Position numbers and translations under genes: made by a program. From contig CACYKA010000010.1 in NCBI GenBank assembly GCA_902774795.1, forward strand, positions 1 through 52,465: a DNA stretch of 52,465 nucleotides. Direction: 5' to 3'. The notes beneath the pieces are model-generated. The model worked only from the letters and a program-made list of their open reading frames with translations. It had not been told where the DNA came from and did no database searches. Each line of letters begins with the position of its first letter. Positions within the stretch are counted from its first letter, which is position 1. Of this stretch, positions 1 through 52,465 are shown piece after piece. This DNA is from an uncultured Prevotellaceae bacterium. Lineage in GTDB: Bacteria; Bacteroidota; Bacteroidia; Bacteroidales; Bacteroidaceae.

Positions 1-666
1 GAATGAGTCGTATTCAATTGTCAAGGCCTGAGATCGATCCTTGTCGGGAATGCGTGAGGCGACATTGCTGTTCCATTCTCTGCAGAAGTCGCTCTTGGTA
101 CCCTTGTAGCGGTATATTTCGGGAATTTTCTTGCTTTCGGTAAGTAGTAGGTATATTGGTACTACAGCAGAAGCATTGTTTATCAGGTACTGGTCAGGGG
201 CAGTCTTTATATCAGTCAGCTTTTGTAGATTCAGGAAAACATTGTTAATCTGCTCAATCGTGATATATTCATCGAAATGCACCACGTCATAAACAAAGTC
301 CTGTAAATTGCTTGATACGACAAACTCCCCACCATTCTGTGAATTGAACATTGCCTGAAGGTTGTGGAGCTTGGTCTTGTATTTTTTTATTATCAAGTCT
401 TTATCGCCTGATATTTCACAAATCTCGTTGTACTTGTGTTTTAGTTGTTTTATCTGCTCATCCTTTTCCTCGTTATCCTTTATCAGCAGATCTATCTTCT
501 TTACAAGATTGGGATATACCATCTTGCCGATAACCTCAGTAATGTTCTGGGTTATCTTTTCCGTAGTCTCAGGAGTAGTCTCATCACAGGACCACTCCTT
601 ACACATGTCGTCGGTGCTATTGTCCTGAACACCATCCGTCTCTATATTGTAGTCTCTCGTCTCCAT
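1..666 (-). CDS. Unrecognised protein, N-terminal 222 codons (runs off the window)
   Basis: This open frame begins with ATG at 666-664 and reads without a stop to base 1, so the C-terminus is missing. The protein starts METRDYNIETDG and is acidic at first. Residues about 55-100 are rich in Lys, Asp and Glu with regularly spaced Ile and Leu (DLLIKDNEEKDEQIKQLK), which suggests a short coiled coil. There is no signal peptide or membrane segment, so it is probably cytoplasmic. I do not recognise the family. A weak minus-strand promoter candidate lies about 45 bases upstream (-7-like bases 710-717, -33-like CAAA on the plus strand at 736-739). It diverges from the toxin-antitoxin pair starting at 847. 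That the frame is real is supported by its length and by ordinary amino acid composition; the function is unknown. Confidence 0.75.
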   Translation of the reverse strand, partial: METRDYNIETDGVQDNSTDDMCKEWSCDETTPETTEKITQNITEVIGKMVYPNLVKKIDLLIKDNEEKDEQIKQLKHKYNEICEISGDKDLIIKKYKTKLHNLQAMFNSQNGGEFVVSSNLQDFVYDVVHFDEYITIEQINNVFLNLQKLTDIKTAPDQYLINNASAVVPIYLLLTESKKIPEIYRYKGTKSDFCREWNSNVASRIPDKDRSQALTIEYDSF

Positions 667-795
667 AATATCGAAATTTTGTAATTCTGAATACCATAAT
701 TATGTGTTTTAAAAATATATAATATTTTCAGTTTGCAAAATTAAGCATTTATTTTCATTCCACCAAGAAAATAGCAGAAATTTTGAATAAAAAAG

Positions 796-824
796 TTGTA
801 TTTCTGAAAAAAAGCGTATATTTG
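796..824 (+). promoter_or_regulatory. Bacteroidota-type promoter of the toxin-antitoxin pair
   Basis: TATATTTG at 817-824 is a perfect TAnnTTTG -7 element. TTG at 796-798 lies 18 bases upstream as the -33 element. The antitoxin ATG follows 22 bases after the -7 box. Confidence 0.75.
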
Positions 825-846
825 CACCGTAAAAACGCATTAAGTT

Positions 847-1146
847 ATGGACGAAAAGAAATATCCGATACCCGAAGAAGAGGGAAACGTAGGCATGGCA
901 AGTGAACCTGTAGCAGAGTATAAGGCTACAGGCAGTGGCTATGAGGGAACGGTTGTAGATGATGACCCAGTGATGTCTGACGCCTATGACCCTGGTATAG
1001 GTCCTTATACTATGGAAGAACTGAATGCCCGCATTGACGAGGCAGAAGTGTTCATAGAAAAGGCCGAAAAAGGAGATTGGAGCGACTGGGTGACAGAAGA
1101 ACAGTCTCGTGCTAATCTTTACAGCAAATACCCATGGCTACAGTAA
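847..1146 (+). CDS. Putative antitoxin of a RelE/ParE-type toxin-antitoxin pair
   Basis: This is a 99-residue acidic protein with no signal peptide. Its C-terminal half (YTMEELNARIDEAE, residues about 58-71, then an acidic/aromatic tail) resembles the antitoxin segment that commonly precedes RelE/ParE toxins in Bacteroidota. The first 55 residues are Pro/Glu/Gly-rich and look disordered; I see no DNA-binding fold such as ribbon-helix-helix or HTH. It overlaps the next gene by 13 bp, the usual coupling of antitoxin and toxin. It has its own strong promoter. Role, by family knowledge and context: binds and neutralises the downstream toxin; whether it represses its own promoter cannot be judged. 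A segment of the same kind recurs in the remnant at 49920-50039 (YTMQEIDDMLDEAE). Confidence 0.65.
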   Translation: MDEKKYPIPEEEGNVGMASEPVAEYKATGSGYEGTVVDDDPVMSDAYDPGIGPYTMEELNARIDEAEVFIEKAEKGDWSDWVTEEQSRANLYSKYPWLQ

Positions 1147-1454
1147 AATGGACTGTAAAAGCTGACCGTATTTTTGACCAATATGTTTATAACGCATATT
1201 TAGAATACGGTCAGAAAACGTCAAATAAATGGATGCAACAGCGTATAGCCTTTGCAGACCGTGTTGCAAAACATCCTGAGTCTTATACTCCAGAAGCATT
1301 GCTAACCGAAAGGAAACGAATGTATAGGAGTTGTATTATTATGGGTAGATTCAAGATTATTCATTACTATGCCAAGACCTCTGATACCGTCCATATCGTA
1401 GATATCTGGGATATGCGAATGAAGCCCGAAACACTTAAAAACAGAATAAAATAG
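1134..1454 (+). CDS. Type II toxin, RelE/ParE superfamily
   Basis: A 106-residue basic protein of the right size for a RelE/ParE toxin. It opens MATVKWTVKADRIFDQY, followed by an amphipathic helix with SNKWMQQRI and the ADRVAKHPES segment, then the central strands (MYRSCIIMGRFKIIHYYA) and a closing strand VHIVDIWDMRMKPE. This order matches the ParE/RelE fold common in Bacteroidota. It starts inside the antitoxin gene (ATG at 1134), so the two are translationally coupled. Family members either cleave mRNA on the ribosome or poison gyrase; the sequence does not settle which. Arg and His residues near the C-terminal half (R69, H77) could be catalytic in the RelE case, which is only an inference. 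Confidence 0.8.
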   Translation: MATVKWTVKADRIFDQYVYNAYLEYGQKTSNKWMQQRIAFADRVAKHPESYTPEALLTERKRMYRSCIIMGRFKIIHYYAKTSDTVHIVDIWDMRMKPETLKNRIK

Positions 1455-1460
1455 ATATAT

Positions 1461-1601
1461 ATGAAAAAACTAACTCTGTTATTCTTCTTCTTAATAAATG
1501 TACTAAACATTAGTGCAATAGTTCATGAAGGTTCGTGTGGTGCTAATGCCAGTTGCAAGTTAAATATATTAACAGGAGTTATTTCCATCACAGGAAAATG
1601 A
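1461..1601 (+). pseudogene. Truncated start of a BspA-like leucine-rich surface protein
   Basis: A 46-codon frame begins with ATG six bases after the toxin stop and ends at TGA 1599-1601. It holds a signal peptide (MKKLTLLFFFLINVLNISA) and then EGSCGANASCKLN and GVISITGK. This matches the first 46 residues of the full-length BspA-like protein at 50054-52297 (SVLNISAEIYSGSCGDNARY, then VLSITGTGAM), and the DNA is also clearly alike. The full gene continues for 700 more residues, but here the frame stops and an unrelated exported protein starts six bases later. I read it as a leftover of a deletion or rearrangement. It could still be translated as a short secreted peptide. Confidence 0.75.
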
Positions 1602-1606
1602 TCGAA

Positions 1607-2398
1607 ATGAAACAAATAATTATTATCTTTATGTTAACACTCATGACAGTTATTTGTCATGCTAAAAGAACATTCGTTCCGAATTACACATCCTTTATCA
1701 GCATAAGCGAACAAGGAGATTCTACAAATGAACGTAGTATCAATACCACTCTTTACAGAGATGACGAGAACGGAATGTTTCGTGTAGCTATCATACATGA
1801 AACTTTAACCCGTGAACGCGTCAAATACATCAAACGTATGGAAACTGCTATGTCATTAGCGTCGTTTGCTGCAGTCATGTCTGCTGTCAGTACCTTTAGT
1901 AGCGACTGGAAACAACGCTATCGTGGACGAGTGATGACATATGTTAGTGGTACATTGGCTGATATCTACAATCAGAATGTCAATGAAGCGAAGACACTTG
2001 AACTTCAAGCTTGGGTGGAGAATACTAGCACAGAGGAAATCATGGTGGCAGACCAAGATAGAGGTTATGTATGGTTTCTGAAACCTGGAGAAAGCATCAA
2101 TTGCATTTTGGCTAATCCAGATATAATGCAATTACGTATTAGCACTCTCAATCATAGTCGGGTTCACTACATCGCAATAGGTGGAGGTAGTGTTTTGAAA
2201 GAGACAGAGGTTGAGTGGGAAGATGATGATGCATGGGTATTCCCCATGCTTGGGGAACAGTATAGTTATGGTAAATTCGAAACTATTGGATACGTGGTGG
2301 TAGACAAAAAAACTGCTAATCAGCACAAACTCACTATTGAGGAATTTAAAAAATACAAGCGTGAAGCCAAGGAAAAGATGAAAATACAAAACCAATAA
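1607..2398 (+). CDS. Exported protein of unknown function
   Basis: The protein is 263 residues from ATG 1607, chosen because it gives a clean signal peptide (MKQIIIIFMLTLMTVICHA) with a likely signal peptidase I site after CHA. A start at 1598 would add three residues. The mature part begins KRTFVPNYTSFIS. It contains a helix-like stretch near MAMSLASFAAVMSAVSTFSS-type residues (about 83-100) and a beta-rich second half, with EEIMVADQDRGYVWFLKPGES resembling a small beta-sandwich; the C-terminal 25 residues are Lys/Glu-rich. No lipobox is seen. I do not recognise a family. It follows a broken BspA start, so it may have been brought in by the same rearrangement. It ends before a strong terminator hairpin. 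Confidence 0.75.
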   Translation: MKQIIIIFMLTLMTVICHAKRTFVPNYTSFISISEQGDSTNERSINTTLYRDDENGMFRVAIIHETLTRERVKYIKRMETAMSLASFAAVMSAVSTFSSDWKQRYRGRVMTYVSGTLADIYNQNVNEAKTLELQAWVENTSTEEIMVADQDRGYVWFLKPGESINCILANPDIMQLRISTLNHSRVHYIAIGGGSVLKETEVEWEDDDAWVFPMLGEQYSYGKFETIGYVVVDKKTANQHKLTIEEFKKYKREAKEKMKIQNQ

Positions 2399-2431
2399 CG
2401 ATATGAAAGAGTTTTGTATGCCTGATGTGAA

Positions 2432-2467
2432 ATCCCTGACAAATGATTTGATGTGCTTGTCAGGGAT
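2432..2467 (+). terminator. Stem-loop terminator after the exported protein
   Basis: A perfect 11-bp inverted repeat (ATCCCTGACAA at 2432-2442, its complement at 2457-2467) with a 14-base loop lies 33 bases after the stop codon. The following bases are T-rich but not a pure T run. Confidence 0.6.
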
Positions 2468-2491
2468 GTTTCATAAATTTTCTTGATTTAT

Positions 2492-2523
2492 TTTGGATGT
2501 TTCGTTTGAAAAGTGTACCTTTG
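2492..2523 (+). promoter_or_regulatory. Upstream promoter for the RAYT-like gene
   Basis: TTTG at 2492-2495 and TACCTTTG at 2516-2523 are separated by 20 bases, an exact match to the Bacteroidota vegetative promoter. The -7 box lies inside the palindrome at 2515-2540. Confidence 0.65.
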
Positions 2524-2540
2524 ATATGCATCGAAGGTAC
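2515..2540. repeat. 26-bp near-perfect palindrome overlapping a promoter
   Basis: GTACCTTTGAT (2515-2525) faces ATCGAAGGTAC (2530-2540) across a 4-base loop; ten of eleven positions pair and the other is a G-U wobble. It contains the -7 box of the upstream promoter. It lies 62 bases before an HUH transposase-like gene, where a transposase recognition hairpin or an operator could be expected. Confidence 0.65.
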
Positions 2541-2566
2541 TCACGTTCGAAAAAACTCAAATTTTA

Positions 2567-2598
2567 TTTGGTTATTTGCTCACTTAATCGTACCTTTG
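2567..2598 (+). promoter_or_regulatory. Proximal promoter giving a nearly leaderless transcript
   Basis: TTTG at 2567-2570 and TACCTTTG at 2591-2598 are 20 bases apart. The ATG of the next gene is only four bases after the -7 box, so transcription from here would start at or within the start codon. Confidence 0.55.
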
Positions 2599-2602
2599 CT
2601 GC

Positions 2603-3772
2603 ATGAAACGCGAGGTCTATGAGAGCCAGAAGGCTTTTGCCGGTGAAAAGAAGCCATCAATGCTGCGGCGCTGTGTGGGGCATGACTACACGGAGCGCAT
2701 GATGTATATGGTGACGATGGTTACGGAAGGTCGCCGGCCGCTTTTTGGAAAGGTGACAGGCCGCAGCGATGCCCCTGCCGACAGCGAACAGTCGCCAAGG
2801 GTGGAACTGAGTGAGCTGGGACAGCGGGTCTATGAGGAATTGATGGCGACACCTGCCCATCATTCGGAGATGTCGGTTGTTGCCCTGCAGATGATGCCTG
2901 ACCATCTGCATGCCATCCTCTTTGTAAAGAAGAAGATGGAGCAGCCTCTTGGCATGGCTTTGCGTGGGTTTAAGCAGAAGTGTAATCAGCATTATAGGGA
3001 GCTGGTTTTGGGGGTGAAGTGTGTTGCGTTGGCAACGCAACAGACTGGACTGGCAACGCAACAGACAGGACAAGCAACGCAACAGACAGGACAAGCAACG
3101 CAACAGACAGGACTGGCAACGCAACAAACAGGACTGGCAACGCAACAAACGGGACAGGCAACGCAACAAACAGAACTGACACAAGAGAAAAAAGACCGCA
3201 GGGGCGAAGACCGCACTCACGGGATGCTCTTTGCGCGTGGATACAACGACAAGCTGTTGTTGCGCGATGGTCAGCTTCAGCGATGGATGGACTATCTCCG
3301 TGATAATCCTCGACGGCTGCTGATGAAACGTGAGCAGCCAGACCTTTTTCGCGTACAACGTGGTCTGATGATTGCCGGACAACAGTTTTCTTCCATCGGT
3401 AATCGCTTTCTGCTTGAGCGTCCCGTGAAACTGCAGGTGCAGTGCTCACGCCGTCTTACTGACGAGCAGATAGCAGAGAAGCAGGCATGGTGGCTGGAGC
3501 AGGCACACAGCGGAGCCGTATTGGTGTCGCCATGTATCTCCAAAGGTGAGAAGCAGGTGATGCGTGCAGCCTTTGACGAGGGGCTGCCTATCATCGTACT
3601 TCAGGAGAATGGCTTCACCGACCTTGCGAAGCCTGGCGGGCGTCGCATGGAGGCCTGTGCCCGTGGACAGTTGCTGCTACTTGCTCCTTGGGAGCATCAT
3701 AACGAACGTCTCACCATACGCCGCAACCAATGCCTTGCGCTGAATGACATGGCTAAATTGATTTGTACTTAA
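2603..3772 (+). CDS. RAYT-like HUH (Y1) transposase fused to a DprA-like domain
   Basis: This 389-residue protein has three parts. Residues about 30-140 form a Y1 transposase-like domain with the metal-binding HUH-type motif DHLHAILFV (H101, H103). Residues 144-192 are seven copies of a 7-residue repeat, ATQQTG followed by L or Q. The second half of the Y1 domain follows (FARGYNDKLLLRDG, then WMDYLRDNPRR; Y215 is a candidate nucleophile). From about residue 265 comes a Rossmann-like domain (AVLVSPCISKGEKQV, GLPIIVLQENG, RGQLLLLAPW) resembling the DNA-binding core of DprA/LOG proteins. RAYT proteins cut and join single-stranded DNA at REP hairpins; DprA binds single-stranded DNA, so the fusion is coherent. 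No terminal repeats of an insertion sequence were recognised. The gene is more GC-rich than the 2.4 kb before it. Confidence 0.7.
   Translation: MKREVYESQKAFAGEKKPSMLRRCVGHDYTERMMYMVTMVTEGRRPLFGKVTGRSDAPADSEQSPRVELSELGQRVYEELMATPAHHSEMSVVALQMMPDHLHAILFVKKKMEQPLGMALRGFKQKCNQHYRELVLGVKCVALATQQTGLATQQTGQATQQTGQATQQTGLATQQTGLATQQTGQATQQTELTQEKKDRRGEDRTHGMLFARGYNDKLLLRDGQLQRWMDYLRDNPRRLLMKREQPDLFRVQRGLMIAGQQFSSIGNRFLLERPVKLQVQCSRRLTDEQIAEKQAWWLEQAHSGAVLVSPCISKGEKQVMRAAFDEGLPIIVLQENGFTDLAKPGGRRMEACARGQLLLLAPWEHHNERLTIRRNQCLALNDMAKLICT
3032..3178 (+). repeat. 21-bp tandem repeat, seven copies, inside the transposase gene
   Basis: Seven units of 21 bp (GCAACGCAACAGACAGGACTG type) lie exactly in register, 147 bp in all, encoding seven ATQQTG(L/Q) units. 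Units differ at only a few positions. The first unit begins inside a perfect 9-bp inverted repeat around base 3032 (GTTGCGTTG 3023-3031 and CAACGCAAC 3033-3041). The array interrupts the Y1 domain between its HUH and tyrosine halves, in a loop. Copy number changes by slippage would keep the frame. Confidence 0.9.
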
Positions 3773-3826
3773 AACAATTAACTAAATGATGCCATCAATG
3801 AAGAAATAATGTTTTTTCTCATTTTT

Positions 3827-3858
3827 TTTGGTTGATTGAGATTATTTTTTTAACTTTG
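3827..3858 (+). promoter_or_regulatory. Promoter of the YD-repeat-like exported protein
   Basis: TTTG at 3827-3830 and TAACTTTG at 3851-3858 with a 20-base spacer. The ATG follows 38 bases after the -7 box. Confidence 0.75.
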
Positions 3859-3896
3859 CATTCGTGTTGATACAGAGACTAATTCATAATTCACTA

Positions 3897-4415
3897 ATGA
3901 CAAAAAGGTTTTTCATACTCCTGACGATGGGGCTGATGATGAGTGCTGGCGTAATGGCTCAGGGCTTTATATCAAGATACCACGACGTAGAGCTTAATGA
4001 GGCTCAGGGGAGCGTCAAGTCAATAACATTAAGAGACTTGGCGGGAAAGGTTAAGAGGATTGAATTCACAGAAGAGGGTCAGGAGAAAAACCTGAAAGAC
4101 CCTGTGTATGACACTAACGGCTACCTGCAGTCGCATAAGCGCAATATGTTTGGATTCACCTTTGTCGCCAACTATACATGGGAATACGACAGAGTGACAA
4201 AAATCAGTGGTAACGTGATGAATATGCCTGCTGAAATAGAATATGTATATGATGCCGCAGGGGAACTGACCAGTAATATCGTAAACCTCCAAGGTCACAG
4301 AACCGAGGGACAGTACAGCGACTATGAATATGACGAGAGGGGCAACTGGACAAAGCGCAAGTATAGCCTGGCAGGAAAGGAGTTTACGGAGACACGCACA
4401 ATAGAGTACTATTGA
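3897..4415 (+). CDS. Exported protein with YD/RHS-like motifs
   Basis: A 172-residue protein from ATG 3897, chosen for its signal peptide (MTKRFFILLTMGLMMSAGVMAQ, cleavage likely after AQ). An upstream ATG at 3864 would start within six bases of the promoter -7 box and spoil the signal. The mature part contains beta-strand motifs of the YD-repeat kind: YDTNGYLQSHKR, YEYDERGNWTKRKYS and YVYDAAGELTSN, each with Y-x-D-x-x-G. Such short exported YD-motif proteins are common in Bacteroidales and their role is not known. Its stop codon lies in a heptamer array that leads directly into the addA-like gene, so the two may be cotranscribed. Confidence 0.75.
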   Translation: MTKRFFILLTMGLMMSAGVMAQGFISRYHDVELNEAQGSVKSITLRDLAGKVKRIEFTEEGQEKNLKDPVYDTNGYLQSHKRNMFGFTFVANYTWEYDRVTKISGNVMNMPAEIEYVYDAAGELTSNIVNLQGHRTEGQYSDYEYDERGNWTKRKYSLAGKEFTETRTIEYY

Positions 4416-4453
4416 TAATTGATAGTTGACAATTGATAATTAAGAATTGAGGC
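4412..4453. repeat. Heptamer array (TTGATAA type), 6 units, between two genes
   Basis: Six 7-bp units in register: TTGATAA, TTGATAG, TTGACAA, TTGATAA, TTAAGAA, TTGAGGC. The first unit includes the stop codon of the upstream gene (4413-4415), and the last begins with the TTG that starts the addA-like frame (4447). Confidence 0.8.
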
Positions 4454-7400
4454 CTTTAACGATATATAAAGCGAGTGCTGGGAGTGGTAAGACATACCGC
4501 CTGGCGATGGATTACATAAACCTTCTGCTCCATGACCCGACGGCGTATGAGAGCATCCTTGCCGTGACCTTCACCAATAAGGCGACGGCAGAGATGAAAC
4601 GCCGCATACTGATGGAACTGTGGGCGGTGACGCAGGATGAGAAACGTTCAATCATAGAGCGTCGCAAGGCCGCACAGGCGCTGACGCTGCTGCTCGACAA
4701 CTACCACTTCTTCAGGGTGCAGACCATCGACACTTTCTTTCAGGCTGTGCTGCGCAACCTGGCCAAGGAGCTGCAGCTGAATGCCAACCTCAAGGTGTCG
4801 CTGAGCAATGACGAGGTGGTGAGCGAGGCGGTGGATGACCTTATAGACACGCTTGCCGATGACAAGAAACTGAGGCGCATAGTGATGAACTATGTGAAGG
4901 ACTCAATGAAAGAGGGCAGGAAGTGGAATGTCATCAGCGACATAAAGGACTTCGGCAACACCATTTTCAAGGAATTATACAAGGTAAACCGCCACAAGTT
5001 GGAGGAGGCATTCAAGAATGAGAATTTCTTTGACGAATACCGGAAGAAACTGCGTGAACTGCGCGACAGCGTAGGTACAGGATACACAGATGCAGCCACA
5101 AAAGTGCTGGACGAGATGCGGGCAAGAGGGCTGGATATTGATGACTTCATCAGAAAAGGCACCGGCCCGATGTCGTATTTCCTGAAGTTGCAGGATGGCA
5201 GATTCTACGACGATGCAAACCTCATGAACAAGACGGTGACTGAGGCTATGGACGACCCGACGAAGTGGTACACCAAGGCAAAGGCCTCGAACACTGACCT
5301 CACAACGTTTGTAGAGGAGGTTATACTGCCGGCGATAAGAAAGATAGAGAAGACACGCCACAAGGATGCTGTGACGTATAACAGCGCAAACGTGACCCTG
5401 CGCCACCTTAACGACATGAGGCTGCTGGCGCGCATAGAAGACAGCGCACACAACCTTAACGAGGCAGCACAGCGCTTTATGCTGAGCGATACGCAGAGCC
5501 TGCTCCATGAGATAATAGGAGAGGACGATGCACCATTTATTTTCGAGAAGATTGGCTCTCGCCTGAAGCATGTCATGATAGACGAGTTTCAGGATACGAG
5601 TACCGTGCAGTGGAAGAACTTCCTCACCCTGCTGAGGGAGTGTATGAGTACATGCGACAGTACTAACCAAAAGCTATGCAACAACCTCATCGTGGGCGAT
5701 GTGAAGCAGAGCATATACCGCTTCCGTTCTGGTGACTGGCGACTGCTCAATAACCTGGAAGACAGCTTCGGGGAGCAGTGTAAGGTGGAGCCGCTGAAAA
5801 CCAACTGGCGCTCGTGGAAGAATGTGGTGAATTTCAATAATGTCTTCCTACGTGAGGTTGCCGATGCAGAGATAGCAGAGATAACGGACGAAAAATGGCA
5901 GGAAGACCTGCGGCGTGCATACAGCGACGTGGAGCAGATAGTGGCAGAACGAAACGAGAATACCGGCGGATTGGTACACATAGAACTGCTGCCGCCTGCA
6001 CAGACACCGGAGACGCCCGAGAAGGTATATGAGATAATATGCCAGTTGATGGAAAAGGGTGCACGTCAGAGCGACATTGCCGTATTGGTGCGCAGGAAGA
6101 GTGAAGTGTGTGAGATTGCCGACTATCTTGAGTCGGAGGGCTTGCATGTGCTTTCTGCCGAAGCCTTCAGACTGGATGCATCGCAGAACGTGGTTACCAT
6201 AGTGAATGCCATGAAGGTGCTGGCACGTCCCAAGGACGAACTGGCAAGGGCGTATATCACGTTGACGGCACCTGACGTAATGACACAGCTTGAGGAACAG
6301 CGCCAGACTCTTGTGCAGAAGACTCTCCACGACCTTGCAGAACACCTCATAAGCATCATAGGAAGCTATGAGCCGGCTTTCGTGACGGCGTTCTTCGACC
6401 GTCTGGAAACATTCACCACCGACATCTCGCCGGTGCTGGAGGACTTCATCGAGGCGTGGGATGAGAACCTGTGTGGCGATACGATAGAGACGACTTCGGG
6501 CGACGGTATCACAATCATGACGATACACAAGAGTAAGGGCCTGGAGTTCAACCACGTCATAGTGCCTTATTGTAACTGGGACGGCAATCCGCCGTTTGCC
6601 AATACGCTGTGGGTGGAGCCGAAGGTGGCACCATTCTCAGAACTGCCGCTGGTGCCTGTTGACTACAGGAATGCCACATCGCTTAACAACACCATCTATG
6701 AGGCTGACGGTACGGAAGAGTATATACAGAGTGTGGTGGATAATTACAACCTCCTGTATGTTGCCATGACTCGTCCGCGTCATTCGCTCTTTGTCATCGG
6801 CGAACGCGACAGCAAGGGTTTCAAACGCTCGCGGCTGATGGAACTGGCTATGCGTAAGATGAGTGAAAAGAAAGACATCAAGAAAGTGGAACTGCACGTC
6901 AGCGGCCTTGACGACAAAGATGCGTCACTCACCATGACCTACGGACATCTGGAGGTGAAAAGTCCTGATACCAAACAGGCAGGCAAACCGGCAGACAAAC
7001 CGGCAGACAAACCGGAGGGCAAGCCTAAAAATCCGTTCGATTTGCCGGAGGATACAGAGGTGATGACATCTCTGCCTTCATACTGCCCAATGGTGGATTT
7101 CCGTCAGAGTGTCGCCTCACAGCGTTTTGCTGCAGACGATGATGCATACGAGAAGATGAGGGCCCGCATAGAGGGTACTGAGCAGCACTGGATTTTTTCA
7201 CATATCAGGACGCTGGATGATGTGCCGCCGGAATATGAGGAGGCTTTCAACAATGAACAGGTGCGCCAGTGGTTTGACCCTCATTGGAAAGTCTTCAACG
7301 AATGTTCCATCATAACCGCTTCGGGCGAATACCGTCCTGACCGCGTCATTACCGACGGTAAACAAACCATCGTCATAGACTTCAAGTTCGGCAGTCCACA

Positions 7401-7515
7401 CGACGGATACAAGAGACAGGTGCGTAACTATATGAATCTGCTCTCAAGGATGGGTTATCCCGACGTGCAGGGCTACCTGTGGTATGTTTCTCAAAGTTCA
7501 ATAATCAAGGTTTAA
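4447..7515 (+). CDS. addA: AddA-like UvrD/RecB-family helicase-nuclease
   Basis: A 1022-residue subunit of an AddAB/RecBCD-type enzyme that unwinds and trims double-strand ends for RecA-dependent repair. Visible motifs: Walker A ASAGSGKT (residues 9-16), TFTNKATAEMKRR (motif Ia), Walker B DEFQDTS (about 379), GDVKQSIYRFR (motif III), TIMTIHKSKGLEF (about 690) and YVAMTRPR (about 772). The C-terminal PD-(D/E)XK nuclease shows GEYRPDRV and VIDFKFG (about D963, D978, K980). A KPADKPADKPEGKP linker precedes the nuclease. There is no ATG; the frame must start at TTG 4447, which places the Walker A motif at the usual distance from the N-terminus. The addB-like gene follows after 29 bases of heptamer array. 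It is somewhat shorter than Bacillus AddA. Confidence 0.85.
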   Translation: MRPLTIYKASAGSGKTYRLAMDYINLLLHDPTAYESILAVTFTNKATAEMKRRILMELWAVTQDEKRSIIERRKAAQALTLLLDNYHFFRVQTIDTFFQAVLRNLAKELQLNANLKVSLSNDEVVSEAVDDLIDTLADDKKLRRIVMNYVKDSMKEGRKWNVISDIKDFGNTIFKELYKVNRHKLEEAFKNENFFDEYRKKLRELRDSVGTGYTDAATKVLDEMRARGLDIDDFIRKGTGPMSYFLKLQDGRFYDDANLMNKTVTEAMDDPTKWYTKAKASNTDLTTFVEEVILPAIRKIEKTRHKDAVTYNSANVTLRHLNDMRLLARIEDSAHNLNEAAQRFMLSDTQSLLHEIIGEDDAPFIFEKIGSRLKHVMIDEFQDTSTVQWKNFLTLLRECMSTCDSTNQKLCNNLIVGDVKQSIYRFRSGDWRLLNNLEDSFGEQCKVEPLKTNWRSWKNVVNFNNVFLREVADAEIAEITDEKWQEDLRRAYSDVEQIVAERNENTGGLVHIELLPPAQTPETPEKVYEIICQLMEKGARQSDIAVLVRRKSEVCEIADYLESEGLHVLSAEAFRLDASQNVVTIVNAMKVLARPKDELARAYITLTAPDVMTQLEEQRQTLVQKTLHDLAEHLISIIGSYEPAFVTAFFDRLETFTTDISPVLEDFIEAWDENLCGDTIETTSGDGITIMTIHKSKGLEFNHVIVPYCNWDGNPPFANTLWVEPKVAPFSELPLVPVDYRNATSLNNTIYEADGTEEYIQSVVDNYNLLYVAMTRPRHSLFVIGERDSKGFKRSRLMELAMRKMSEKKDIKKVELHVSGLDDKDASLTMTYGHLEVKSPDTKQAGKPADKPADKPEGKPKNPFDLPEDTEVMTSLPSYCPMVDFRQSVASQRFAADDDAYEKMRARIEGTEQHWIFSHIRTLDDVPPEYEEAFNNEQVRQWFDPHWKVFNECSIITASGEYRPDRVITDGKQTIVIDFKFGSPHDGYKRQVRNYMNLLSRMGYPDVQGYLWYVSQSSIIKV

Positions 7516-7546
7516 CATCAGCCCTCATACATCAGCCATCTAACAT
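7512..7546. repeat. Heptamer array (CATACAT type), 5 units, addA-addB junction
   Basis: TTAACAT, CAGCCCT, CATACAT, CAGCCAT and CTAACAT in register. It contains the addA stop codon (7513-7515), and its last two bases are the first two of the addB ATG (7545-7547). Confidence 0.75.
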
Positions 7547-10217
7547 GTTTTTAGAATCAGTAGCTTCAAGTTTACATGCCGAATTCAATGGCAACCTCTC
7601 CGACGTTACTGTCGTGTTTCCGAACAAGCGTGCATCGCTGTTCATGAACAGGGCATTGGCTGAGATTCAGACGCCCGTATGGTCGCCGCGATATATCACT
7701 ATCTCCGAACTCTTCAGGAGCTGTTCTCCTGATGTGCAGCTGGCTGACCGAATACAACTCGTCATAGAACTGTATGAGGTTTACTGTAAGGTTACAGGTT
7801 CAACAGAATCGCTGGATCAATTCTACGGATGGGGTGAGCTGATGCTGGCAGACTTTGACGATATAGACAAGCACATGGCGGATGCAGAGCAGATATTCAC
7901 ACTGCTTAGCGACATACATGAACTTGATGGCATTGACTATCTTTCTGATAACCAGAAAAAAGAGCTGCATCGCTTCTTCTCAAACTTCACCGAGAGTCAC
8001 AGCACAGAACTCAAACAGCGTTTCCTTAGGCTATGGAAGCGTTTCGGAGAGATTTATACTACATACCACAGCGTGCTCCTAAGCAAAGGCATAGCATACG
8101 AAGGCATGCTGTACCGCAGGGTCATAGAGAATATAAACTCTCAACTCTCAACTCTCAACTATCAACTAAAATACGTTTTCGTCGGCTTCAACTATATCAC
8201 TCCCGTTGAGCAGAGGCTGTTCGATTATCTAAGGAAAGAGGGTAGGGCGCTGTTCTATCAGGATGACGAACCGGCAGACCCGCTGCCTGTGACGTTTCTT
8301 GCAAGTCCTACCAACGACCTGCAGGCAAGGTATATATCTGATTGGCTCACGCCGGAGCGCATAGCAGCAGGCAGAAAGACCGCCATAGTTCTTGCTGACG
8401 AGACTCTTCTTGAGACGGTGCTTCATTGTATTCCGCCGTCTGTGGAACATGTAAACATCACTGTGGGTTATCCTCTTGCCAAGGCACCGATATCGTCTTT
8501 GGTACGTCTGTATAGCACCATGCTGCAGCGTAAGGCCCTGACCCTGCACAGCGTCAACTCCCTGTTGCGTCATCCGTACATGCAACTGGTATCGGAGAAG
8601 ACACAGCAACTGCACGAAACACTTAATGACCAGTTGTGTTATTACCCCACGCTGGAAGACCTGGCATTGGACGAGAACCTCAGGCTTTTCTTTACACCTG
8701 CCGAAGATGTCCTTGAACGTCTGATGTGGCTTGTGGAGACAATAGCAAGGTCAGAGCAGATGACTGATGATTTCTTTCATGAGTCAGTATTCAGAATGTA
8801 CTGTATTCTTGAGCGTATGCAGGACATCATGCGTGACTTTGATATTTCTCCGACGCTGTTCAATAATCTTCTCGTTCAGATAATAAAGACTACCACGATA
8901 CCTTTCCACGGCGAACCCCTGGAGGGAATACAGATAATGGGTGTGCTGGAGACCCGTAACCTGGACTTCGACCATGTGCTGATGCTCTCATGCAACGAGG
9001 GCTATATGCCCGCCCACGTCAGCGACACTTCGTTCATTCCGTATTATGTCCGCAGGGGCTATTCGCTGACAACCATTGACAATAAGGTGTCTATCTACCG
9101 TTATTACTTCGAACATCTGCTGAAACGCTGCCCTGATGTAACGCTGGTGTATAGCAATGCCACCACCGACGGCAAGGTGAACGAGATGTCACGCTTTATG
9201 CTTCAGCATCTGGCTGCCCATGCAAACCTTGTGACTCATCGTAGTCTCGTCACCCAGACACAGGAAACAGCGGCAGAACTTTCAACTTTCAACTTTAAAC
9301 TTTCAACTCTCAACTCCCCATTGTCCCCATCTTCTCTTGCCCGCTACCTGCGTTGTCCGAAGTCATTCTACTATAATAAGATTCTTGGTATCAGTGATGT
9401 TGAGGAAAGTGATGAAGAAGAGATGGATGCACGCACCTTCGGAAATATCTTCCATAAGGCGGCAGAACTCCTGTATCGTCCTCACGAAGGGCATACTCTC
9501 CCAAAGACATTTTTCGATGGCTTGCTTAACGAAGAAGGTCATGTGACGCTCAGCCGTCTGGTGGACGAGGCAATCCGCAAGGAACTCTTTAAAATGAAAG
9601 ACGATTCCCGCAAGATGCCGAAACTCGGAGGTCTGCAGGTCATAAACCGCGAAATGGTGCTGACATTCCTCCGGAACCTCGTAGCCTATGATGCTTCGAT
9701 GGCTCCGGTAACAATCCTCGGACTTGAGAAACAGATTATAAGGAATGTGATGCCCGATGTAAAGATAATAGGTTTCATTGACCGCATAGACAAGGTTGTT
9801 ATCGACGGTAAGGAGTATGTCCGCATCATCGACTATAAGACAGGACGTCTGTCAGGACGTTCAAAATTGGAACTGCCAAGCGTTGAGGATATCTTCCAGC
9901 CGGAATCAATATCAAAGCACTCCGACTACTTCCTGCAGGCATTGCTCTATTGCAGTTTGCTCGCAGACACGAAGGAGCCTCTTCTGCCTAACCTTTTCTA
10001 TGTACAGCATCTGGGTGAGGAGTCATACTCTCCCAATCTTGTTCTCGACAGGATGCCCGTTCTCGATGCACGTCAGTATAAGGAGCCGTTCATGCAGGGA
10101 ATACGCAACCTCATCAACGAGATTCTCAACCCAGAAAATACATTCCCTTGCACAGAAGATACTACTCGTTGCAGGAATTGCAGCTATTGGTCAATATGCA
10201 AAATAAGTCAGCAATGA
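7545..10217 (+). CDS. addB: AddB-like PD-(D/E)XK nuclease/helicase-like subunit
   Basis: An 890-residue partner of the AddA-like protein. The N-terminus (VTVVFPNKRASLFMNRAL) is the degenerate helicase start of AddB. The C-terminal nuclease domain shows IGFIDRIDKV and IIDYKTG (about residues 745 and 762). Four cysteines that could hold a 4Fe-4S cluster are present: one in YLRCPKSFYYNK (about 604) and three in the C-terminal segment with CRNCSYWSIC (about 876-884), as in AddB and related nucleases. ATG 7545 is chosen over an upstream in-frame ATG at 7479, which lies inside addA. Two heptamer arrays inside the gene encode LSTLN-type inserts (residues about 197-208 and 578-591). The stop overlaps the next ATG (ATGA). 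Confidence 0.85.
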   Translation: MFLESVASSLHAEFNGNLSDVTVVFPNKRASLFMNRALAEIQTPVWSPRYITISELFRSCSPDVQLADRIQLVIELYEVYCKVTGSTESLDQFYGWGELMLADFDDIDKHMADAEQIFTLLSDIHELDGIDYLSDNQKKELHRFFSNFTESHSTELKQRFLRLWKRFGEIYTTYHSVLLSKGIAYEGMLYRRVIENINSQLSTLNYQLKYVFVGFNYITPVEQRLFDYLRKEGRALFYQDDEPADPLPVTFLASPTNDLQARYISDWLTPERIAAGRKTAIVLADETLLETVLHCIPPSVEHVNITVGYPLAKAPISSLVRLYSTMLQRKALTLHSVNSLLRHPYMQLVSEKTQQLHETLNDQLCYYPTLEDLALDENLRLFFTPAEDVLERLMWLVETIARSEQMTDDFFHESVFRMYCILERMQDIMRDFDISPTLFNNLLVQIIKTTTIPFHGEPLEGIQIMGVLETRNLDFDHVLMLSCNEGYMPAHVSDTSFIPYYVRRGYSLTTIDNKVSIYRYYFEHLLKRCPDVTLVYSNATTDGKVNEMSRFMLQHLAAHANLVTHRSLVTQTQETAAELSTFNFKLSTLNSPLSPSSLARYLRCPKSFYYNKILGISDVEESDEEEMDARTFGNIFHKAAELLYRPHEGHTLPKTFFDGLLNEEGHVTLSRLVDEAIRKELFKMKDDSRKMPKLGGLQVINREMVLTFLRNLVAYDASMAPVTILGLEKQIIRNVMPDVKIIGFIDRIDKVVIDGKEYVRIIDYKTGRLSGRSKLELPSVEDIFQPESISKHSDYFLQALLYCSLLADTKEPLLPNLFYVQHLGEESYSPNLVLDRMPVLDARQYKEPFMQGIRNLINEILNPENTFPCTEDTTRCRNCSYWSICKISQQ
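8134..8168. repeat. Heptamer array inside addB, 5 units
   Basis: TAAACTC, TCAACTC, TCAACTC, TCAACTA, TCAACTA in exact 7-bp register, encoding NSQLSTLNYQLK. The helicase-like domain reads normally on both sides, so the array is an in-frame loop. Confidence 0.85.
9276..9317. repeat. Second heptamer array inside addB, 6 units
   Basis: GAACTTT, CAACTTT, CAACTTT, AAACTTT, CAACTCT, CAACTCC in register, encoding ELSTFNFKLSTLNSPL just before the cysteine segment of the nuclease domain. Confidence 0.85.
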
Positions 10218-10516
10218 AAAAAGTACGAATAACAGCCATGCGGCAGACGGTCTATCATGACCTTATGGAGAAGTACGAAAATCCCATTGAGCATACCTGC
10301 GACGTCAAGGTTGGACAACAGTGGATTTCTGTTGACGGCAAGTGTCCGGAGGGCATGTGTCCCTCTGCATGGGAGTCCATGAAAGAATTCGTTGAGTCGC
10401 TGGCAAGAGGCGAGGGAAATTTCTACGACGGATGGATGCAGAATCCGATGAGTGCAATGATAAGTTGCAACGACGGCTTCCGCCCCTTCAGCTTTTATAT
10501 AGAAGCAATAGAATAA
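10214..10516 (+). CDS. TIGR04076 family protein
   Basis: A 100-residue cytoplasmic protein. The start at 10214 forms an ATGA overlap with addB and gives the family's usual length and beginning (MKKVRITAMRQTVYHDLMEKY). Conserved-looking features are the cysteines in TCDVKVGQ, GKCPEGMCPSAW and MISCNDGFRPFSFYIEAI; this C...C...CP.G.C.AW...C.DG.RPV.F layout is typical of the TIGR04076 family. No biochemical role is established for that family as far as I know. The cysteine layout could suit a metal site, which is inference only. It is the last gene of the addAB-like unit, translationally coupled, and faces a convergent gene across a REP-like palindrome. Confidence 0.7.
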   Translation: MKKVRITAMRQTVYHDLMEKYENPIEHTCDVKVGQQWISVDGKCPEGMCPSAWESMKEFVESLARGEGNFYDGWMQNPMSAMISCNDGFRPFSFYIEAIE

Positions 10517-10534
10517 ATTCTCCCTTCTGACCTC

Positions 10535-10578
10535 TTCTTGCGCTCCGTAGGTGCTCAGGCGAGCAGAGCTCGGAGTCC
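10535..10578. repeat. REP-like palindromic repeat, copy 1
   Basis: A 44-bp element, TTCTTGCGCTCCGTAGGTGC to CGGAGTCC, found again on the other strand at 23403-23445 with about five differences. It contains GCTC-AGGC-GAGC, a hairpin core, inside CTCCG...CGGAG. Here it lies between two convergent genes, directly before a stop codon on the minus strand, and may serve as a terminator. Confidence 0.75.
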
Positions 10579-10579
10579 T

Positions 10580-11389
10580 TCATTTTAATAACTGGCTGGC
10601 GATGCTGCTTAGTGGTGTAGTACCGTCAGTAACACGCTCCAGAATCTGCCAGTCAATGCGGTAGTCCTGGCGTTCATCAATGGCAATACAGTTCTTCGAC
10701 AACCATTTGACGTTGTGGGTGATGTTATTTGATTTGAAGCTTGTTTTGCTGTAATATTCTACATTCATTATACCGCCGCCGCGACCTCCAGCTATCAATA
10801 CCAAATTCTTGGGAGACATTACATAATAACTGTTGTAATACTTGCTCTTAGGATAATTTGCGCGAAGTTCAGCAACCTCTTTCTTTAGGTTATTCAATTC
10901 ATCCACATAGCCTATCAGACGCCATGTGCCCGTCAGGGGATTATTGGCATCTGTCTCAGCCTTTCCTGTGAGCGCATCAAAGGCTATGCGACCCATGTCA
11001 GAATATTGTCCTGATTCATATTTCTCTATACACCAGTCATTGTCAGGGAAGTATAGGTGATGTGAATTCTCACTCCACCACTTCAGGGTAAAATGGTCGG
11101 CATTACTGTCGTATATCAGTGTACTCTTTTCAGCTTCTGACTTCGGTTGGTCACCCGTGTAGTTGAACACCTGTTTGTCGTTGTCCACGATGTTGAAGAA
11201 TGCATTCTGAACGCTTACCATCATTGTGATGCTGTCGGTGCAAATCTTGTATTGGTCAAAAGGAGCCTTTATTTCTCCCTGCTTACCAGTGAGTGTCATC
11301 ATCTTGTATATGCCACGTGGGTTCTCCGTCTGTGCTGCTGCTCCCAGTGTCAGGGTAGCAAGCAACATCGTGATGAATGTTTTCTTCAT
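10580..11389 (-). CDS. Exported DUF4488-like (lipocalin-like) protein
   Basis: A 269-residue protein with a signal peptide (MKKTFITMLLATLTLGAAAQ). The mature region seems to hold two beta-rich halves, each beginning with a 'gives/gets' pattern: NPRGIYKMMTLTGKQ near residue 24 and NPLTGTWRLIGYVDEL near residue 148. Tryptophans and repeats such as DHFTLKWWSENSHHLYFP fit a lipocalin-like barrel. This pattern (xPxGxW/Y...) resembles the DUF4488/lipocalin-like exported proteins of Bacteroidales. Ligand unknown. It sits three bases downstream of greA in the same direction, so the two may be cotranscribed. The family name is a tentative match; the export signal is clear. Confidence 0.7.
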   Translation of the reverse strand: MKKTFITMLLATLTLGAAAQTENPRGIYKMMTLTGKQGEIKAPFDQYKICTDSITMMVSVQNAFFNIVDNDKQVFNYTGDQPKSEAEKSTLIYDSNADHFTLKWWSENSHHLYFPDNDWCIEKYESGQYSDMGRIAFDALTGKAETDANNPLTGTWRLIGYVDELNNLKKEVAELRANYPKSKYYNSYYVMSPKNLVLIAGGRGGGIMNVEYYSKTSFKSNNITHNVKWLSKNCIAIDERQDYRIDWQILERVTDGTTPLSSIASQLLK

Positions 11390-11392
11390 AAT

Positions 11393-11857
11393 TTACAACG
11401 TGATGTTCTCTATTTTAAGTTTCAAGGTACCTGCCGGAACATGCACCTCTACCATGTCGCCCTCTTTACGGTTCAGCAGAGCCTGGCCTATGGGTGACTT
11501 GATAGAAATCTTTCCTTCGCTCATATTTGCCTCATGGGGACTGACGATGGTGTATGTCATTGTAGCATTGTTGCCTACGTTTGTCATAGTTACCCTGCTC
11601 AGCAGTCCAACTTTGTCGCTTCCGAGTCTTGACATGTCAACCACCCTGGCGTGCTCAAGCACCCTCTGCTTGAAGCGTATTCTGCTCAGCAACTTGGCTT
11701 GTTCACGCTTTGCTGCATGATATTCAAAGTTCTCGCTCAAATCTCCCTGAGCACGTGCTTCTGCTATTGCATCTTTTATCTGCGGCAATTCCACAGTCTC
11801 TAACTGATGAAGTTCTGCTACGAGTTTGTCGTAGCCCTCTTGAGACATATATTCCAT
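11393..11857 (-). CDS. greA: Transcription elongation factor GreA
   Basis: A 154-residue protein that rescues backtracked RNA polymerase by stimulating cleavage of the transcript 3' end. The N-terminal coiled-coil carries the signature ARAQGDLSENFEYHAAKREQ (about residues 34-53), including the acidic tip residues D40 and E43. The C-terminal FKBP-like domain includes GDMVEVHVPAG. Length is normal for GreA (about 155-160). It begins MEYMSQEGYDKLVAEL; starting at the second Met would also be possible, but the first matches the family. It is 40 bases downstream of the EamA transporter gene and followed immediately by the exported DUF4488-like gene. Confidence 0.95.
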   Translation of the reverse strand: MEYMSQEGYDKLVAELHQLETVELPQIKDAIAEARAQGDLSENFEYHAAKREQAKLLSRIRFKQRVLEHARVVDMSRLGSDKVGLLSRVTMTNVGNNATMTYTIVSPHEANMSEGKISIKSPIGQALLNRKEGDMVEVHVPAGTLKLKIENITL

Positions 11858-11896
11858 TATATGTTTTTTTATTTTATGATTAATAGTTAGCCAAAT

Positions 11897-12826
11897 TTAT
11901 CTGGTTCTCTCTCGCTCCATGTCAGCACGGCTTCGCGACTTTGTAACGAGCCATACACCGCTGAACACCAGTATCACCGCCAGCGCATGGCTGGGACGAA
12001 GGATGCCGATTCCTGTTAGTACACTCACGATGACCGATACCAATGGCTGTACGTAGTTATATACCGATACCACTGTGGGGCGTAGTGTCTTCTGACCAAT
12101 CATTGTCAAGACGTAGCCTATATAGGTGCCGAAAAATACCACATATCCGGCTTCCCACCATGTCTTGTCTGGTATGGGGTGACTGACTACTTCACTGACA
12201 TGCCCGAAGGTGAACGGAACGATAAATAGTGTGGCCCATAGGAACATCCACTTGTTGATGGTGAAGACGGAGTAGCGCTTAATCAGCTTATTAAATAAGG
12301 AAAGATACAGGGCGAAAGAAAACTGTGCTGTCAAACATAGCAAATCGCCGCGAATATCACCTACCTTGTCGCTGCTGTTAGCTGCCGATGTAAGGATGAG
12401 TATCAATGCTCCGCTGCATCCCAGTAATACGCCGATGGCTTTCTTGCCCGTGATAGGCTCCTTCAGGATTATTGCAGCCAGAATCATTGCGAAGATAGGC
12501 ATCGATGTGGTGACTATCGAGGCATTGATTGGAGAGGTTATCGACAGACCTAAGGTATAACAGCACTGGTTTGTCACCAAGCCGAAGAAGCCTGCTCCGA
12601 TGAACATCAGCTTATCCTTGAGCGACACATGTTCGTGCTTTACAAACAGCGATGTAAGCCAGAAAAGCAGACAGCCTCCTGCTACGCGGAAAGTAACCAT
12701 CGTCAGACCGTCAAGCCCATGCGTCATTGCATCCTTGCCAAGTGGAGCCATAAGGCCCCAGAAGGCACATGCTCCGAACATCGAAAGATGGGCGATGATT
12801 GGCCTGCGATTGTCGTTACTTTCCAC
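11897..12826 (-). CDS. EamA/DMT-family transporter
   Basis: A 309-residue inner-membrane protein with ten predicted membrane segments in two EamA repeats. The first repeat begins HLSMFGACAFWGLMAPLGK and contains the EP-type motif ILKEPITGKKAIGVLLGCSGALI. The second begins about residue 157 and ends with VSVYNYVQPLVSVIVSVL. Members export metabolites or amino acids; the substrate cannot be read. There is no ATG: the start is GTG at 12826, preceded by a heptamer array that also supplies an AAAGG-like ribosome site on the minus strand. Without this GTG the first membrane segment would lose its cytoplasmic lead. It lies between the GH43 gene and greA in one direction. Confidence 0.85.
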   Translation of the reverse strand: MESNDNRRPIIAHLSMFGACAFWGLMAPLGKDAMTHGLDGLTMVTFRVAGGCLLFWLTSLFVKHEHVSLKDKLMFIGAGFFGLVTNQCCYTLGLSITSPINASIVTTSMPIFAMILAAIILKEPITGKKAIGVLLGCSGALILILTSAANSSDKVGDIRGDLLCLTAQFSFALYLSLFNKLIKRYSVFTINKWMFLWATLFIVPFTFGHVSEVVSHPIPDKTWWEAGYVVFFGTYIGYVLTMIGQKTLRPTVVSVYNYVQPLVSVIVSVLTGIGILRPSHALAVILVFSGVWLVTKSRSRADMERERTR

Positions 12827-12829
12827 CTT

Positions 12830-12857
12830 TAACCTTTAACCCTTAACCTTTAACCGT
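12830..12857. repeat. Heptamer array (TAACCNN), 4 units, GH43-EamA junction
   Basis: TAACCTT, TAACCCT, TAACCTT, TAACCGT in register, touching the stop codon of the GH43 gene (12857-12859) and ending four bases before the GTG start of the EamA gene (minus-strand order). Confidence 0.8.
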
Positions 12858-14251
12858 TATTTCATCTCCCACCAGTCGAAGTTGAAGAGCTTCGGACCCT
12901 TACGTCCTCTGAATACAAAGTAGAGGTCGGCGGTGCGGGGCAGGGTAGTAGTAGCTGCCTTAAAGTCTGCAGAGAGTGTCTTCCAGCAGTCCCATCCACC
13001 TGTTCCTGGCACTTGCAGAGTACCCAGCAAAGTACCTTTGATGCTGTCGATATGCACCTCTATCTGACCTCCGCGAAGACCGCTTGCAACACGGGCAGAG
13101 AACTTGCTTGGACATGTGCCGCCCAATTCTACATTCTGAAGTTTGATATAGTCGCCGTCATGTATGTCAGTAACATATACCTCGAGTTTCTTACCTGCTT
13201 CGCGCTGTTCTGTCTTTATACCTTTTGAGAATGCCATTGTCTCAGCCTCAACCTTTGTGTAAGGATTGAAGGTTGCGATGGGCTTCACGCCTTCGTCGGT
13301 AGGCATTATCGTTGGGAACGAACCGTCAGGATTGTATTTGAACTCCTCAACGGCAACACTGCGTCCGAAACCGCCTCCGCCAGGCAGCTTACCTGTGTGA
13401 TAGAAGAAATATGAGTGTCCCTTAAAGTCTGCAACGCCGCAATGGTTGGTGAATGACTTTGTATCACATAGCGGCATAATCTCTCCTGCATAAGTCCAAG
13501 GACCTTCTGGTGACGGTGCCGTGCTGTAGGAAATGTGCTCAGGCACTCCACCGGCAGCATACAGCAGCTGGTATGTTCCATTGCGCTTGTTAAGCCATGG
13601 GCCTTCTACGTATGAATCCTTATATTTCTTTCCCTTCTCACGCTTATCCATAGAGGGAGAACCGAAGGCTTCTTCCGTCATGTCGAACTGCTTCACCTCA
13701 CCATCGAAAGAAATCATGTCCTTGTTGAGTTTTGCATAATATACTCTTGGGTTGCCCCACATTAACCATGCCTGTCCGTCATCGTCAATCATCACTGTAG
13801 GGTCGATGTTGTCCCATGAACCATTGTCAAAGAGAGGCTTGCCTATTGCGTCACGGAACGGGCCTGTTGGCGAATCGCTTACTGCTACGCCGATAGCCAT
13901 ACCTTTCTTAATATTAGAGTGAGCACAGATATACCAGTAGAATTTTCCATTACGTTCAATTGTCTGTGCAGCCCATGCACGGTCATCAGCCCAAGAGAAA
14001 CTTTCCAAAGCCAATGGTGAGCCGTGGTCTTGCCAGTTTACCATGTCGGCAGTAGAATATACGCGCCATTCCTGCATCCAGAAGAAATCGGCATTGTCTT
14101 CATCGTGACCTGTATAGACATACATGCGGTCTCCGTGTACCATAGGTGCCGGATCACTGGTGTACCAGGTCTGTACGAAGGGGTTCTGTGAACTGGCTGT
14201 CATTGCCACGAACGACAGCATAATAAAGAGAAGTGATTTAAGGCTTTTCAT
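12857..14251 (-). CDS. Secreted GH43 glycoside hydrolase with CBM6-like module
   Basis: A 464-residue enzyme. ATG 14251 gives a signal peptide (MKSLKSLLFIMLSFVAMTASS); the frame is open further upstream but only through the tRNA region. The five-blade propeller shows the GH43 acidic residues: SDPAPMVHGDRMYVYTGHD (base Asp), NIDPTVMIDDDGQAW (second Asp) and YVEGPWLNKRNG (acid Glu). The C-terminal 130 residues (KVEAETMAF, DGDYIKLQNVELG, GGWDCWKTL) match a CBM6 carbohydrate-binding module. GH43-CBM6 enzymes usually release arabinose or xylose from arabinoxylan; the exact substrate is inferred. No SusC/SusD partner is near, but a GH105 gene lies just upstream across a tRNA. Confidence 0.9.
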   Translation of the reverse strand: MKSLKSLLFIMLSFVAMTASSQNPFVQTWYTSDPAPMVHGDRMYVYTGHDEDNADFFWMQEWRVYSTADMVNWQDHGSPLALESFSWADDRAWAAQTIERNGKFYWYICAHSNIKKGMAIGVAVSDSPTGPFRDAIGKPLFDNGSWDNIDPTVMIDDDGQAWLMWGNPRVYYAKLNKDMISFDGEVKQFDMTEEAFGSPSMDKREKGKKYKDSYVEGPWLNKRNGTYQLLYAAGGVPEHISYSTAPSPEGPWTYAGEIMPLCDTKSFTNHCGVADFKGHSYFFYHTGKLPGGGGFGRSVAVEEFKYNPDGSFPTIMPTDEGVKPIATFNPYTKVEAETMAFSKGIKTEQREAGKKLEVYVTDIHDGDYIKLQNVELGGTCPSKFSARVASGLRGGQIEVHIDSIKGTLLGTLQVPGTGGWDCWKTLSADFKAATTTLPRTADLYFVFRGRKGPKLFNFDWWEMK

Positions 14252-14289
14252 ATTACTTATTATGATAATTGTTTTCTTGAATTGCAAAA

Positions 14290-14316
14290 GGCTAAATACT
14301 GATTCAGTACTTAGCC
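14290..14316 (-). terminator. Terminator of tRNA-Leu
   Basis: A 13-bp hairpin stem with one mismatch (GGCTAAATACTGA facing TCAGTACTTAGCC). On the minus strand it follows the tRNA by 15 bases and runs into TTTTGC. Confidence 0.75.
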
Positions 14317-14331
14317 AGTTCATTTTTATGT

Positions 14332-14412
14332 GCCCAGAACGGGACTCGAACCCGTACACCGTGAAGTATTGGTGTTTGAGACCAACGCGTCTACCAATTC
14401 CGCCATCTGGGC
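14332..14412 (-). tRNA. tRNA-Leu (anticodon CAA)
   Basis: Minus-strand gene of 81 bases with acceptor GCCCAGA pairing TCTGGGC, D-loop with AATTGGTAGA, anticodon loop CTCAAAC (anticodon CAA, reads UUG), a long variable arm typical of tRNA-Leu, and T-loop GGTTCGAGTCC. CCA is not encoded. It has its own promoter and terminator. Confidence 0.95.
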
Positions 14413-14423
14413 TTTAGCGGGTG

Positions 14424-14455
14424 CAAAGGTACAAAAAATATTGTTCACATCCAAA
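14424..14455 (-). promoter_or_regulatory. Promoter of tRNA-Leu
   Basis: On the minus strand TTTG (complement of 14452-14455) and TACCTTTG (complement of 14424-14431) are 20 bases apart. The tRNA begins 11 bases after the -7 box. Confidence 0.8.
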
Positions 14456-14470
14456 TTTTCTTATGATTTT

Positions 14471-15796
14471 TTACCAAAGAAATTCTTGTTCGGGTGCATC
14501 TTCACTGAAAATAGGCTTGTCAGTGGTCTGTTCTTTTGGGTAGAAATGCACCGCAGAGTCATTGAGCTTAGGATGAGTATTCTTCAGCAAACGGATGATT
14601 TCCGAGCCAGCCCATATCATAGGACCGTATCCGTGAGCCGCCATCTTGTGTACTGGCCTATAGGCATAGAAAGCAGGGTCAAAGCCCATACCTGTGCCTA
14701 CACACGTACCTTCCACCTGTCCCTGTTCGTTTACCTTTGTCTGACAGGCGTTCCAAGCCAGAAGAGCTTGTGCTCCGTATGTCTGTGCGTCAATCCATCC
14801 TTCGTTGATGGCGTGGGCTATGCAGTAGCAATAAATGGCTGTGCATGAAGTCTCAAGATATGTGTCGGGCTTGTCAAGAAGCTGATGCCAGAAGCCTGTC
14901 TTGTCCTGCAGGGCGCAAAGTCCGTCGATATGCTCCCTCAGCAATGAGAGTACTACCTCATTCTTGCCGCATGCATCAAGCACCTCACACATGGTAAGTA
15001 TCGCCCATCCGTTAGCACGTCCCCAATGGTAGGCTGGATGTGATGACATACTTTCAACCCATCCGTGACGGAAGAGTTTCTTCTCAGGCATCCACATCTT
15101 GTCCTTGAACAGCATTATCTGACTAACTGCATCGTCAGTGCGTCCGTACCATGCCAAGCAAGGCACTCCCATATACATATCGTCAAGCCATACGGTATTG
15201 TAGCGCGGACGGAGACGTGCGAAATTGCCGTCCTTCAGGCGATACTGTTTGTTTATGATAAAATCGGTATATCTCTTTATTACTGCATCACTACGCTTCG
15301 ACACTGTACTCTTGTCAGATTTGTTGAGACGCAGATATGCTGACGCCATTGCTCCGCAGTCGTCGAGAGCTCCTGGATAGAGCACCATGCGCATCTGTGC
15401 ATCGTAGGTCGGGTCTTTTGCCATTGCAGAGGCTTCCTTCTCTGCCTGAGTTGCTATGAGTCCGAGACGCTGCTTAACGAATTGCAGATAACGGTCATCA
15501 CCCGTATTTGCAGCAGCACATATCGCAGCCGAATACAATACTCCGGCTTCGTATGATGTCAGACGGAAGTCACCCTGTGGAAGGCGGTTATCAACGGCGG
15601 TTGCCGGCATAGCCTTCTCAAGATATGTCAGCACTCGGTCTATGGTACCTTTAACCTCACTCTCTTTTGGTATGCCGTAAGGGGTGACATACTGTGGCTG
15701 CATGAGATGCAGCGGGGTGTTGCGGTCGTTGATGTCGTCAGCAAAGGCACTGACCACAGCCATTGTACTTAAGGCAACGAAAAGAAAAAACTTCAT
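14471..15796 (-). CDS. GH88/GH105 unsaturated glycuronyl hydrolase
   Basis: A 441-residue secreted enzyme from ATG 15796 (signal MKFFLFVALSTMAVVSAFA). GH105 enzymes hydrolyse the unsaturated uronic acid left at the non-reducing end by pectate or rhamnogalacturonan lyases, using water and an Asp. The (alpha/alpha)6 barrel is visible as repeated helical motifs: YDAQMRMVLYPGALDDCGAM (catalytic-type Asp), PRYNTVWLDDMYMGVPCLA, SHPAYHWGRANGWAI and LETSCTAIYCYCIAHAINEG. Length fits the family. It is separated from trxB by a heptamer array and from GH43 by the tRNA, so whether the two hydrolases share regulation is unclear. Substrate: likely pectin-derived oligosaccharides, from family knowledge. Confidence 0.9.
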   Translation of the reverse strand: MKFFLFVALSTMAVVSAFADDINDRNTPLHLMQPQYVTPYGIPKESEVKGTIDRVLTYLEKAMPATAVDNRLPQGDFRLTSYEAGVLYSAAICAAANTGDDRYLQFVKQRLGLIATQAEKEASAMAKDPTYDAQMRMVLYPGALDDCGAMASAYLRLNKSDKSTVSKRSDAVIKRYTDFIINKQYRLKDGNFARLRPRYNTVWLDDMYMGVPCLAWYGRTDDAVSQIMLFKDKMWMPEKKLFRHGWVESMSSHPAYHWGRANGWAILTMCEVLDACGKNEVVLSLLREHIDGLCALQDKTGFWHQLLDKPDTYLETSCTAIYCYCIAHAINEGWIDAQTYGAQALLAWNACQTKVNEQGQVEGTCVGTGMGFDPAFYAYRPVHKMAAHGYGPMIWAGSEIIRLLKNTHPKLNDSAVHFYPKEQTTDKPIFSEDAPEQEFLW

Positions 15797-15806
15797 ATAC
15801 AAAACT

Positions 15807-15862
15807 CTAACATCATACATCTTACATCATACATCATACATCATACATCATACCTCTTACAT
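15807..15862. repeat. Heptamer array (CATACAT type), 8 units, trxB-GH105 junction
   Basis: CTAACAT, CATACAT, CTTACAT, CATACAT (three times), CATACCT, CTTACAT in register. It fills the gap between the trxB stop (15865) and the GH105 start (15796). Confidence 0.85.
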
Positions 15863-15864
15863 CT

Positions 15865-16812
15865 TTATATCGTCTGCAGATATTTTTCTGCTTCGAGTGC
15901 TGCCTTGCATCCTGTGCCTGCCGCTACTATCGCCTGACGATAAATCGGGTCGCAGACATCGCCTGCAGCAAATACTCCGGGAACGATATTTCCTGATTTG
16001 TCACACACCTGCTGTGTATTGCCGACGGTCTTGATGTAACCCATCTCATCAAGGTCCAGTGTGTCGGCGAAAATATCTGTTACAGGTTTGTGGCCTATGG
16101 CAAGGAAGAAACCATCTATTGCAACGTCGTAACGCTCCTCGTCAGGCTCTCCCTTACGCTTTACGAGGTGCATGCCCTCCACGCCGTTTTCTCCGTATAG
16201 CCCGATTGCATTGTGCTCGAAAAGTATTTCTATATTATCTGCCTCACGCACCCTCTGCTGCATAATCTCTGAAGCACGGAGATAGTTCTTACGCACTACG
16301 AGATACACCTTCTTACATAGTCCAGAAAGATACAGCGCATCTTCGCAGGCAGTGTCTCCGCCACCGATTACTGCTGTAACTTTTTTGCGATAGAAGAAGC
16401 CGTCGCATGTAGCACATGCACTGACTCCCATACCGTTATATTTCTGCTCGTCAGGCAGACCCAGGTACTTTGCCTTCGCACCGGTGGAGATGATTATGCT
16501 GTCAGCCTCAATCACTGTTCCATCATCTGCCGTTGCCTTATATGGTCGTGATGAAAAATCCACGGCGGTAATTTCTCCGTCGCGAATCTCTGTGCCAAAG
16601 CGCTCTGCCTGTTCGCGTATCTCCATCATCATCTGGTTGGCATCAACTCCCTGCGGATAACCGGGGAAGTTTTCCACGATGGTGGTCTGTGTTAACTGTC
16701 CTCCCTGCTGTGGGCCACAGTATTCTACTGGTGAGAGGTTTGCACGTCCGGCATATATTGCCGCTGTGTATCCGGCAGGTCCGCTGCCGATTATGAGGCA
16801 TTTTGTTTTCAT
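15865..16812 (-). CDS. trxB: Thioredoxin reductase
   Basis: A 315-residue NADPH-dependent flavoenzyme that reduces thioredoxin. FAD-binding GSGPAGYTAA (residues 9-18), redox-active CATC (C133-C136), NADPH-binding VIGGGDTACEDAL (about 148-160) and the C-terminal FAD motif VPGVFAAGDVCDP are all present. Length matches the low-molecular-weight bacterial type. It is the gene after a small exported Asn/Ser-rich protein and before the GH105 gene. It may help supply the peroxiredoxin at 20710 with electrons through thioredoxin; no thioredoxin gene is in the window. Confidence 0.96.
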   Translation of the reverse strand: MKTKCLIIGSGPAGYTAAIYAGRANLSPVEYCGPQQGGQLTQTTIVENFPGYPQGVDANQMMMEIREQAERFGTEIRDGEITAVDFSSRPYKATADDGTVIEADSIIISTGAKAKYLGLPDEQKYNGMGVSACATCDGFFYRKKVTAVIGGGDTACEDALYLSGLCKKVYLVVRKNYLRASEIMQQRVREADNIEILFEHNAIGLYGENGVEGMHLVKRKGEPDEERYDVAIDGFFLAIGHKPVTDIFADTLDLDEMGYIKTVGNTQQVCDKSGNIVPGVFAAGDVCDPIYRQAIVAAGTGCKAALEAEKYLQTI

Positions 16813-16831
16813 AAACGATGTCTTAAATTTG

Positions 16832-17155
16832 TTATTTCTTGCTTGTAGTGTCGTTTTTTACAGACTGGTTTCTTTTTGTTCCATGTGAACCGTTTCCTAC
16901 GAGACTGCGTGTCATGCCAGTCCCCATGCCGTTAGTGACTCCTGAACGGCGCATGTTTCCGCCCATGAAACGGCTGTTGCCTACATATCCGTTTCTGATG
17001 TCCTGTACATTACTGCCATTGTTGTTGACGGTAGAGCGGGTACTGCTGGAGCGCATGTTTGTTGTCTTGTTGCTTTGCTGTCTGTCATTGTCTTCACCAT
17101 AGATGGCTGTCGTCAGACAGAAAAGTGTTATGACTGTTAAGAGAAATTTCTTCAT
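16832..17155 (-). CDS. Small exported Asn/Ser/Gly-rich protein, unknown
   Basis: A 107-residue protein with a clear signal peptide (MKKFLLTVITLFCLTTAIYG). The mature part is strongly biased toward Asn, Ser, Arg, Gly and Thr (NMRSSSTRSTVNNNGSN, FMGGNMRRSGVTNGMGTGM), lacks cysteines and is basic, so it is probably disordered in the periplasm or outside the cell. I do not recognise a family. A TATATTTG-type -7 box (complement of 17183-17190) lies 28 bases upstream without a clear -33 element. It stands alone between dnaG and trxB. Confidence 0.6.
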   Translation of the reverse strand: MKKFLLTVITLFCLTTAIYGEDNDRQQSNKTTNMRSSSTRSTVNNNGSNVQDIRNGYVGNSRFMGGNMRRSGVTNGMGTGMTRSLVGNGSHGTKRNQSVKNDTTSKK

Positions 17156-17249
17156 GGGGCTTATTAGTTTTTTGTTTCAGGCGCAAATATAAGGATTTCC
17201 TTAATCATATAGAAAAGGTTTTCCCTATGTCGGCAGGGGAATTCCCTAA

Positions 17250-19268
17250 TCATGCTTTCAGACTGCCCCCGATTTTCTTTGCTATTGCCGTGCGTATCTT
17301 CTCTGTTTCCTGCAGTTCCCTTAGCAGTTCCTCCAACTTCTCGTGGTCTTGTGTCACCTTGATATCGTTACGCAGTTGCACCAGCTTTTCCTTTATGTAG
17401 TCGTTTCTGAATTCATACAGTAAGTGTTCTATTTTGTCGCGTAGCTGCTCTATCGACAGTTTCACCTCAAAGCTCTTTGACAGCGTTAGTGAGTCCGATA
17501 CCAGTTTTATGGCGTGGGATGAAATGTCATAGTCAGGATGCAGGGTGAAGTATGCCTCATTGTTGAAGTTTTCTTCCCTGCCGTGTTCTACTGCCTCCTG
17601 CAGCATTATGTTATATAGCGGCTCCGGAAACTGCAGTTCGTCTTCCGAGAGGCTGTATGATATCAGTTCTGCGACAGTAAGTGATACGGGATTTCCTTCG
17701 TTGTCGGTAAGGTTGTCATAAATTATCTTATTCCCGTACTGTATGATGACTTTCATCAGCAGGTCGGATGCCGTCTCGCTTTTCTTCTTTGCTGCCTTTG
17801 GCGTGATAGTTGTTGGCTTTGGAGCAGGCGTCTGTGTCGGAGTATGAGACTGGTCGGATGTATTACCTCTGTCTGAAGGGTATTCCTGTCTGTGTGCCTC
17901 CATTTCCTGACGGTACTGTTCTCTGGCTTCCTCCTTGCGAGCTTCCTCACGGTAGGAACGTATCTCTTCGTTCATCTTTGCCGTGAGTGTCTGTTCGCTG
18001 AATCCGAGTCGTGCAGAGCAATCCTTTATGTATGCCTCCCGTGCTATCGGGTTGCCTATCATACTGACGCTTCTTATGATGCTAGTTATGGCTTCAGAGC
18101 GTTCGTGTGGGTCGGTTACTCCATCCAGCAGCACCTTCGTCTTGAAGGCTATGAAGTCCATCTGGTTTTCCTTTATGTATGCCCTGAATTCCTCGGCAGT
18201 ATTCTTCTTAGCAAATTCATCAGGATCCTGTCCGTCAGGCAGCAACATCACTTTCACGTTCATTCCTTCCTTCAGCAGCATGTCTGTACCACGCATGGCT
18301 GCCTTGATGCCGGCAGCATCGCCGTCGTAGAGCAATACGATGTTCGACGTGAAGCGGTGGAGCATGTGTATCTGGTGTTCCGACAGTGCCGTTCCGCTAT
18401 TGGCAACTACATTCTCTATGCCGCACTGGTGCATCGAGATAACATCTGTATATCCCTCAACCATATAAACCAGGTTCTCCTTGGCAATAGCTTTCTTTGC
18501 CTGGAAGATGCCGTAAAGCTCCTGGTTCTTGTGGAAGATTTCCGAATCGGGGGAGTTAACGTATTTCTGATTCAGTCCCTTGGTGCGTGCATCGAGAACC
18601 CTGCCGCCGAAGGCTACTACCTTGCCTGATATGCCTATCCAAGGGAATATAGCCCTACCATTGAAGCGGTCGAAGGGTAGGTTGGTCTTTGCATTTTCGA
18701 TATGATAGCTCAGTCCCACTTTCAACAGGAATTCCTCCTTGTAACCTTTCTTGAGGGCTTCCTGCGTCATGGCGTGCCTGTCGTTTAGACAGAAGCCCAG
18801 ACGGAATTTCTCCATTATGTCATCGCGTATTCCCCTTGAGCGGAAATACTGTAGTCCAATGGCTCTGCCGTCAACGTCGTTATGCAGTATGTCCTTGAAG
18901 TAGTTTGCTGCCCATTCATTGACTATGAACATGGAGTCGCGTTCCGACTGCTCCTTCTTCTGCTCGTCTGAAAGTTCTGTCTCCTGTATCTCTATGTTAT
19001 ATTTGCGAGCAAGCCAGTGAAGGGCATCGCCATATGTCATCTGCTCGTGTTTCATGATGAAACCTACACAGTCGCCACCCTCACCGCAAACGAAACAGTG
19101 GCATGTTCGTCGGGTAGGAGAGACATAGAACGACGGCGTGTGGTCGTCGTGGAAGGGACACAGGCCGCGATAGTTGATACCTACCTTTTTCAGCGATACG
19201 AAGTCAGACACCACATCAACAATGTCTGCAGTGTCCTTAATACGTTCTATGGTCGCTCTGTCAATCAT
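17250..19268 (-). CDS. dnaG: DNA primase
   Basis: A 672-residue primase that makes RNA primers for replication. The N-terminal CHC2 zinc finger uses C37, H40, C58 and C61 (CPFHDDHTPSF and CHCFVCGEGGD). The TOPRIM core shows VYMVEGYTDVISMHQ and LLYDGDAAGIKAAMRG. The C-terminal DnaB-interacting region after about residue 430 is helical and charged, with a Thr/Pro-rich linker (SHTPTQTPAPKPTTITPKAA). Length is normal for Bacteroidota. Upstream lies rsmD in the same direction, with an imperfect heptamer-like tract (CACCTTT/CATTTTC) between them. Confidence 0.96.
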   Translation of the reverse strand: MIDRATIERIKDTADIVDVVSDFVSLKKVGINYRGLCPFHDDHTPSFYVSPTRRTCHCFVCGEGGDCVGFIMKHEQMTYGDALHWLARKYNIEIQETELSDEQKKEQSERDSMFIVNEWAANYFKDILHNDVDGRAIGLQYFRSRGIRDDIMEKFRLGFCLNDRHAMTQEALKKGYKEEFLLKVGLSYHIENAKTNLPFDRFNGRAIFPWIGISGKVVAFGGRVLDARTKGLNQKYVNSPDSEIFHKNQELYGIFQAKKAIAKENLVYMVEGYTDVISMHQCGIENVVANSGTALSEHQIHMLHRFTSNIVLLYDGDAAGIKAAMRGTDMLLKEGMNVKVMLLPDGQDPDEFAKKNTAEEFRAYIKENQMDFIAFKTKVLLDGVTDPHERSEAITSIIRSVSMIGNPIAREAYIKDCSARLGFSEQTLTAKMNEEIRSYREEARKEEAREQYRQEMEAHRQEYPSDRGNTSDQSHTPTQTPAPKPTTITPKAAKKKSETASDLLMKVIIQYGNKIIYDNLTDNEGNPVSLTVAELISYSLSEDELQFPEPLYNIMLQEAVEHGREENFNNEAYFTLHPDYDISSHAIKLVSDSLTLSKSFEVKLSIEQLRDKIEHLLYEFRNDYIKEKLVQLRNDIKVTQDHEKLEELLRELQETEKIRTAIAKKIGGSLKA

Positions 19269-19299
19269 TCTATATTATCTCACCTTTCATTTTCACCTT

Positions 19300-19848
19300 T
19301 CACTTCTTAAATATACTGAAGTTTACACTTCCGTAGGAGCGGTGGTCTACAAATCTGGGATGTGCCGAAAAGTCGTTCTGCTTTCCGTGTTCAAAGACTA
19401 GGATGCCGCCATCTTTCAGCAGTGGCAATGCCTTGTCTGGAATCTCCGGAAGGGTAGGGAGGGCATATGGCGGGTCGGCGAAGATAAAGTCAAACTGTCT
19501 CTTGCACGACTTCAGAAATTTGAATACATCGCCCCTGATAAGGGTATGATTCAGCAGTGCATCGGCATCAGCGTTTCCAGACAGTTTGTCAACACACTGC
19601 TGTATGAAGCGTGCATGGTCGCGGTCGAGTTCTACGCTGACAACACTGCTGCAGCCACGTGAGAGCAGCTCCAGCGATATGCTCCCTGTGCCGGCGAAGA
19701 GGTCAAGAGCCGCAGTGTCTTCAAAATCAATGTAACCCTGAAGGACATTGAAAATGTTCTCTTTGGCAAAGTCCGTCGTAGGACGGGCCTTGAAACTGCG
19801 TGGGATGTCGAAGTGGCGCCCCTTGTATCGTCCTGTTACAATTCGCAC
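19300..19848 (-). CDS. rsmD: 16S rRNA (guanine966-N2)-methyltransferase
   Basis: A 182-residue Rossmann methyltransferase acting on the small ribosomal subunit. It begins MRIVTGRYKGRHFDIPRSFKARPTTDFAKENIFNVL-like family sequence, has the SAM-binding motif LDLFAGTGSISLELLSRG and the catalytic FADPPYALP (DPPY, motif IV). The start overlaps the DUF3822 gene by 13 bp, so the pair is translationally coupled. This pairing is usual in Bacteroidota. Its stop is separated from dnaG by a T/C-rich tract. Confidence 0.94.
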   Translation of the reverse strand: MRIVTGRYKGRHFDIPRSFKARPTTDFAKENIFNVLQGYIDFEDTAALDLFAGTGSISLELLSRGCSSVVSVELDRDHARFIQQCVDKLSGNADADALLNHTLIRGDVFKFLKSCKRQFDFIFADPPYALPTLPEIPDKALPLLKDGGILVFEHGKQNDFSAHPRFVDHRSYGSVNFSIFKK

Positions 19849-20558
19849 TCCGTAACCCTTTCTATGTAAACCTTAAGTTTCTCTTCCAGTGTGTCGGGAA
19901 TGTCACCGCACAGTGAGAGGATGTCTGCCGTAGCATTCATGCCCAACTGCTTCCATACATACAATATGTAGTACATCATATCCTCCACCTTCGTCACTTC
20001 AAACGAATTGGCATATCTGAAGCGATGATGTTCAAAGTAGCAGATGTTCATCTTTCCGTCAAAGAAATACACGAAAAGATTTCTGTCCTGCGTTCCGGTA
20101 TAGTATTTCTTATATAGCGTCTGCCATACTGGTATGATGATGTTACCTACCTCCACGTCGGAGCAGTTGTCTTCAACCACCATCTTCAGGTCGTTGTTCA
20201 CTGGATATATGGCAACGGCGTCAAGCAGCGGAATCTCCGTAACATGTTTATTATCGTACTTATAGCCCGTTATCGCAATGTCATACGAGGATTTGGGCTC
20301 AAAGTCCTCCTCAATTGGAACCAGTACCACCGGTGTCGAAACCATCAGCGTGGCACGTATGCAGGGAATACCATCGGGCGTCCTCTTGGCAGCCTTCATG
20401 TACGACTGCTTGCGGAACACTTCACGCAGGTTGGCTGCTACCGACATTTTATTGTCAATAGCATATTTGTGCTCAGTTGTCGTGCCGTCGGTTTCGGTAA
20501 CCGTAAAATGCATATATTCGGTTCCTACTGTTATGATTATTTTCTTTTCGTCAGTCAT
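19836..20558 (-). CDS. DUF3822 family protein
   Basis: A 240-residue cytoplasmic protein from ATG 20558; an upstream ATG at 20594 adds only a Cys/Phe-rich lead and lies too close to the promoter. It contains KIIITVGTEYMHFTV, NNDLKMVVEDN, RNLFVYFFDGKMNICYFEHHRFRYANSF and DILSLCGDIP, the layout of DUF3822 proteins, which look like an actin/ASKHA-like fold related to cell-shape or secretion ATPases. No biochemical function is known to me. A promoter candidate (TATATTTG, complement of 20567-20574) lies just upstream. It heads the unit with rsmD and possibly dnaG. Confidence 0.8.
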   Translation of the reverse strand: MTDEKKIIITVGTEYMHFTVTETDGTTTEHKYAIDNKMSVAANLREVFRKQSYMKAAKRTPDGIPCIRATLMVSTPVVLVPIEEDFEPKSSYDIAITGYKYDNKHVTEIPLLDAVAIYPVNNDLKMVVEDNCSDVEVGNIIIPVWQTLYKKYYTGTQDRNLFVYFFDGKMNICYFEHHRFRYANSFEVTKVEDMMYYILYVWKQLGMNATADILSLCGDIPDTLEEKLKVYIERVTECEL

Positions 20559-20709
20559 TTCGCATGCAAATATACAAAAAAAACTCCAACACAAGTTATT
20601 TTTCTGCTCTTTTCAGAAAATTTTATGTATTCTTTAATATAATGTGTTGCATATTTCAATTTTTTTGTTTTACTTTGTGAGCGAAATTTCTAAACTTTCA
20701 ATTAAAAAT

Positions 20710-21156
20710 ATGAACATTGGGGACAAAGCGCCTGAGATACTAGGCAAAGACGAAACAGGGCGTGAAATACGCCTGAGTGATTACAAGGGACGCAAGCTGG
20801 TGCTCTATTTCTATCCGAAAGACAATACCAGCGGATGCACCGCCGAGGCATGCAGCCTGCGCGACCATTATGGCGAACTGCAGGGCGCCGGGTATGAAAT
20901 TGTTGGTGTGAGCAAAGACTCTGCCGCTTCACATCAGAAGTTCAAGGCAAAGCACAACCTGCCATTCCCGCTTATTGCCGATGTTGACAAAACGCTCCTT
21001 GAGGCTATGGGAGCATGGGGAGAGAAGACTATGTATGGCAAAAAGACCATGGGCACCATCCGTACCACCTTTATAATAAATGAAGAAGGTGTCATCGAGC
21101 AGATTATGTCCGGCAAACAAATCAACACCAAAGACCACGCCAACCAGATTCTTTAA
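20710..21156 (+). CDS. bcp: Thiol peroxidase/peroxiredoxin, Bcp type
   Basis: A 148-residue thioredoxin-dependent peroxidase that removes hydrogen peroxide and organic hydroperoxides. ATG 20710 gives the family start MNIGDKAPEILGKDETG. The active site YPKDNTSGCTAEACSLRDHY holds the peroxidatic Cys (SGC) and the resolving Cys five residues later, the Bcp/PrxQ pattern. The C-terminal TIRTTFIINEEGVI is also typical. Its stop codon is the first base triplet of a heptamer array that leads to the BASS transporter gene. Diverges from DUF3822/rsmD. Confidence 0.95.
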   Translation: MNIGDKAPEILGKDETGREIRLSDYKGRKLVLYFYPKDNTSGCTAEACSLRDHYGELQGAGYEIVGVSKDSAASHQKFKAKHNLPFPLIADVDKTLLEAMGAWGEKTMYGKKTMGTIRTTFIINEEGVIEQIMSGKQINTKDHANQIL

Positions 21157-21195
21157 CAATTATCTTTTAACTATTATCTTTTAACTTTTAACTAA
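21154..21195. repeat. Heptamer array (TAACNNT/TATCTTT), 6 units, bcp-BASS junction
   Basis: TAACAAT, TATCTTT, TAACTAT, TATCTTT, TAACTTT, TAACTAA in register. The first three bases are the bcp stop codon and the array ends two bases before the TTG start of the next gene. Confidence 0.8.
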
Positions 21196-21196
21196 A

Positions 21197-22054
21197 TTGA
21201 ACTCCATTCTCATAGTCCTTCCCATCCTGACACTCCTGATGTTTGACCTTGGGCTCACACTAAGGCCCTCTGACTTTGTACTCATTGCCAAGCGTCCAGG
21301 AGCTATGCTCACAGGTCTTTTCGGTCAGCTCATCCTGCTTCCGGCAATCGCCTGGTGCCTCGTGTCAATATTCCAACTGCCACCGATATTTTTTATCGGC
21401 ATCATGCTCATAGCATGCTGTCCAGGTGGTTCGTCAAGCAATGTTTTCTCCATGCTTGCCAAGGGCGATGTGGCGCTGTCCGTATCACTTACGGCAGTCA
21501 GTTCCATCGTGACACTCTTTACCGTGCCGCTGATTTTGCAGTGGACAACCACGTACATAGGTACCGCCGTAGGAGTACAACTGCCGGTAGGAAATCTCTT
21601 GATGCAGAATCTAGTTACCATGCTGCTGCCCATCGTCCTCGGCATACTTTGCCGCAGATTCTTTGATACGGCAGCCACGAAGATAGAGCGTGTCCTGTCG
21701 CGTCTCGCCTTTCCAGCCCTCATGCTTCTTGCCGGCATCTTCTTCGTGCAGCACTATCACACCATCGTCGATAACTTCTCTGTTCTGGGTTCGTGCGTTC
21801 TCATATTGCTCCTTATTGCAGTCAGTCTTGCAGCTGCCATTTCGCGTCTTATGCGTCTCAATACCCAGGAGCGTCGTACCATAGTCATTGAGGTAGGAAT
21901 GCAGAATGCCGCCCAGGCTATCGCCATCGCCTCAAGTCCGTTCATCTTCAACGACGGCCGCATCGCAATCCCTGCCATCATCTACGCCCTGCTGATGAAC
22001 GTGATACTCCTCACCTACGTCGGCATAATAAAAACATCAACAAAGAAATCATAA
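21197..22054 (+). CDS. Bile acid:sodium symporter (BASS) family transporter
   Basis: A 285-residue membrane protein with nine to ten hydrophobic segments. The conserved BASS stretch CCPGGSSSNVFSMLAKGDVAL (first part about residue 74) and the second-half motif VEVGMQNAAQAIAIA-like residues (EVGMQNAAQAIAIASS, about 232) are both clear. Members import bile acids, pantoate or small organic acids with sodium; the substrate is not evident. There is no ATG; TTG at 21197 is the only start that keeps the first membrane segment (SILIVLPILTLLMFDLGL). Probably cotranscribed with bcp. It ends in a strong bidirectional terminator. Confidence 0.85.
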   Translation: MNSILIVLPILTLLMFDLGLTLRPSDFVLIAKRPGAMLTGLFGQLILLPAIAWCLVSIFQLPPIFFIGIMLIACCPGGSSSNVFSMLAKGDVALSVSLTAVSSIVTLFTVPLILQWTTTYIGTAVGVQLPVGNLLMQNLVTMLLPIVLGILCRRFFDTAATKIERVLSRLAFPALMLLAGIFFVQHYHTIVDNFSVLGSCVLILLLIAVSLAAAISRLMRLNTQERRTIVIEVGMQNAAQAIAIASSPFIFNDGRIAIPAIIYALLMNVILLTYVGIIKTSTKKS

Positions 22055-22085
22055 AAAATAGCAGGAATGATTCCTGCTATTTTTT
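22053..22085. terminator. Bidirectional terminator
   Basis: A perfect 15-bp stem (AAAAAATAGCAGGAA and its complement) with a 3-base loop; it gives a T run on both strands and separates two convergent genes. Confidence 0.9.
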
Positions 22086-22106
22086 TACTCCCTTCTCACT
22101 CCCTTC

Positions 22107-23204
22107 TCACTCCCCTTCAACTATAATATTGATAATCTCCTGAATGTCGGTACCGTTGACAATGCCGTCACCGTTCACGTCACCACGTATGCCGGTGCCG
22201 CCACCGCCGCCGCTGTTGTTAACGGAGAACTTGTACTTTCCGTACCAGTTGGAAGGCTCGAAGAAGTAGTAATTGCCGTTCTTGTCAACCACCTGGTATA
22301 TCACTTCCAATACATAGGTTGTGCCCTCCTTGAGCCCTGCGGCAAGGTTCTGTGTGGCTCTCGTGCCGACATATTTCTTTGCGAGGATGTCGCCGCCCTC
22401 GTCTTCCTGCTCAGTGAATTCCATTCCGTTCCACTGTCCGTTGGAGCCTTCTTCATAGACTTTGTACTGCACGCTGACGCTTTCAATTTCCAGATCCGCG
22501 CTGGCGCGCTTCAGGCGCAGTGTGAAGTCGCTTATCTGGAGTGAGCTGACTTCGCCTGGCTGGTCGCTGATGTCGCGTGAGCCGTCGCCAGCGTATGTAT
22601 AGGTGATGTTGGAATATTTGCCGCCAGTCATGCTCAAGGTCAGTGCGGCAGTATATGTGTCGTAGAAAGTTATGTTGCCGCTCTGGTCACCGCCACCTTT
22701 ACCTTCGGTCTTGAAGCGGATAGAATAGTTGTTGCCGCCGTTGTTGTAATATGCGGGGCTTTTGTCCTTGTTGGCAACAAAGTAGAAGGTGAGGTACCTG
22801 GTTGCGGTGCTGCGATCGTTGTCCTTTACTATCCAGCCGTTGTCCATATTATGCTCAAAGATCTCTCCCGGAATATACCACCATACATTTCCGTCGCCAG
22901 CCAGCCCCTCCTGCGCCACCAGTGGAATCTCTATTATCTCGGGGTCCTTGTCGCCGCTTTTGTATTGGGCTCCGTACATCGTTACGTCGTTTACAGGGCC
23001 GCTGGTCTGCACCGTGATGGCATCAATCTTGAAGTTCTCTGCCACGGTTTCGCTGAGGTCGAGGGTGCTGAAGCCCGATTCAGGAAAACTTACTCTACTC
23101 CCTTCACCGTTGAAGGTGTAGCTGAAGGTCGCATTCGTGATACTCTGTGCTCCTGCAGCTATCGCTGTCAGCAAGAACACTAATGAAAGCAATGTTTTTT
23201 TCAT
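22107..23204 (-). CDS. Secreted protein with C-terminal dockerin-like module
   Basis: A 365-residue protein with a signal peptide (MKKTLLSLVFLLTAIAAGAQ). The body is beta-rich and aromatic, with two similar halves: TNATFSYTFNGEGSRVSFPE near residue 23 and YSNITYTYAGDGSRDISDQP near residue 197, each followed by a strand with LDLSE or LQISD. A Gly-rich linker (SGGGGGTGI) leads to a single dockerin/EF-hand-like repeat at the C-terminus (GDVNGDGIVNGTDIQE, residues about 342-357). The same tail occurs in the genes at 23456 and 50054. Its promoter region copies that of the 23456 gene. I do not recognise the body; it is presumably a surface or secreted protein. Confidence 0.8.
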   Translation of the reverse strand: MKKTLLSLVFLLTAIAAGAQSITNATFSYTFNGEGSRVSFPESGFSTLDLSETVAENFKIDAITVQTSGPVNDVTMYGAQYKSGDKDPEIIEIPLVAQEGLAGDGNVWWYIPGEIFEHNMDNGWIVKDNDRSTATRYLTFYFVANKDKSPAYYNNGGNNYSIRFKTEGKGGGDQSGNITFYDTYTAALTLSMTGGKYSNITYTYAGDGSRDISDQPGEVSSLQISDFTLRLKRASADLEIESVSVQYKVYEEGSNGQWNGMEFTEQEDEGGDILAKKYVGTRATQNLAAGLKEGTTYVLEVIYQVVDKNGNYYFFEPSNWYGKYKFSVNNSGGGGGTGIRGDVNGDGIVNGTDIQEIINIIVEGE

Positions 23205-23269
23205 AGTCGTAATGATATTTTAAGTTAGTTTTTATTTGGTTCAATTATCGTTGATATTCATATCTGCCG

Positions 23270-23301
23270 CAAAGGTAGTAATAATTTCCATTCCGTGCAA
23301 A
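23270..23301 (-). promoter_or_regulatory. Promoter of the 365-residue dockerin-like protein gene
   Basis: Minus-strand TTTG (complement of 23298-23301), 20 bases, TACCTTTG (complement of 23270-23277). About 60 bases around it are nearly the same as around 26558. Confidence 0.85.
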
Positions 23302-23402
23302 AAAAAGGCGAAAAAATAACAGAAATCACGTCACTTTTAGCGATTCCTGCTATCTTTCATTCCCTATTTGTCAGTTCTATTATTATCTGTAAACCGTAGA
23401 CT

Positions 23403-23445
23403 GGACTCCGAACTTGCTCGCCTGAGCACCCACGGAGCGCAAGAA
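23403..23445. repeat. REP-like palindromic repeat, copy 2
   Basis: A 43-bp copy, inverted relative to copy 1 at 10535-10578; the core GCTCGCCTGAGC is the same. It lies 11 bases past the stop of the leucine-rich protein gene (minus-strand order) and before the promoter of the next gene. Confidence 0.75.
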
Positions 23446-23455
23446 ACTATAAACT

Positions 23456-26400
23456 TTACTCCGCATTGACAATTATATTTATTACCTCCTGAATGTCAGT
23501 ACCGTTGACAACTCCGTCGCCGTTCACGTCGCCAAATTTACCGATCAAGGCACTTAAATCTATTTCGTTTGTTACAGCATCTGAGGGTTCATAACCCTCC
23601 TTTGTTGCATATACTATTAGCTGAATCTTTGTTGGTGTGGTTACATTGTTGCCATCATTCGCAGACATTACGGGTGTAGCAATCTGATATTTATATTCTA
23701 CATCTTCAGTTTGGCATCTGAATATCAACTTGCCATCATAGAAAGCAACAACAGGCGTAGCGCATTTCTTCACTTCAGGCTCGCTGCCTTCATAGTCCTG
23801 CCAACGGCCGTTAACCATACATTTCGGAGTCCATCCCTTCGCCTTAGCAGCTGCTACCTGTGTCGTTGTCATAACGTTACCTTCATTAGTGTCAAATATG
23901 ACATACATCGCGCCATCACTGACAATCGGCATACTCTCAACAAGGGCATCCATTTCTGCACCCTTTATCTGGTTATTGTATATGTACAGTGTCTTCAGCG
24001 CAGTATTCTTTGATACATCAAGTGAAGTCAGATTGTTTCTATCGCAAGAAAGGTATGTAAGTTTTGTATTGTTCGATACATCAAGTGATGTAAGTTGGTT
24101 GTTAGAGCATCCTAGGAATGTAAGTTCTGTATTCTTTGATACATCCAGCGTAGTTACCTGGTTGTCGCCGAAGTATAGCGTTCCCAGAGCTGTAAAGTAT
24201 TCTATGCCCTTCAGACTTTTTATACCTTCCATCGGCATACTGATTTTATCAGTTTTAGCAATCTCATCATCTGTCAGCACACCATCCTGGCCAAAAGAAT
24301 TAAATACCCAATTGCGGAATTTTTCGTCAGGGAAGTTGGTTTCGTTAATATCAACACCATCAAGTTTGCCATCGTAAGACTCCCAATAATTACCATTGTA
24401 AAAACATGGTAGCCAACCCATATTCCTTGCAGTCTCCACCTGACTTGTTGTCATAATATTGCCCTCTTCCTCGTTATATATGACGTACATAGAAGCCAAA
24501 GGTGTACCCATAGCCATTTCAGGCCAACTAAGGCTATTCACCAATGTATCCATTTCTTTACCTCTTATTCGGTTTTGGTAGATATGCAATGCACGCATTT
24601 GAGACATCCCTGACAAATTGAGCGTAGTCAGTCGGTTATTGAAACAGTATAATTCATTCAGCCACTCATTAGCAGACACTTCAAGAGAGGTGAGAAGATT
24701 GTTTGAACAGTTTATGTACCATAATCCTGTGATGTTAGACAAATCAAGCGATGTCAACTGATTGTTTTCACATTGCAACCATTGCAACTCTAAATTCTTC
24801 GATAAATCAAGCGTGGTAAGTTGGTTGCCAGAGCAATTCAAATGAGACAGATTGTGGATCTTTGACAAGTCAAGGACAGTAATAAGGTTATTGGAGCATT
24901 GTAAATCAGAAAGTTTCTCAAAAATCTCTATTCCTTGCAGACTCCGTATTCCCTTGCCATCCATCTGCATAGATGTTGTCCTTCCAATTTCGCTCTCTGT
25001 AAGTATTCCATCCTCACCATAAGACTGGCTAAGCAGCCAGTTGCGGAAGTTCTCATCGGGGAAATGTGTCTCGTCTATGGCAAGCCCATCTTCAAAGAGG
25101 ATATTCCAGTTTTTGCCATCATATATCCTTGGTTTCCATCCTTTTGTTTTTGCATTCTGCACCTGTGTCTCAGTAATAGCGTTGCCTTCACCCTCGTTGT
25201 AGATGACATACATATTAGCTTCCTCTACGTTCGGCAGACTTGCTATAAGTGCATCCATCTGAATCCCATTTATCTGGTTTTTATAGAAATATAGGCTTCT
25301 CAGTTTTGTGTTTTTTGATAAGTCAAGTGCAGTAAGCTGATTGTTTACACATTCTATGTAATTCAGTTCTGGATTCATCGACAAATCAAGAGAGGTCAAC
25401 TGATTGTCGGCACAATCCAAATGACCTAACTTTGTATTATTCGAGAGATCTAGTGATGAAAGTCGGTTTTTCTCACAGAACAAGGTTCTCAATGACAAGT
25501 TATTCTGCAAGTTTAGTGCTGTGAGCTGACTGTTGTTTTCGCATGTCAGTCTGGACAATGATGTGTTCTTTGACAGGTCAAGCGTGGACAATGGGCTGTA
25601 TCTGACGGAAAGGTCTGTCAATTTCGTACATCCAGACACATTGAGCGTAGTAAGGTTTTCATTCTTATAGCATTCCAGGCTTGTCAATTCCTTACATCCT
25701 GATACGTCGATTATTGTAAGCAGTTTGTTTTTTCCACAGTAAATACTGCTTAGCTTTGTAAATAACTCTATGCCACGCAGGTCCTCAATGTTCGTATCAT
25801 ATATCTGAAAGTCCGTTATGCTCTCAATCTCTGCCTCTGTCAGTACGCCATCTGCACCATATCTTTGGCTCAACACTAAATTACGGAAATTTTCGTCCGG
25901 GAAATTTGTTGCATCAATCGACGTTTCTGCACCAGCTGTCTCTATACCGTCAGCATAATACATATCCCACATATAGTAGTCCATAAAACGCATGGGATTC
26001 CATCCTTTTTCCTGTGCAGCAGCCACCTGTGACTCTGTCATGAAATTTGCTTCATTGAAGTTGTAAATTATGCGTAGTTCCTTCTGCATCCAGCTATTTA
26101 CTTCTGGCAGGCCTGCAATAAAGTCATCCATAGCCTTGCCGCTCAACGCGTTCTGATAACATTCCAGTTCAGATAACTCCGTACACCCGCTAATGTTAAG
26201 CGAAGTCAGATAATTGTTGTAGCAGTAGAGACTTGACAATTTTGTATTTTTTGATAAGTCAAGAAAGGTCAGGGAGTTGTCCGTACAATATAAATACATG
26301 AGTTCTGTAAAGTATTCAATACCTTTCAAACTCTTCATTTCTTCGCCATAAATGCTGATTTGTGTAACTCCTTCAATCTCGTCGCTCGTCAACACACCAT

Positions 26401-26527
26401 CTTGACCGTAATCTTGGGCCAGTATCCATTTGAGGAATCCTGCATCAGGGAAGTTTGTCTCATTGATTTCAACATCAGCACTTGCCATCAGTGGCAGCAA
26501 GGTTAAAAATAAAAGAATTTTTTTCAT
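23456..26527 (-). CDS. Secreted leucine-rich repeat protein with four repeated modules
   Basis: A 1023-residue protein with signal peptide MKKILLFLTLLPLMASA. It is built of four related modules starting near residues 21, 203, 482 and 725. Each opens with an EF-hand-like segment (INETNFPDEKFRNW, then DGVLTDDEI), followed by SLKGIEYFTAL, internalin-like leucine-rich repeats (LDLSKNTKLSSLYCYNN type, about 21 residues each) and a closing element (MYVIYNEEEGNVMTTSQV, then KGW.P). After about residue 900 comes a domain starting CATPVVAFYDGKLIF shared with the protein at 50054, and then one dockerin-like tail (GDVNGDGVVNGTDIQE). Surface-exposed binding to host, mucin or other bacteria is likely from family knowledge. 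No LPXTG or T9SS signal is recognised. Confidence 0.88.
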   Translation of the reverse strand: MKKILLFLTLLPLMASADVEINETNFPDAGFLKWILAQDYGQDGVLTSDEIEGVTQISIYGEEMKSLKGIEYFTELMYLYCTDNSLTFLDLSKNTKLSSLYCYNNYLTSLNISGCTELSELECYQNALSGKAMDDFIAGLPEVNSWMQKELRIIYNFNEANFMTESQVAAAQEKGWNPMRFMDYYMWDMYYADGIETAGAETSIDATNFPDENFRNLVLSQRYGADGVLTEAEIESITDFQIYDTNIEDLRGIELFTKLSSIYCGKNKLLTIIDVSGCKELTSLECYKNENLTTLNVSGCTKLTDLSVRYSPLSTLDLSKNTSLSRLTCENNSQLTALNLQNNLSLRTLFCEKNRLSSLDLSNNTKLGHLDCADNQLTSLDLSMNPELNYIECVNNQLTALDLSKNTKLRSLYFYKNQINGIQMDALIASLPNVEEANMYVIYNEGEGNAITETQVQNAKTKGWKPRIYDGKNWNILFEDGLAIDETHFPDENFRNWLLSQSYGEDGILTESEIGRTTSMQMDGKGIRSLQGIEIFEKLSDLQCSNNLITVLDLSKIHNLSHLNCSGNQLTTLDLSKNLELQWLQCENNQLTSLDLSNITGLWYINCSNNLLTSLEVSANEWLNELYCFNNRLTTLNLSGMSQMRALHIYQNRIRGKEMDTLVNSLSWPEMAMGTPLASMYVIYNEEEGNIMTTSQVETARNMGWLPCFYNGNYWESYDGKLDGVDINETNFPDEKFRNWVFNSFGQDGVLTDDEIAKTDKISMPMEGIKSLKGIEYFTALGTLYFGDNQVTTLDVSKNTELTFLGCSNNQLTSLDVSNNTKLTYLSCDRNNLTSLDVSKNTALKTLYIYNNQIKGAEMDALVESMPIVSDGAMYVIFDTNEGNVMTTTQVAAAKAKGWTPKCMVNGRWQDYEGSEPEVKKCATPVVAFYDGKLIFRCQTEDVEYKYQIATPVMSANDGNNVTTPTKIQLIVYATKEGYEPSDAVTNEIDLSALIGKFGDVNGDGVVNGTDIQEVINIIVNAE

Positions 26528-26557
26528 AATTATTTAGTTTAATAGAATTATCTGCCG

Positions 26558-26589
26558 CAAAGGTAAGAAGATTTTTCTTTCCGTGCAAG
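26558..26589 (-). promoter_or_regulatory. Promoter of the leucine-rich protein gene
   Basis: Minus-strand TACCTTTG (complement of 26558-26565) with a CTTG -33 element (complement of 26586-26589) 20 bases upstream. The surrounding bases, TCTGCCGCAAAGGTA and TTCCGTGCAA, repeat those at 23264-23300. Confidence 0.8.
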
Positions 26590-26954
26590 AAAAAGGTGAA
26601 AAAATAAACAAAGTAAGATAGTAGGAAAGTAGGAAAGTAGGCATTAAGGCCTTTTAAGGTTATAAATAGAGAGAGAATTTATATAATATATTATTAATGG
26701 TATATAAATTATATTATAATAGTAATAATAATAAATTTAAAAAAATTTCTACTTATAATGTCCGTCTTCCGCACTCAAAATAGCTTAATGTCGGCTTTCC
26801 GCATTTCCTACTTTCTGCCTTTCTTGATAAACAAGCCTTCTCGTCCGATAACCCTGCATTATCCGGCAATAAGGCAGCCTTATTTTGCAATAAGCGTACG
26901 TTATTGGAGCTTCGAAAATTACATACGACATATTATTGAAACATGTCAATAAAA
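26590..26954. other. 365-bp non-coding, AT-rich stretch with short repeats
   Basis: Between two minus-strand genes. It holds a GTAGGAAA direct repeat (26621-26642), a TTAAGGCCTTTTAA palindrome (26644-26657), an almost pure A/T run (26661-26760) and the three-hairpin cluster at 26845-26906. A 64-codon plus-strand frame at 26758-26952 has odd composition and no promoter; I do not regard it as a gene. Confidence 0.6.
26845..26906. repeat. Cluster of three unlike palindromes with one outer frame
   Basis: Hairpin 1 GATAA-CCCTGCA-TTATC (26847-26863), hairpin 2 AATAAGG-CAG-CCTTATT (26868-26884), hairpin 3 CAATAA-GCGTACG-TTATTG (26888-26906). All have ATAA/TTAT arms and are spaced about 21 bp apart, yet the inner bases differ in each while hairpins 2 and 3 keep inner pairing. 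Confidence 0.7.
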
Positions 26955-28493
26955 CTATATCTCAAAGATGTCGTAGTCTTTGTTGTAGGCAGGGGAGTGG
27001 ATGGACAGAAGGTTGAGGACGGAGTGGAAGATGTAGTGCTGTTCGAGGACGGCTGGGAGATTACTCTTGTAGGTCCTGAAGCCTTCTGATGTCCATACGA
27101 GGAACGGTATCTCATACTGCACCTTGGGCGCCAGCTTCATGGGCAGTCCGTGCATGAACATCTTGTTCTCGCCAAGCGACTCTCCGTGGTCGGAGATGTA
27201 TATCATGGCACTCTTCCAGTCTGTCATTCCGTGCAACGTATTTATCAGACTATCAAGTAGATAGTCGGTGTAGAGTATCGTGTTGTCGTAGGCATTTATG
27301 AGCATCGCTATATTCTTCTCGCCTTCCTCTACATTTCTTGCAACGGGCTTGAAAACTTCAAATTCCTTCGGATATTTATCGGCATACTTTGGGCCGTGAC
27401 TGGTGCTGGTATGGAGTATAATGAGCACCTTGTTTTTAGGGCTCGACTGGATGCGTTCACGGAGTCCCTTTATCAGGATTGCATCGTGGTAAATATTCTC
27501 GTCGGGGAACTGCTCGCCCAGCTGTTCGTTAGTAAGATATTCATCGATATGAATGGGCGGCTCACCCCAGTTAGAGGTGCGCCACGACACATCAACACCT
27601 GTCCGGAAGGCATAGTTTGGCAGCAGCTCATGGAGGTCGTCGCTTTTCACAGGTTCAAGGATGGCCTTGGCTCCGGCTGTGGTATAGGTGGCACACGAGG
27701 TAGCCTCAAAGACCTTCAGGTCAGTATGTTTCTTCAGCAACGGATTGGTGTCACGCTGATAGCCGTAGAGTTGGAAATTAGCCTTTCGTGCCGACTCGCC
27801 GATAACGAGTACGACGACTGCTTTCTCATCGTCTGTAATCCTGCCGTCGGGCAGTTTTATTTCCTCCGCCTGTTCGTCGTTACTAAAGCTGATGACGCGC
27901 CCCGTATTGGCAATGTATGACCAGGGTTGTAACAGTCCGCCTAACTCTGTGTCGTGCTCAGTAAGAAACAGCGTTTGTCCGATATTAAGCAAGGCCACAA
28001 GTAACACGATGAGCAACGAACTGCCACAGTATATTCCCATCTTCTTTACCTTGCCGTACACCACCGGCTGCATAAGGCAATACAGGGCAGGCAGCACACC
28101 GAAGACAAGGATAGATAGCCACAGCGACCAGCTGAAGAAGCCCGAAGCCTCAGAGTAGCGGGTGTTGAAGACATTCTCGATGGTGGTGGCATCTATCATC
28201 ACGCTGTATGTCACAATGAAATATACGGCTGTGGCATTGATGATAGCGAGGAGGGCCAGCAGAATGCGTCCCACCGTCTTCGTCAAGAACATCACAAGAT
28301 AGGTCATCATGAAGTTTAGCGCCAGCATAATAACCGTCAGCGACGCCAACAAGAATATTTTTCCCCCTAAGCCTTCATTGGTATTCTCTGCCACATAATT
28401 AAAGAATGGCAGATTGTAAAGCAGCAAGGTTCCGATGCTGACAATACATGAAAAAGTGAAGAGGGAACATCTTTTGTTCTTGAAAATATTCAT
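26955..28493 (-). CDS. Lipid A phosphoethanolamine transferase, EptA-like
   Basis: A 512-residue inner-membrane protein from ATG 28493; the longer open frame runs into the tRNA. Five membrane segments fill the first 180 residues. The periplasmic sulfatase-fold domain shows VLVIGESARKANFQLYGYQ and RDTNP (metal-binding Glu), the nucleophile region EATSCATYTTAGAKAI (Thr after SCA), and YISDHGESLGENKMFMHGLP (metal-binding Asp and His). These enzymes transfer phosphoethanolamine from phosphatidylethanolamine to lipid A, which in known members lowers susceptibility to cationic antimicrobial peptides. Whether lipid A or another glycan is the acceptor here is not certain. It follows the initiator tRNA and its terminator. 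Confidence 0.88.
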   Translation of the reverse strand: MNIFKNKRCSLFTFSCIVSIGTLLLYNLPFFNYVAENTNEGLGGKIFLLASLTVIMLALNFMMTYLVMFLTKTVGRILLALLAIINATAVYFIVTYSVMIDATTIENVFNTRYSEASGFFSWSLWLSILVFGVLPALYCLMQPVVYGKVKKMGIYCGSSLLIVLLVALLNIGQTLFLTEHDTELGGLLQPWSYIANTGRVISFSNDEQAEEIKLPDGRITDDEKAVVVLVIGESARKANFQLYGYQRDTNPLLKKHTDLKVFEATSCATYTTAGAKAILEPVKSDDLHELLPNYAFRTGVDVSWRTSNWGEPPIHIDEYLTNEQLGEQFPDENIYHDAILIKGLRERIQSSPKNKVLIILHTSTSHGPKYADKYPKEFEVFKPVARNVEEGEKNIAMLINAYDNTILYTDYLLDSLINTLHGMTDWKSAMIYISDHGESLGENKMFMHGLPMKLAPKVQYEIPFLVWTSEGFRTYKSNLPAVLEQHYIFHSVLNLLSIHSPAYNKDYDIFEI

Positions 28494-28510
28494 AGGCCTT
28501 AGAAAAAAGA

Positions 28511-28538
28511 ATCCCGATAAACGTTTGTTTATCAGGAT
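28511..28538 (-). terminator. Terminator of the initiator tRNA
   Basis: A 12-bp stem with one mismatch (ATCCCGATAAAC and GTTTATCAGGAT) with no unpaired bases between the arms as written, so the real loop is a few bases. On the minus strand it is followed by TTCTTTTTTCT. Confidence 0.8.
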
Positions 28539-28545
28539 GTTATAG

Positions 28546-28618
28546 TTGCGGAGGCAGGACTCGAACATGCGACCTCCAGGTTATGAGCCTGGCGAGCTAC
28601 CAACTGCTCCACTCCGCG
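28546..28618 (-). tRNA. Initiator tRNA-Met (CAU)
   Basis: Minus-strand gene with acceptor CGCGGAG/CTCCGCA, giving the C1:A72 mismatch that marks bacterial initiators, anticodon loop CTCATAA (CAU) and stem CCAGG/CCTGG (two G:C pairs next to the loop). The T-stem GCATG/CCTGC has one U:C mismatch. CCA is not encoded. Confidence 0.9.
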
Positions 28619-28660
28619 ATGTAATCAGCTCAACGAGGGTTGTTTTCTCGTTTGCGGGTG

Positions 28661-28692
28661 CAAAGGTACAAAAAATATTTGAAACAAGCAAA
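28661..28692 (-). promoter_or_regulatory. Promoter of the initiator tRNA
   Basis: Minus-strand TTTG (complement of 28689-28692), 20 bases, TACCTTTG (complement of 28661-28668). The tRNA begins 42 bases downstream, so a 5' leader of about 35 bases is expected. Confidence 0.8.
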
Positions 28693-28740
28693 TTTTTTTT
28701 TCGTTTTGTTTCATTTTTTCATTCTTTCATTTTTTCATTC

Positions 28741-29589
28741 TTACACATCATACACCTGACCTTCTTGGGAAAGGAGGGTAGGGGGGAAGACGTCCTGGGC
28801 TTCGTGGAGGAGGAGATTTTCATCCTCATAGCGATGGCTGAAATGCCCCAGCAGCAGCTGCTTTGCGCCGGCACTCTTGGCTACCATAGCGGCTTCACGA
28901 GCGGTAGAGTGCATATACTTGCGGGCATTATCCTTCTTGTCATCAGCATAGGTTGCTTCATGATACAGCGTCAGCGTGCCGGGACACATAGAACGGAGCG
29001 TATCGCCGAGGGTGGGGATGAAACGCGTGTCGGAGCAATAGGCATAGGCACGGACAGGCGCCTGCGGAGCAGGGACAAGAGGACGGGGTAGGGCGGTGTT
29101 CTTGATGTAATGTTCACGTGTGGGCTTCTCGCAGAAAAGGAATCCTGCACACGGCATGCGATGCTGCAAAGGGATGGTCTGCACGGTGAGAGAACGGTCT
29201 TCATAGATGACCTGGCTCTGGGTGGTATCGACAGGATGGAAGATAATCTCATAATCCATTGTGGAGAGAAACATCTTCTTCTCCATTAGGAACAGCTCCT
29301 CATAATGAGCCGGAGCATAGAGATGGAGTGGGGCAGTGCGCCCCTGCAGGCCGAAAGTGGAGAGCATGCCCATAAGACCGAAGACATGGTCGCCGTGAAT
29401 GTGGCTGATGAAGATGGCATATAGCTTGGAGAAACTGATGTGAGAACGCCGTATCTGCCCCTGTGTGCCTTCGCCACAGTCCACCATGAAATATTTTCCC
29501 CTTATCTCAATAATCTGAGATGAGGGGTTATGTGTCTTTGACGGCATGGCGCTGCCACAGCCAAGAATATATACCTTGAAGGGATTCAT
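28741..29589 (-). CDS. rnz: Ribonuclease Z
   Basis: A 282-residue metallo-beta-lactamase-fold endonuclease that matures tRNA 3' ends. The metal site FISHIHGDHVFGL (H63, H65, D67, H68) and further ligands (HSTAREAAMVAKSAG and LLLGHFSHRY) are visible, and YCSDTRFIPTL carries the later Asp. The start MNPFKVYILGCGSAMP is typical for the family. Its ATG overlaps the lolA-like stop by four bases. Neither tRNA in the window encodes CCA, which suits an RNase Z route of 3' processing. It is somewhat short for the family (about 305). Confidence 0.94.
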   Translation of the reverse strand: MNPFKVYILGCGSAMPSKTHNPSSQIIEIRGKYFMVDCGEGTQGQIRRSHISFSKLYAIFISHIHGDHVFGLMGMLSTFGLQGRTAPLHLYAPAHYEELFLMEKKMFLSTMDYEIIFHPVDTTQSQVIYEDRSLTVQTIPLQHRMPCAGFLFCEKPTREHYIKNTALPRPLVPAPQAPVRAYAYCSDTRFIPTLGDTLRSMCPGTLTLYHEATYADDKKDNARKYMHSTAREAAMVAKSAGAKQLLLGHFSHRYEDENLLLHEAQDVFPPTLLSQEGQVYDV

Positions 29590-30179
29590 CGCAAATCAAT
29601 GACTTCTGCCTTCGGGAAATCCTTTGCATTGAAGATGAAGGCAGAATCGTCAAGAGACTGATTCTTCAGGTTGCTGATATGGATTGTTATCCAGTTGCCT
29701 TTCTGGCAGTACTTTATCTCCTTGATATTGTAGCTCTTGTCAACGAGGATATACATCTCGCTGATAGACTTTCCCTTACCCACAAGATGTACCTGTGTGC
29801 CGCTGGCAGCAGCAGTTGAAGTGATGGTATAGCCTTTCTTGTAAAGATTAAGGAAGGTATAGGGATTCATGCTCTGCTGGCTGCTGGCGTTGGGGTGAGA
29901 GATGTTGACCTCGTCGGCCTTCTTGTTATACACCCACTGTGTCTTGCCGTCATACCACATCGTGGCGCTTGACGTGCGTGCGCAGAACTTGTTGCCCTTG
30001 ACAGAGATGGTGCCGGAATTATTGAACTTACTGCTTGAGATAGTGAAACTGGCGGTAAAGCCTTTTGAGACAGATATCCTGTCGGATGTCTTGTCGAGTA
30101 TCTTCCTGCCCTGATCTGCAGCAAACAATGCCGTAACAGAGAGCAACAGAAGCAAAGTAACTGAAATTAACTTTTTCAT
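29586..30179 (-). CDS. lolA: LolA-like outer-membrane lipoprotein carrier
   Basis: A 197-residue periplasmic protein with signal peptide MKKLISVTLLLLLSVTALFA. LolA carries lipoproteins from the LolCDE complex across the periplasm. The fold is visible as GFTASFTISSS, GTISVKGNKFCARTSSATMWYDGKTQWVY and MYILVDKSYNIKEIKYCQKGN, alternating strands of an open half-barrel. Overlaps ftsK upstream and rnz downstream by four bases each. A LolC/E-like permease lies 12 kb upstream in the same direction. Sequence identity with E. coli LolA is likely low, so the name rests on the fold pattern and context. Confidence 0.85.
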   Translation of the reverse strand: MKKLISVTLLLLLSVTALFAADQGRKILDKTSDRISVSKGFTASFTISSSKFNNSGTISVKGNKFCARTSSATMWYDGKTQWVYNKKADEVNISHPNASSQQSMNPYTFLNLYKKGYTITSTAAASGTQVHLVGKGKSISEMYILVDKSYNIKEIKYCQKGNWITIHISNLKNQSLDDSAFIFNAKDFPKAEVIDLR

Positions 30180-32659
30180 ATTCCAAGGGTGTTGATTAGT
30201 GACTGTAGAGTGTTCTCGTCCTGGATGAGTACTTCACGTGGCTTCGAACCGTGTGCTGCACCTACTACGCCGGCCTTCTCAAGCTGGTCCATGAGACGTC
30301 CTGCACGGTTGTAGCCGATAGAGAACTTACGCTGTATGAGTGACGTAGAACCTTGCTGAGTGCTGATGATGACACGTGCTGCTTCGCCGAACAATGGGTC
30401 GAGGTTGCCGATGTCTTCTGCAGTACCGGCACCGCCTTCGTCTGGGGATATAGGCTCTGGCAACTCCAGAGGACCGCTATAGCCCTGCTGTTCAGAGATG
30501 AACTTGTTGATGGCGATAACCTCAGGCGTATCGACAAAGGCACACTGTACGCGGACTGGCGTTCCCTTGTCGAGAATAAGCATATCACCGCGTCCGATAA
30601 GCTGATTGGCACCAGTACCGTCGAGAATAGTCTTTGAATCGACTGATGACATCACCTTGAAAGCCATACGTCCAGGGAAGTTGGCCTTGATGGTACCAGT
30701 AATGATATTTACGGTAGGACGCTGTGTTGCAATAATCATGTGTATGCCGACGGCACGTGCCTTCTGGGCAATGCGGGCAATAGGTAACTCTATCTCCTTG
30801 CCGGCAGTAAGGATGAGGTCGCCATACTCGTCGATGATAACCACGATATAAGGCAGATAGCGGTGGCCGTTCTCAGGATTAAGCTGACGGTTGACGAACT
30901 TCTCGTTATACTCCTCAAGCTTTCTCACGTTGGCATACTTGAGAAGGCTGTAGCGGTCGTCCATCTCCTGACATACGGAATTGAGGGTCTTCACAACCTT
31001 TGTAACGTCTGTGATGATTGGTTCGTCGGCATCGCTCTCAGGTGGTATCTGTGCCAGGAAGTGGTTGATAAGCGGCTTGTAGATGGAGAATTCTACCATC
31101 TTCGGGTCAACAAGCACGAATTTCAGCTCTGCAGGATGCTTCTTGTAGAGTAGGGAAGTGATGATGGCATTAAGGCCTACAGACTTACCCTGACCCGTAG
31201 CACCAGCCACGAGAAGATGGGGTATCTTGGCAAGGTCAACCATGTATATCTCATTAGAGATGGTCTTTCCGAGTGCAAGAGGCAGAGCCATCGTTGTCTC
31301 CTGGAATTTCTTTGAAGACAGAATGCTCTCCATGCTGACCACGCGAGGATTAGCGTTAGGTACCTCAATACCGATTGTTCCGCGTCCAGGGATAGGTGCG
31401 ATGATACGTATGCCAAGTGCTGCAAGCGACAGGGCGATATCGTCTTCAAGAGAGCGAACCTTGGAAATCTTGATACCAGGAGCCAGCGTTATCTCATAAA
31501 GAGTGATGGTAGGACCTACGGTAGCCTTGATGCTATCGACCGTCACGCCGAAGTTCTTGAGAACCTGCACGATACGGTCTTTGTTCTTGCGCTGCTCATC
31601 CATATCGATGAATGACTTTCCATCGTCCTCGTATTTCTTAAGCAAGTCTAGGGTAGGGAACTTATAGCGAGACAATTCGGCCCTTGGGTCATAAGAGGGA
31701 AGGTCGCGTAGGACAGAGTCGGAAGACTTGGAAGTGGACTTCTCTTCCTGTGTTCCTGTCTCAACCTCAAAGCCCACATCAGCAGAGTTGTCAGGCACTT
31801 CATCCTGCAATACCGGCGGAACAAATGCTTTCTCCGTTTCATCATTATCTGTATTGTCGGAATAGCCTGTATCGACAACCTCTGTTTGGTCAGATTCCAA
31901 GTCGAATTTTACAATCTGTGAAGACGGGTCGTCATAGACATTTCCATACTCGTCGCCCTCAGCAGAAATGCCGTCCTTTTCACCTTCCTTGACAAGATTG
32001 GTAATGGTAAAGCCGACCTTGTCGGTAACAATCTTCAAAGGATTGAAAATCTTACGAATGAGATATATTGTCTCAGAAGTAAGGTAAACAAGGAAGAATA
32101 TGGCCACCAGAATAAGAATAGCTGTCAGTCCTGGTGTTCCGATGATATTTTCTGCCGTCTGGGCAATGTATGCGCCATGTTTGCCGCCAGCATTGAAGAC
32201 ATTGTCAATAAGCAGCGGATTAACATATTCTGCAAACATTATGCTGCACCATATCATAATGAGCATAAGCGAGAAGAACCACTTCAGGAGGTTCAGCTTA
32301 TACACGCCAATCATCTTGAACGATACCACCATGACGAATACCGGTATCAGGATGGCAGGGTAGCCAAAGCACTGGGCAATGAGGAAATACGAGGTGTAGG
32401 CTCCCCAAGAACCGCAGATGTTCTGGAACTCACGCTTAGAATTAAGAAAATCGCCGGACATGGGATTTTCCAACAAACTCTGATCAGCGGGAGCCGTAGT
32501 GAAATATGATATGAAACATATTATTGTAACAATAGACAGAAAGAACAGAGTAATTCCAACGGTAAAGTTTGTTTTCTCACCAGTGAAATTATCCAGTCCT
32601 ATTGCAAACTTAAAGGAAGTTTTGTTCTTGTTCCTATTTCTGCTGTTTACCTTTGACAT
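30176..32659 (-). CDS. ftsK: DNA translocase FtsK/SpoIIIE
   Basis: An 827-residue septum-located ATPase that moves chromosome ends during division. Four membrane segments in the first 195 residues are followed by an acidic linker (SDNTDNDETEKAFVPP) and the motor. The motor shows Walker A LLVAGATGQGKSVGLNA (about 484-500), Walker B YIVVIIDEYGDLIL (about 604) and ATQRPTVNIITGTIKANFP. The C-terminal winged-helix gamma domain (about 765-827, RKFSIGYNRAGRLMDQLEKAG) recognises KOPS-type sequences in known members. The ATGA overlap places lolA directly downstream. The N-terminal membrane part is shorter than in E. coli, as usual in this phylum. Confidence 0.96.
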   Translation of the reverse strand: MSKVNSRNRNKNKTSFKFAIGLDNFTGEKTNFTVGITLFFLSIVTIICFISYFTTAPADQSLLENPMSGDFLNSKREFQNICGSWGAYTSYFLIAQCFGYPAILIPVFVMVVSFKMIGVYKLNLLKWFFSLMLIMIWCSIMFAEYVNPLLIDNVFNAGGKHGAYIAQTAENIIGTPGLTAILILVAIFFLVYLTSETIYLIRKIFNPLKIVTDKVGFTITNLVKEGEKDGISAEGDEYGNVYDDPSSQIVKFDLESDQTEVVDTGYSDNTDNDETEKAFVPPVLQDEVPDNSADVGFEVETGTQEEKSTSKSSDSVLRDLPSYDPRAELSRYKFPTLDLLKKYEDDGKSFIDMDEQRKNKDRIVQVLKNFGVTVDSIKATVGPTITLYEITLAPGIKISKVRSLEDDIALSLAALGIRIIAPIPGRGTIGIEVPNANPRVVSMESILSSKKFQETTMALPLALGKTISNEIYMVDLAKIPHLLVAGATGQGKSVGLNAIITSLLYKKHPAELKFVLVDPKMVEFSIYKPLINHFLAQIPPESDADEPIITDVTKVVKTLNSVCQEMDDRYSLLKYANVRKLEEYNEKFVNRQLNPENGHRYLPYIVVIIDEYGDLILTAGKEIELPIARIAQKARAVGIHMIIATQRPTVNIITGTIKANFPGRMAFKVMSSVDSKTILDGTGANQLIGRGDMLILDKGTPVRVQCAFVDTPEVIAINKFISEQQGYSGPLELPEPISPDEGGAGTAEDIGNLDPLFGEAARVIISTQQGSTSLIQRKFSIGYNRAGRLMDQLEKAGVVGAAHGSKPREVLIQDENTLQSLINTLGI

Positions 32660-32739
32660 TGTCTATAATGTTTTCTTTTAAAACGTTTAACTATAAAAAC
32701 CAAAGAAATATATCTTTACCAATTTGATTGGGTAGTACT

Positions 32740-32774
32740 TTCTATATTCTATTTATCATAATCGTCATTCTATG
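32740..32774. repeat. Heptamer-like tract (TTCTATN), rluA-type/ftsK junction
   Basis: TTCTATA, TTCTATT, TATCATA, ATCGTCA, TTCTATG in 7-bp steps, covering the stop codon of the rluA-type gene (32770-32772). It contains a 16-bp block, TTCTATTTATCATAAT (32747-32762), repeated exactly at 33460. Confidence 0.55.
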
Positions 32775-33459
32775 ATTTTTCACCATATATCTTTCCAAAC
32801 AATCCTGGCAGCGGTGATTCGACCGAAATGACATTATGTGAGACAGGATGTTCGAACTCCACCTTATGTGCAAGCAATGATATGCTGCCGTCAGGGTTTG
32901 AGCGCTTGGCTCCATACTTCAGGTCTCCTTTAATCGGACAACCTAAATGAGCCAGCTGACATCTTATCTGATGATGTCTGCCTGTATGAAGTTTAACTTC
33001 CAGCAGATGATATTTTTTTCCGGATGCAAGAAGTCTGTATTCCAGTATTGCCTCTTTTGCTCCGGCTTTCTCTCTGTCGTATGCGTAACTCTTGTTTTGT
33101 TTTTCGTTGCGTACAAGCCAATTATGCAGCGTAATAAAGTTTTCTGCAGAAATTTCGCATTCTCGCGGAAGATTTTCCGTGATAACCCAATAGGTCTTTT
33201 TGATTTCCTGGCTTGCAAACATTTTATTCAGCCTTGCAAGTGCCTTAGATGTTTTTGCGAAGACAACAATTCCTTGAGCCGGACGGTCAAGGCGATGCAC
33301 AACGCCCAGAAAGACATTCATGGGTTTGTTGTGCTCCTTTTTTATCCAATCCTTGACAGTTTCAGAGAGAGGGATATCGCCCGTTTTGTCTCCCTGGACG
33401 ATTTCCCCACTCTCCTTATGTACAATGATAATATGGTTATCTTCGTAAAGAACCTGCAT
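32770..33459 (-). CDS. RluA-family pseudouridine synthase
   Basis: A 229-residue RNA pseudouridine synthase with no S4 domain. The catalytic motif HRLDRPAQG holds Asp (D58), and the family core is visible as VLYEDNHIIIVHKESGEIV, IKKTYWVI, LLEVKLHTGRHHQIRCQLAHLG and PIKGDLKYGA. Members modify rRNA or tRNA uridines; the single-domain, short form often acts on tRNA or 23S rRNA, but the site cannot be inferred. It is between fabG and ftsK in the same direction. The same 16-bp sequence flanks it on both sides. Confidence 0.9.
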   Translation of the reverse strand: MQVLYEDNHIIIVHKESGEIVQGDKTGDIPLSETVKDWIKKEHNKPMNVFLGVVHRLDRPAQGIVVFAKTSKALARLNKMFASQEIKKTYWVITENLPRECEISAENFITLHNWLVRNEKQNKSYAYDREKAGAKEAILEYRLLASGKKYHLLEVKLHTGRHHQIRCQLAHLGCPIKGDLKYGAKRSNPDGSISLLAHKVEFEHPVSHNVISVESPLPGLFGKIYGEKS

Positions 33460-33475
33460 TTCTATTTATCATAAT
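33460..33475. repeat. 16-bp direct repeat flanking the rluA-type gene
   Basis: TTCTATTTATCATAAT is identical to 32747-32762. It fills the gap between the fabG stop (33477) and the rluA-type start (33459). Confidence 0.7.
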
Positions 33476-33476
33476 T

Positions 33477-34235
33477 CTACATGTTCATACCACCGTCAAT
33501 CTGGATTACCTGTCCAGAAACGTAGCTTGACATGTCAGAAGCGAGGAACAGACATACATTAGCAATGTCCTCGACCTGTCCGCCGCGACGCAGAGGAATC
33601 TTCTTCATCCATTCTGCACGAACCTCTTCAGGCAGTTGTTCAGTCATAGCGGTAATGATGAATCCAGGTGCAACGGCATTAGCACGGATGCCCTTAGGAC
33701 CGAGTTCCTGAGCAATAGACTTTGCAAGTCCTATCATACCAGCCTTGGAAGCAGAATAGTTACACTGACCAGCATTGCCATGAACGCCCACAACGGACGA
33801 CATATTGATGATAGAGCCACCACGCTGACGCAGCATGATCGGAGCGCAGGCATGGATGAAATTGAATGCAGACTTCAGGTTAACATTCAGCACAGCATCC
33901 CACTGAGCCTCAGACATACGGAGCATCAGGCCGTCCTTTGTTATGCCGGCATTGTTTACGAGCACGTCGATAGAACCAAAGTCTTCCTTTATCTTTGCTA
34001 CAACAGCCTCTGTCTCAGCAAAGTCTGCAGCATTGCTTGCATATCCGATACACTTTACGCCAAGAGCCTCAATCTCCTTGCGTGTAGCCTCGATACCGGC
34101 TGCCATATCGTCGTTTAAGACAAGGTCGGTGAATGCGATGTTGGCACCTTCCTGAGCAAATTTCATGGCAACGGCCTTGCCGATACCACGTGCAGCACCT
34201 GTAATGAGGGCTGTCTTACCTGTTAGTAATCCCAT
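33477..34235 (-). CDS. fabG: 3-oxoacyl-ACP reductase
   Basis: A 252-residue short-chain dehydrogenase that reduces 3-oxoacyl-ACP with NADPH in fatty acid elongation. The cofactor motif TGAARGIG (12-19), NNAG near residue 92, the catalytic SSVVGVHGNAGQCNYSASKAG (Ser, Tyr-x3-Lys; shown to twenty residues) and the C-terminal VSGQVIQIDGGM are all FabG-like. Fatty acid synthesis genes are not adjacent, but a TetR-type regulator is directly upstream. It starts 13 bases after the regulator stop, so the two are likely cotranscribed. Confidence 0.93.
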   Translation of the reverse strand: MGLLTGKTALITGAARGIGKAVAMKFAQEGANIAFTDLVLNDDMAAGIEATRKEIEALGVKCIGYASNAADFAETEAVVAKIKEDFGSIDVLVNNAGITKDGLMLRMSEAQWDAVLNVNLKSAFNFIHACAPIMLRQRGGSIINMSSVVGVHGNAGQCNYSASKAGMIGLAKSIAQELGPKGIRANAVAPGFIITAMTEQLPEEVRAEWMKKIPLRRGGQVEDIANVCLFLASDMSSYVSGQVIQIDGGMNM

Positions 34236-34248
34236 AGTTTTTACTAAT

Positions 34249-34887
34249 TTAATCAGTTTTGAAATTATCTGGTTTAATACTATCTCTATTATCTATGTAT
34301 TTTCCTGAGCGACATAGTGCACCATATACAAACTTTGCCACGAGAGGTCTGGATGAATCCAGTGTAAGTCCACGTCCCAGACGGCCATAGATATAAGGTA
34401 CCTCAAGGCCCTTTATGCAATAGTGCGTGATATCGGCTACGATATCAATATTCTCTATATCAAACTCACCAGAGGCCTTGCCTTCGGCATAGACCTTCCG
34501 GAAGAGAGCAATCTCGTCAGCATCGAATTTCTTGCGCACTTTCTCAACCATCCATATATTACGGAAGAATTCGGCACGCAGATTGCCGTTTCTCACCACA
34601 GTCTCACGAATCTGTGTCAAGTGAGTGTAGATTACCTCGATAATCTTCTCCTGCGGACGCATTTTCTTCTCAGCCACCTCATCAAGCTTATCGGAAAGGC
34701 GTTCCAATTCCGACTCTATGACAGCAGCATAGATTTCTTCCTTACTGTTGAAGTAAGTATATAACGTTCGCCTACCCTTTCCTGAGGCAACGGCAATATC
34801 ATTCATTGTGGTGCGCTCTACCCCATTCTTTGCAAACAGCTGACGAGCAACATCAACGAGGATGTGACGAGTTTTACTTATACTCAT
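34249..34887 (-). CDS. TetR/AcrR-family regulator
   Basis: A 212-residue transcription repressor-like protein. The N-terminal HTH ([20 protein letters not shown], about 26-45) is followed by [15 protein letters not shown], the usual TetR layout. The C-terminal ligand domain is helical ([23 protein letters not shown] and later residues) and not assignable to a ligand. It overlaps rho by four bases (ATGA) and precedes fabG, which suggests a role in fatty acid or envelope homeostasis; that is inference from position only. Confidence 0.9.
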
Positions 34888-36461
34888 TTGTTCATTCCCA
34901 TTAAGAATTCATTATTGTCATGCGTTCTGACCATCAGATTATGAATTTCGTTCATAGACTCCATAGCAGTCATATCAGCGATATGCTTGCGCAGAATCCA
35001 CATTCTGTTGCGTGTTGTCTCATCCTGCAGCAGGTCATCGCGTCGTGTGCTTGACTGTATGAGATTGACTGCTGGGAATACACGCTTGTTGGACAACTGA
35101 CGGTCGAGTTGCAACTCAGAGTTACCTGTGCCCTTAAATTCCTCGAAGATGACTTCATCCATTTTTGAGCCCGTATCAGTCAAGGCTGTTGCAATGATAG
35201 TCAGCGAACCGCCATTCTCAATATTACGTGCTGCTCCGAAGAATCGTTTCGGCTTCTGGAGGGCATTAGAGTCAACACCACCGGTAAGAATCTTGCCTGA
35301 TGCCGGAGCGACGGTGTTATATGCACGTGCCAGACGAGTAATTGAATCGAGGAATATCACCACGTCGTGTCCACATTCTGTAAGACGCTTTGCCTTCTCC
35401 AATACGAGACCTGCAATCTTCACGTGTCTGTCAGCAGGCTCATCGAATGTTGATGCTATAACCTCTGCATTAACGGTGCGAGCCATATCTGTTACCTCCT
35501 CAGGACGTTCGTCAATCAGAAGTATCATAATATATGCCTCAGGATGGTTTGCAGCAATGGCATTGGCAATATCCTTCAGGAGTATTGTCTTACCAGTCTT
35601 TGGCTGTGCCACAATCAGCGAACGCTGTCCCTTACCGATAGGTGCAAACAAATCCACTATACGTGTAGAGATGTTTCTCGTGTGGGGGTCGCTTGTAAGG
35701 TCAAACTTCTCCTCTGGGAAGAGAGGTGTGAGATTCTCGAATGATATGCGTTCACGAACATCACGCGGGTCACGGCCGTTTATAGAAATGACTGATGTAA
35801 GAATAAAGTATTTCTTATTGCTCTTTGGAGGACGTACGAAACACTCTACGACATCACCCGTCTTGAGGGTGTATTTCTTTATCTGCTGAGCCGTAACGTA
35901 AATATCGTCAGGCGATGCAAGGTAGTTATAGTCGCTCGAACGCAGGAAACCATATCCTTCAGTAGTGATTTCAAGCACTCCGCTGGCAGAGATAAGGTCC
36001 TTGAATTCAAAGTTACTATTGCCGTAGTTGTTGCTGTTCTTGGATTCATATTCGTAGCTATCCTGTGACTGGACGTTGTCAAACATATCATAATAAGGTA
36101 TCGCAGTATTATCCTCAACCGGGATATCCTGTACTATGATGAAATCCGTTCCGTCACCTGGGTCACCCTCCCAATAGCCAATCTCATCCTGAGGATATTC
36201 AGCCGTTGCTGCTTCTGCCGGTGCCTCTTCAGCCACAACAGGAGTCTCAACGGGAGCATCAACAGGTGCTTCTGCTGGTGTTTCGGCAGTAACTTCTACA
36301 GCAGCCTCTTCAGATGCGTTTTTAGCAGCTTCTGCCTCACGCGCAGCTAATTCTGCCTTGCTTGGACGACCACGCTTTTTCTTTGGTGGTGCGACTGCTT
36401 CTGCAGACTCTGTCACGGGTGCTGTGAACAAATCTTGTGATTCTTCTTTTTTCTTTGCCAT
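34884..36461 (-). CDS. rho: Transcription termination factor Rho with long disordered N-terminus
   Basis: A 525-residue hexameric RNA helicase that ends transcripts. The motor shows P-loop [18 protein letters not shown] (about 284-300), [16 protein letters not shown] and [13 protein letters not shown], plus the RNA-binding cold-shock domain [20 protein letters not shown] (about 161-180). The first 150 residues are an insertion of Glu, Ala, Pro and later Asn/Tyr/Asp, with an AT-hook-like [11 protein letters not shown] (about 27-37). Published work on Bacteroides thetaiotaomicron describes an intrinsically disordered region in Rho that drives condensate formation; this one is at the same place. 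Normal Rho without it is about 420 residues. Confidence 0.96.
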
Positions 36462-36504
36462 ATATTTGTATTTTTTATATCAATCCTTTACCTTAATAAT
36501 ATCT

Positions 36505-37377
36505 TTAACCTTGTCCTGGCTGTGCAGGTGTTTCTGGCGGTACTGCCACAGAGTCGGTCTTTGTGCTGTCAACCGGTTCTGGTGCCGGCGGAGGAGGCGG
36601 TGTGGTATGCAGATGAAGCAGTTTGATGTTTCTCAGCGATACCAGTCTCAGAGTTGTTGAGACTTGCTGTGTTGTTACAGCCTCCAGATTCTTTTCAAGC
36701 ATCAAGAATCCCTTTATGTTCTTGATATGTAGCCTGTCATGCTCGTTGTTGACTGTCACGATGCCGTGTCCGTCGTTATTGATGTGTGATGTTGCGGTTA
36801 CAATGCTGTCATTGTCGTATGTTACGGCCATTACCATTATCATTGCCCTATAACCGTCCTGGAACACGAACTTGGCATCACATTGCAGGGAGATATTGTC
36901 ACCGTCCTGGAATGTAGAGTCAGGTGTAATGTCGTAACTCAGCACATTGTATGGCGGCTGCTGCATCAGTATCACGTTAGCATTGGCATTCCATACATTT
37001 GCTGTATCAGCTTCTTCGCCCTGCATACCTTCCGACTTACCGCCCAAGGCAATAACATTCCTTTCGACTCTGTCAACCAAAGCGAGATATATGTGATGCA
37101 GTTCGTCGGCATGCTGACAGTAATATGCCATAGACTTGTCCCATTCCTGCTGAGTGAGTCCGTGCTTCTTGAGCACATTAGCTCTTAATGCTATAATGTC
37201 CGACTCCGTAGAGTGATACTCACGTGTATCGTAGAGTGTCTGGGCAATATGAAAGTCGTAGAGTACATCTTCCATCTCGTCACGTGTCAGTACTCCGTCA
37301 GGAAGTGAGGGAGCACATGCTGCCATCAGCATCATCAGCAGGCAGAGTGTCAGAATATGTAGAGTACCTTTCTTCAT
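36505..37377 (-). CDS. DUF4296 lipoprotein
   Basis: A 290-residue lipoprotein. The signal MKKGTLHILTLCLLMMLMAAC carries a lipobox (LMAAC) with the acceptor Cys at 21. The mature part begins APSLPDGVLTRDEMEDVLYD, followed by HIAQTLYDTREYHS, and ILKKHGLTQQEWDKSMAYY, which matches DUF4296 proteins of Bacteroidota. A Pro-rich tail (HTTPPPPPAPEPVDSTK) ends the protein. Its role is unknown; its position directly after lspA fits a protein that depends on lipoprotein processing. It is two bases downstream of lspA and 43 bases upstream of rho. Confidence 0.82.
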   Translation of the reverse strand: MKKGTLHILTLCLLMMLMAACAPSLPDGVLTRDEMEDVLYDFHIAQTLYDTREYHSTESDIIALRANVLKKHGLTQQEWDKSMAYYCQHADELHHIYLALVDRVERNVIALGGKSEGMQGEEADTANVWNANANVILMQQPPYNVLSYDITPDSTFQDGDNISLQCDAKFVFQDGYRAMIMVMAVTYDNDSIVTATSHINNDGHGIVTVNNEHDRLHIKNIKGFLMLEKNLEAVTTQQVSTTLRLVSLRNIKLLHLHTTPPPPPAPEPVDSTKTDSVAVPPETPAQPGQG

Positions 37378-37379
37378 AT

Positions 37380-37949
37380 TTACGACCTAAGCGATTCCAT
37401 CTCCTTGCGACAGAAGATTATCAACGCTACTACGGCAACGGATATGCATGCATCTGCAAAATTGAATACCGGTGCGAAGAATATGTACGGCTCACCGCCC
37501 CATATCGGAAACCATTCAGGGTATGTTGTCTCGATGAGGGGGAAGTAGAACATGTCCACTACCCTACCCTGCAGGAACGGCGTCTCATGGAACCAAACGC
37601 CATAGAACATACAGTCAATCAGATTGCCTGCTGCTCCAGCCAGTATCATGGACAGAAGTACCAGCCATCTGTCCCTGGCACCCCGGTATATCTCGCGTCC
37701 TATATAATATATAAGGAATACGCATGCACACATACGAAAGACGGTCAGCGCATATTTTGGAATGAAGGTCATGCCGTATGCCATTCCGTTGTTCTCGATG
37801 TATAACAGGTAGAACCAGTCAGTAATGTGTATGCTTTCATGCAGACACATATTATTCTTGACCCATAGCTTTATGCTTTGGTCAATGATGAGAAGCAAGA
37901 CTACGAAAAGGGTGTAGAGACACCCCTTCCCTATTATTTTTATGCTCAA
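37380..37949 (-). CDS. lspA: Lipoprotein signal peptidase
   Basis: A 189-residue inner-membrane aspartyl protease that removes signal peptides from prolipoproteins. Four membrane segments are visible. The two catalytic aspartates lie in GRVVDMFYF (D132) and NFADACIS (D166), and the conserved GNLIDCMFYG (about 108-117) and LLIIDQSIKLWV (19-30) are also present. Overlaps the DksA-like gene by four bases (ATGA), as in other Bacteroidota, where the ileS-dksA-lspA order is conserved. Confidence 0.96.
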   Translation of the reverse strand: MSIKIIGKGCLYTLFVVLLLIIDQSIKLWVKNNMCLHESIHITDWFYLLYIENNGMAYGMTFIPKYALTVFRMCACVFLIYYIGREIYRGARDRWLVLLSMILAGAAGNLIDCMFYGVWFHETPFLQGRVVDMFYFPLIETTYPEWFPIWGGEPYIFFAPVFNFADACISVAVVALIIFCRKEMESLRS

Positions 37950-38335
37950 TGGTTTCTCTTGTTCTTTTCCTTTGATTCTACTGAGAGAGTAGCATGAGGA
38001 ACAATGCGAAGACGCTCCTTAGGTATCAGCTCGCCCGTCATGCGGTCAATGCCGTATGTCTTGTTCTGAATACGGACAAGAGCCTGTTCCAAACCCTTTA
38101 TAAACTTCTGCTGACGCTGTGCCAGTACCAGCAGCTCCTGTTTGTTCTGGGTTATTGCGCCCTCCTCAAGTATTTTATATGTAGGAGATGTGTCGGCGAC
38201 ATCATTCCCCTCATCATTACGTAATGCACGCATCATATCTTGATAGTCTTTGTTTGCGCGCTCTAACTTCTCATTAATGATTTGCCTGAACTCTTCAAGC
38301 TCCTCATCGCTGTAACGTTTCTTTATCTCAGCCAT
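37946..38335 (-). CDS. TraR/DksA-like protein lacking zinc-finger cysteines
   Basis: A 129-residue acidic, helical protein. A coiled-coil (EELEEFRQIINEKLERANKD) precedes ADTSPTYKILEEGA and the C-terminal region NKTYGIDRMTGELIPKERLR, followed by VPHATLSVES. The C-terminal part aligns with the zinc-finger region of DksA-like proteins (where YGIC..TG..IP..RL appears), but no cysteine is present anywhere in this protein; Asp takes the expected Cys place. It may still bind RNA polymerase through its coiled-coil tip, but the acid residues there cannot be checked by eye. It lies between ileS and lspA, a conserved place for this family. Confidence 0.83.
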   Translation of the reverse strand: MAEIKKRYSDEELEEFRQIINEKLERANKDYQDMMRALRNDEGNDVADTSPTYKILEEGAITQNKQELLVLAQRQQKFIKGLEQALVRIQNKTYGIDRMTGELIPKERLRIVPHATLSVESKEKNKRNH

Positions 38336-38371
38336 GGCTTGTGATACTATTAATGGTTTAAAATATTGTTA

Positions 38372-41300
38372 TTAGTTTTTCTTTATGAATATTTTCGCAT
38401 TAAACTCGCTGAAGTCCTGTTCTGAGCCTTCGCTGGCATCTCCTATGACAAGACTGTTGGCAAGTACCTGTGCAGCAATGTGACTGCCGAAAGCATCTAC
38501 AGCCTTCTTCAGTTCGTCTCTGTCTTCTATCACGACATCTATTCTGTCAGTAATCTCAAACTGAGAATCCTTACGCATAGCCTGTATGCGCTTGATGATA
38601 AGACGTGCTACACCTTCATTCTTCAGTTCCGGAGTAATCTCAATATCCAGAGCAACGGTTATGGTACCTTCCTGAGCTATAGTCCATCCTGGGATATCCT
38701 CAGAGATGATTTCCACGTCTTCCTTTTCTATGGTGACGTTCTCGCCAGCAGCAACAAGGGCAACTGTACCATTGTTCTCCAGTTCGGCAATCTGCTCCTG
38801 TGTCATTGCCATTACGGCGTTGTTCACATCCTTCATCAGCTTTCCGAACTTCTTACCCATAGTGCGGAAGTTACACTTCACCTTCTTCACCAGCTGTATG
38901 CCGGCGCTGTCATCAATGAAGTTAAGTTCCTTGACGTTTGTCTCTGCCAGGATAACATTCTTCATGCGATCTATAGCCTTACGCATAGCAATGTCGGTAG
39001 CAGGTATGGATATGGTCTGCAAAGCCTGTATTACAGGTATCTTCACCTTCTTACGCAGGGAGAGTACCATAGAGGTAACCTGCATGGCAAGCTGCATAGC
39101 CTCTTCCAGTTCTTTGTCGATATACTCTTCTACAGCCTCTGGGAATTTTGCCAGATGCACAGACAGAGAGGTATCTTTCTTTGTAACCTCATTCAGGCTG
39201 ACAAAGAGTTCGTCTGCATAGAACGGAGCGACAGGAGCCATGATGCGTGAGAGGGTGTTCAGACAGGTATAGAGAGTCTGATATGCACTCAGCTTGTCTT
39301 CACTTGCCTCGTTACCCCAGAAGCGTTTCTTGTTCAGACGAATATACCAGTTAGACAGCTTGTCGATGACAAAGCTCTGAATCATTCTTACTGCCGGTGT
39401 AACGTCATAGTCTGCAAGATACTTATCTACCTCCTTCACGAGTGAGTTAAGTTCAGACAGCAGCCATCTGTCAAAGTCAGGACGCTTGCTGTATTCTATG
39501 TCTGCCTCCTTGTATTCGAAGCCGTCAACGTTGGCATACAGTGTAAAGAATGAATATGCCTGATACAGCTTGATAAAGAAGCTTGAAGTAACCTCCTTCA
39601 CGCCGTCAAGGTCGAAAGACAGATTATCCCAAGGAGAAGAGTTGCTTGTCATGTACCAGCGAACGGCATCTGCTCCGTAGGTGCTGATACAGTCAAACGG
39701 ATTGATTACGTTTCCAAGACGCTTACTCATCTTTATTCCGTTCTTGTCGAGCACCAGTCCGTTAGAGATGACATTCTTGAATGCTACGGAGTCGAATACC
39801 ATAGTACCAATTGCATGTAGCGTAAAGAACCATCCGCGTGTCTGGTCAACGCCCTCTGCGATGAAGTCTGCAGGGAATGCCTTGCCGTTGTCGATGAGTT
39901 CCTTGTTCTCAAACGGATAGTGTACCTGAGCGTAAGGCATAGCACCTGAGTCAAACCATACATCAATAAGGTCTGTCTCACGTGTGAGTACTGTACCCTT
40001 GTCTGATACCAGCTTGATATAATCTACGTAAGGACGATGGATGTCTATCCTGTCATAGTTTTCCTTTGACATATCACCTGGCACGAAGCCCTTGTCCTTC
40101 AGTATGTTTGATTCCATCACACCAGCCTTCACAGCCTTCTCTATCTCGTTATAGAGTTCTTCGAGTGAGCCGATGCAGATTTCCTCCTTTGTATCCTTGT
40201 TACGCCAAATAGGCAGCGGAGTACCCCAGTAGCGTGAGCGTGACAAGTTCCAGTCGTTCAGGTTCTCAAGCCACTTTCCGAAGCGTCCTGTACCTGTTGA
40301 CTGTGGATGCCAGCTGATGGTCTGGTTCAGCTCGAACATTCTGTCTTTCTTTGCCGTAGAGCGGATGAACCATGAGTCGAGCGGATAGTAGAGCACAGGC
40401 TTGTCTGTACGCCAGCAATGAGGATAGTTGTGCACGTGCTTCTCTATCTTGAATGCCGTACCCTCCTCTTTCATCTCAAGACAGAGGATGACGTTGAGGT
40501 CCATATCCTTATTGGCAGCCTTCTCGTCATATCCGTTCACGTTATATTTCGGGTCGTAGGCATTCTTTACGTAAGCTCCTGAATGCTTCCAATATGACTC
40601 GTTGACACACAGTTCCATGAATTCAGGCTGCATATCTTCTTTTACGAAATACTTACCCTGGAAGTCAACCATAGGACGTGTATCGCCTGCCTTGTCAACA
40701 ATAAACAGCGATGGTATTCCTGCATCCTTTGCTACCTTTGCGTCATCAGCACCGAAGGTAGGAGCAATATGTACGATACCAGTACCGTCTTCTGTCGTAA
40801 CATAGTCACCAGGAATAACGCGAAATGCCTTCTCGCTCTCATCTGTTATCTTGCCGCTTTCGTCCATGCTGCAAGGCTTCACCCAAGGCATCAGCTGCTG
40901 GTACTTTGTGCCAACCAAATCTGTACCCTTACCTCTCCACAGAATCTCCGGTTCCTGTCCTTCTTCCTGTGTAAAGTATGCTCCCATTCTGCTTTCTGCT
41001 ACCACATATACGGCAACCTCGTCTGTATATGGATTCTTACCCTTCAGGGCAACATAGTCAATCTTCGGACCTACGCACAGCGCGGTATTTGAAGGCAATG
41101 TCCATGGGGTTGTCGTCCATGCAAGAATATATACTGGGAGTTCAGAGTTTAAAGTTGAAAGTGTAGAGTTGAGAGAAGACTTCTCCACACGGAACTGGGC
41201 TGTTACGGTAGTATCCTTTACGTCCCTGTAGCAACCAGGCTGATTAAGTTCGTGAGAAGACAGTCCCGTACCAGCTGCCGGCGAATATGGCTGTATGGTA

Positions 41301-41830
41301 TATCCCTTATAGAGAAGTCCCTTGTTGTACAGCTGCTTCAGCAGATACCACAGGCTTTCAATATACTTGATGTCGTATGTGATGTACGGATTCTCCAAAT
41401 CAACCCAGTAGCCCATCTTGTTGGTAAGCTGAGTCCATTCGTCCGTGTACATCATGACATTCTTTCTGCATGCGTCGTTGTATTCGTCAACGCTGATTTT
41501 CTTGCCGATGTCTTCCTTCGTGATTCCGAGGCTCTTCTCCACGCTCAGCTCTACTGGCAGACCGTGAGTGTCCCAACCTGCCTTACGCTTCACCTGATAG
41601 CCCTTCATGGTCTTGTATCTCAGGAACACATCCTTGATAGTACGACCCATGACATGGTGAATGCCCGGATGTCCGTTAGCAGACGGAGGACCCTCAAAGA
41701 AGATGAATGGCTTACAACCTTCTCTTTCATCTATGCTCTTATGAAAGATGTCATTCTTCTCCCACTCTGCAAGTACCCTCGCGTTCGTCTCCGCAAGATT
41801 TAACGTCTTATATTCCTTAAATTTTGTCAT
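38372..41830 (-). CDS. ileS: Isoleucyl-tRNA synthetase (long type)
   Basis: An 1152-residue class I synthetase that charges tRNA-Ile. The HIGH-type motif is HPGIHH (54-59) in GPPSANGHPGIHHVMGRT, and KMSKR occurs near residue 700 (NGIKMSKRLGN). The GWDTHGLPVE and the editing-domain region (TTPWTLPSNTALCVG) are present. The length and HPGIHH form resemble the eukaryote-like IleS2 type, some of which resist mupirocin; this is an inference from the family. An in-frame heptamer array encodes SSLNSTLSTLNSEL (about residues 218-231) inside the editing domain. A 98-bp array precedes the gene. Confidence 0.96.
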   Translation of the reverse strand: MTKFKEYKTLNLAETNARVLAEWEKNDIFHKSIDEREGCKPFIFFEGPPSANGHPGIHHVMGRTIKDVFLRYKTMKGYQVKRKAGWDTHGLPVELSVEKSLGITKEDIGKKISVDEYNDACRKNVMMYTDEWTQLTNKMGYWVDLENPYITYDIKYIESLWYLLKQLYNKGLLYKGYTIQPYSPAAGTGLSSHELNQPGCYRDVKDTTVTAQFRVEKSSLNSTLSTLNSELPVYILAWTTTPWTLPSNTALCVGPKIDYVALKGKNPYTDEVAVYVVAESRMGAYFTQEEGQEPEILWRGKGTDLVGTKYQQLMPWVKPCSMDESGKITDESEKAFRVIPGDYVTTEDGTGIVHIAPTFGADDAKVAKDAGIPSLFIVDKAGDTRPMVDFQGKYFVKEDMQPEFMELCVNESYWKHSGAYVKNAYDPKYNVNGYDEKAANKDMDLNVILCLEMKEEGTAFKIEKHVHNYPHCWRTDKPVLYYPLDSWFIRSTAKKDRMFELNQTISWHPQSTGTGRFGKWLENLNDWNLSRSRYWGTPLPIWRNKDTKEEICIGSLEELYNEIEKAVKAGVMESNILKDKGFVPGDMSKENYDRIDIHRPYVDYIKLVSDKGTVLTRETDLIDVWFDSGAMPYAQVHYPFENKELIDNGKAFPADFIAEGVDQTRGWFFTLHAIGTMVFDSVAFKNVISNGLVLDKNGIKMSKRLGNVINPFDCISTYGADAVRWYMTSNSSPWDNLSFDLDGVKEVTSSFFIKLYQAYSFFTLYANVDGFEYKEADIEYSKRPDFDRWLLSELNSLVKEVDKYLADYDVTPAVRMIQSFVIDKLSNWYIRLNKKRFWGNEASEDKLSAYQTLYTCLNTLSRIMAPVAPFYADELFVSLNEVTKKDTSLSVHLAKFPEAVEEYIDKELEEAMQLAMQVTSMVLSLRKKVKIPVIQALQTISIPATDIAMRKAIDRMKNVILAETNVKELNFIDDSAGIQLVKKVKCNFRTMGKKFGKLMKDVNNAVMAMTQEQIAELENNGTVALVAAGENVTIEKEDVEIISEDIPGWTIAQEGTITVALDIEITPELKNEGVARLIIKRIQAMRKDSQFEITDRIDVVIEDRDELKKAVDAFGSHIAAQVLANSLVIGDASEGSEQDFSEFNAKIFIKKN
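41136..41177. repeat. Heptamer array inside ileS, 6 units
   Basis: On the plus strand GGGAGTT, CAGAGTT, TAAAGTT, GAAAGTG, TAGAGTT, GAGAGAA; on the coding strand AACTNTN-type units. It encodes SLNSTLSTLNSEL in the editing domain, an insert not needed by the fold. Confidence 0.8.
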
Positions 41831-41861
41831 GTATATTTTTTTATCTTAAAACTTTTATCTA

Positions 41862-41959
41862 TAACCAATAACCGCTAACCTCTAACCGCTAACCCTTAAC
41901 CTCTAACCGCTAACCCTTAACCCTTAACCTTTAACCTTTAACCTTTAACCGCTAACCGT
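41862..41959. repeat. 98-bp array of 14 perfect-register heptamers (TAACCNN)
   Basis: Fourteen 7-bp units, each TAACC plus two variable bases (AA, GC, TC, GC, CT, TC, GC, CT, CT, TT, TT, TT, GC, GT). It fills most of the space between the permease stop (41966) and the ileS start (41830). Confidence 0.95.
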
Positions 41960-41965
41960 CCCCCC

Positions 41966-43195
41966 CTACTCCATTCTCATCGTCTTTGCCGGCCTTACGG
42001 TTCCTATGAAGAAACTTGGTATCACCAGTACGGCAATTGTTATTATCAGCGTCACTATGTTGAGGAGCAATATGATTATCCAGTTCATTTCAACCGGAGC
42101 CTCACTCACGTAGTATGCCGTTGGATCCAGTTTCACTATACCGAATTTTTCCTGCAACAGGCATATACCTATTCCTATGATGTTGCCCCATACCATACCT
42201 TTTACCACGATGCCCAGCGCAAGCCATCTGAAGGTCTTTCTTATCGTGCTGTTTCTCGCTCCGAGGGCTTTCAGCAGACCTATCGTCGAGGTGCGCTCCA
42301 GAATGATGATGAGCAGTCCGCTGACTATTGTGAATCCTGCCACGCAAACCATCAGTATGAGTATTATCCACACGTTGAGGTCCAGCAGGTCGAGCCATGC
42401 GAATGTCTGTGGACTCATGTCATATACCGTGCATGATGCCAGATTGTGCATCTGCGAGTCCTGGATGTTGTCAAACTTCTTTGCCACTCTCTCGGCCACC
42501 ACGTTCAGACTGTCAAAGTCAACCACCTGCAGTTCGCAGCCAGTCACCTGGGTATTCTCCTCGTCTATCTTCCAGCCGTTCAGTCTGCTGATGGTATAGA
42601 GGTCGGTGAAACACATTATGTCGTCATAGCGTGCGAAGTTGGTCTGATATATTCCTGTTATGTTGAAAGGGCGCGCCCTTACCTCATCGTCGCTCAGGAA
42701 ATACACGAAAACCTTTTTTCCGACCTTCAGCCGCAGCTTGTCTGCCATATTCTTTGATATGAGCAGCTGCTGGGTGCTCTTGTACATGCTCAGGCGGGGC
42801 ATCTTTCCCTCTATCAGGTTTGAGGCCAGGAATGTGGTATCGTAGTCCTCTCCTACCCCCTTGAACATCACACCGAGGAAATCATCGTTTGTCTTCAGTA
42901 CACCTTGTTTCTGCGAGTACCGCTGTACCCGTTCTACTCCCTCTGTCTTCTTTATATCCTTTATCAGCTTATTGTCGGCGTTTATCGGGTTCGACTGGTC
43001 AAGTGTGTGGAGCGTCATGTAGTTGGTCACTACGATGTCCGAACTGAATCCTATCACCTTGTCGCGGATGGTGTGTTTGAAACCCGTCACCACGCAGACA
43101 CTGATTATCATCACCGCAATACCCAGGGCCACACCCAGCATGGCTATCGGCGCCTTGGGCCTGAAATGTCTCGCTATGTAAAATGAAACATTCAA
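41966..43195 (-). CDS. LolC/E- or FtsX-like ABC transporter permease
   Basis: A 409-residue MacB/FtsX-type permease with four membrane segments: one near residue 20 (MLGVALGIAVMIISVCVVTG) and three after about 270 (LILMVCVAGFTIVSGLLII, and two more near 330 and 370). The large periplasmic domain lies between them. The start MNVSFYIARHFRPK and the layout match LolC/LolE, which release lipoproteins from the inner membrane. Family members of this type also act in other export systems, so the name is not firm. LolA is 12 kb downstream. Neighbours are heptamer arrays on both sides. Confidence 0.85.
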   Translation of the reverse strand: MNVSFYIARHFRPKAPIAMLGVALGIAVMIISVCVVTGFKHTIRDKVIGFSSDIVVTNYMTLHTLDQSNPINADNKLIKDIKKTEGVERVQRYSQKQGVLKTNDDFLGVMFKGVGEDYDTTFLASNLIEGKMPRLSMYKSTQQLLISKNMADKLRLKVGKKVFVYFLSDDEVRARPFNITGIYQTNFARYDDIMCFTDLYTISRLNGWKIDEENTQVTGCELQVVDFDSLNVVAERVAKKFDNIQDSQMHNLASCTVYDMSPQTFAWLDLLDLNVWIILILMVCVAGFTIVSGLLIIILERTSTIGLLKALGARNSTIRKTFRWLALGIVVKGMVWGNIIGIGICLLQEKFGIVKLDPTAYYVSEAPVEMNWIIILLLNIVTLIITIAVLVIPSFFIGTVRPAKTMRME

Positions 43196-43202
43196 TCGTC
43201 TT

Positions 43203-43244
43203 TAACCTTTAACCGTTAACTGTTAACCTTTAACCGTCAACTCT
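43203..43244. repeat. Heptamer array (TAACCNT), 6 units, overlapping a gene end
   Basis: TAACCTT, TAACCGT, TAACTGT, TAACCTT, TAACCGT, CAACTCT. It covers the stop and last codons of the aminotransferase gene (43230-43244) and ends eight bases before the permease start (43195, minus-strand order). Confidence 0.85.
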
Positions 43245-44432
43245 CCCCGGGTATGCCTCCAACGCCTTGCGAAGTACCACCAAAGCCCTTTCCAGGTCTT
43301 CTTTCTTCAGCACGTATGCTATACGCACCTGATTCTGGCCTGCACCTGGTGTGGTGTAGAATCCGGCTCCCGGAGCCATCATCACCGTCTCGCCCTCATA
43401 TTCGAATTCCTCCAGACACCAACGGCAGAATTTCTCTGAGTCATCTACCGGCAGCTGTGCCATAGTGTAGAATGCTCCCATCGGTATCGGAGAATATACG
43501 CCCGGTATGCGGTTGAGGCCGTCGATGAGCACCTTTCTGCGCTCTACGTATTCATCATATACGTCGCGGTAGTATTCTTCCGGCGCATCCAGAGAAGCCT
43601 CTGCCACTATCTGTCCTATCAGCGGCGGACTGAGACGTGCCTGACAGAATTTCATCACCGCCTGGCGTATCTCCTTATTCTTCGTAATCAGACAGCCTAT
43701 GCGGATGCCGCACTCGCTGTAGCGCTTCGAAACAGAATCGATGAGCACCGTATTGCGCTCTATGCCGTCAAGATGGAATACTGAGATATAAGGGCTGCCC
43801 GTATAGATATACTCACGATATACCTCGTCCGAGAACAGATACAGGTCGTATTTCTTCACCAGGTCACGAATCTGGTTCATCTCCCTTCTGGTATAGAGAT
43901 ATCCTGTCGGATTGTTGGGGTTGCATATCATGATGGCCCTTGTGCGGGAGTTGATAAGCTCCTCAAACTTCTCCACCTTCGGAAGTGAGAATCCTTCGTC
44001 TATCGTTGTGGCAATGGTACGAATCTTTGCACCTGCGCTGATGGCAAATGCAATGTAGTTGGCGTATGCTGGTTCCGGAACTATTATCTCATCACCGGGA
44101 TTCAGGCAGGCCATGAAGGCAAACAGTATAGCCTCCGAGCCACCGCTTGTAATAATGATATCATCGGCATCGACCTTGATATTGTACTTATCGTAGTATC
44201 CCACAAGTTTTTCCCTGAAGGACAGGTATCCCTGCGACGGGCTGTACTCCAGAATGTCTCTGTCTATCGACTTCAGGGCGTCAAGACCCACCTGTGGTGT
44301 GGGAAGGTCTGGCTGACCGATGTTCAGGTGATATACCTTCGTGCCGCGCTTCTTTGCTGCGACTGCAAAGGGTACAAGCTTACGTATTGGGGACTCCGGC
44401 ATTTCAACGCCGCGTTTTGAGATAATTGGCAT
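43230..44432 (-). CDS. Class I/II PLP-dependent aminotransferase
   Basis: A 400-residue enzyme that exchanges amino and keto groups using PLP. Visible features: NIGQPDLPTPQV (about 37-48), CNPNNPTGYLYTRRE (about 170-184), DEVYREYIYTG, and the PLP-lysine in SVSKRYSECGIRIG (K about 235); MAPGAGFYTTPGAGQNQVRIA near residue 350 has the carboxylate-binding Arg. It resembles the aspartate/aromatic aminotransferase group; the exact substrate is not clear. The last three codons and the stop are encoded by a heptamer array. A structured leader with its own promoter precedes it. Confidence 0.92.
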   Translation of the reverse strand: MPIISKRGVEMPESPIRKLVPFAVAAKKRGTKVYHLNIGQPDLPTPQVGLDALKSIDRDILEYSPSQGYLSFREKLVGYYDKYNIKVDADDIIITSGGSEAILFAFMACLNPGDEIIVPEPAYANYIAFAISAGAKIRTIATTIDEGFSLPKVEKFEELINSRTRAIMICNPNNPTGYLYTRREMNQIRDLVKKYDLYLFSDEVYREYIYTGSPYISVFHLDGIERNTVLIDSVSKRYSECGIRIGCLITKNKEIRQAVMKFCQARLSPPLIGQIVAEASLDAPEEYYRDVYDEYVERRKVLIDGLNRIPGVYSPIPMGAFYTMAQLPVDDSEKFCRWCLEEFEYEGETVMMAPGAGFYTTPGAGQNQVRIAYVLKKEDLERALVVLRKALEAYPGRVDG

Positions 44433-44647
44433 GTAATGTGATTTTTTTAGAGAAAGGGCCGCACCAGTGATGTGATGAAAACTCCGAGTTTAGTATTTAG
44501 AGTGCTCTCCGCTTTTGTAATCCACCGGCTGTTCAGCTGGGACTTGCATCCCTGTGGCCCGCCATAGGCAAGAGAAACGGTCTCCGAGTTCCGATTATTT
44601 GATGAGTATCCCTATCGAACCGATACGACCCTATAAATTTTTGCGTG
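44433..44647 (-). ncRNA. Candidate structured leader or small RNA upstream of the aminotransferase
   Basis: About 215 bases with no reading frame lie between a strong minus-strand promoter and the aminotransferase ATG. They contain many short hairpins: TATCG-AAC-CGATA (44613-44625), GAGA/TCTC (44572-44584), GCC/GGC (44561-44569), GGGA/TCCC (44539-44552), GCTG/CAGC (44528-44537) and AAACTC/GAGTTT (44479-44491), all in plus-strand terms. No terminator T run follows on the minus strand, so the transcript probably continues into the gene. It does not match tmRNA, RNase P RNA, SRP RNA or any riboswitch class whose signature I know. A metabolite- or protein-sensing leader is possible. Confidence 0.45.
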
Positions 44648-44679
44648 CAAAGGTACAAAAAAGTTATGAATAATGCAAA
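44648..44679 (-). promoter_or_regulatory. Promoter of the aminotransferase leader
   Basis: Minus-strand TTTG (complement of 44676-44679), 20 bases, TACCTTTG (complement of 44648-44655), a perfect match. It lies about 215 bases before the aminotransferase ATG. Confidence 0.85.
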
Positions 44680-44693
44680 AAAAACTCTTGAAT

Positions 44694-44726
44694 TTTGGTT
44701 ATATTAGATTTTTTTTTGTAGTTTTG
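44694..44726 (+). promoter_or_regulatory. Promoter of the C10 protease gene
   Basis: TTTG at 44694-44697 and TAGTTTTG at 44719-44726 with 21 bases between. The chosen ATG at 44778 leaves a leader of about 45 bases. Confidence 0.75.
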
Positions 44727-44777
44727 CACTCAGAAATGAGAATATGTTTTCACTTACTCACAGAATTGCCGATTGAT

Positions 44778-46898
44778 ATGAAACAAGGAAAATGGATATT
44801 GCTGCTACTGTCATTAGTGACAACTCTTGTAACATGGGCACAACCCATTACGGAACAAGAGGCAGCAGAGCGTGCCCTACAATTTATAAGCAAAAGCATG
44901 CCCTCGTCACATGCCAAATCAATGATTCGGGACAATTCTCCCAAAGTGTTGGAAGCCGTCAAGGTGGAAGCAGAGAAGATATATGCCTTCAATGTGAATG
45001 GAGGTGGATATGTCATCGCTTCAGGCGATAGCCGCGCCTTGCCCGTGCTGGGCTATTCCGCCAGCGGCAGCATCAACTGGGCAGATATGCCAGAGAATAT
45101 GCGTGCATGGCTGAAGGGATACGACGAAGCCATTGCCACACTGGGCAGCAGCACCGACTTTGCCGACGGCAACCTGCTCACAGCTGACGGCAAGCAGACA
45201 TCCTCCACACGTCTGGCACGCACCGCTATCGAACCAATGATTACCACTCAATGGTATCAGGATGCTCCTTATTGGAACAAGATTCCTCTGTATGACGGTG
45301 ACGACCCCCAAAAGCATGGTAAAAACTGCCTTACCGGCTGCGTTGCCACGGCAATGGCACAAATCATGAAGTTTCACGAATGGCCCAAAGCAGAAACGAA
45401 AGTCATTCCTGCCTATGATCAGGAGACATACTATGATGGAAAATCGAAAATATGGCACATCGACGAACTGCCACCGATTACCTTCGACTGGGCTAATATT
45501 ATAGACAAATATACAATCCGAGATAACGTGACAGGCAAGAAAACAGTTGTCGGCACTGAGGCCCAGCAAGATGCCGTTGCCACACTGATGCGCTACTGTT
45601 CACAAGCCTGCGAAATGGTACTTGGGACAGTTTCTTCCAGCACATATAACTCAACGACTCCCCGTGCTTACTACTATATGAACTATGCCCCTTCCGTTCA
45701 GTTGGTTAATCGTGCCTTTTGGGGCATTGATGAGTGGGAAGAGCTCATCTATAGTGAACTTTCTGCCAGACGCCCCGTGCATTATAGTGGTGTTGAGAAT
45801 TCTGGCGGTCACTCATTCGTCTGTGACGGTTACGATGGCGATGGCATGTTCCACATCAATTGGGGATGGTTTGGCGAAAATGATGGCTATTATTCGCTGA
45901 GTGTGCTCAATCCTTATTATGACGCCTCTCTCGGCAGGGCAACCAGATTAGGTTTCTGCCGTGATCAGAGTGCCATCGTCGGCATACAGCCGCCATCGGA
46001 AGGTATATTGCCGCCACCTCTTGGTCGTGTCGTGCTACATGGCATCAAACCGAAATCAGATTCTGCCGTAGTATACGAGTTCATTTACCTCGGAGGAATG
46101 TCTTACCCCGCCCCCACGCAGGATTATGCGCTCGGCACCATCGATGCAGAGGGTAAATTGAAACCGCGTTTCATTGGTGACCCCAGCGACAGCATTGTTT
46201 ACAGCGGAAGCAACACAATGACGGTGGAGATAGATACTGCAGCCATCCAACCGGGCGAGTCGTTGCTGCTCTACCCGATGATGAAATTCCGCCACCATCC
46301 CGAAAGCGATTGGCAATTGTATGGTTCACAGGAATACTATGTCAACGTAGGACGCACCGAAGACGGAAAATACTACACCATCTACACCAATCCGGAAGTG
46401 CCGAAGCCGAATTTGACAGTAGTGGATCTTACATTGAACCCTTCAATAAGTAAACCCAACGAGACAATAGAACTGACACTCACCATCCACAACAACGACG
46501 ACACAGACTTTACGGACAATCTATATATCACTCCCGATTTTTATGGAGACATCGATCCTGCTGACTTTGCCACATCCAAAGTAAAGAGGTATGGCGATAG
46601 CATGGTAGCAGGTGCTTATATCCGTGCAGGACAGGATGCCGAAGTCAAGTTCTATATGCCCCTCCTGATGAATGGTGTAGTTTACCTGAAAGTAAGAACT
46701 GCAGATTACGAATACCTCAAAAGCTACGTCGTAGCGATTGAAGCCCCCACTGCCGTCACCACCATTTCGGCAGACGACTCCGACATCTCCGATGCCCCAT
46801 ACTATGACCTGCAGGGGCACCGTCTCAACACTTCTCCCGTCCGGCATGGTGTGTACATATACAAAGGAAAGAAGGTGTTCTTTCCCTTTTGGCGATAA
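44778..46898 (+). CDS. C10 family cysteine protease (streptopain/interpain-like)
   Basis: A 706-residue secreted pro-protease. ATG 44778 gives a signal peptide (MKQGKWILLLLSLVTTLVTWAQ); the ATG at 44736 is at the transcription start and gives a poorer one. The pro-domain (about 25-150) includes FNVNGGGYVIASGDSRALPVLG. The catalytic Cys is C188 in TGCVATAMAQIMKFHEWP and the His is H345 in GGHSFVCDGYDGDG, followed by FHINWGWFGENDGYYSLSV, all typical of C10 proteases such as interpain A of Prevotella intermedia and SpeB. The long C-terminal part holds beta-sandwich domains and ends YYDLQGHRLNTSPVRHGVYI, a tail common on secreted Prevotella proteins. Likely acts outside the cell on host or dietary protein. 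Confidence 0.93.
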   Translation: MKQGKWILLLLSLVTTLVTWAQPITEQEAAERALQFISKSMPSSHAKSMIRDNSPKVLEAVKVEAEKIYAFNVNGGGYVIASGDSRALPVLGYSASGSINWADMPENMRAWLKGYDEAIATLGSSTDFADGNLLTADGKQTSSTRLARTAIEPMITTQWYQDAPYWNKIPLYDGDDPQKHGKNCLTGCVATAMAQIMKFHEWPKAETKVIPAYDQETYYDGKSKIWHIDELPPITFDWANIIDKYTIRDNVTGKKTVVGTEAQQDAVATLMRYCSQACEMVLGTVSSSTYNSTTPRAYYYMNYAPSVQLVNRAFWGIDEWEELIYSELSARRPVHYSGVENSGGHSFVCDGYDGDGMFHINWGWFGENDGYYSLSVLNPYYDASLGRATRLGFCRDQSAIVGIQPPSEGILPPPLGRVVLHGIKPKSDSAVVYEFIYLGGMSYPAPTQDYALGTIDAEGKLKPRFIGDPSDSIVYSGSNTMTVEIDTAAIQPGESLLLYPMMKFRHHPESDWQLYGSQEYYVNVGRTEDGKYYTIYTNPEVPKPNLTVVDLTLNPSISKPNETIELTLTIHNNDDTDFTDNLYITPDFYGDIDPADFATSKVKRYGDSMVAGAYIRAGQDAEVKFYMPLLMNGVVYLKVRTADYEYLKSYVVAIEAPTAVTTISADDSDISDAPYYDLQGHRLNTSPVRHGVYIYKGKKVFFPFWR

Positions 46899-46917
46899 AT
46901 ATCTCATAACTTAATCT

Positions 46918-46925
46918 TATCTTTG
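46918..46925 (+). promoter_or_regulatory. Promoter -7 element of the outer-membrane barrel gene
   Basis: TATCTTTG lies 42 bases before the ATG at 46967. The -33 element is not clear because the upstream bases belong to the end of the protease gene. Confidence 0.5.
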
Positions 46926-46966
46926 CAGCCAAAATTATAATATTAAACATAAAAATAACAATAACA

Positions 46967-47638
46967 ATGAAAAAATTTATTATTGCTATCGGTTTGATGG
47001 TTTCTGTTAGTGCAAATGCACAAATTGAAGAAGGTAGTTTTTATATTACGCCAAGAGCAGGTGTCGGTATTGCTGACCTGACAGGAAAGCTTTTCGACCC
47101 AACTCAGTCTGGAACAGACTATGATGCCACCCTGCGTCCTATCACCACGTTTGTCGGAGGTATCGAGGGTGAGTATGGCATAAACGACAAATTCGGCCTC
47201 TCAGTTGGTCTCCTCTTTGCTATGCAGGGCTCTAAGACTAAGGACAACCTGTTTAAAATCAAAGAGAACTATGTCAACGTTCCGATTATGCTGGAGTATT
47301 ATCCTTTTGAGAATATCGGACTCGCTTTCAAGGCTGGTGCACAGGTTGGCTTCAGCTTCCGCAGAAGGGTTCAGATTGACGGTGTGGAATATAGTGCCGA
47401 TTATGTATGGGCACGCAACTACTGGGGACGTCCTGTATATGTGGAATCAGAGCTTTCAAAGCAGTTCAACAAGGTTGATCTGGCCATTCCTCTGGGTGTC
47501 TCTTATGAGTTCAACAATATTGTCTTTGACGTCCGTTACAACCTTGGTCTCATCAACGTCATGAAGGATGACCCGGAGAACTCTAAAAACAGACTCTGGC
47601 AGTTCACTCTGGGCTATAAATTCAATGTAACCGACTAA
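46967..47638 (+). CDS. Outer-membrane beta-barrel protein, PorT/porin-like
   Basis: A 223-residue protein with signal peptide MKKFIIAIGLMVSVSANA. The mature chain alternates strands of a small beta-barrel, such as GSFYITPRAGVGIADLTGK, YVNVPIMLEYYPFENIGLAF and IVFDVRYNLGLINVMKDD, and ends in the aromatic WQFTLGYKFNVTD. The pattern (VGGIEGEYGINDKFGLSVGL) is that of OmpA/PorT-like eight-strand barrels. The function could be structural or part of type IX secretion (PorT type); I cannot tell. Four bases separate its stop from rlmD, so the two may be cotranscribed. Confidence 0.82.
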   Translation: MKKFIIAIGLMVSVSANAQIEEGSFYITPRAGVGIADLTGKLFDPTQSGTDYDATLRPITTFVGGIEGEYGINDKFGLSVGLLFAMQGSKTKDNLFKIKENYVNVPIMLEYYPFENIGLAFKAGAQVGFSFRRRVQIDGVEYSADYVWARNYWGRPVYVESELSKQFNKVDLAIPLGVSYEFNNIVFDVRYNLGLINVMKDDPENSKNRLWQFTLGYKFNVTD

Positions 47639-47642
47639 ATCC

Positions 47643-49130
47643 ATGAGTCGAAAGAAACCACTGCCGTTACTTACAAACGTAGAGATAGAGGACTTTGCCG
47701 CTGAGGGCAAATGTCTGTTTCATTGGCATACAGGAAACGAGGAAAGCGAGGGTAAGAACCTCGTTGTCTTCGTACCCTTCTGTGTGCCTGGTGACATTGC
47801 CGACATACAGATACGCCGCAAGAAACATTCCTTTGCCGAGGGCGAGGTGGTGCGCATCGTGACTCCGTCACCAAAGCGTGTGGCCCCGAAATGCGAGCAC
47901 TTCGGACTGTGTGGCGGATGCAAATGGCAGAACGTGCCGTATGCAGAGCAGCTGGCATACAAGCAGAGACAGGTTCACGACCAGCTGACGCGCATAGGAA
48001 AGATAGAGCTGCCGGAGTTCCACCCCATAAAGGGTTCCGTGAAGACTGAGGGCTACCGCAACAAGCTCGACTTCGGATGTGCCAATAAGCGTTGGCTGAC
48101 CACCGAACAGCTGAAAGATGAAACGCTGGTGAAGGAAACGCCTGCCATAGGATTTCACATCACGGGGGCGTTTGACAAGATTCTGCCAATAAGCAAATGC
48201 TGGCTGATGGACGACCTGCACAACGAGATTCGCAACGGCATCTATGAGTATGCTCTGGAGAACGGCATCTCGTTCTTCGACCTGCGCCAGCAGGTGGGTC
48301 TGTTGCGCGACGTCATCATTCGTTGCAGCAACGGCGGAGAGTGGATGGTGATAGTACAGTTCCACTTCGAAGCTCCTGAAGACAAAGAGAAGGCTATGGG
48401 GCTGCTCCAGTATGTTGCCGATACCTTCCCGCAGGTGACGTCGCTCATGTACCTCGACAACCAGAAGTGCAACGACACCATCGGCGACCAGGAAATAATA
48501 ACCTACAAGGGCAACGACCACATATTCCTTTATATGGAAGACCTGAAATTCAAAGTCGGTCCCAAGTCGTTCTACCAAACCAACACCGAACAGGCGTACG
48601 AACTCTACAAAGTCGTAAGGGAATTTGCGTTCAACAGTAAACAGTCAACGGTAAACGGTAAACTGTCAACCGTAAACTGTAAACTCCCCCTCATCTACGA
48701 CCTCTACACCGGTACAGGCACAATAGCCAACTTTGTTGCAAAACAGGCATCGAAGGTAATCGGTATTGAGTATGTTCCTGAGGCCATAGAGGATGCAAAG
48801 ATAAACTCGGAGATTAACGGCATCGGTAACACACAGTTCTTTGCCGGAGACATGAAGGACATACTTACCGACGACTTCATAGCCGAGCATGGCAGACCCG
48901 ACATCATCATTACCGACCCACCCCGTGCCGGTATGCATCCCGATGTGGTGAAGACCATACTGAATGCAAAGCCGCAACGTATAGTCTATGTCAGCTGCAA
49001 TCCAGCCACCCAAGCCCGCGACCTCAGCCTGATGGACGCCGACTACAAAGTGGCAGAAGTCCAACCCGTTGACATGTTCCCCCACACCCCCCACGTGGAA
49101 AACGTCGTACTGCTCGAAAGACGCAGCTAA
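47643..49130 (+). CDS. rlmD: 23S rRNA (uracil-5-)-methyltransferase
   Basis: A 495-residue SAM-dependent methyltransferase of the TrmA/RlmC/RlmD group; RlmD methylates U1939 of 23S rRNA in E. coli. An N-terminal TRAM-like domain (LPLLTNVEIEDFAAEGKCLF, VFVPFCVPGDIADIQI) is followed by cysteines that could hold a 4Fe-4S cluster (PKCEHFGLCGGCKWQ, and a later Cys in ISKCWLMDD). The SAM motif YDLYTGTGTIANFVAKQASK is about residue 357, IITDPPRAGMHP about 423 and the catalytic YVSCNPATQARDL about 447. A heptamer array encodes SKQSTVNGKLSTVNCKL (about 332-348) between the two halves. The exact target (RlmD or RlmC) is not decided by motifs. Confidence 0.9.
   Translation: MSRKKPLPLLTNVEIEDFAAEGKCLFHWHTGNEESEGKNLVVFVPFCVPGDIADIQIRRKKHSFAEGEVVRIVTPSPKRVAPKCEHFGLCGGCKWQNVPYAEQLAYKQRQVHDQLTRIGKIELPEFHPIKGSVKTEGYRNKLDFGCANKRWLTTEQLKDETLVKETPAIGFHITGAFDKILPISKCWLMDDLHNEIRNGIYEYALENGISFFDLRQQVGLLRDVIIRCSNGGEWMVIVQFHFEAPEDKEKAMGLLQYVADTFPQVTSLMYLDNQKCNDTIGDQEIITYKGNDHIFLYMEDLKFKVGPKSFYQTNTEQAYELYKVVREFAFNSKQSTVNGKLSTVNCKLPLIYDLYTGTGTIANFVAKQASKVIGIEYVPEAIEDAKINSEINGIGNTQFFAGDMKDILTDDFIAEHGRPDIIITDPPRAGMHPDVVKTILNAKPQRIVYVSCNPATQARDLSLMDADYKVAEVQPVDMFPHTPHVENVVLLERRS
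48631..48686. repeat. Heptamer array inside rlmD, 8 units
   Basis: TCAACAG, TAAACAG, TCAACGG, TAAACGG, TAAACTG, TCAACCG, TAAACTG, TAAACTC in exact register; each keeps TNAAC. It encodes two 7-residue units of the KLSTVNC type, just before the SAM-binding strand. Confidence 0.9.
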
Positions 49131-49141
49131 GTCCCCCAGTG

Positions 49142-49363
49142 TTATTGATTTCTGTGTTCATGGTAGTGTTTGTTTATTATTCTGATATACTGGTCAAGGC
49201 CGAAAATAGAACCTGCGAGCAGAAACGACTGCGCAACGTAGTAGAGCAGCCCTGAAGCTACATCGTCTATCTCGACCACCTGATAAGCCACCAGAGCGAT
49301 ACTGCTCACTATGAGCAGCACCGCACAGGCATACTGAGAGATTTTAAATCGTGTGTTTTCCAT
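49142..49363 (-). CDS. Small membrane protein, unknown
   Basis: A 73-residue protein with two hydrophobic segments: about residues 12-27 (ACAVLLIVSSIALVAY) and 37-54 (ASGLLYYVAQSFLLAGSI), a short loop with acidic residues (EIDDV) and a basic tail (INKHYHEHRNQ). It begins MENTRFKISQY. I do not recognise the family. It follows the smalltalk peptide gene by 30 bases on the minus strand and may be cotranscribed with it. It converges with rlmD, whose stop is 11 bases away. Confidence 0.65.
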   Translation of the reverse strand: MENTRFKISQYACAVLLIVSSIALVAYQVVEIDDVASGLLYYVAQSFLLAGSIFGLDQYIRIINKHYHEHRNQ

Positions 49364-49393
49364 GGCATGTAAGGCCTCCTTACATCTTACTCT

Positions 49394-49483
49394 TTACATT
49401 GCAGTTGCTCCACCTGCTGCGCCCAAAATGGCGGCAATAATGTAACTAATCACATGAAGTACGGTTTTCCAATTCTTTTTCAT
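49394..49483 (-). CDS. Smalltalk protein
   Basis: A 29-residue peptide, MKKNWKTVLHVISYIIAAIL followed by GAAGGATAM. It matches the small Bacteroidales family named smalltalk, which begins MKK(N)xWK and has one hydrophobic segment. Start ATG at 49483-49481; stop at 49394-49396. A promoter with -7 box TATCTTTG (complement of 49543-49550) lies 60 bases upstream. The family often neighbours HU-type or amidase genes; none is seen here. No function is established. Confidence 0.75.
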   Translation of the reverse strand: MKKNWKTVLHVISYIIAAILGAAGGATAM

Positions 49484-49542
49484 AGTTGTTGTGTGTTTTA
49501 ATGGTGAATAAATAAGGTTATGTTGGAATTATTTTCCATATG

Positions 49543-49574
49543 CAAAGATACAAAAAAATTCTGAAATATGCAAG
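49543..49574 (-). promoter_or_regulatory. Promoter of the smalltalk gene
   Basis: Minus-strand TATCTTTG (complement of 49543-49550) and CTTG (complement of 49571-49574) with a 20-base spacer. Confidence 0.7.
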
Positions 49575-49693
49575 TTTTGTGCAAGGCGAATACAATAAAA
49601 ATCTAAAAAATTTTATATTGTTGAGCCGCAGCCAAAACTCGATGAAAAAACAAGTTTTGGAAGCATTATTTTAGCCGGAATAAACACAAAAAA

Positions 49694-49713
49694 GGCTGCC
49701 TCGAAAGACAGCC
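49694..49713 (-). terminator. Terminator after the antitoxin remnants
   Basis: GGCTG (49694-49698) pairs with CAGCC (49709-49713); on the minus strand the hairpin is followed by a seven-T run. It ends the minus-strand transcript that includes the two antitoxin remnants and perhaps the BspA-like gene. Confidence 0.75.
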
Positions 49714-49736
49714 CTTATAAGTATAGTAGCAATTTC

Positions 49737-49913
49737 TTATGTAAGATTCTGTGCCTCGCGTGCCTGCTTGATGGCCTCTCCTACACGATAGGCCTGAACA
49801 GCTTCGTCCACACTACTTTCAAATGCGTCACGCTCTGGTGTCCCGATTTTGCCGTAATCTTCTTCCAGCAATTCCTCAAAGCTATACAGCTTCATGTCTC
49901 CTACCTTTTTCAT
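49737..49913 (-). pseudogene. Truncated HTH (XRE-type) antitoxin
   Basis: A 58-codon frame, MKKVGDMKLYSFEELLEEDY, then KIGTPERDAFESSVDEAVQA, YRVGEAIKQAREAQNLT and stop. This is the N-terminal part of Bacteroidota antitoxins that pair with RelE/HigB-like toxins; in those the text IKQAR..QNLTQEQLG starts an XRE helix-turn-helix. Here the stop codon directly follows NLT, so the whole DNA-binding domain is missing. The toxin is also missing. It may be a deletion scar; a functional short form cannot be excluded. Confidence 0.7.
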
Positions 49914-49919
49914 ACGTAC

Positions 49920-50039
49920 TCAATTGTTATGGTGGAACACCTCATCGTTAGTAAGATATTCACCATTCTCAAAAGCAGTTTCCGCCTCATCAAGCATATC
50001 GTCAATTTCCTGCATGGTGTATAATGCTGTTGTACTCAT
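49920..50039 (-). pseudogene. Shortened RelB-type antitoxin remnant
   Basis: A 39-codon frame, MSTTALYTMQEIDDMLDEAE, then TAFENGEYLTNDEVFHHNN and stop. The central segment resembles the antitoxin at 847-1146 (YTMEELNARIDEAE). A full antitoxin of this type usually continues after NDEVF and is followed by a RelE/ParE toxin gene, but here the frame ends and, six bases later, the truncated HTH antitoxin begins. It starts 14 bases after the BspA-like stop on the minus strand. Likely a remnant of a lost toxin-antitoxin locus. Confidence 0.6.
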
Positions 50040-50053
50040 GTTATTTCTCCCTA

Positions 50054-52297
50054 TTATCTTGTCATACCTCCTTGACCATCAACAACTACACTATCAAAAC
50101 AAATCGCTGGGACAGAGTCTTCTATCATATACAATGGTGTTAAGAGTATTTTATAAATAAAAGTATAGTTCCTGTTGGGTTGCCATTGAGTCACTCCTTG
50201 TGGTGCAACTGTTGTAGTAGCTTTTTGATTAATGGTTTCAGCACTTCCGTCATCTGCAATCATAGTGAAATCGACTTCTACAACCATCTCCGTGTCTTCA
50301 TTGATGTCTTTTAAATAAACATTTGTGTAATTGCCATCAGCTCTGTCCAATGTTCGCGTAACAGTTGAAGTTCCTATTGTAGAGCCAATAATATCAGAAC
50401 CAAATTCTGCAACTCCTAATCCTGTTATATTTATTTTATTTATTTTTACTGAATAGCCTGGTATAGTTTCATAGAATCCGAATCGGACCCCAGCCTTTTC
50501 AAATTTATTATCTTCATCTTCATCATCTCCATTCACAATAATGTTGATTACCTCCTGAATGTCCGTGCCGTTGACGTTTCCATCCTCGTTCACGTCGCCC
50601 TTCTTGCTAACACTGCCGCCACTTACCTCTATTTCCTTGGTCGCAACTTCGGAATTCTCATAGCCCTCTTTCTTTGCATAGACAGTGATGATGTATGTTG
50701 TTTTAGTAGGCAGAGCAACATTTGTGCCCTGACCACTTATGGATGATGTAATGTCATATACAAACTCAACATCTTCTGTCTCGCAACTGAAGGTTAGCTC
50801 GCCATTCACATAATCTATGGTTGGTGTAGCGCATTGGGTTAATCCAGACAAAGTGTTAATTGTTCCGAATCCGCTCCAAGGTAATTTGTTTTTATATGCA
50901 TTGACAGAAGCAGATGGCACATATAGTTCAACATAATTAATGTATGAGTTGTCAAAGGTAGTTCTGGCCGTTGTCGGAACTAATTCTGAATAACATGTAA
51001 ATTTGTTTAGTTTGTCAATATTTGCAAAAGCATGTTCTCCTATAGTCTGAATATTTGAACCAATAGATATTGAGGTAACTGTTTTGCATCCATTGAAAGC
51101 ATCATCTCCAATAGACATGACGCTATCCCCAATAACATATTCTTCGACTTGTGAACCAAATATTTCTTTTATTGATGAATCTGAACTATATGCTTTAGAA
51201 GCAATCTCATTACTGTTTAGTACAACCATCTTCAAGTTGGTACAACCATTGAAAGAATCACCCCCGATTGAAGTCACGTTGCTACCTATAGATACATCTA
51301 TCAGGCTGGAGCAAGAAGCGAAAATACTTTCTCCTATTGATTTTACGCTATTGGGGATTTCTACTGATGTCAGGTTGGAGCATCTTTCGAAAGCATTATT
51401 ACCTATTAATGTAACACTATTAGGAATTTCAATAGAAGTAAGACCTGAGCAACCGGCAAAAGTCCTTTCTTTTATGTATGTTACGCTGTTTGGGATTTCA
51501 ATGGATGTCAGGCCTGAGCAATTATAAAAAGCGGACTCTCCTATTGATATTATGCTGTTAGGGATATTAGGGATAGTGACGGAGGTCAGGCCTGAGCAAC
51601 CAAAGAAAGCATGGTCTCCAATATATGTCACGCTGTTAGGGATGGTTACAGATGTCAGACTGGAGCAACCAGAGAAAGCATAGTCTTCTATTGATGTCAC
51701 GCTGTTGGGAATAGTGACAGATGTCAGGTTGGAGCAGTTACGGAAAGCATGATCTCCTATCGAAATAACATCATCTCCCAAAATATATTCATTAACTTGA
51801 CTGCCAAAGATGTCATTTAAAGAAGAATAAGAATAATACGAACTGTATGATTTAGATACAATAGCATTACTTTTTAATTCTACTTTAATTAGAGCTGAGC
51901 AACCATAGAAAGCACGACCTCCTATTGATGTCACGCTGTTAGGGATGGTAACAGATGTCAAAGCGGAGCATCCATTGAAAGTGTCATCTCCAATAGACGT
52001 GACACTGTTGGGGATTGTAACAGATTTCAGACCGGAACAGCCATAGAAAGCATAGTTTCCTATTGACGTTATACCATCAGCAATATCCACTGTTTTGATA
52101 TAAAATCCATTGGAATACCATGGTACATATTTATAAGAACTGTAGTTGCTCATTGCTCCTGTTCCTGTGATGGAAAGAACTCTTGTTGTTGTATCTAGTG
52201 AGTATCTGGCATTATCACCGCATGAGCCAGAATATATTTCTGCACTAATATTTAGTACACTTACAAAGCAGATGAATATAAGAGTTAGCTTTCTCAT
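50054..52297 (-). CDS. BspA-like leucine-rich surface protein with dockerin-like and fimbrillin-like ends
   Basis: A 747-residue protein with signal peptide MRKLTLIFICFVSVLNISA. After GSCGDNARYSLD and LSITGTGAMSNYSSY come about 15 BspA-type leucine-rich repeats of 23 residues (IPNSVTSIGDHAFRNCSNLT type), up to about residue 475. A CATPTIDYVNGELTFSCETE domain (about 480-560) is shared with the protein at 23456. A dockerin-like repeat (GDVNEDGNVNGTDIQE, about 566) follows, then a further 155 residues (VRFGFYETIPGYSVKINKIN, later QWQPNRNYTFIYKI) that resemble the end of fimbrillin-type proteins. BspA family proteins bind fibronectin, fibrinogen or other bacteria. A truncated paralogue lies at 1461-1601. 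Confidence 0.88.
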   Translation of the reverse strand: MRKLTLIFICFVSVLNISAEIYSGSCGDNARYSLDTTTRVLSITGTGAMSNYSSYKYVPWYSNGFYIKTVDIADGITSIGNYAFYGCSGLKSVTIPNSVTSIGDDTFNGCSALTSVTIPNSVTSIGGRAFYGCSALIKVELKSNAIVSKSYSSYYSYSSLNDIFGSQVNEYILGDDVISIGDHAFRNCSNLTSVTIPNSVTSIEDYAFSGCSSLTSVTIPNSVTYIGDHAFFGCSGLTSVTIPNIPNSIISIGESAFYNCSGLTSIEIPNSVTYIKERTFAGCSGLTSIEIPNSVTLIGNNAFERCSNLTSVEIPNSVKSIGESIFASCSSLIDVSIGSNVTSIGGDSFNGCTNLKMVVLNSNEIASKAYSSDSSIKEIFGSQVEEYVIGDSVMSIGDDAFNGCKTVTSISIGSNIQTIGEHAFANIDKLNKFTCYSELVPTTARTTFDNSYINYVELYVPSASVNAYKNKLPWSGFGTINTLSGLTQCATPTIDYVNGELTFSCETEDVEFVYDITSSISGQGTNVALPTKTTYIITVYAKKEGYENSEVATKEIEVSGGSVSKKGDVNEDGNVNGTDIQEVINIIVNGDDEDEDNKFEKAGVRFGFYETIPGYSVKINKINITGLGVAEFGSDIIGSTIGTSTVTRTLDRADGNYTNVYLKDINEDTEMVVEVDFTMIADDGSAETINQKATTTVAPQGVTQWQPNRNYTFIYKILLTPLYMIEDSVPAICFDSVVVDGQGGMTR

Positions 52298-52325
52298 GTT
52301 ATTTTTTATAATAGATTTCTGTGTG

Positions 52326-52356
52326 CAAAAGTAGTAAATATTTCTATAACGACAAA
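52326..52356 (-). promoter_or_regulatory. Promoter of the BspA-like gene
   Basis: Minus-strand TACTTTTG (complement of 52326-52333) and TTTG (complement of 52353-52356) with a 19-base spacer. It lies 29 bases before the ATG. Confidence 0.7.
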
Positions 52357-52423
52357 ATTATTTCGCACTTTTGTGTAAAATATATCGTAATAAAAGGTAT
52401 TGTAGTAAAAAAATGTGAAGAAA

Positions 52424-52455
52424 TTTGGTTTGCAACTAAAAAATAGTTACTTTTG
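52424..52455 (+). promoter_or_regulatory. Promoter of a gene beyond the window end
   Basis: TTTG at 52424-52427 and TACTTTTG at 52448-52455 with a 20-base spacer. Only ten bases follow, so the gene it serves is not visible; it is divergent from the BspA-like gene. Confidence 0.7.
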
Positions 52456-52465
52456 CAGCAGAATT

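Follow-up and report, generated by a model that had tools for sequence, protein, structure and literature searches.

Lineage-specific heptamer families in the tandem arrays of a Prevotella genome: possible unit copying between arrays

Introduction

Heptamer repeats as such are already known in bacteria. In marine Beggiatoaceae, TAACTGA heptamer direct repeats are found near start codons, and they were also described in five Bacteroidetes, two of which have close relatives with shorter joints between genes and without the repeats (MacGregor 2015, PMC4679880). According to that description, the system uses one unit, located mostly just before start codons, and related heptamers are seldom repeated. 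In Xanthomonas and Nostoc, GGGAATC and GGGGAYT heptamers, which are G-rich, quadruplex-forming and of one type per group, recur at shared joints of related species, with units that vary widely in length and sequence (PMC4692102). The same source mentions several different tandem heptanucleotides in one genome for the cyanobacterium Calothrix. Also, the 7-nt class predominates among the long simple sequence repeats of Mrazek (2007, as described in PMC4679880 and PMC4692102), for which polymerase slippage was proposed.

The arrays described here share with the TAACTGA repeats the condition of intergenic 7-nt direct repeats with many sites per genome (PMC4679880), and with the heptamers of Xanthomonas and Nostoc their intergenic location at joints common to relatives and their variability (PMC4692102). 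They resemble the Mrazek-type repeats in the predominance of the 7-nt class and, by description alone, Calothrix in having several units per genome. Unlike the TAACTGA system, they constitute many lineage-specific families of a hexamer plus a free base, with a bias to stop codons, no excess at starts and members in coding DNA. Their units are mostly A/T-rich and vary within one genome, in contrast to the G-rich units of Xanthomonas and Nostoc, and the Mrazek-type repeats, as the citing papers present them, come without mention of a free column, of independence between neighbours or of lineage-specific sharing. We found no paper on such heptamer arrays in Prevotella among the open-access papers searched, and it is the way in which these arrays evolve that is new.

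Materials and methods

The window is the whole stretch of 52,465 nucleotides that was analysed, contig C10 of a 2.44 Mb assembly (88 contigs, 79% complete), hereafter the source genome, whose ileS has rumen Prevotella assemblies as nearest named relatives. Period-7 arrays were detected by a lag-matching scan, which in the window used a score of at least 14 to define an array and order-2 Markov shuffles as control, and tandem repeats were also sought with TRF. A 452 kb sample of the source genome comprised the window and 20 other stretches, two of them picked for already known hits. The joint counts rest on our own, crude gene calls; those of genome G045 were left out of use because only 36% of it was called coding, which is implausible.

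Results

An array of fourteen heptamers upstream of ileS

41862..41959, no strand assigned: TAACCNN array of 14 units (GGTTA when read in the direction of the genes on either side), from the read of the letters, TRF and the lag scan
38372..41830, minus strand: ileS, class I tRNA synthetase, the gene downstream of the array
41966..43195, minus strand: MacB/FtsX-like permease, the gene upstream of the array; start uncertain (43141 in our gene call)

The first base of the array is 7 nt past the permease stop codon, and roughly 30 nt separate its last base from the start of ileS. A first-pass annotation of this DNA had read it as fourteen TAACCNN units in unbroken succession, which re-reading of the letters bore out; TRF reports periods of 7 and 21. 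The window contains the following further arrays.

4411..4451, no strand assigned: AATTGAN array overlapping a stop codon (TRF, lag scan)
12825..12859, no strand assigned: TTAACCN array with two co-oriented genes on either side (TRF, lag scan)
15810..15865, no strand assigned: ACATCWT array reaching over a gene end into the start of the following gene (TRF, lag scan)
21160..21193 (21152-21193 in TRF), no strand assigned: TTTAACT/TTATCTT array (TRF, lag scan)
43200..43241, no strand assigned: TTAACCN array flanked by the genes for an aminotransferase and the permease (TRF, lag scan)
8136..8168, plus strand: AACTCTC array within coding DNA, in the ORF of an AddB-like PD-(D/E)XK nuclease, peptide SQLSTLNYQLK (lag scan)
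9277..9316, plus strand: AACTTTC array within that same nuclease ORF, peptide FKLSTLNSPLS (lag scan)
48633..48685, plus strand: AACNGTN array (GTAAACN family) within the coding sequence of a TrmA/RumA-like methyltransferase (lag scan)

The first five of these had been named in the first-pass annotation and were recovered by both methods, but two other sites on its list were not: 7513-7546 is only a weak period-14 row in TRF, and 32740 is absent from TRF and the lag scan. The three intragenic arrays were missing from that list. An Rfam search of the window gave no match to the arrays. Elsewhere in the window it matched the Bacteroidales-1 RNA, a suggested 6S-like RNA (44451-44630, minus strand), and two tRNAs (14331-14412 and 28546-28618, both minus strand). 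Repeats of other kinds occur in two open reading frames: 50054-52297 holds two runs of imperfect 69-bp repeats (51567-51757 and 51903-52069), and 2603-3772 a 21-bp repeat present seven times (3030-3178).

Excess of period 7 and its uneven spread

The lag-matching scan found 9 period-7 arrays in the window against none in 10 shuffles, and the remaining lags from 2 to 30 gave 0-2 arrays each, save the multiples 14 (8) and 21 (6). In the 452 kb sample we counted 79 period-7 arrays, while no remaining lag between 2 and 13 exceeded 8. Although 87.6% of this DNA was called coding, 64 of the 79 arrays are noncoding and 15 coding. The noncoding DNA of the source genome (55.1 kb) yielded 55 arrays against 0 in 30 shuffles, with at most 8 for any other lag from 4 to 13; in this sense, the arrays agree with long simple sequence repeats, i.e. 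short-unit tandem arrays beyond chance. The suggestion that some process acting across the genome promotes a 7-bp period irrespective of the unit, and that these are not a simple microsatellite, is supported.

Among 80 ileS loci of relatives (1.58 Mb) there are 96 period-7 arrays, many loci having none, and lags 5, 6, 8, 9, 10 and 11 give 1, 10, 19, 10, 3 and 15 arrays. Density in sampled stretches is uneven, from 175 arrays per Mb in the source genome and 192 in G098 to 80 in G008, 35 in G045, 8 in G016 and 0 in G024; the arrays are therefore a trait of some lineages.

A possible explanation for such an excess would be ordinary replication slippage, by a polymerase that prefers 7-nt units at unconstrained sites, the families being slippage-prone sequences plus chance. 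In agreement, most genomes with abundant 5-11-nt repeats have heptanucleotides as their most frequent class, for which a polymerase footprint was proposed (PMC4679880 on Mrazek 2007), and array density follows tolerance, with 64/79 arrays in the 12.4% of noncoding DNA. Slippage alone is the main rival to the copying between arrays that we propose below; the structure of the families makes it somewhat unlikely as the whole account.

Position relative to genes

Arrays had been thought to lie between co-oriented genes. This emphasis is not confirmed, since 41/149 co-oriented, 5/19 convergent and 6/26 divergent joints of the sample carry an array, a similar frequency throughout that slippage would also predict; by bases, divergent joints have a smaller share (4.1% vs 12.6% and 8.0%). 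Arrays had also been said often to cover stop codons and to reach the next start codon. The first part holds: at co-oriented joints, 27/39 arrays overlap the stop codon or begin at most 3 nt away, where 14.5 are expected with random placing. The second does not, as 10/39 lie within 3 nt of the start codon (14.5 expected), so the placement of the TAACTGA repeats upstream of starts is not reproduced here. A 7-bp unit with a stop codon (TAA, TAG or TGA) crosses all three frames in 21 bp and would thus offer a stop in each of them; since an array of such units closes any frame, this may be why arrays settle at gene ends.

Translational coupling or re-initiation, which the first-pass annotation had offered as a driver, was rejected because all joint types are alike, arrays do not cluster at starts, they are gained and lost at one joint among related species, and they also occur inside genes.

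In sense orientation, arrays next to stop codons are rich in G (59 to 23, three sets together), and array-free joints are not (264 to 263). A strict strand grammar spotted by eye, with GGTTA after stops and TAACC before starts, was weakened by the start-side arrays, which are unskewed (24 to 28).

Fixed hexamers with one free base

The 93 arrays of the source genome that were clustered form 19 families. In the largest (21 arrays, consensus AACNGTA), one column holds 46 of the 68 within-array minority bases. GTAAACN, TTAACCN, TGAATTN, TCAATTN and others are the dominant units of this genome, and not the single unit of the TAACTGA type. The strongest families consist of a fixed hexamer and one free base. 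For GTAAACN, 19 exact runs place the free base directly behind GTAAAC and only 0-3 place it in any one of the remaining six columns, and the corresponding counts are 8 vs 1-4 for TTAACC, 5 vs 0-1 for TCAATT and 4 vs 0 for AAGGTC in G098; some families, such as TTCACTC, hardly vary. In long arrays of the source genome, the top column takes 103/241 minority bases (null mean 78.8, maximum 91 in 2000 nulls). In those of the 80 loci it takes 101/280 (null mean 86.9, maximum 102), and in 20 further stretches (L139-158) the excess is absent (23/74 vs 22.2 expected). Taken together, the three sets indicate that the free-column effect is strong in the source genome and weaker or absent elsewhere.

Heptamer families amplify by lineage. 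Counted as three-unit hits, which overlap within arrays and are not array counts, GTAAACN occurs 148 times in the source genome, 3 in G098, 12 in G100, 11 in G101 and 3 in G102, and AAGGTCN 9, 126, 26, 5 and 22 times, respectively. Across 60 genomes of the genus (source genome included), 10 have any GTAAACN hit of this kind, and the source genome, G008 (66) and G018 (37) are the only ones with more than 2. Near-identical units (at least 6/7) make up 3.8% of array pairs within the source genome, 0-1.4% of pairs with other genomes and 0.25% with shuffled columns; at the other loci they represent 6.8% of 59 same-genome pairs and 1.2% of 2219 different-genome pairs. Hexamers shared genome-wide by a lineage, in main families that vary in one column only, are not what local slippage predicts. 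GTAAACN arrays have no common flanking sequence outside the array, as judged by eye, and four arrays share the array end GGTTATAG.

A kept hexamer with a varying spacer base could also mean selected sites, where a DNA- or RNA-binding factor reads hexamers in phase, for example at transcript ends or in mRNA fate. Binding with 7-bp spacing had been suggested before, and the hexamer plus free base, the abutment on stop codons and the G-richness of stop-adjacent arrays are compatible with it. However, the skew between stop and start sides is not significant in any single set (P 0.09, 0.20 and 0.08), each genome has many hexamers that differ by lineage, close species lose arrays at joints, and some arrays lie inside enzyme genes, so that we regard this explanation as improbable.

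Neighbouring units

In GTAAACN of the source genome, the free bases of neighbouring units agree in 22/100 pairs with 26.4 expected (first 100 of 148 hits), and in AAGGTCN of G098 in 39/100 with 47.5 expected (first 100 of 126 hits). Neighbours no more alike than chance do not fit growth by unit duplication. Similarly, none of the 45 exact-hexamer families listed from five genomes, most of them small, reaches P<0.05 for neighbour agreement. In 11 of 17 loosely clustered families neighbours resemble each other more than units from separate arrays do, which favours slippage, although it is partly due to the merging of subfamilies. Slippage seeded at gene joints, as had been proposed, may then start or lengthen some arrays, but the neighbours of the two best-sampled families are not mutual copies.

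Copying of blocks predicts that arrays share longer strings of free bases. Arrays of the source genome share more 2-grams than expected (377 pairs vs 305, P 0.0018), and the prediction is borne out for these only; 3- and 4-grams are not above chance there, nor is any class in G098. No copying event with an identified donor and recipient was caught.

Hairpin-like elements and other possible sources

23433 in the window, plus strand: hairpin-like element
10547 in the window, minus strand: hairpin-like element
L009 2279, L019 16026, L022 824 and L027 2460: hairpin-like elements
L012 3956, L017 2305, L160 2756 and L161 2065: hairpin-like elements

These interspersed elements of about 35-45 bp, which also have a longer form, adjoin heptamer arrays or sit within them, both between genes and in the coding sequence of TrmA, and the heptamers to their left and right often match. 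The complete genome G045 has TAACACT/TAACATT repeats, in L169-L171 and further hits, that recur with identical letters as inverted pairs 50-100 bp apart; in 14 of its 39 three-unit TAACNNT hits the sequence is one and the same 21-mer, in many cases arranged as inverted arms in pairs. These look like copies of one fixed element, a contrast to GTAAACN and AAGGTCN.

Arrays could be traces left by a small mobile element, or belong to it: because hairpins often stand between heptamer units, as with AACCGCT (L012), AATTTTC (L017), AACTGAG (L160) and AAACCTC (L161), a 7-bp target duplication followed by loss of the element could leave heptamers, and the recurrent 21-mer of G045 would be in line with this. 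Yet the copies at 10547 and 23433 have no matching 7-bp duplication, most arrays lack such a hairpin, and exact footprints would leave no free column. Footprints of 7-bp target duplication are inconsistent at several element copies, and a mobile origin seems very improbable.

Synthesis of hexamer repeats off an RNA template by a reverse transcriptase, as in telomerase or in the telomerase-like reverse transcriptase system DRT10, with integration of the products, would fit templated tandem units in which one position is degenerate and the words are specific to a lineage; DRT10 yields tandem-repeat cDNA whose motif length varies by system (PMC12632851). Against it, a search of 10 genomes for RVT_1, which a divergent enzyme could escape, gave no match in six of them, i.e. 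the source genome (79% complete), G100, G101, G102, G008 and G018, so that three of the four sister species lack it; there was one match in G098 and one in each of the array-poor G016 and G024. This origin was rejected and we give it almost no credence. Untemplated addition of the NHEJ type was also rejected, as Ku was found in 0 of the 10 genomes searched.

Arrays inside the TrmA/RumA-like protein

In the TrmA/RumA-like gene of the source genome, the GTAAACN-type array sits in a loop preceding the methyltransferase domain and has a TCA codon at both places where an in-frame TAA would fall. The loop was recovered in 32 of 35 sequences compared (the window and 34 relatives), and 7 carry an insert of period 7, as judged by eye; the others have no insert or one that lacks this period. 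Units are AACNGTN in the source genome and AACTCTN in the same register in G098, CTCTCAC in L031 and L163, AGCCATC in L032, AAACCTC in L161 (at two separate sites of the gene) and CCTCTCA/GTTCTCA in L160.

Turnover at orthologous joints

At the ileS locus, G098, G100, G101 and G102 are 78-81% identical in DNA to the window and 86-93% among themselves; the closest pair used, G100 and G098, has 93% identity over 16 kb. We compared 31 orthologous joints, each with three or more of the five species represented (source genome, G098, G100, G101 and G102). An array is present in at least one species at 17 of them and in all species compared at 3, and units often differ. For example, the ileS joint has GGTTANN in the source genome, GGTTAAN and a CAATNTT array in G100 and G101, AGTTAAG and TCAATNT in G098, and a weaker AGTTGAA-like run in G102. 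At the joint L019:18366, the source genome has AATTTTC, G101 TTAACTC, and G098 AGGTCAA and TCAATTN, and the joint of G100 is empty, with 5 nt. At the joint 43141-43229, G100 has the unit AGAGTTT, which is similar to the sequence found locally at the G102 joint, where there is no array, as would be expected from slippage.

When both species of a pair have an array at one joint, the unit is shared (at least 5.5/7) in 23/57 cases. Ten of these 23 come from one divergent joint with conserved AATAAAG, and the remaining 13/47 still exceed the 3-4% of random between-genome pairs. Units at orthologous sites are thus alike beyond chance, indicating that part of the arrays descend by inheritance. The AATAAAG array of that kind at L009 3826-3999, a divergent joint, is kept in all five species without the turnover of other arrays and lies directly upstream of a T-rich promoter-like stretch.

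Discussion

We propose that the arrays are dispersed heptamer families that spread and become homogeneous in each lineage by copying of units between arrays, a reading to which we assign a probability of roughly 0.4. A replicating or repairing strand would pair with an array at another place over some six matching bases, copy one or more units and then return, by ectopic template switching or conversion. Copying through a 6-nt match would keep the hexamer, needed for pairing, and mix the free base, giving the 6+1 period. Local slippage is probably what begins and extends some arrays, and inserts would persist at sites that tolerate them, namely gene ends and, for stop-free forms, protein loops; we infer that the arrays themselves have no selected function. 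A bolder version is unlikely: a hexamer with one further base, untemplated or freely chosen, would be written in tandem at gene ends and in protein loops, with words that change genome-wide between sister species through concerted evolution by 6-nt matches or a repeat-writing enzyme.

If unit copying between arrays is correct, the heptanucleotide excess of bacteria would reflect, at least in this lineage, genome-wide copying in addition to slippage, with a readable signature of a free column, independence of neighbours and lineage-specific words, and the question of why the unit is of seven would become testable with sister strains. Moreover, in rumen Prevotella a mutational process would quickly rewrite gene ends and 3' regions, as well as loops in conserved enzymes (TrmA, for example), which would matter for annotation and for the reading of such inserts as functional.
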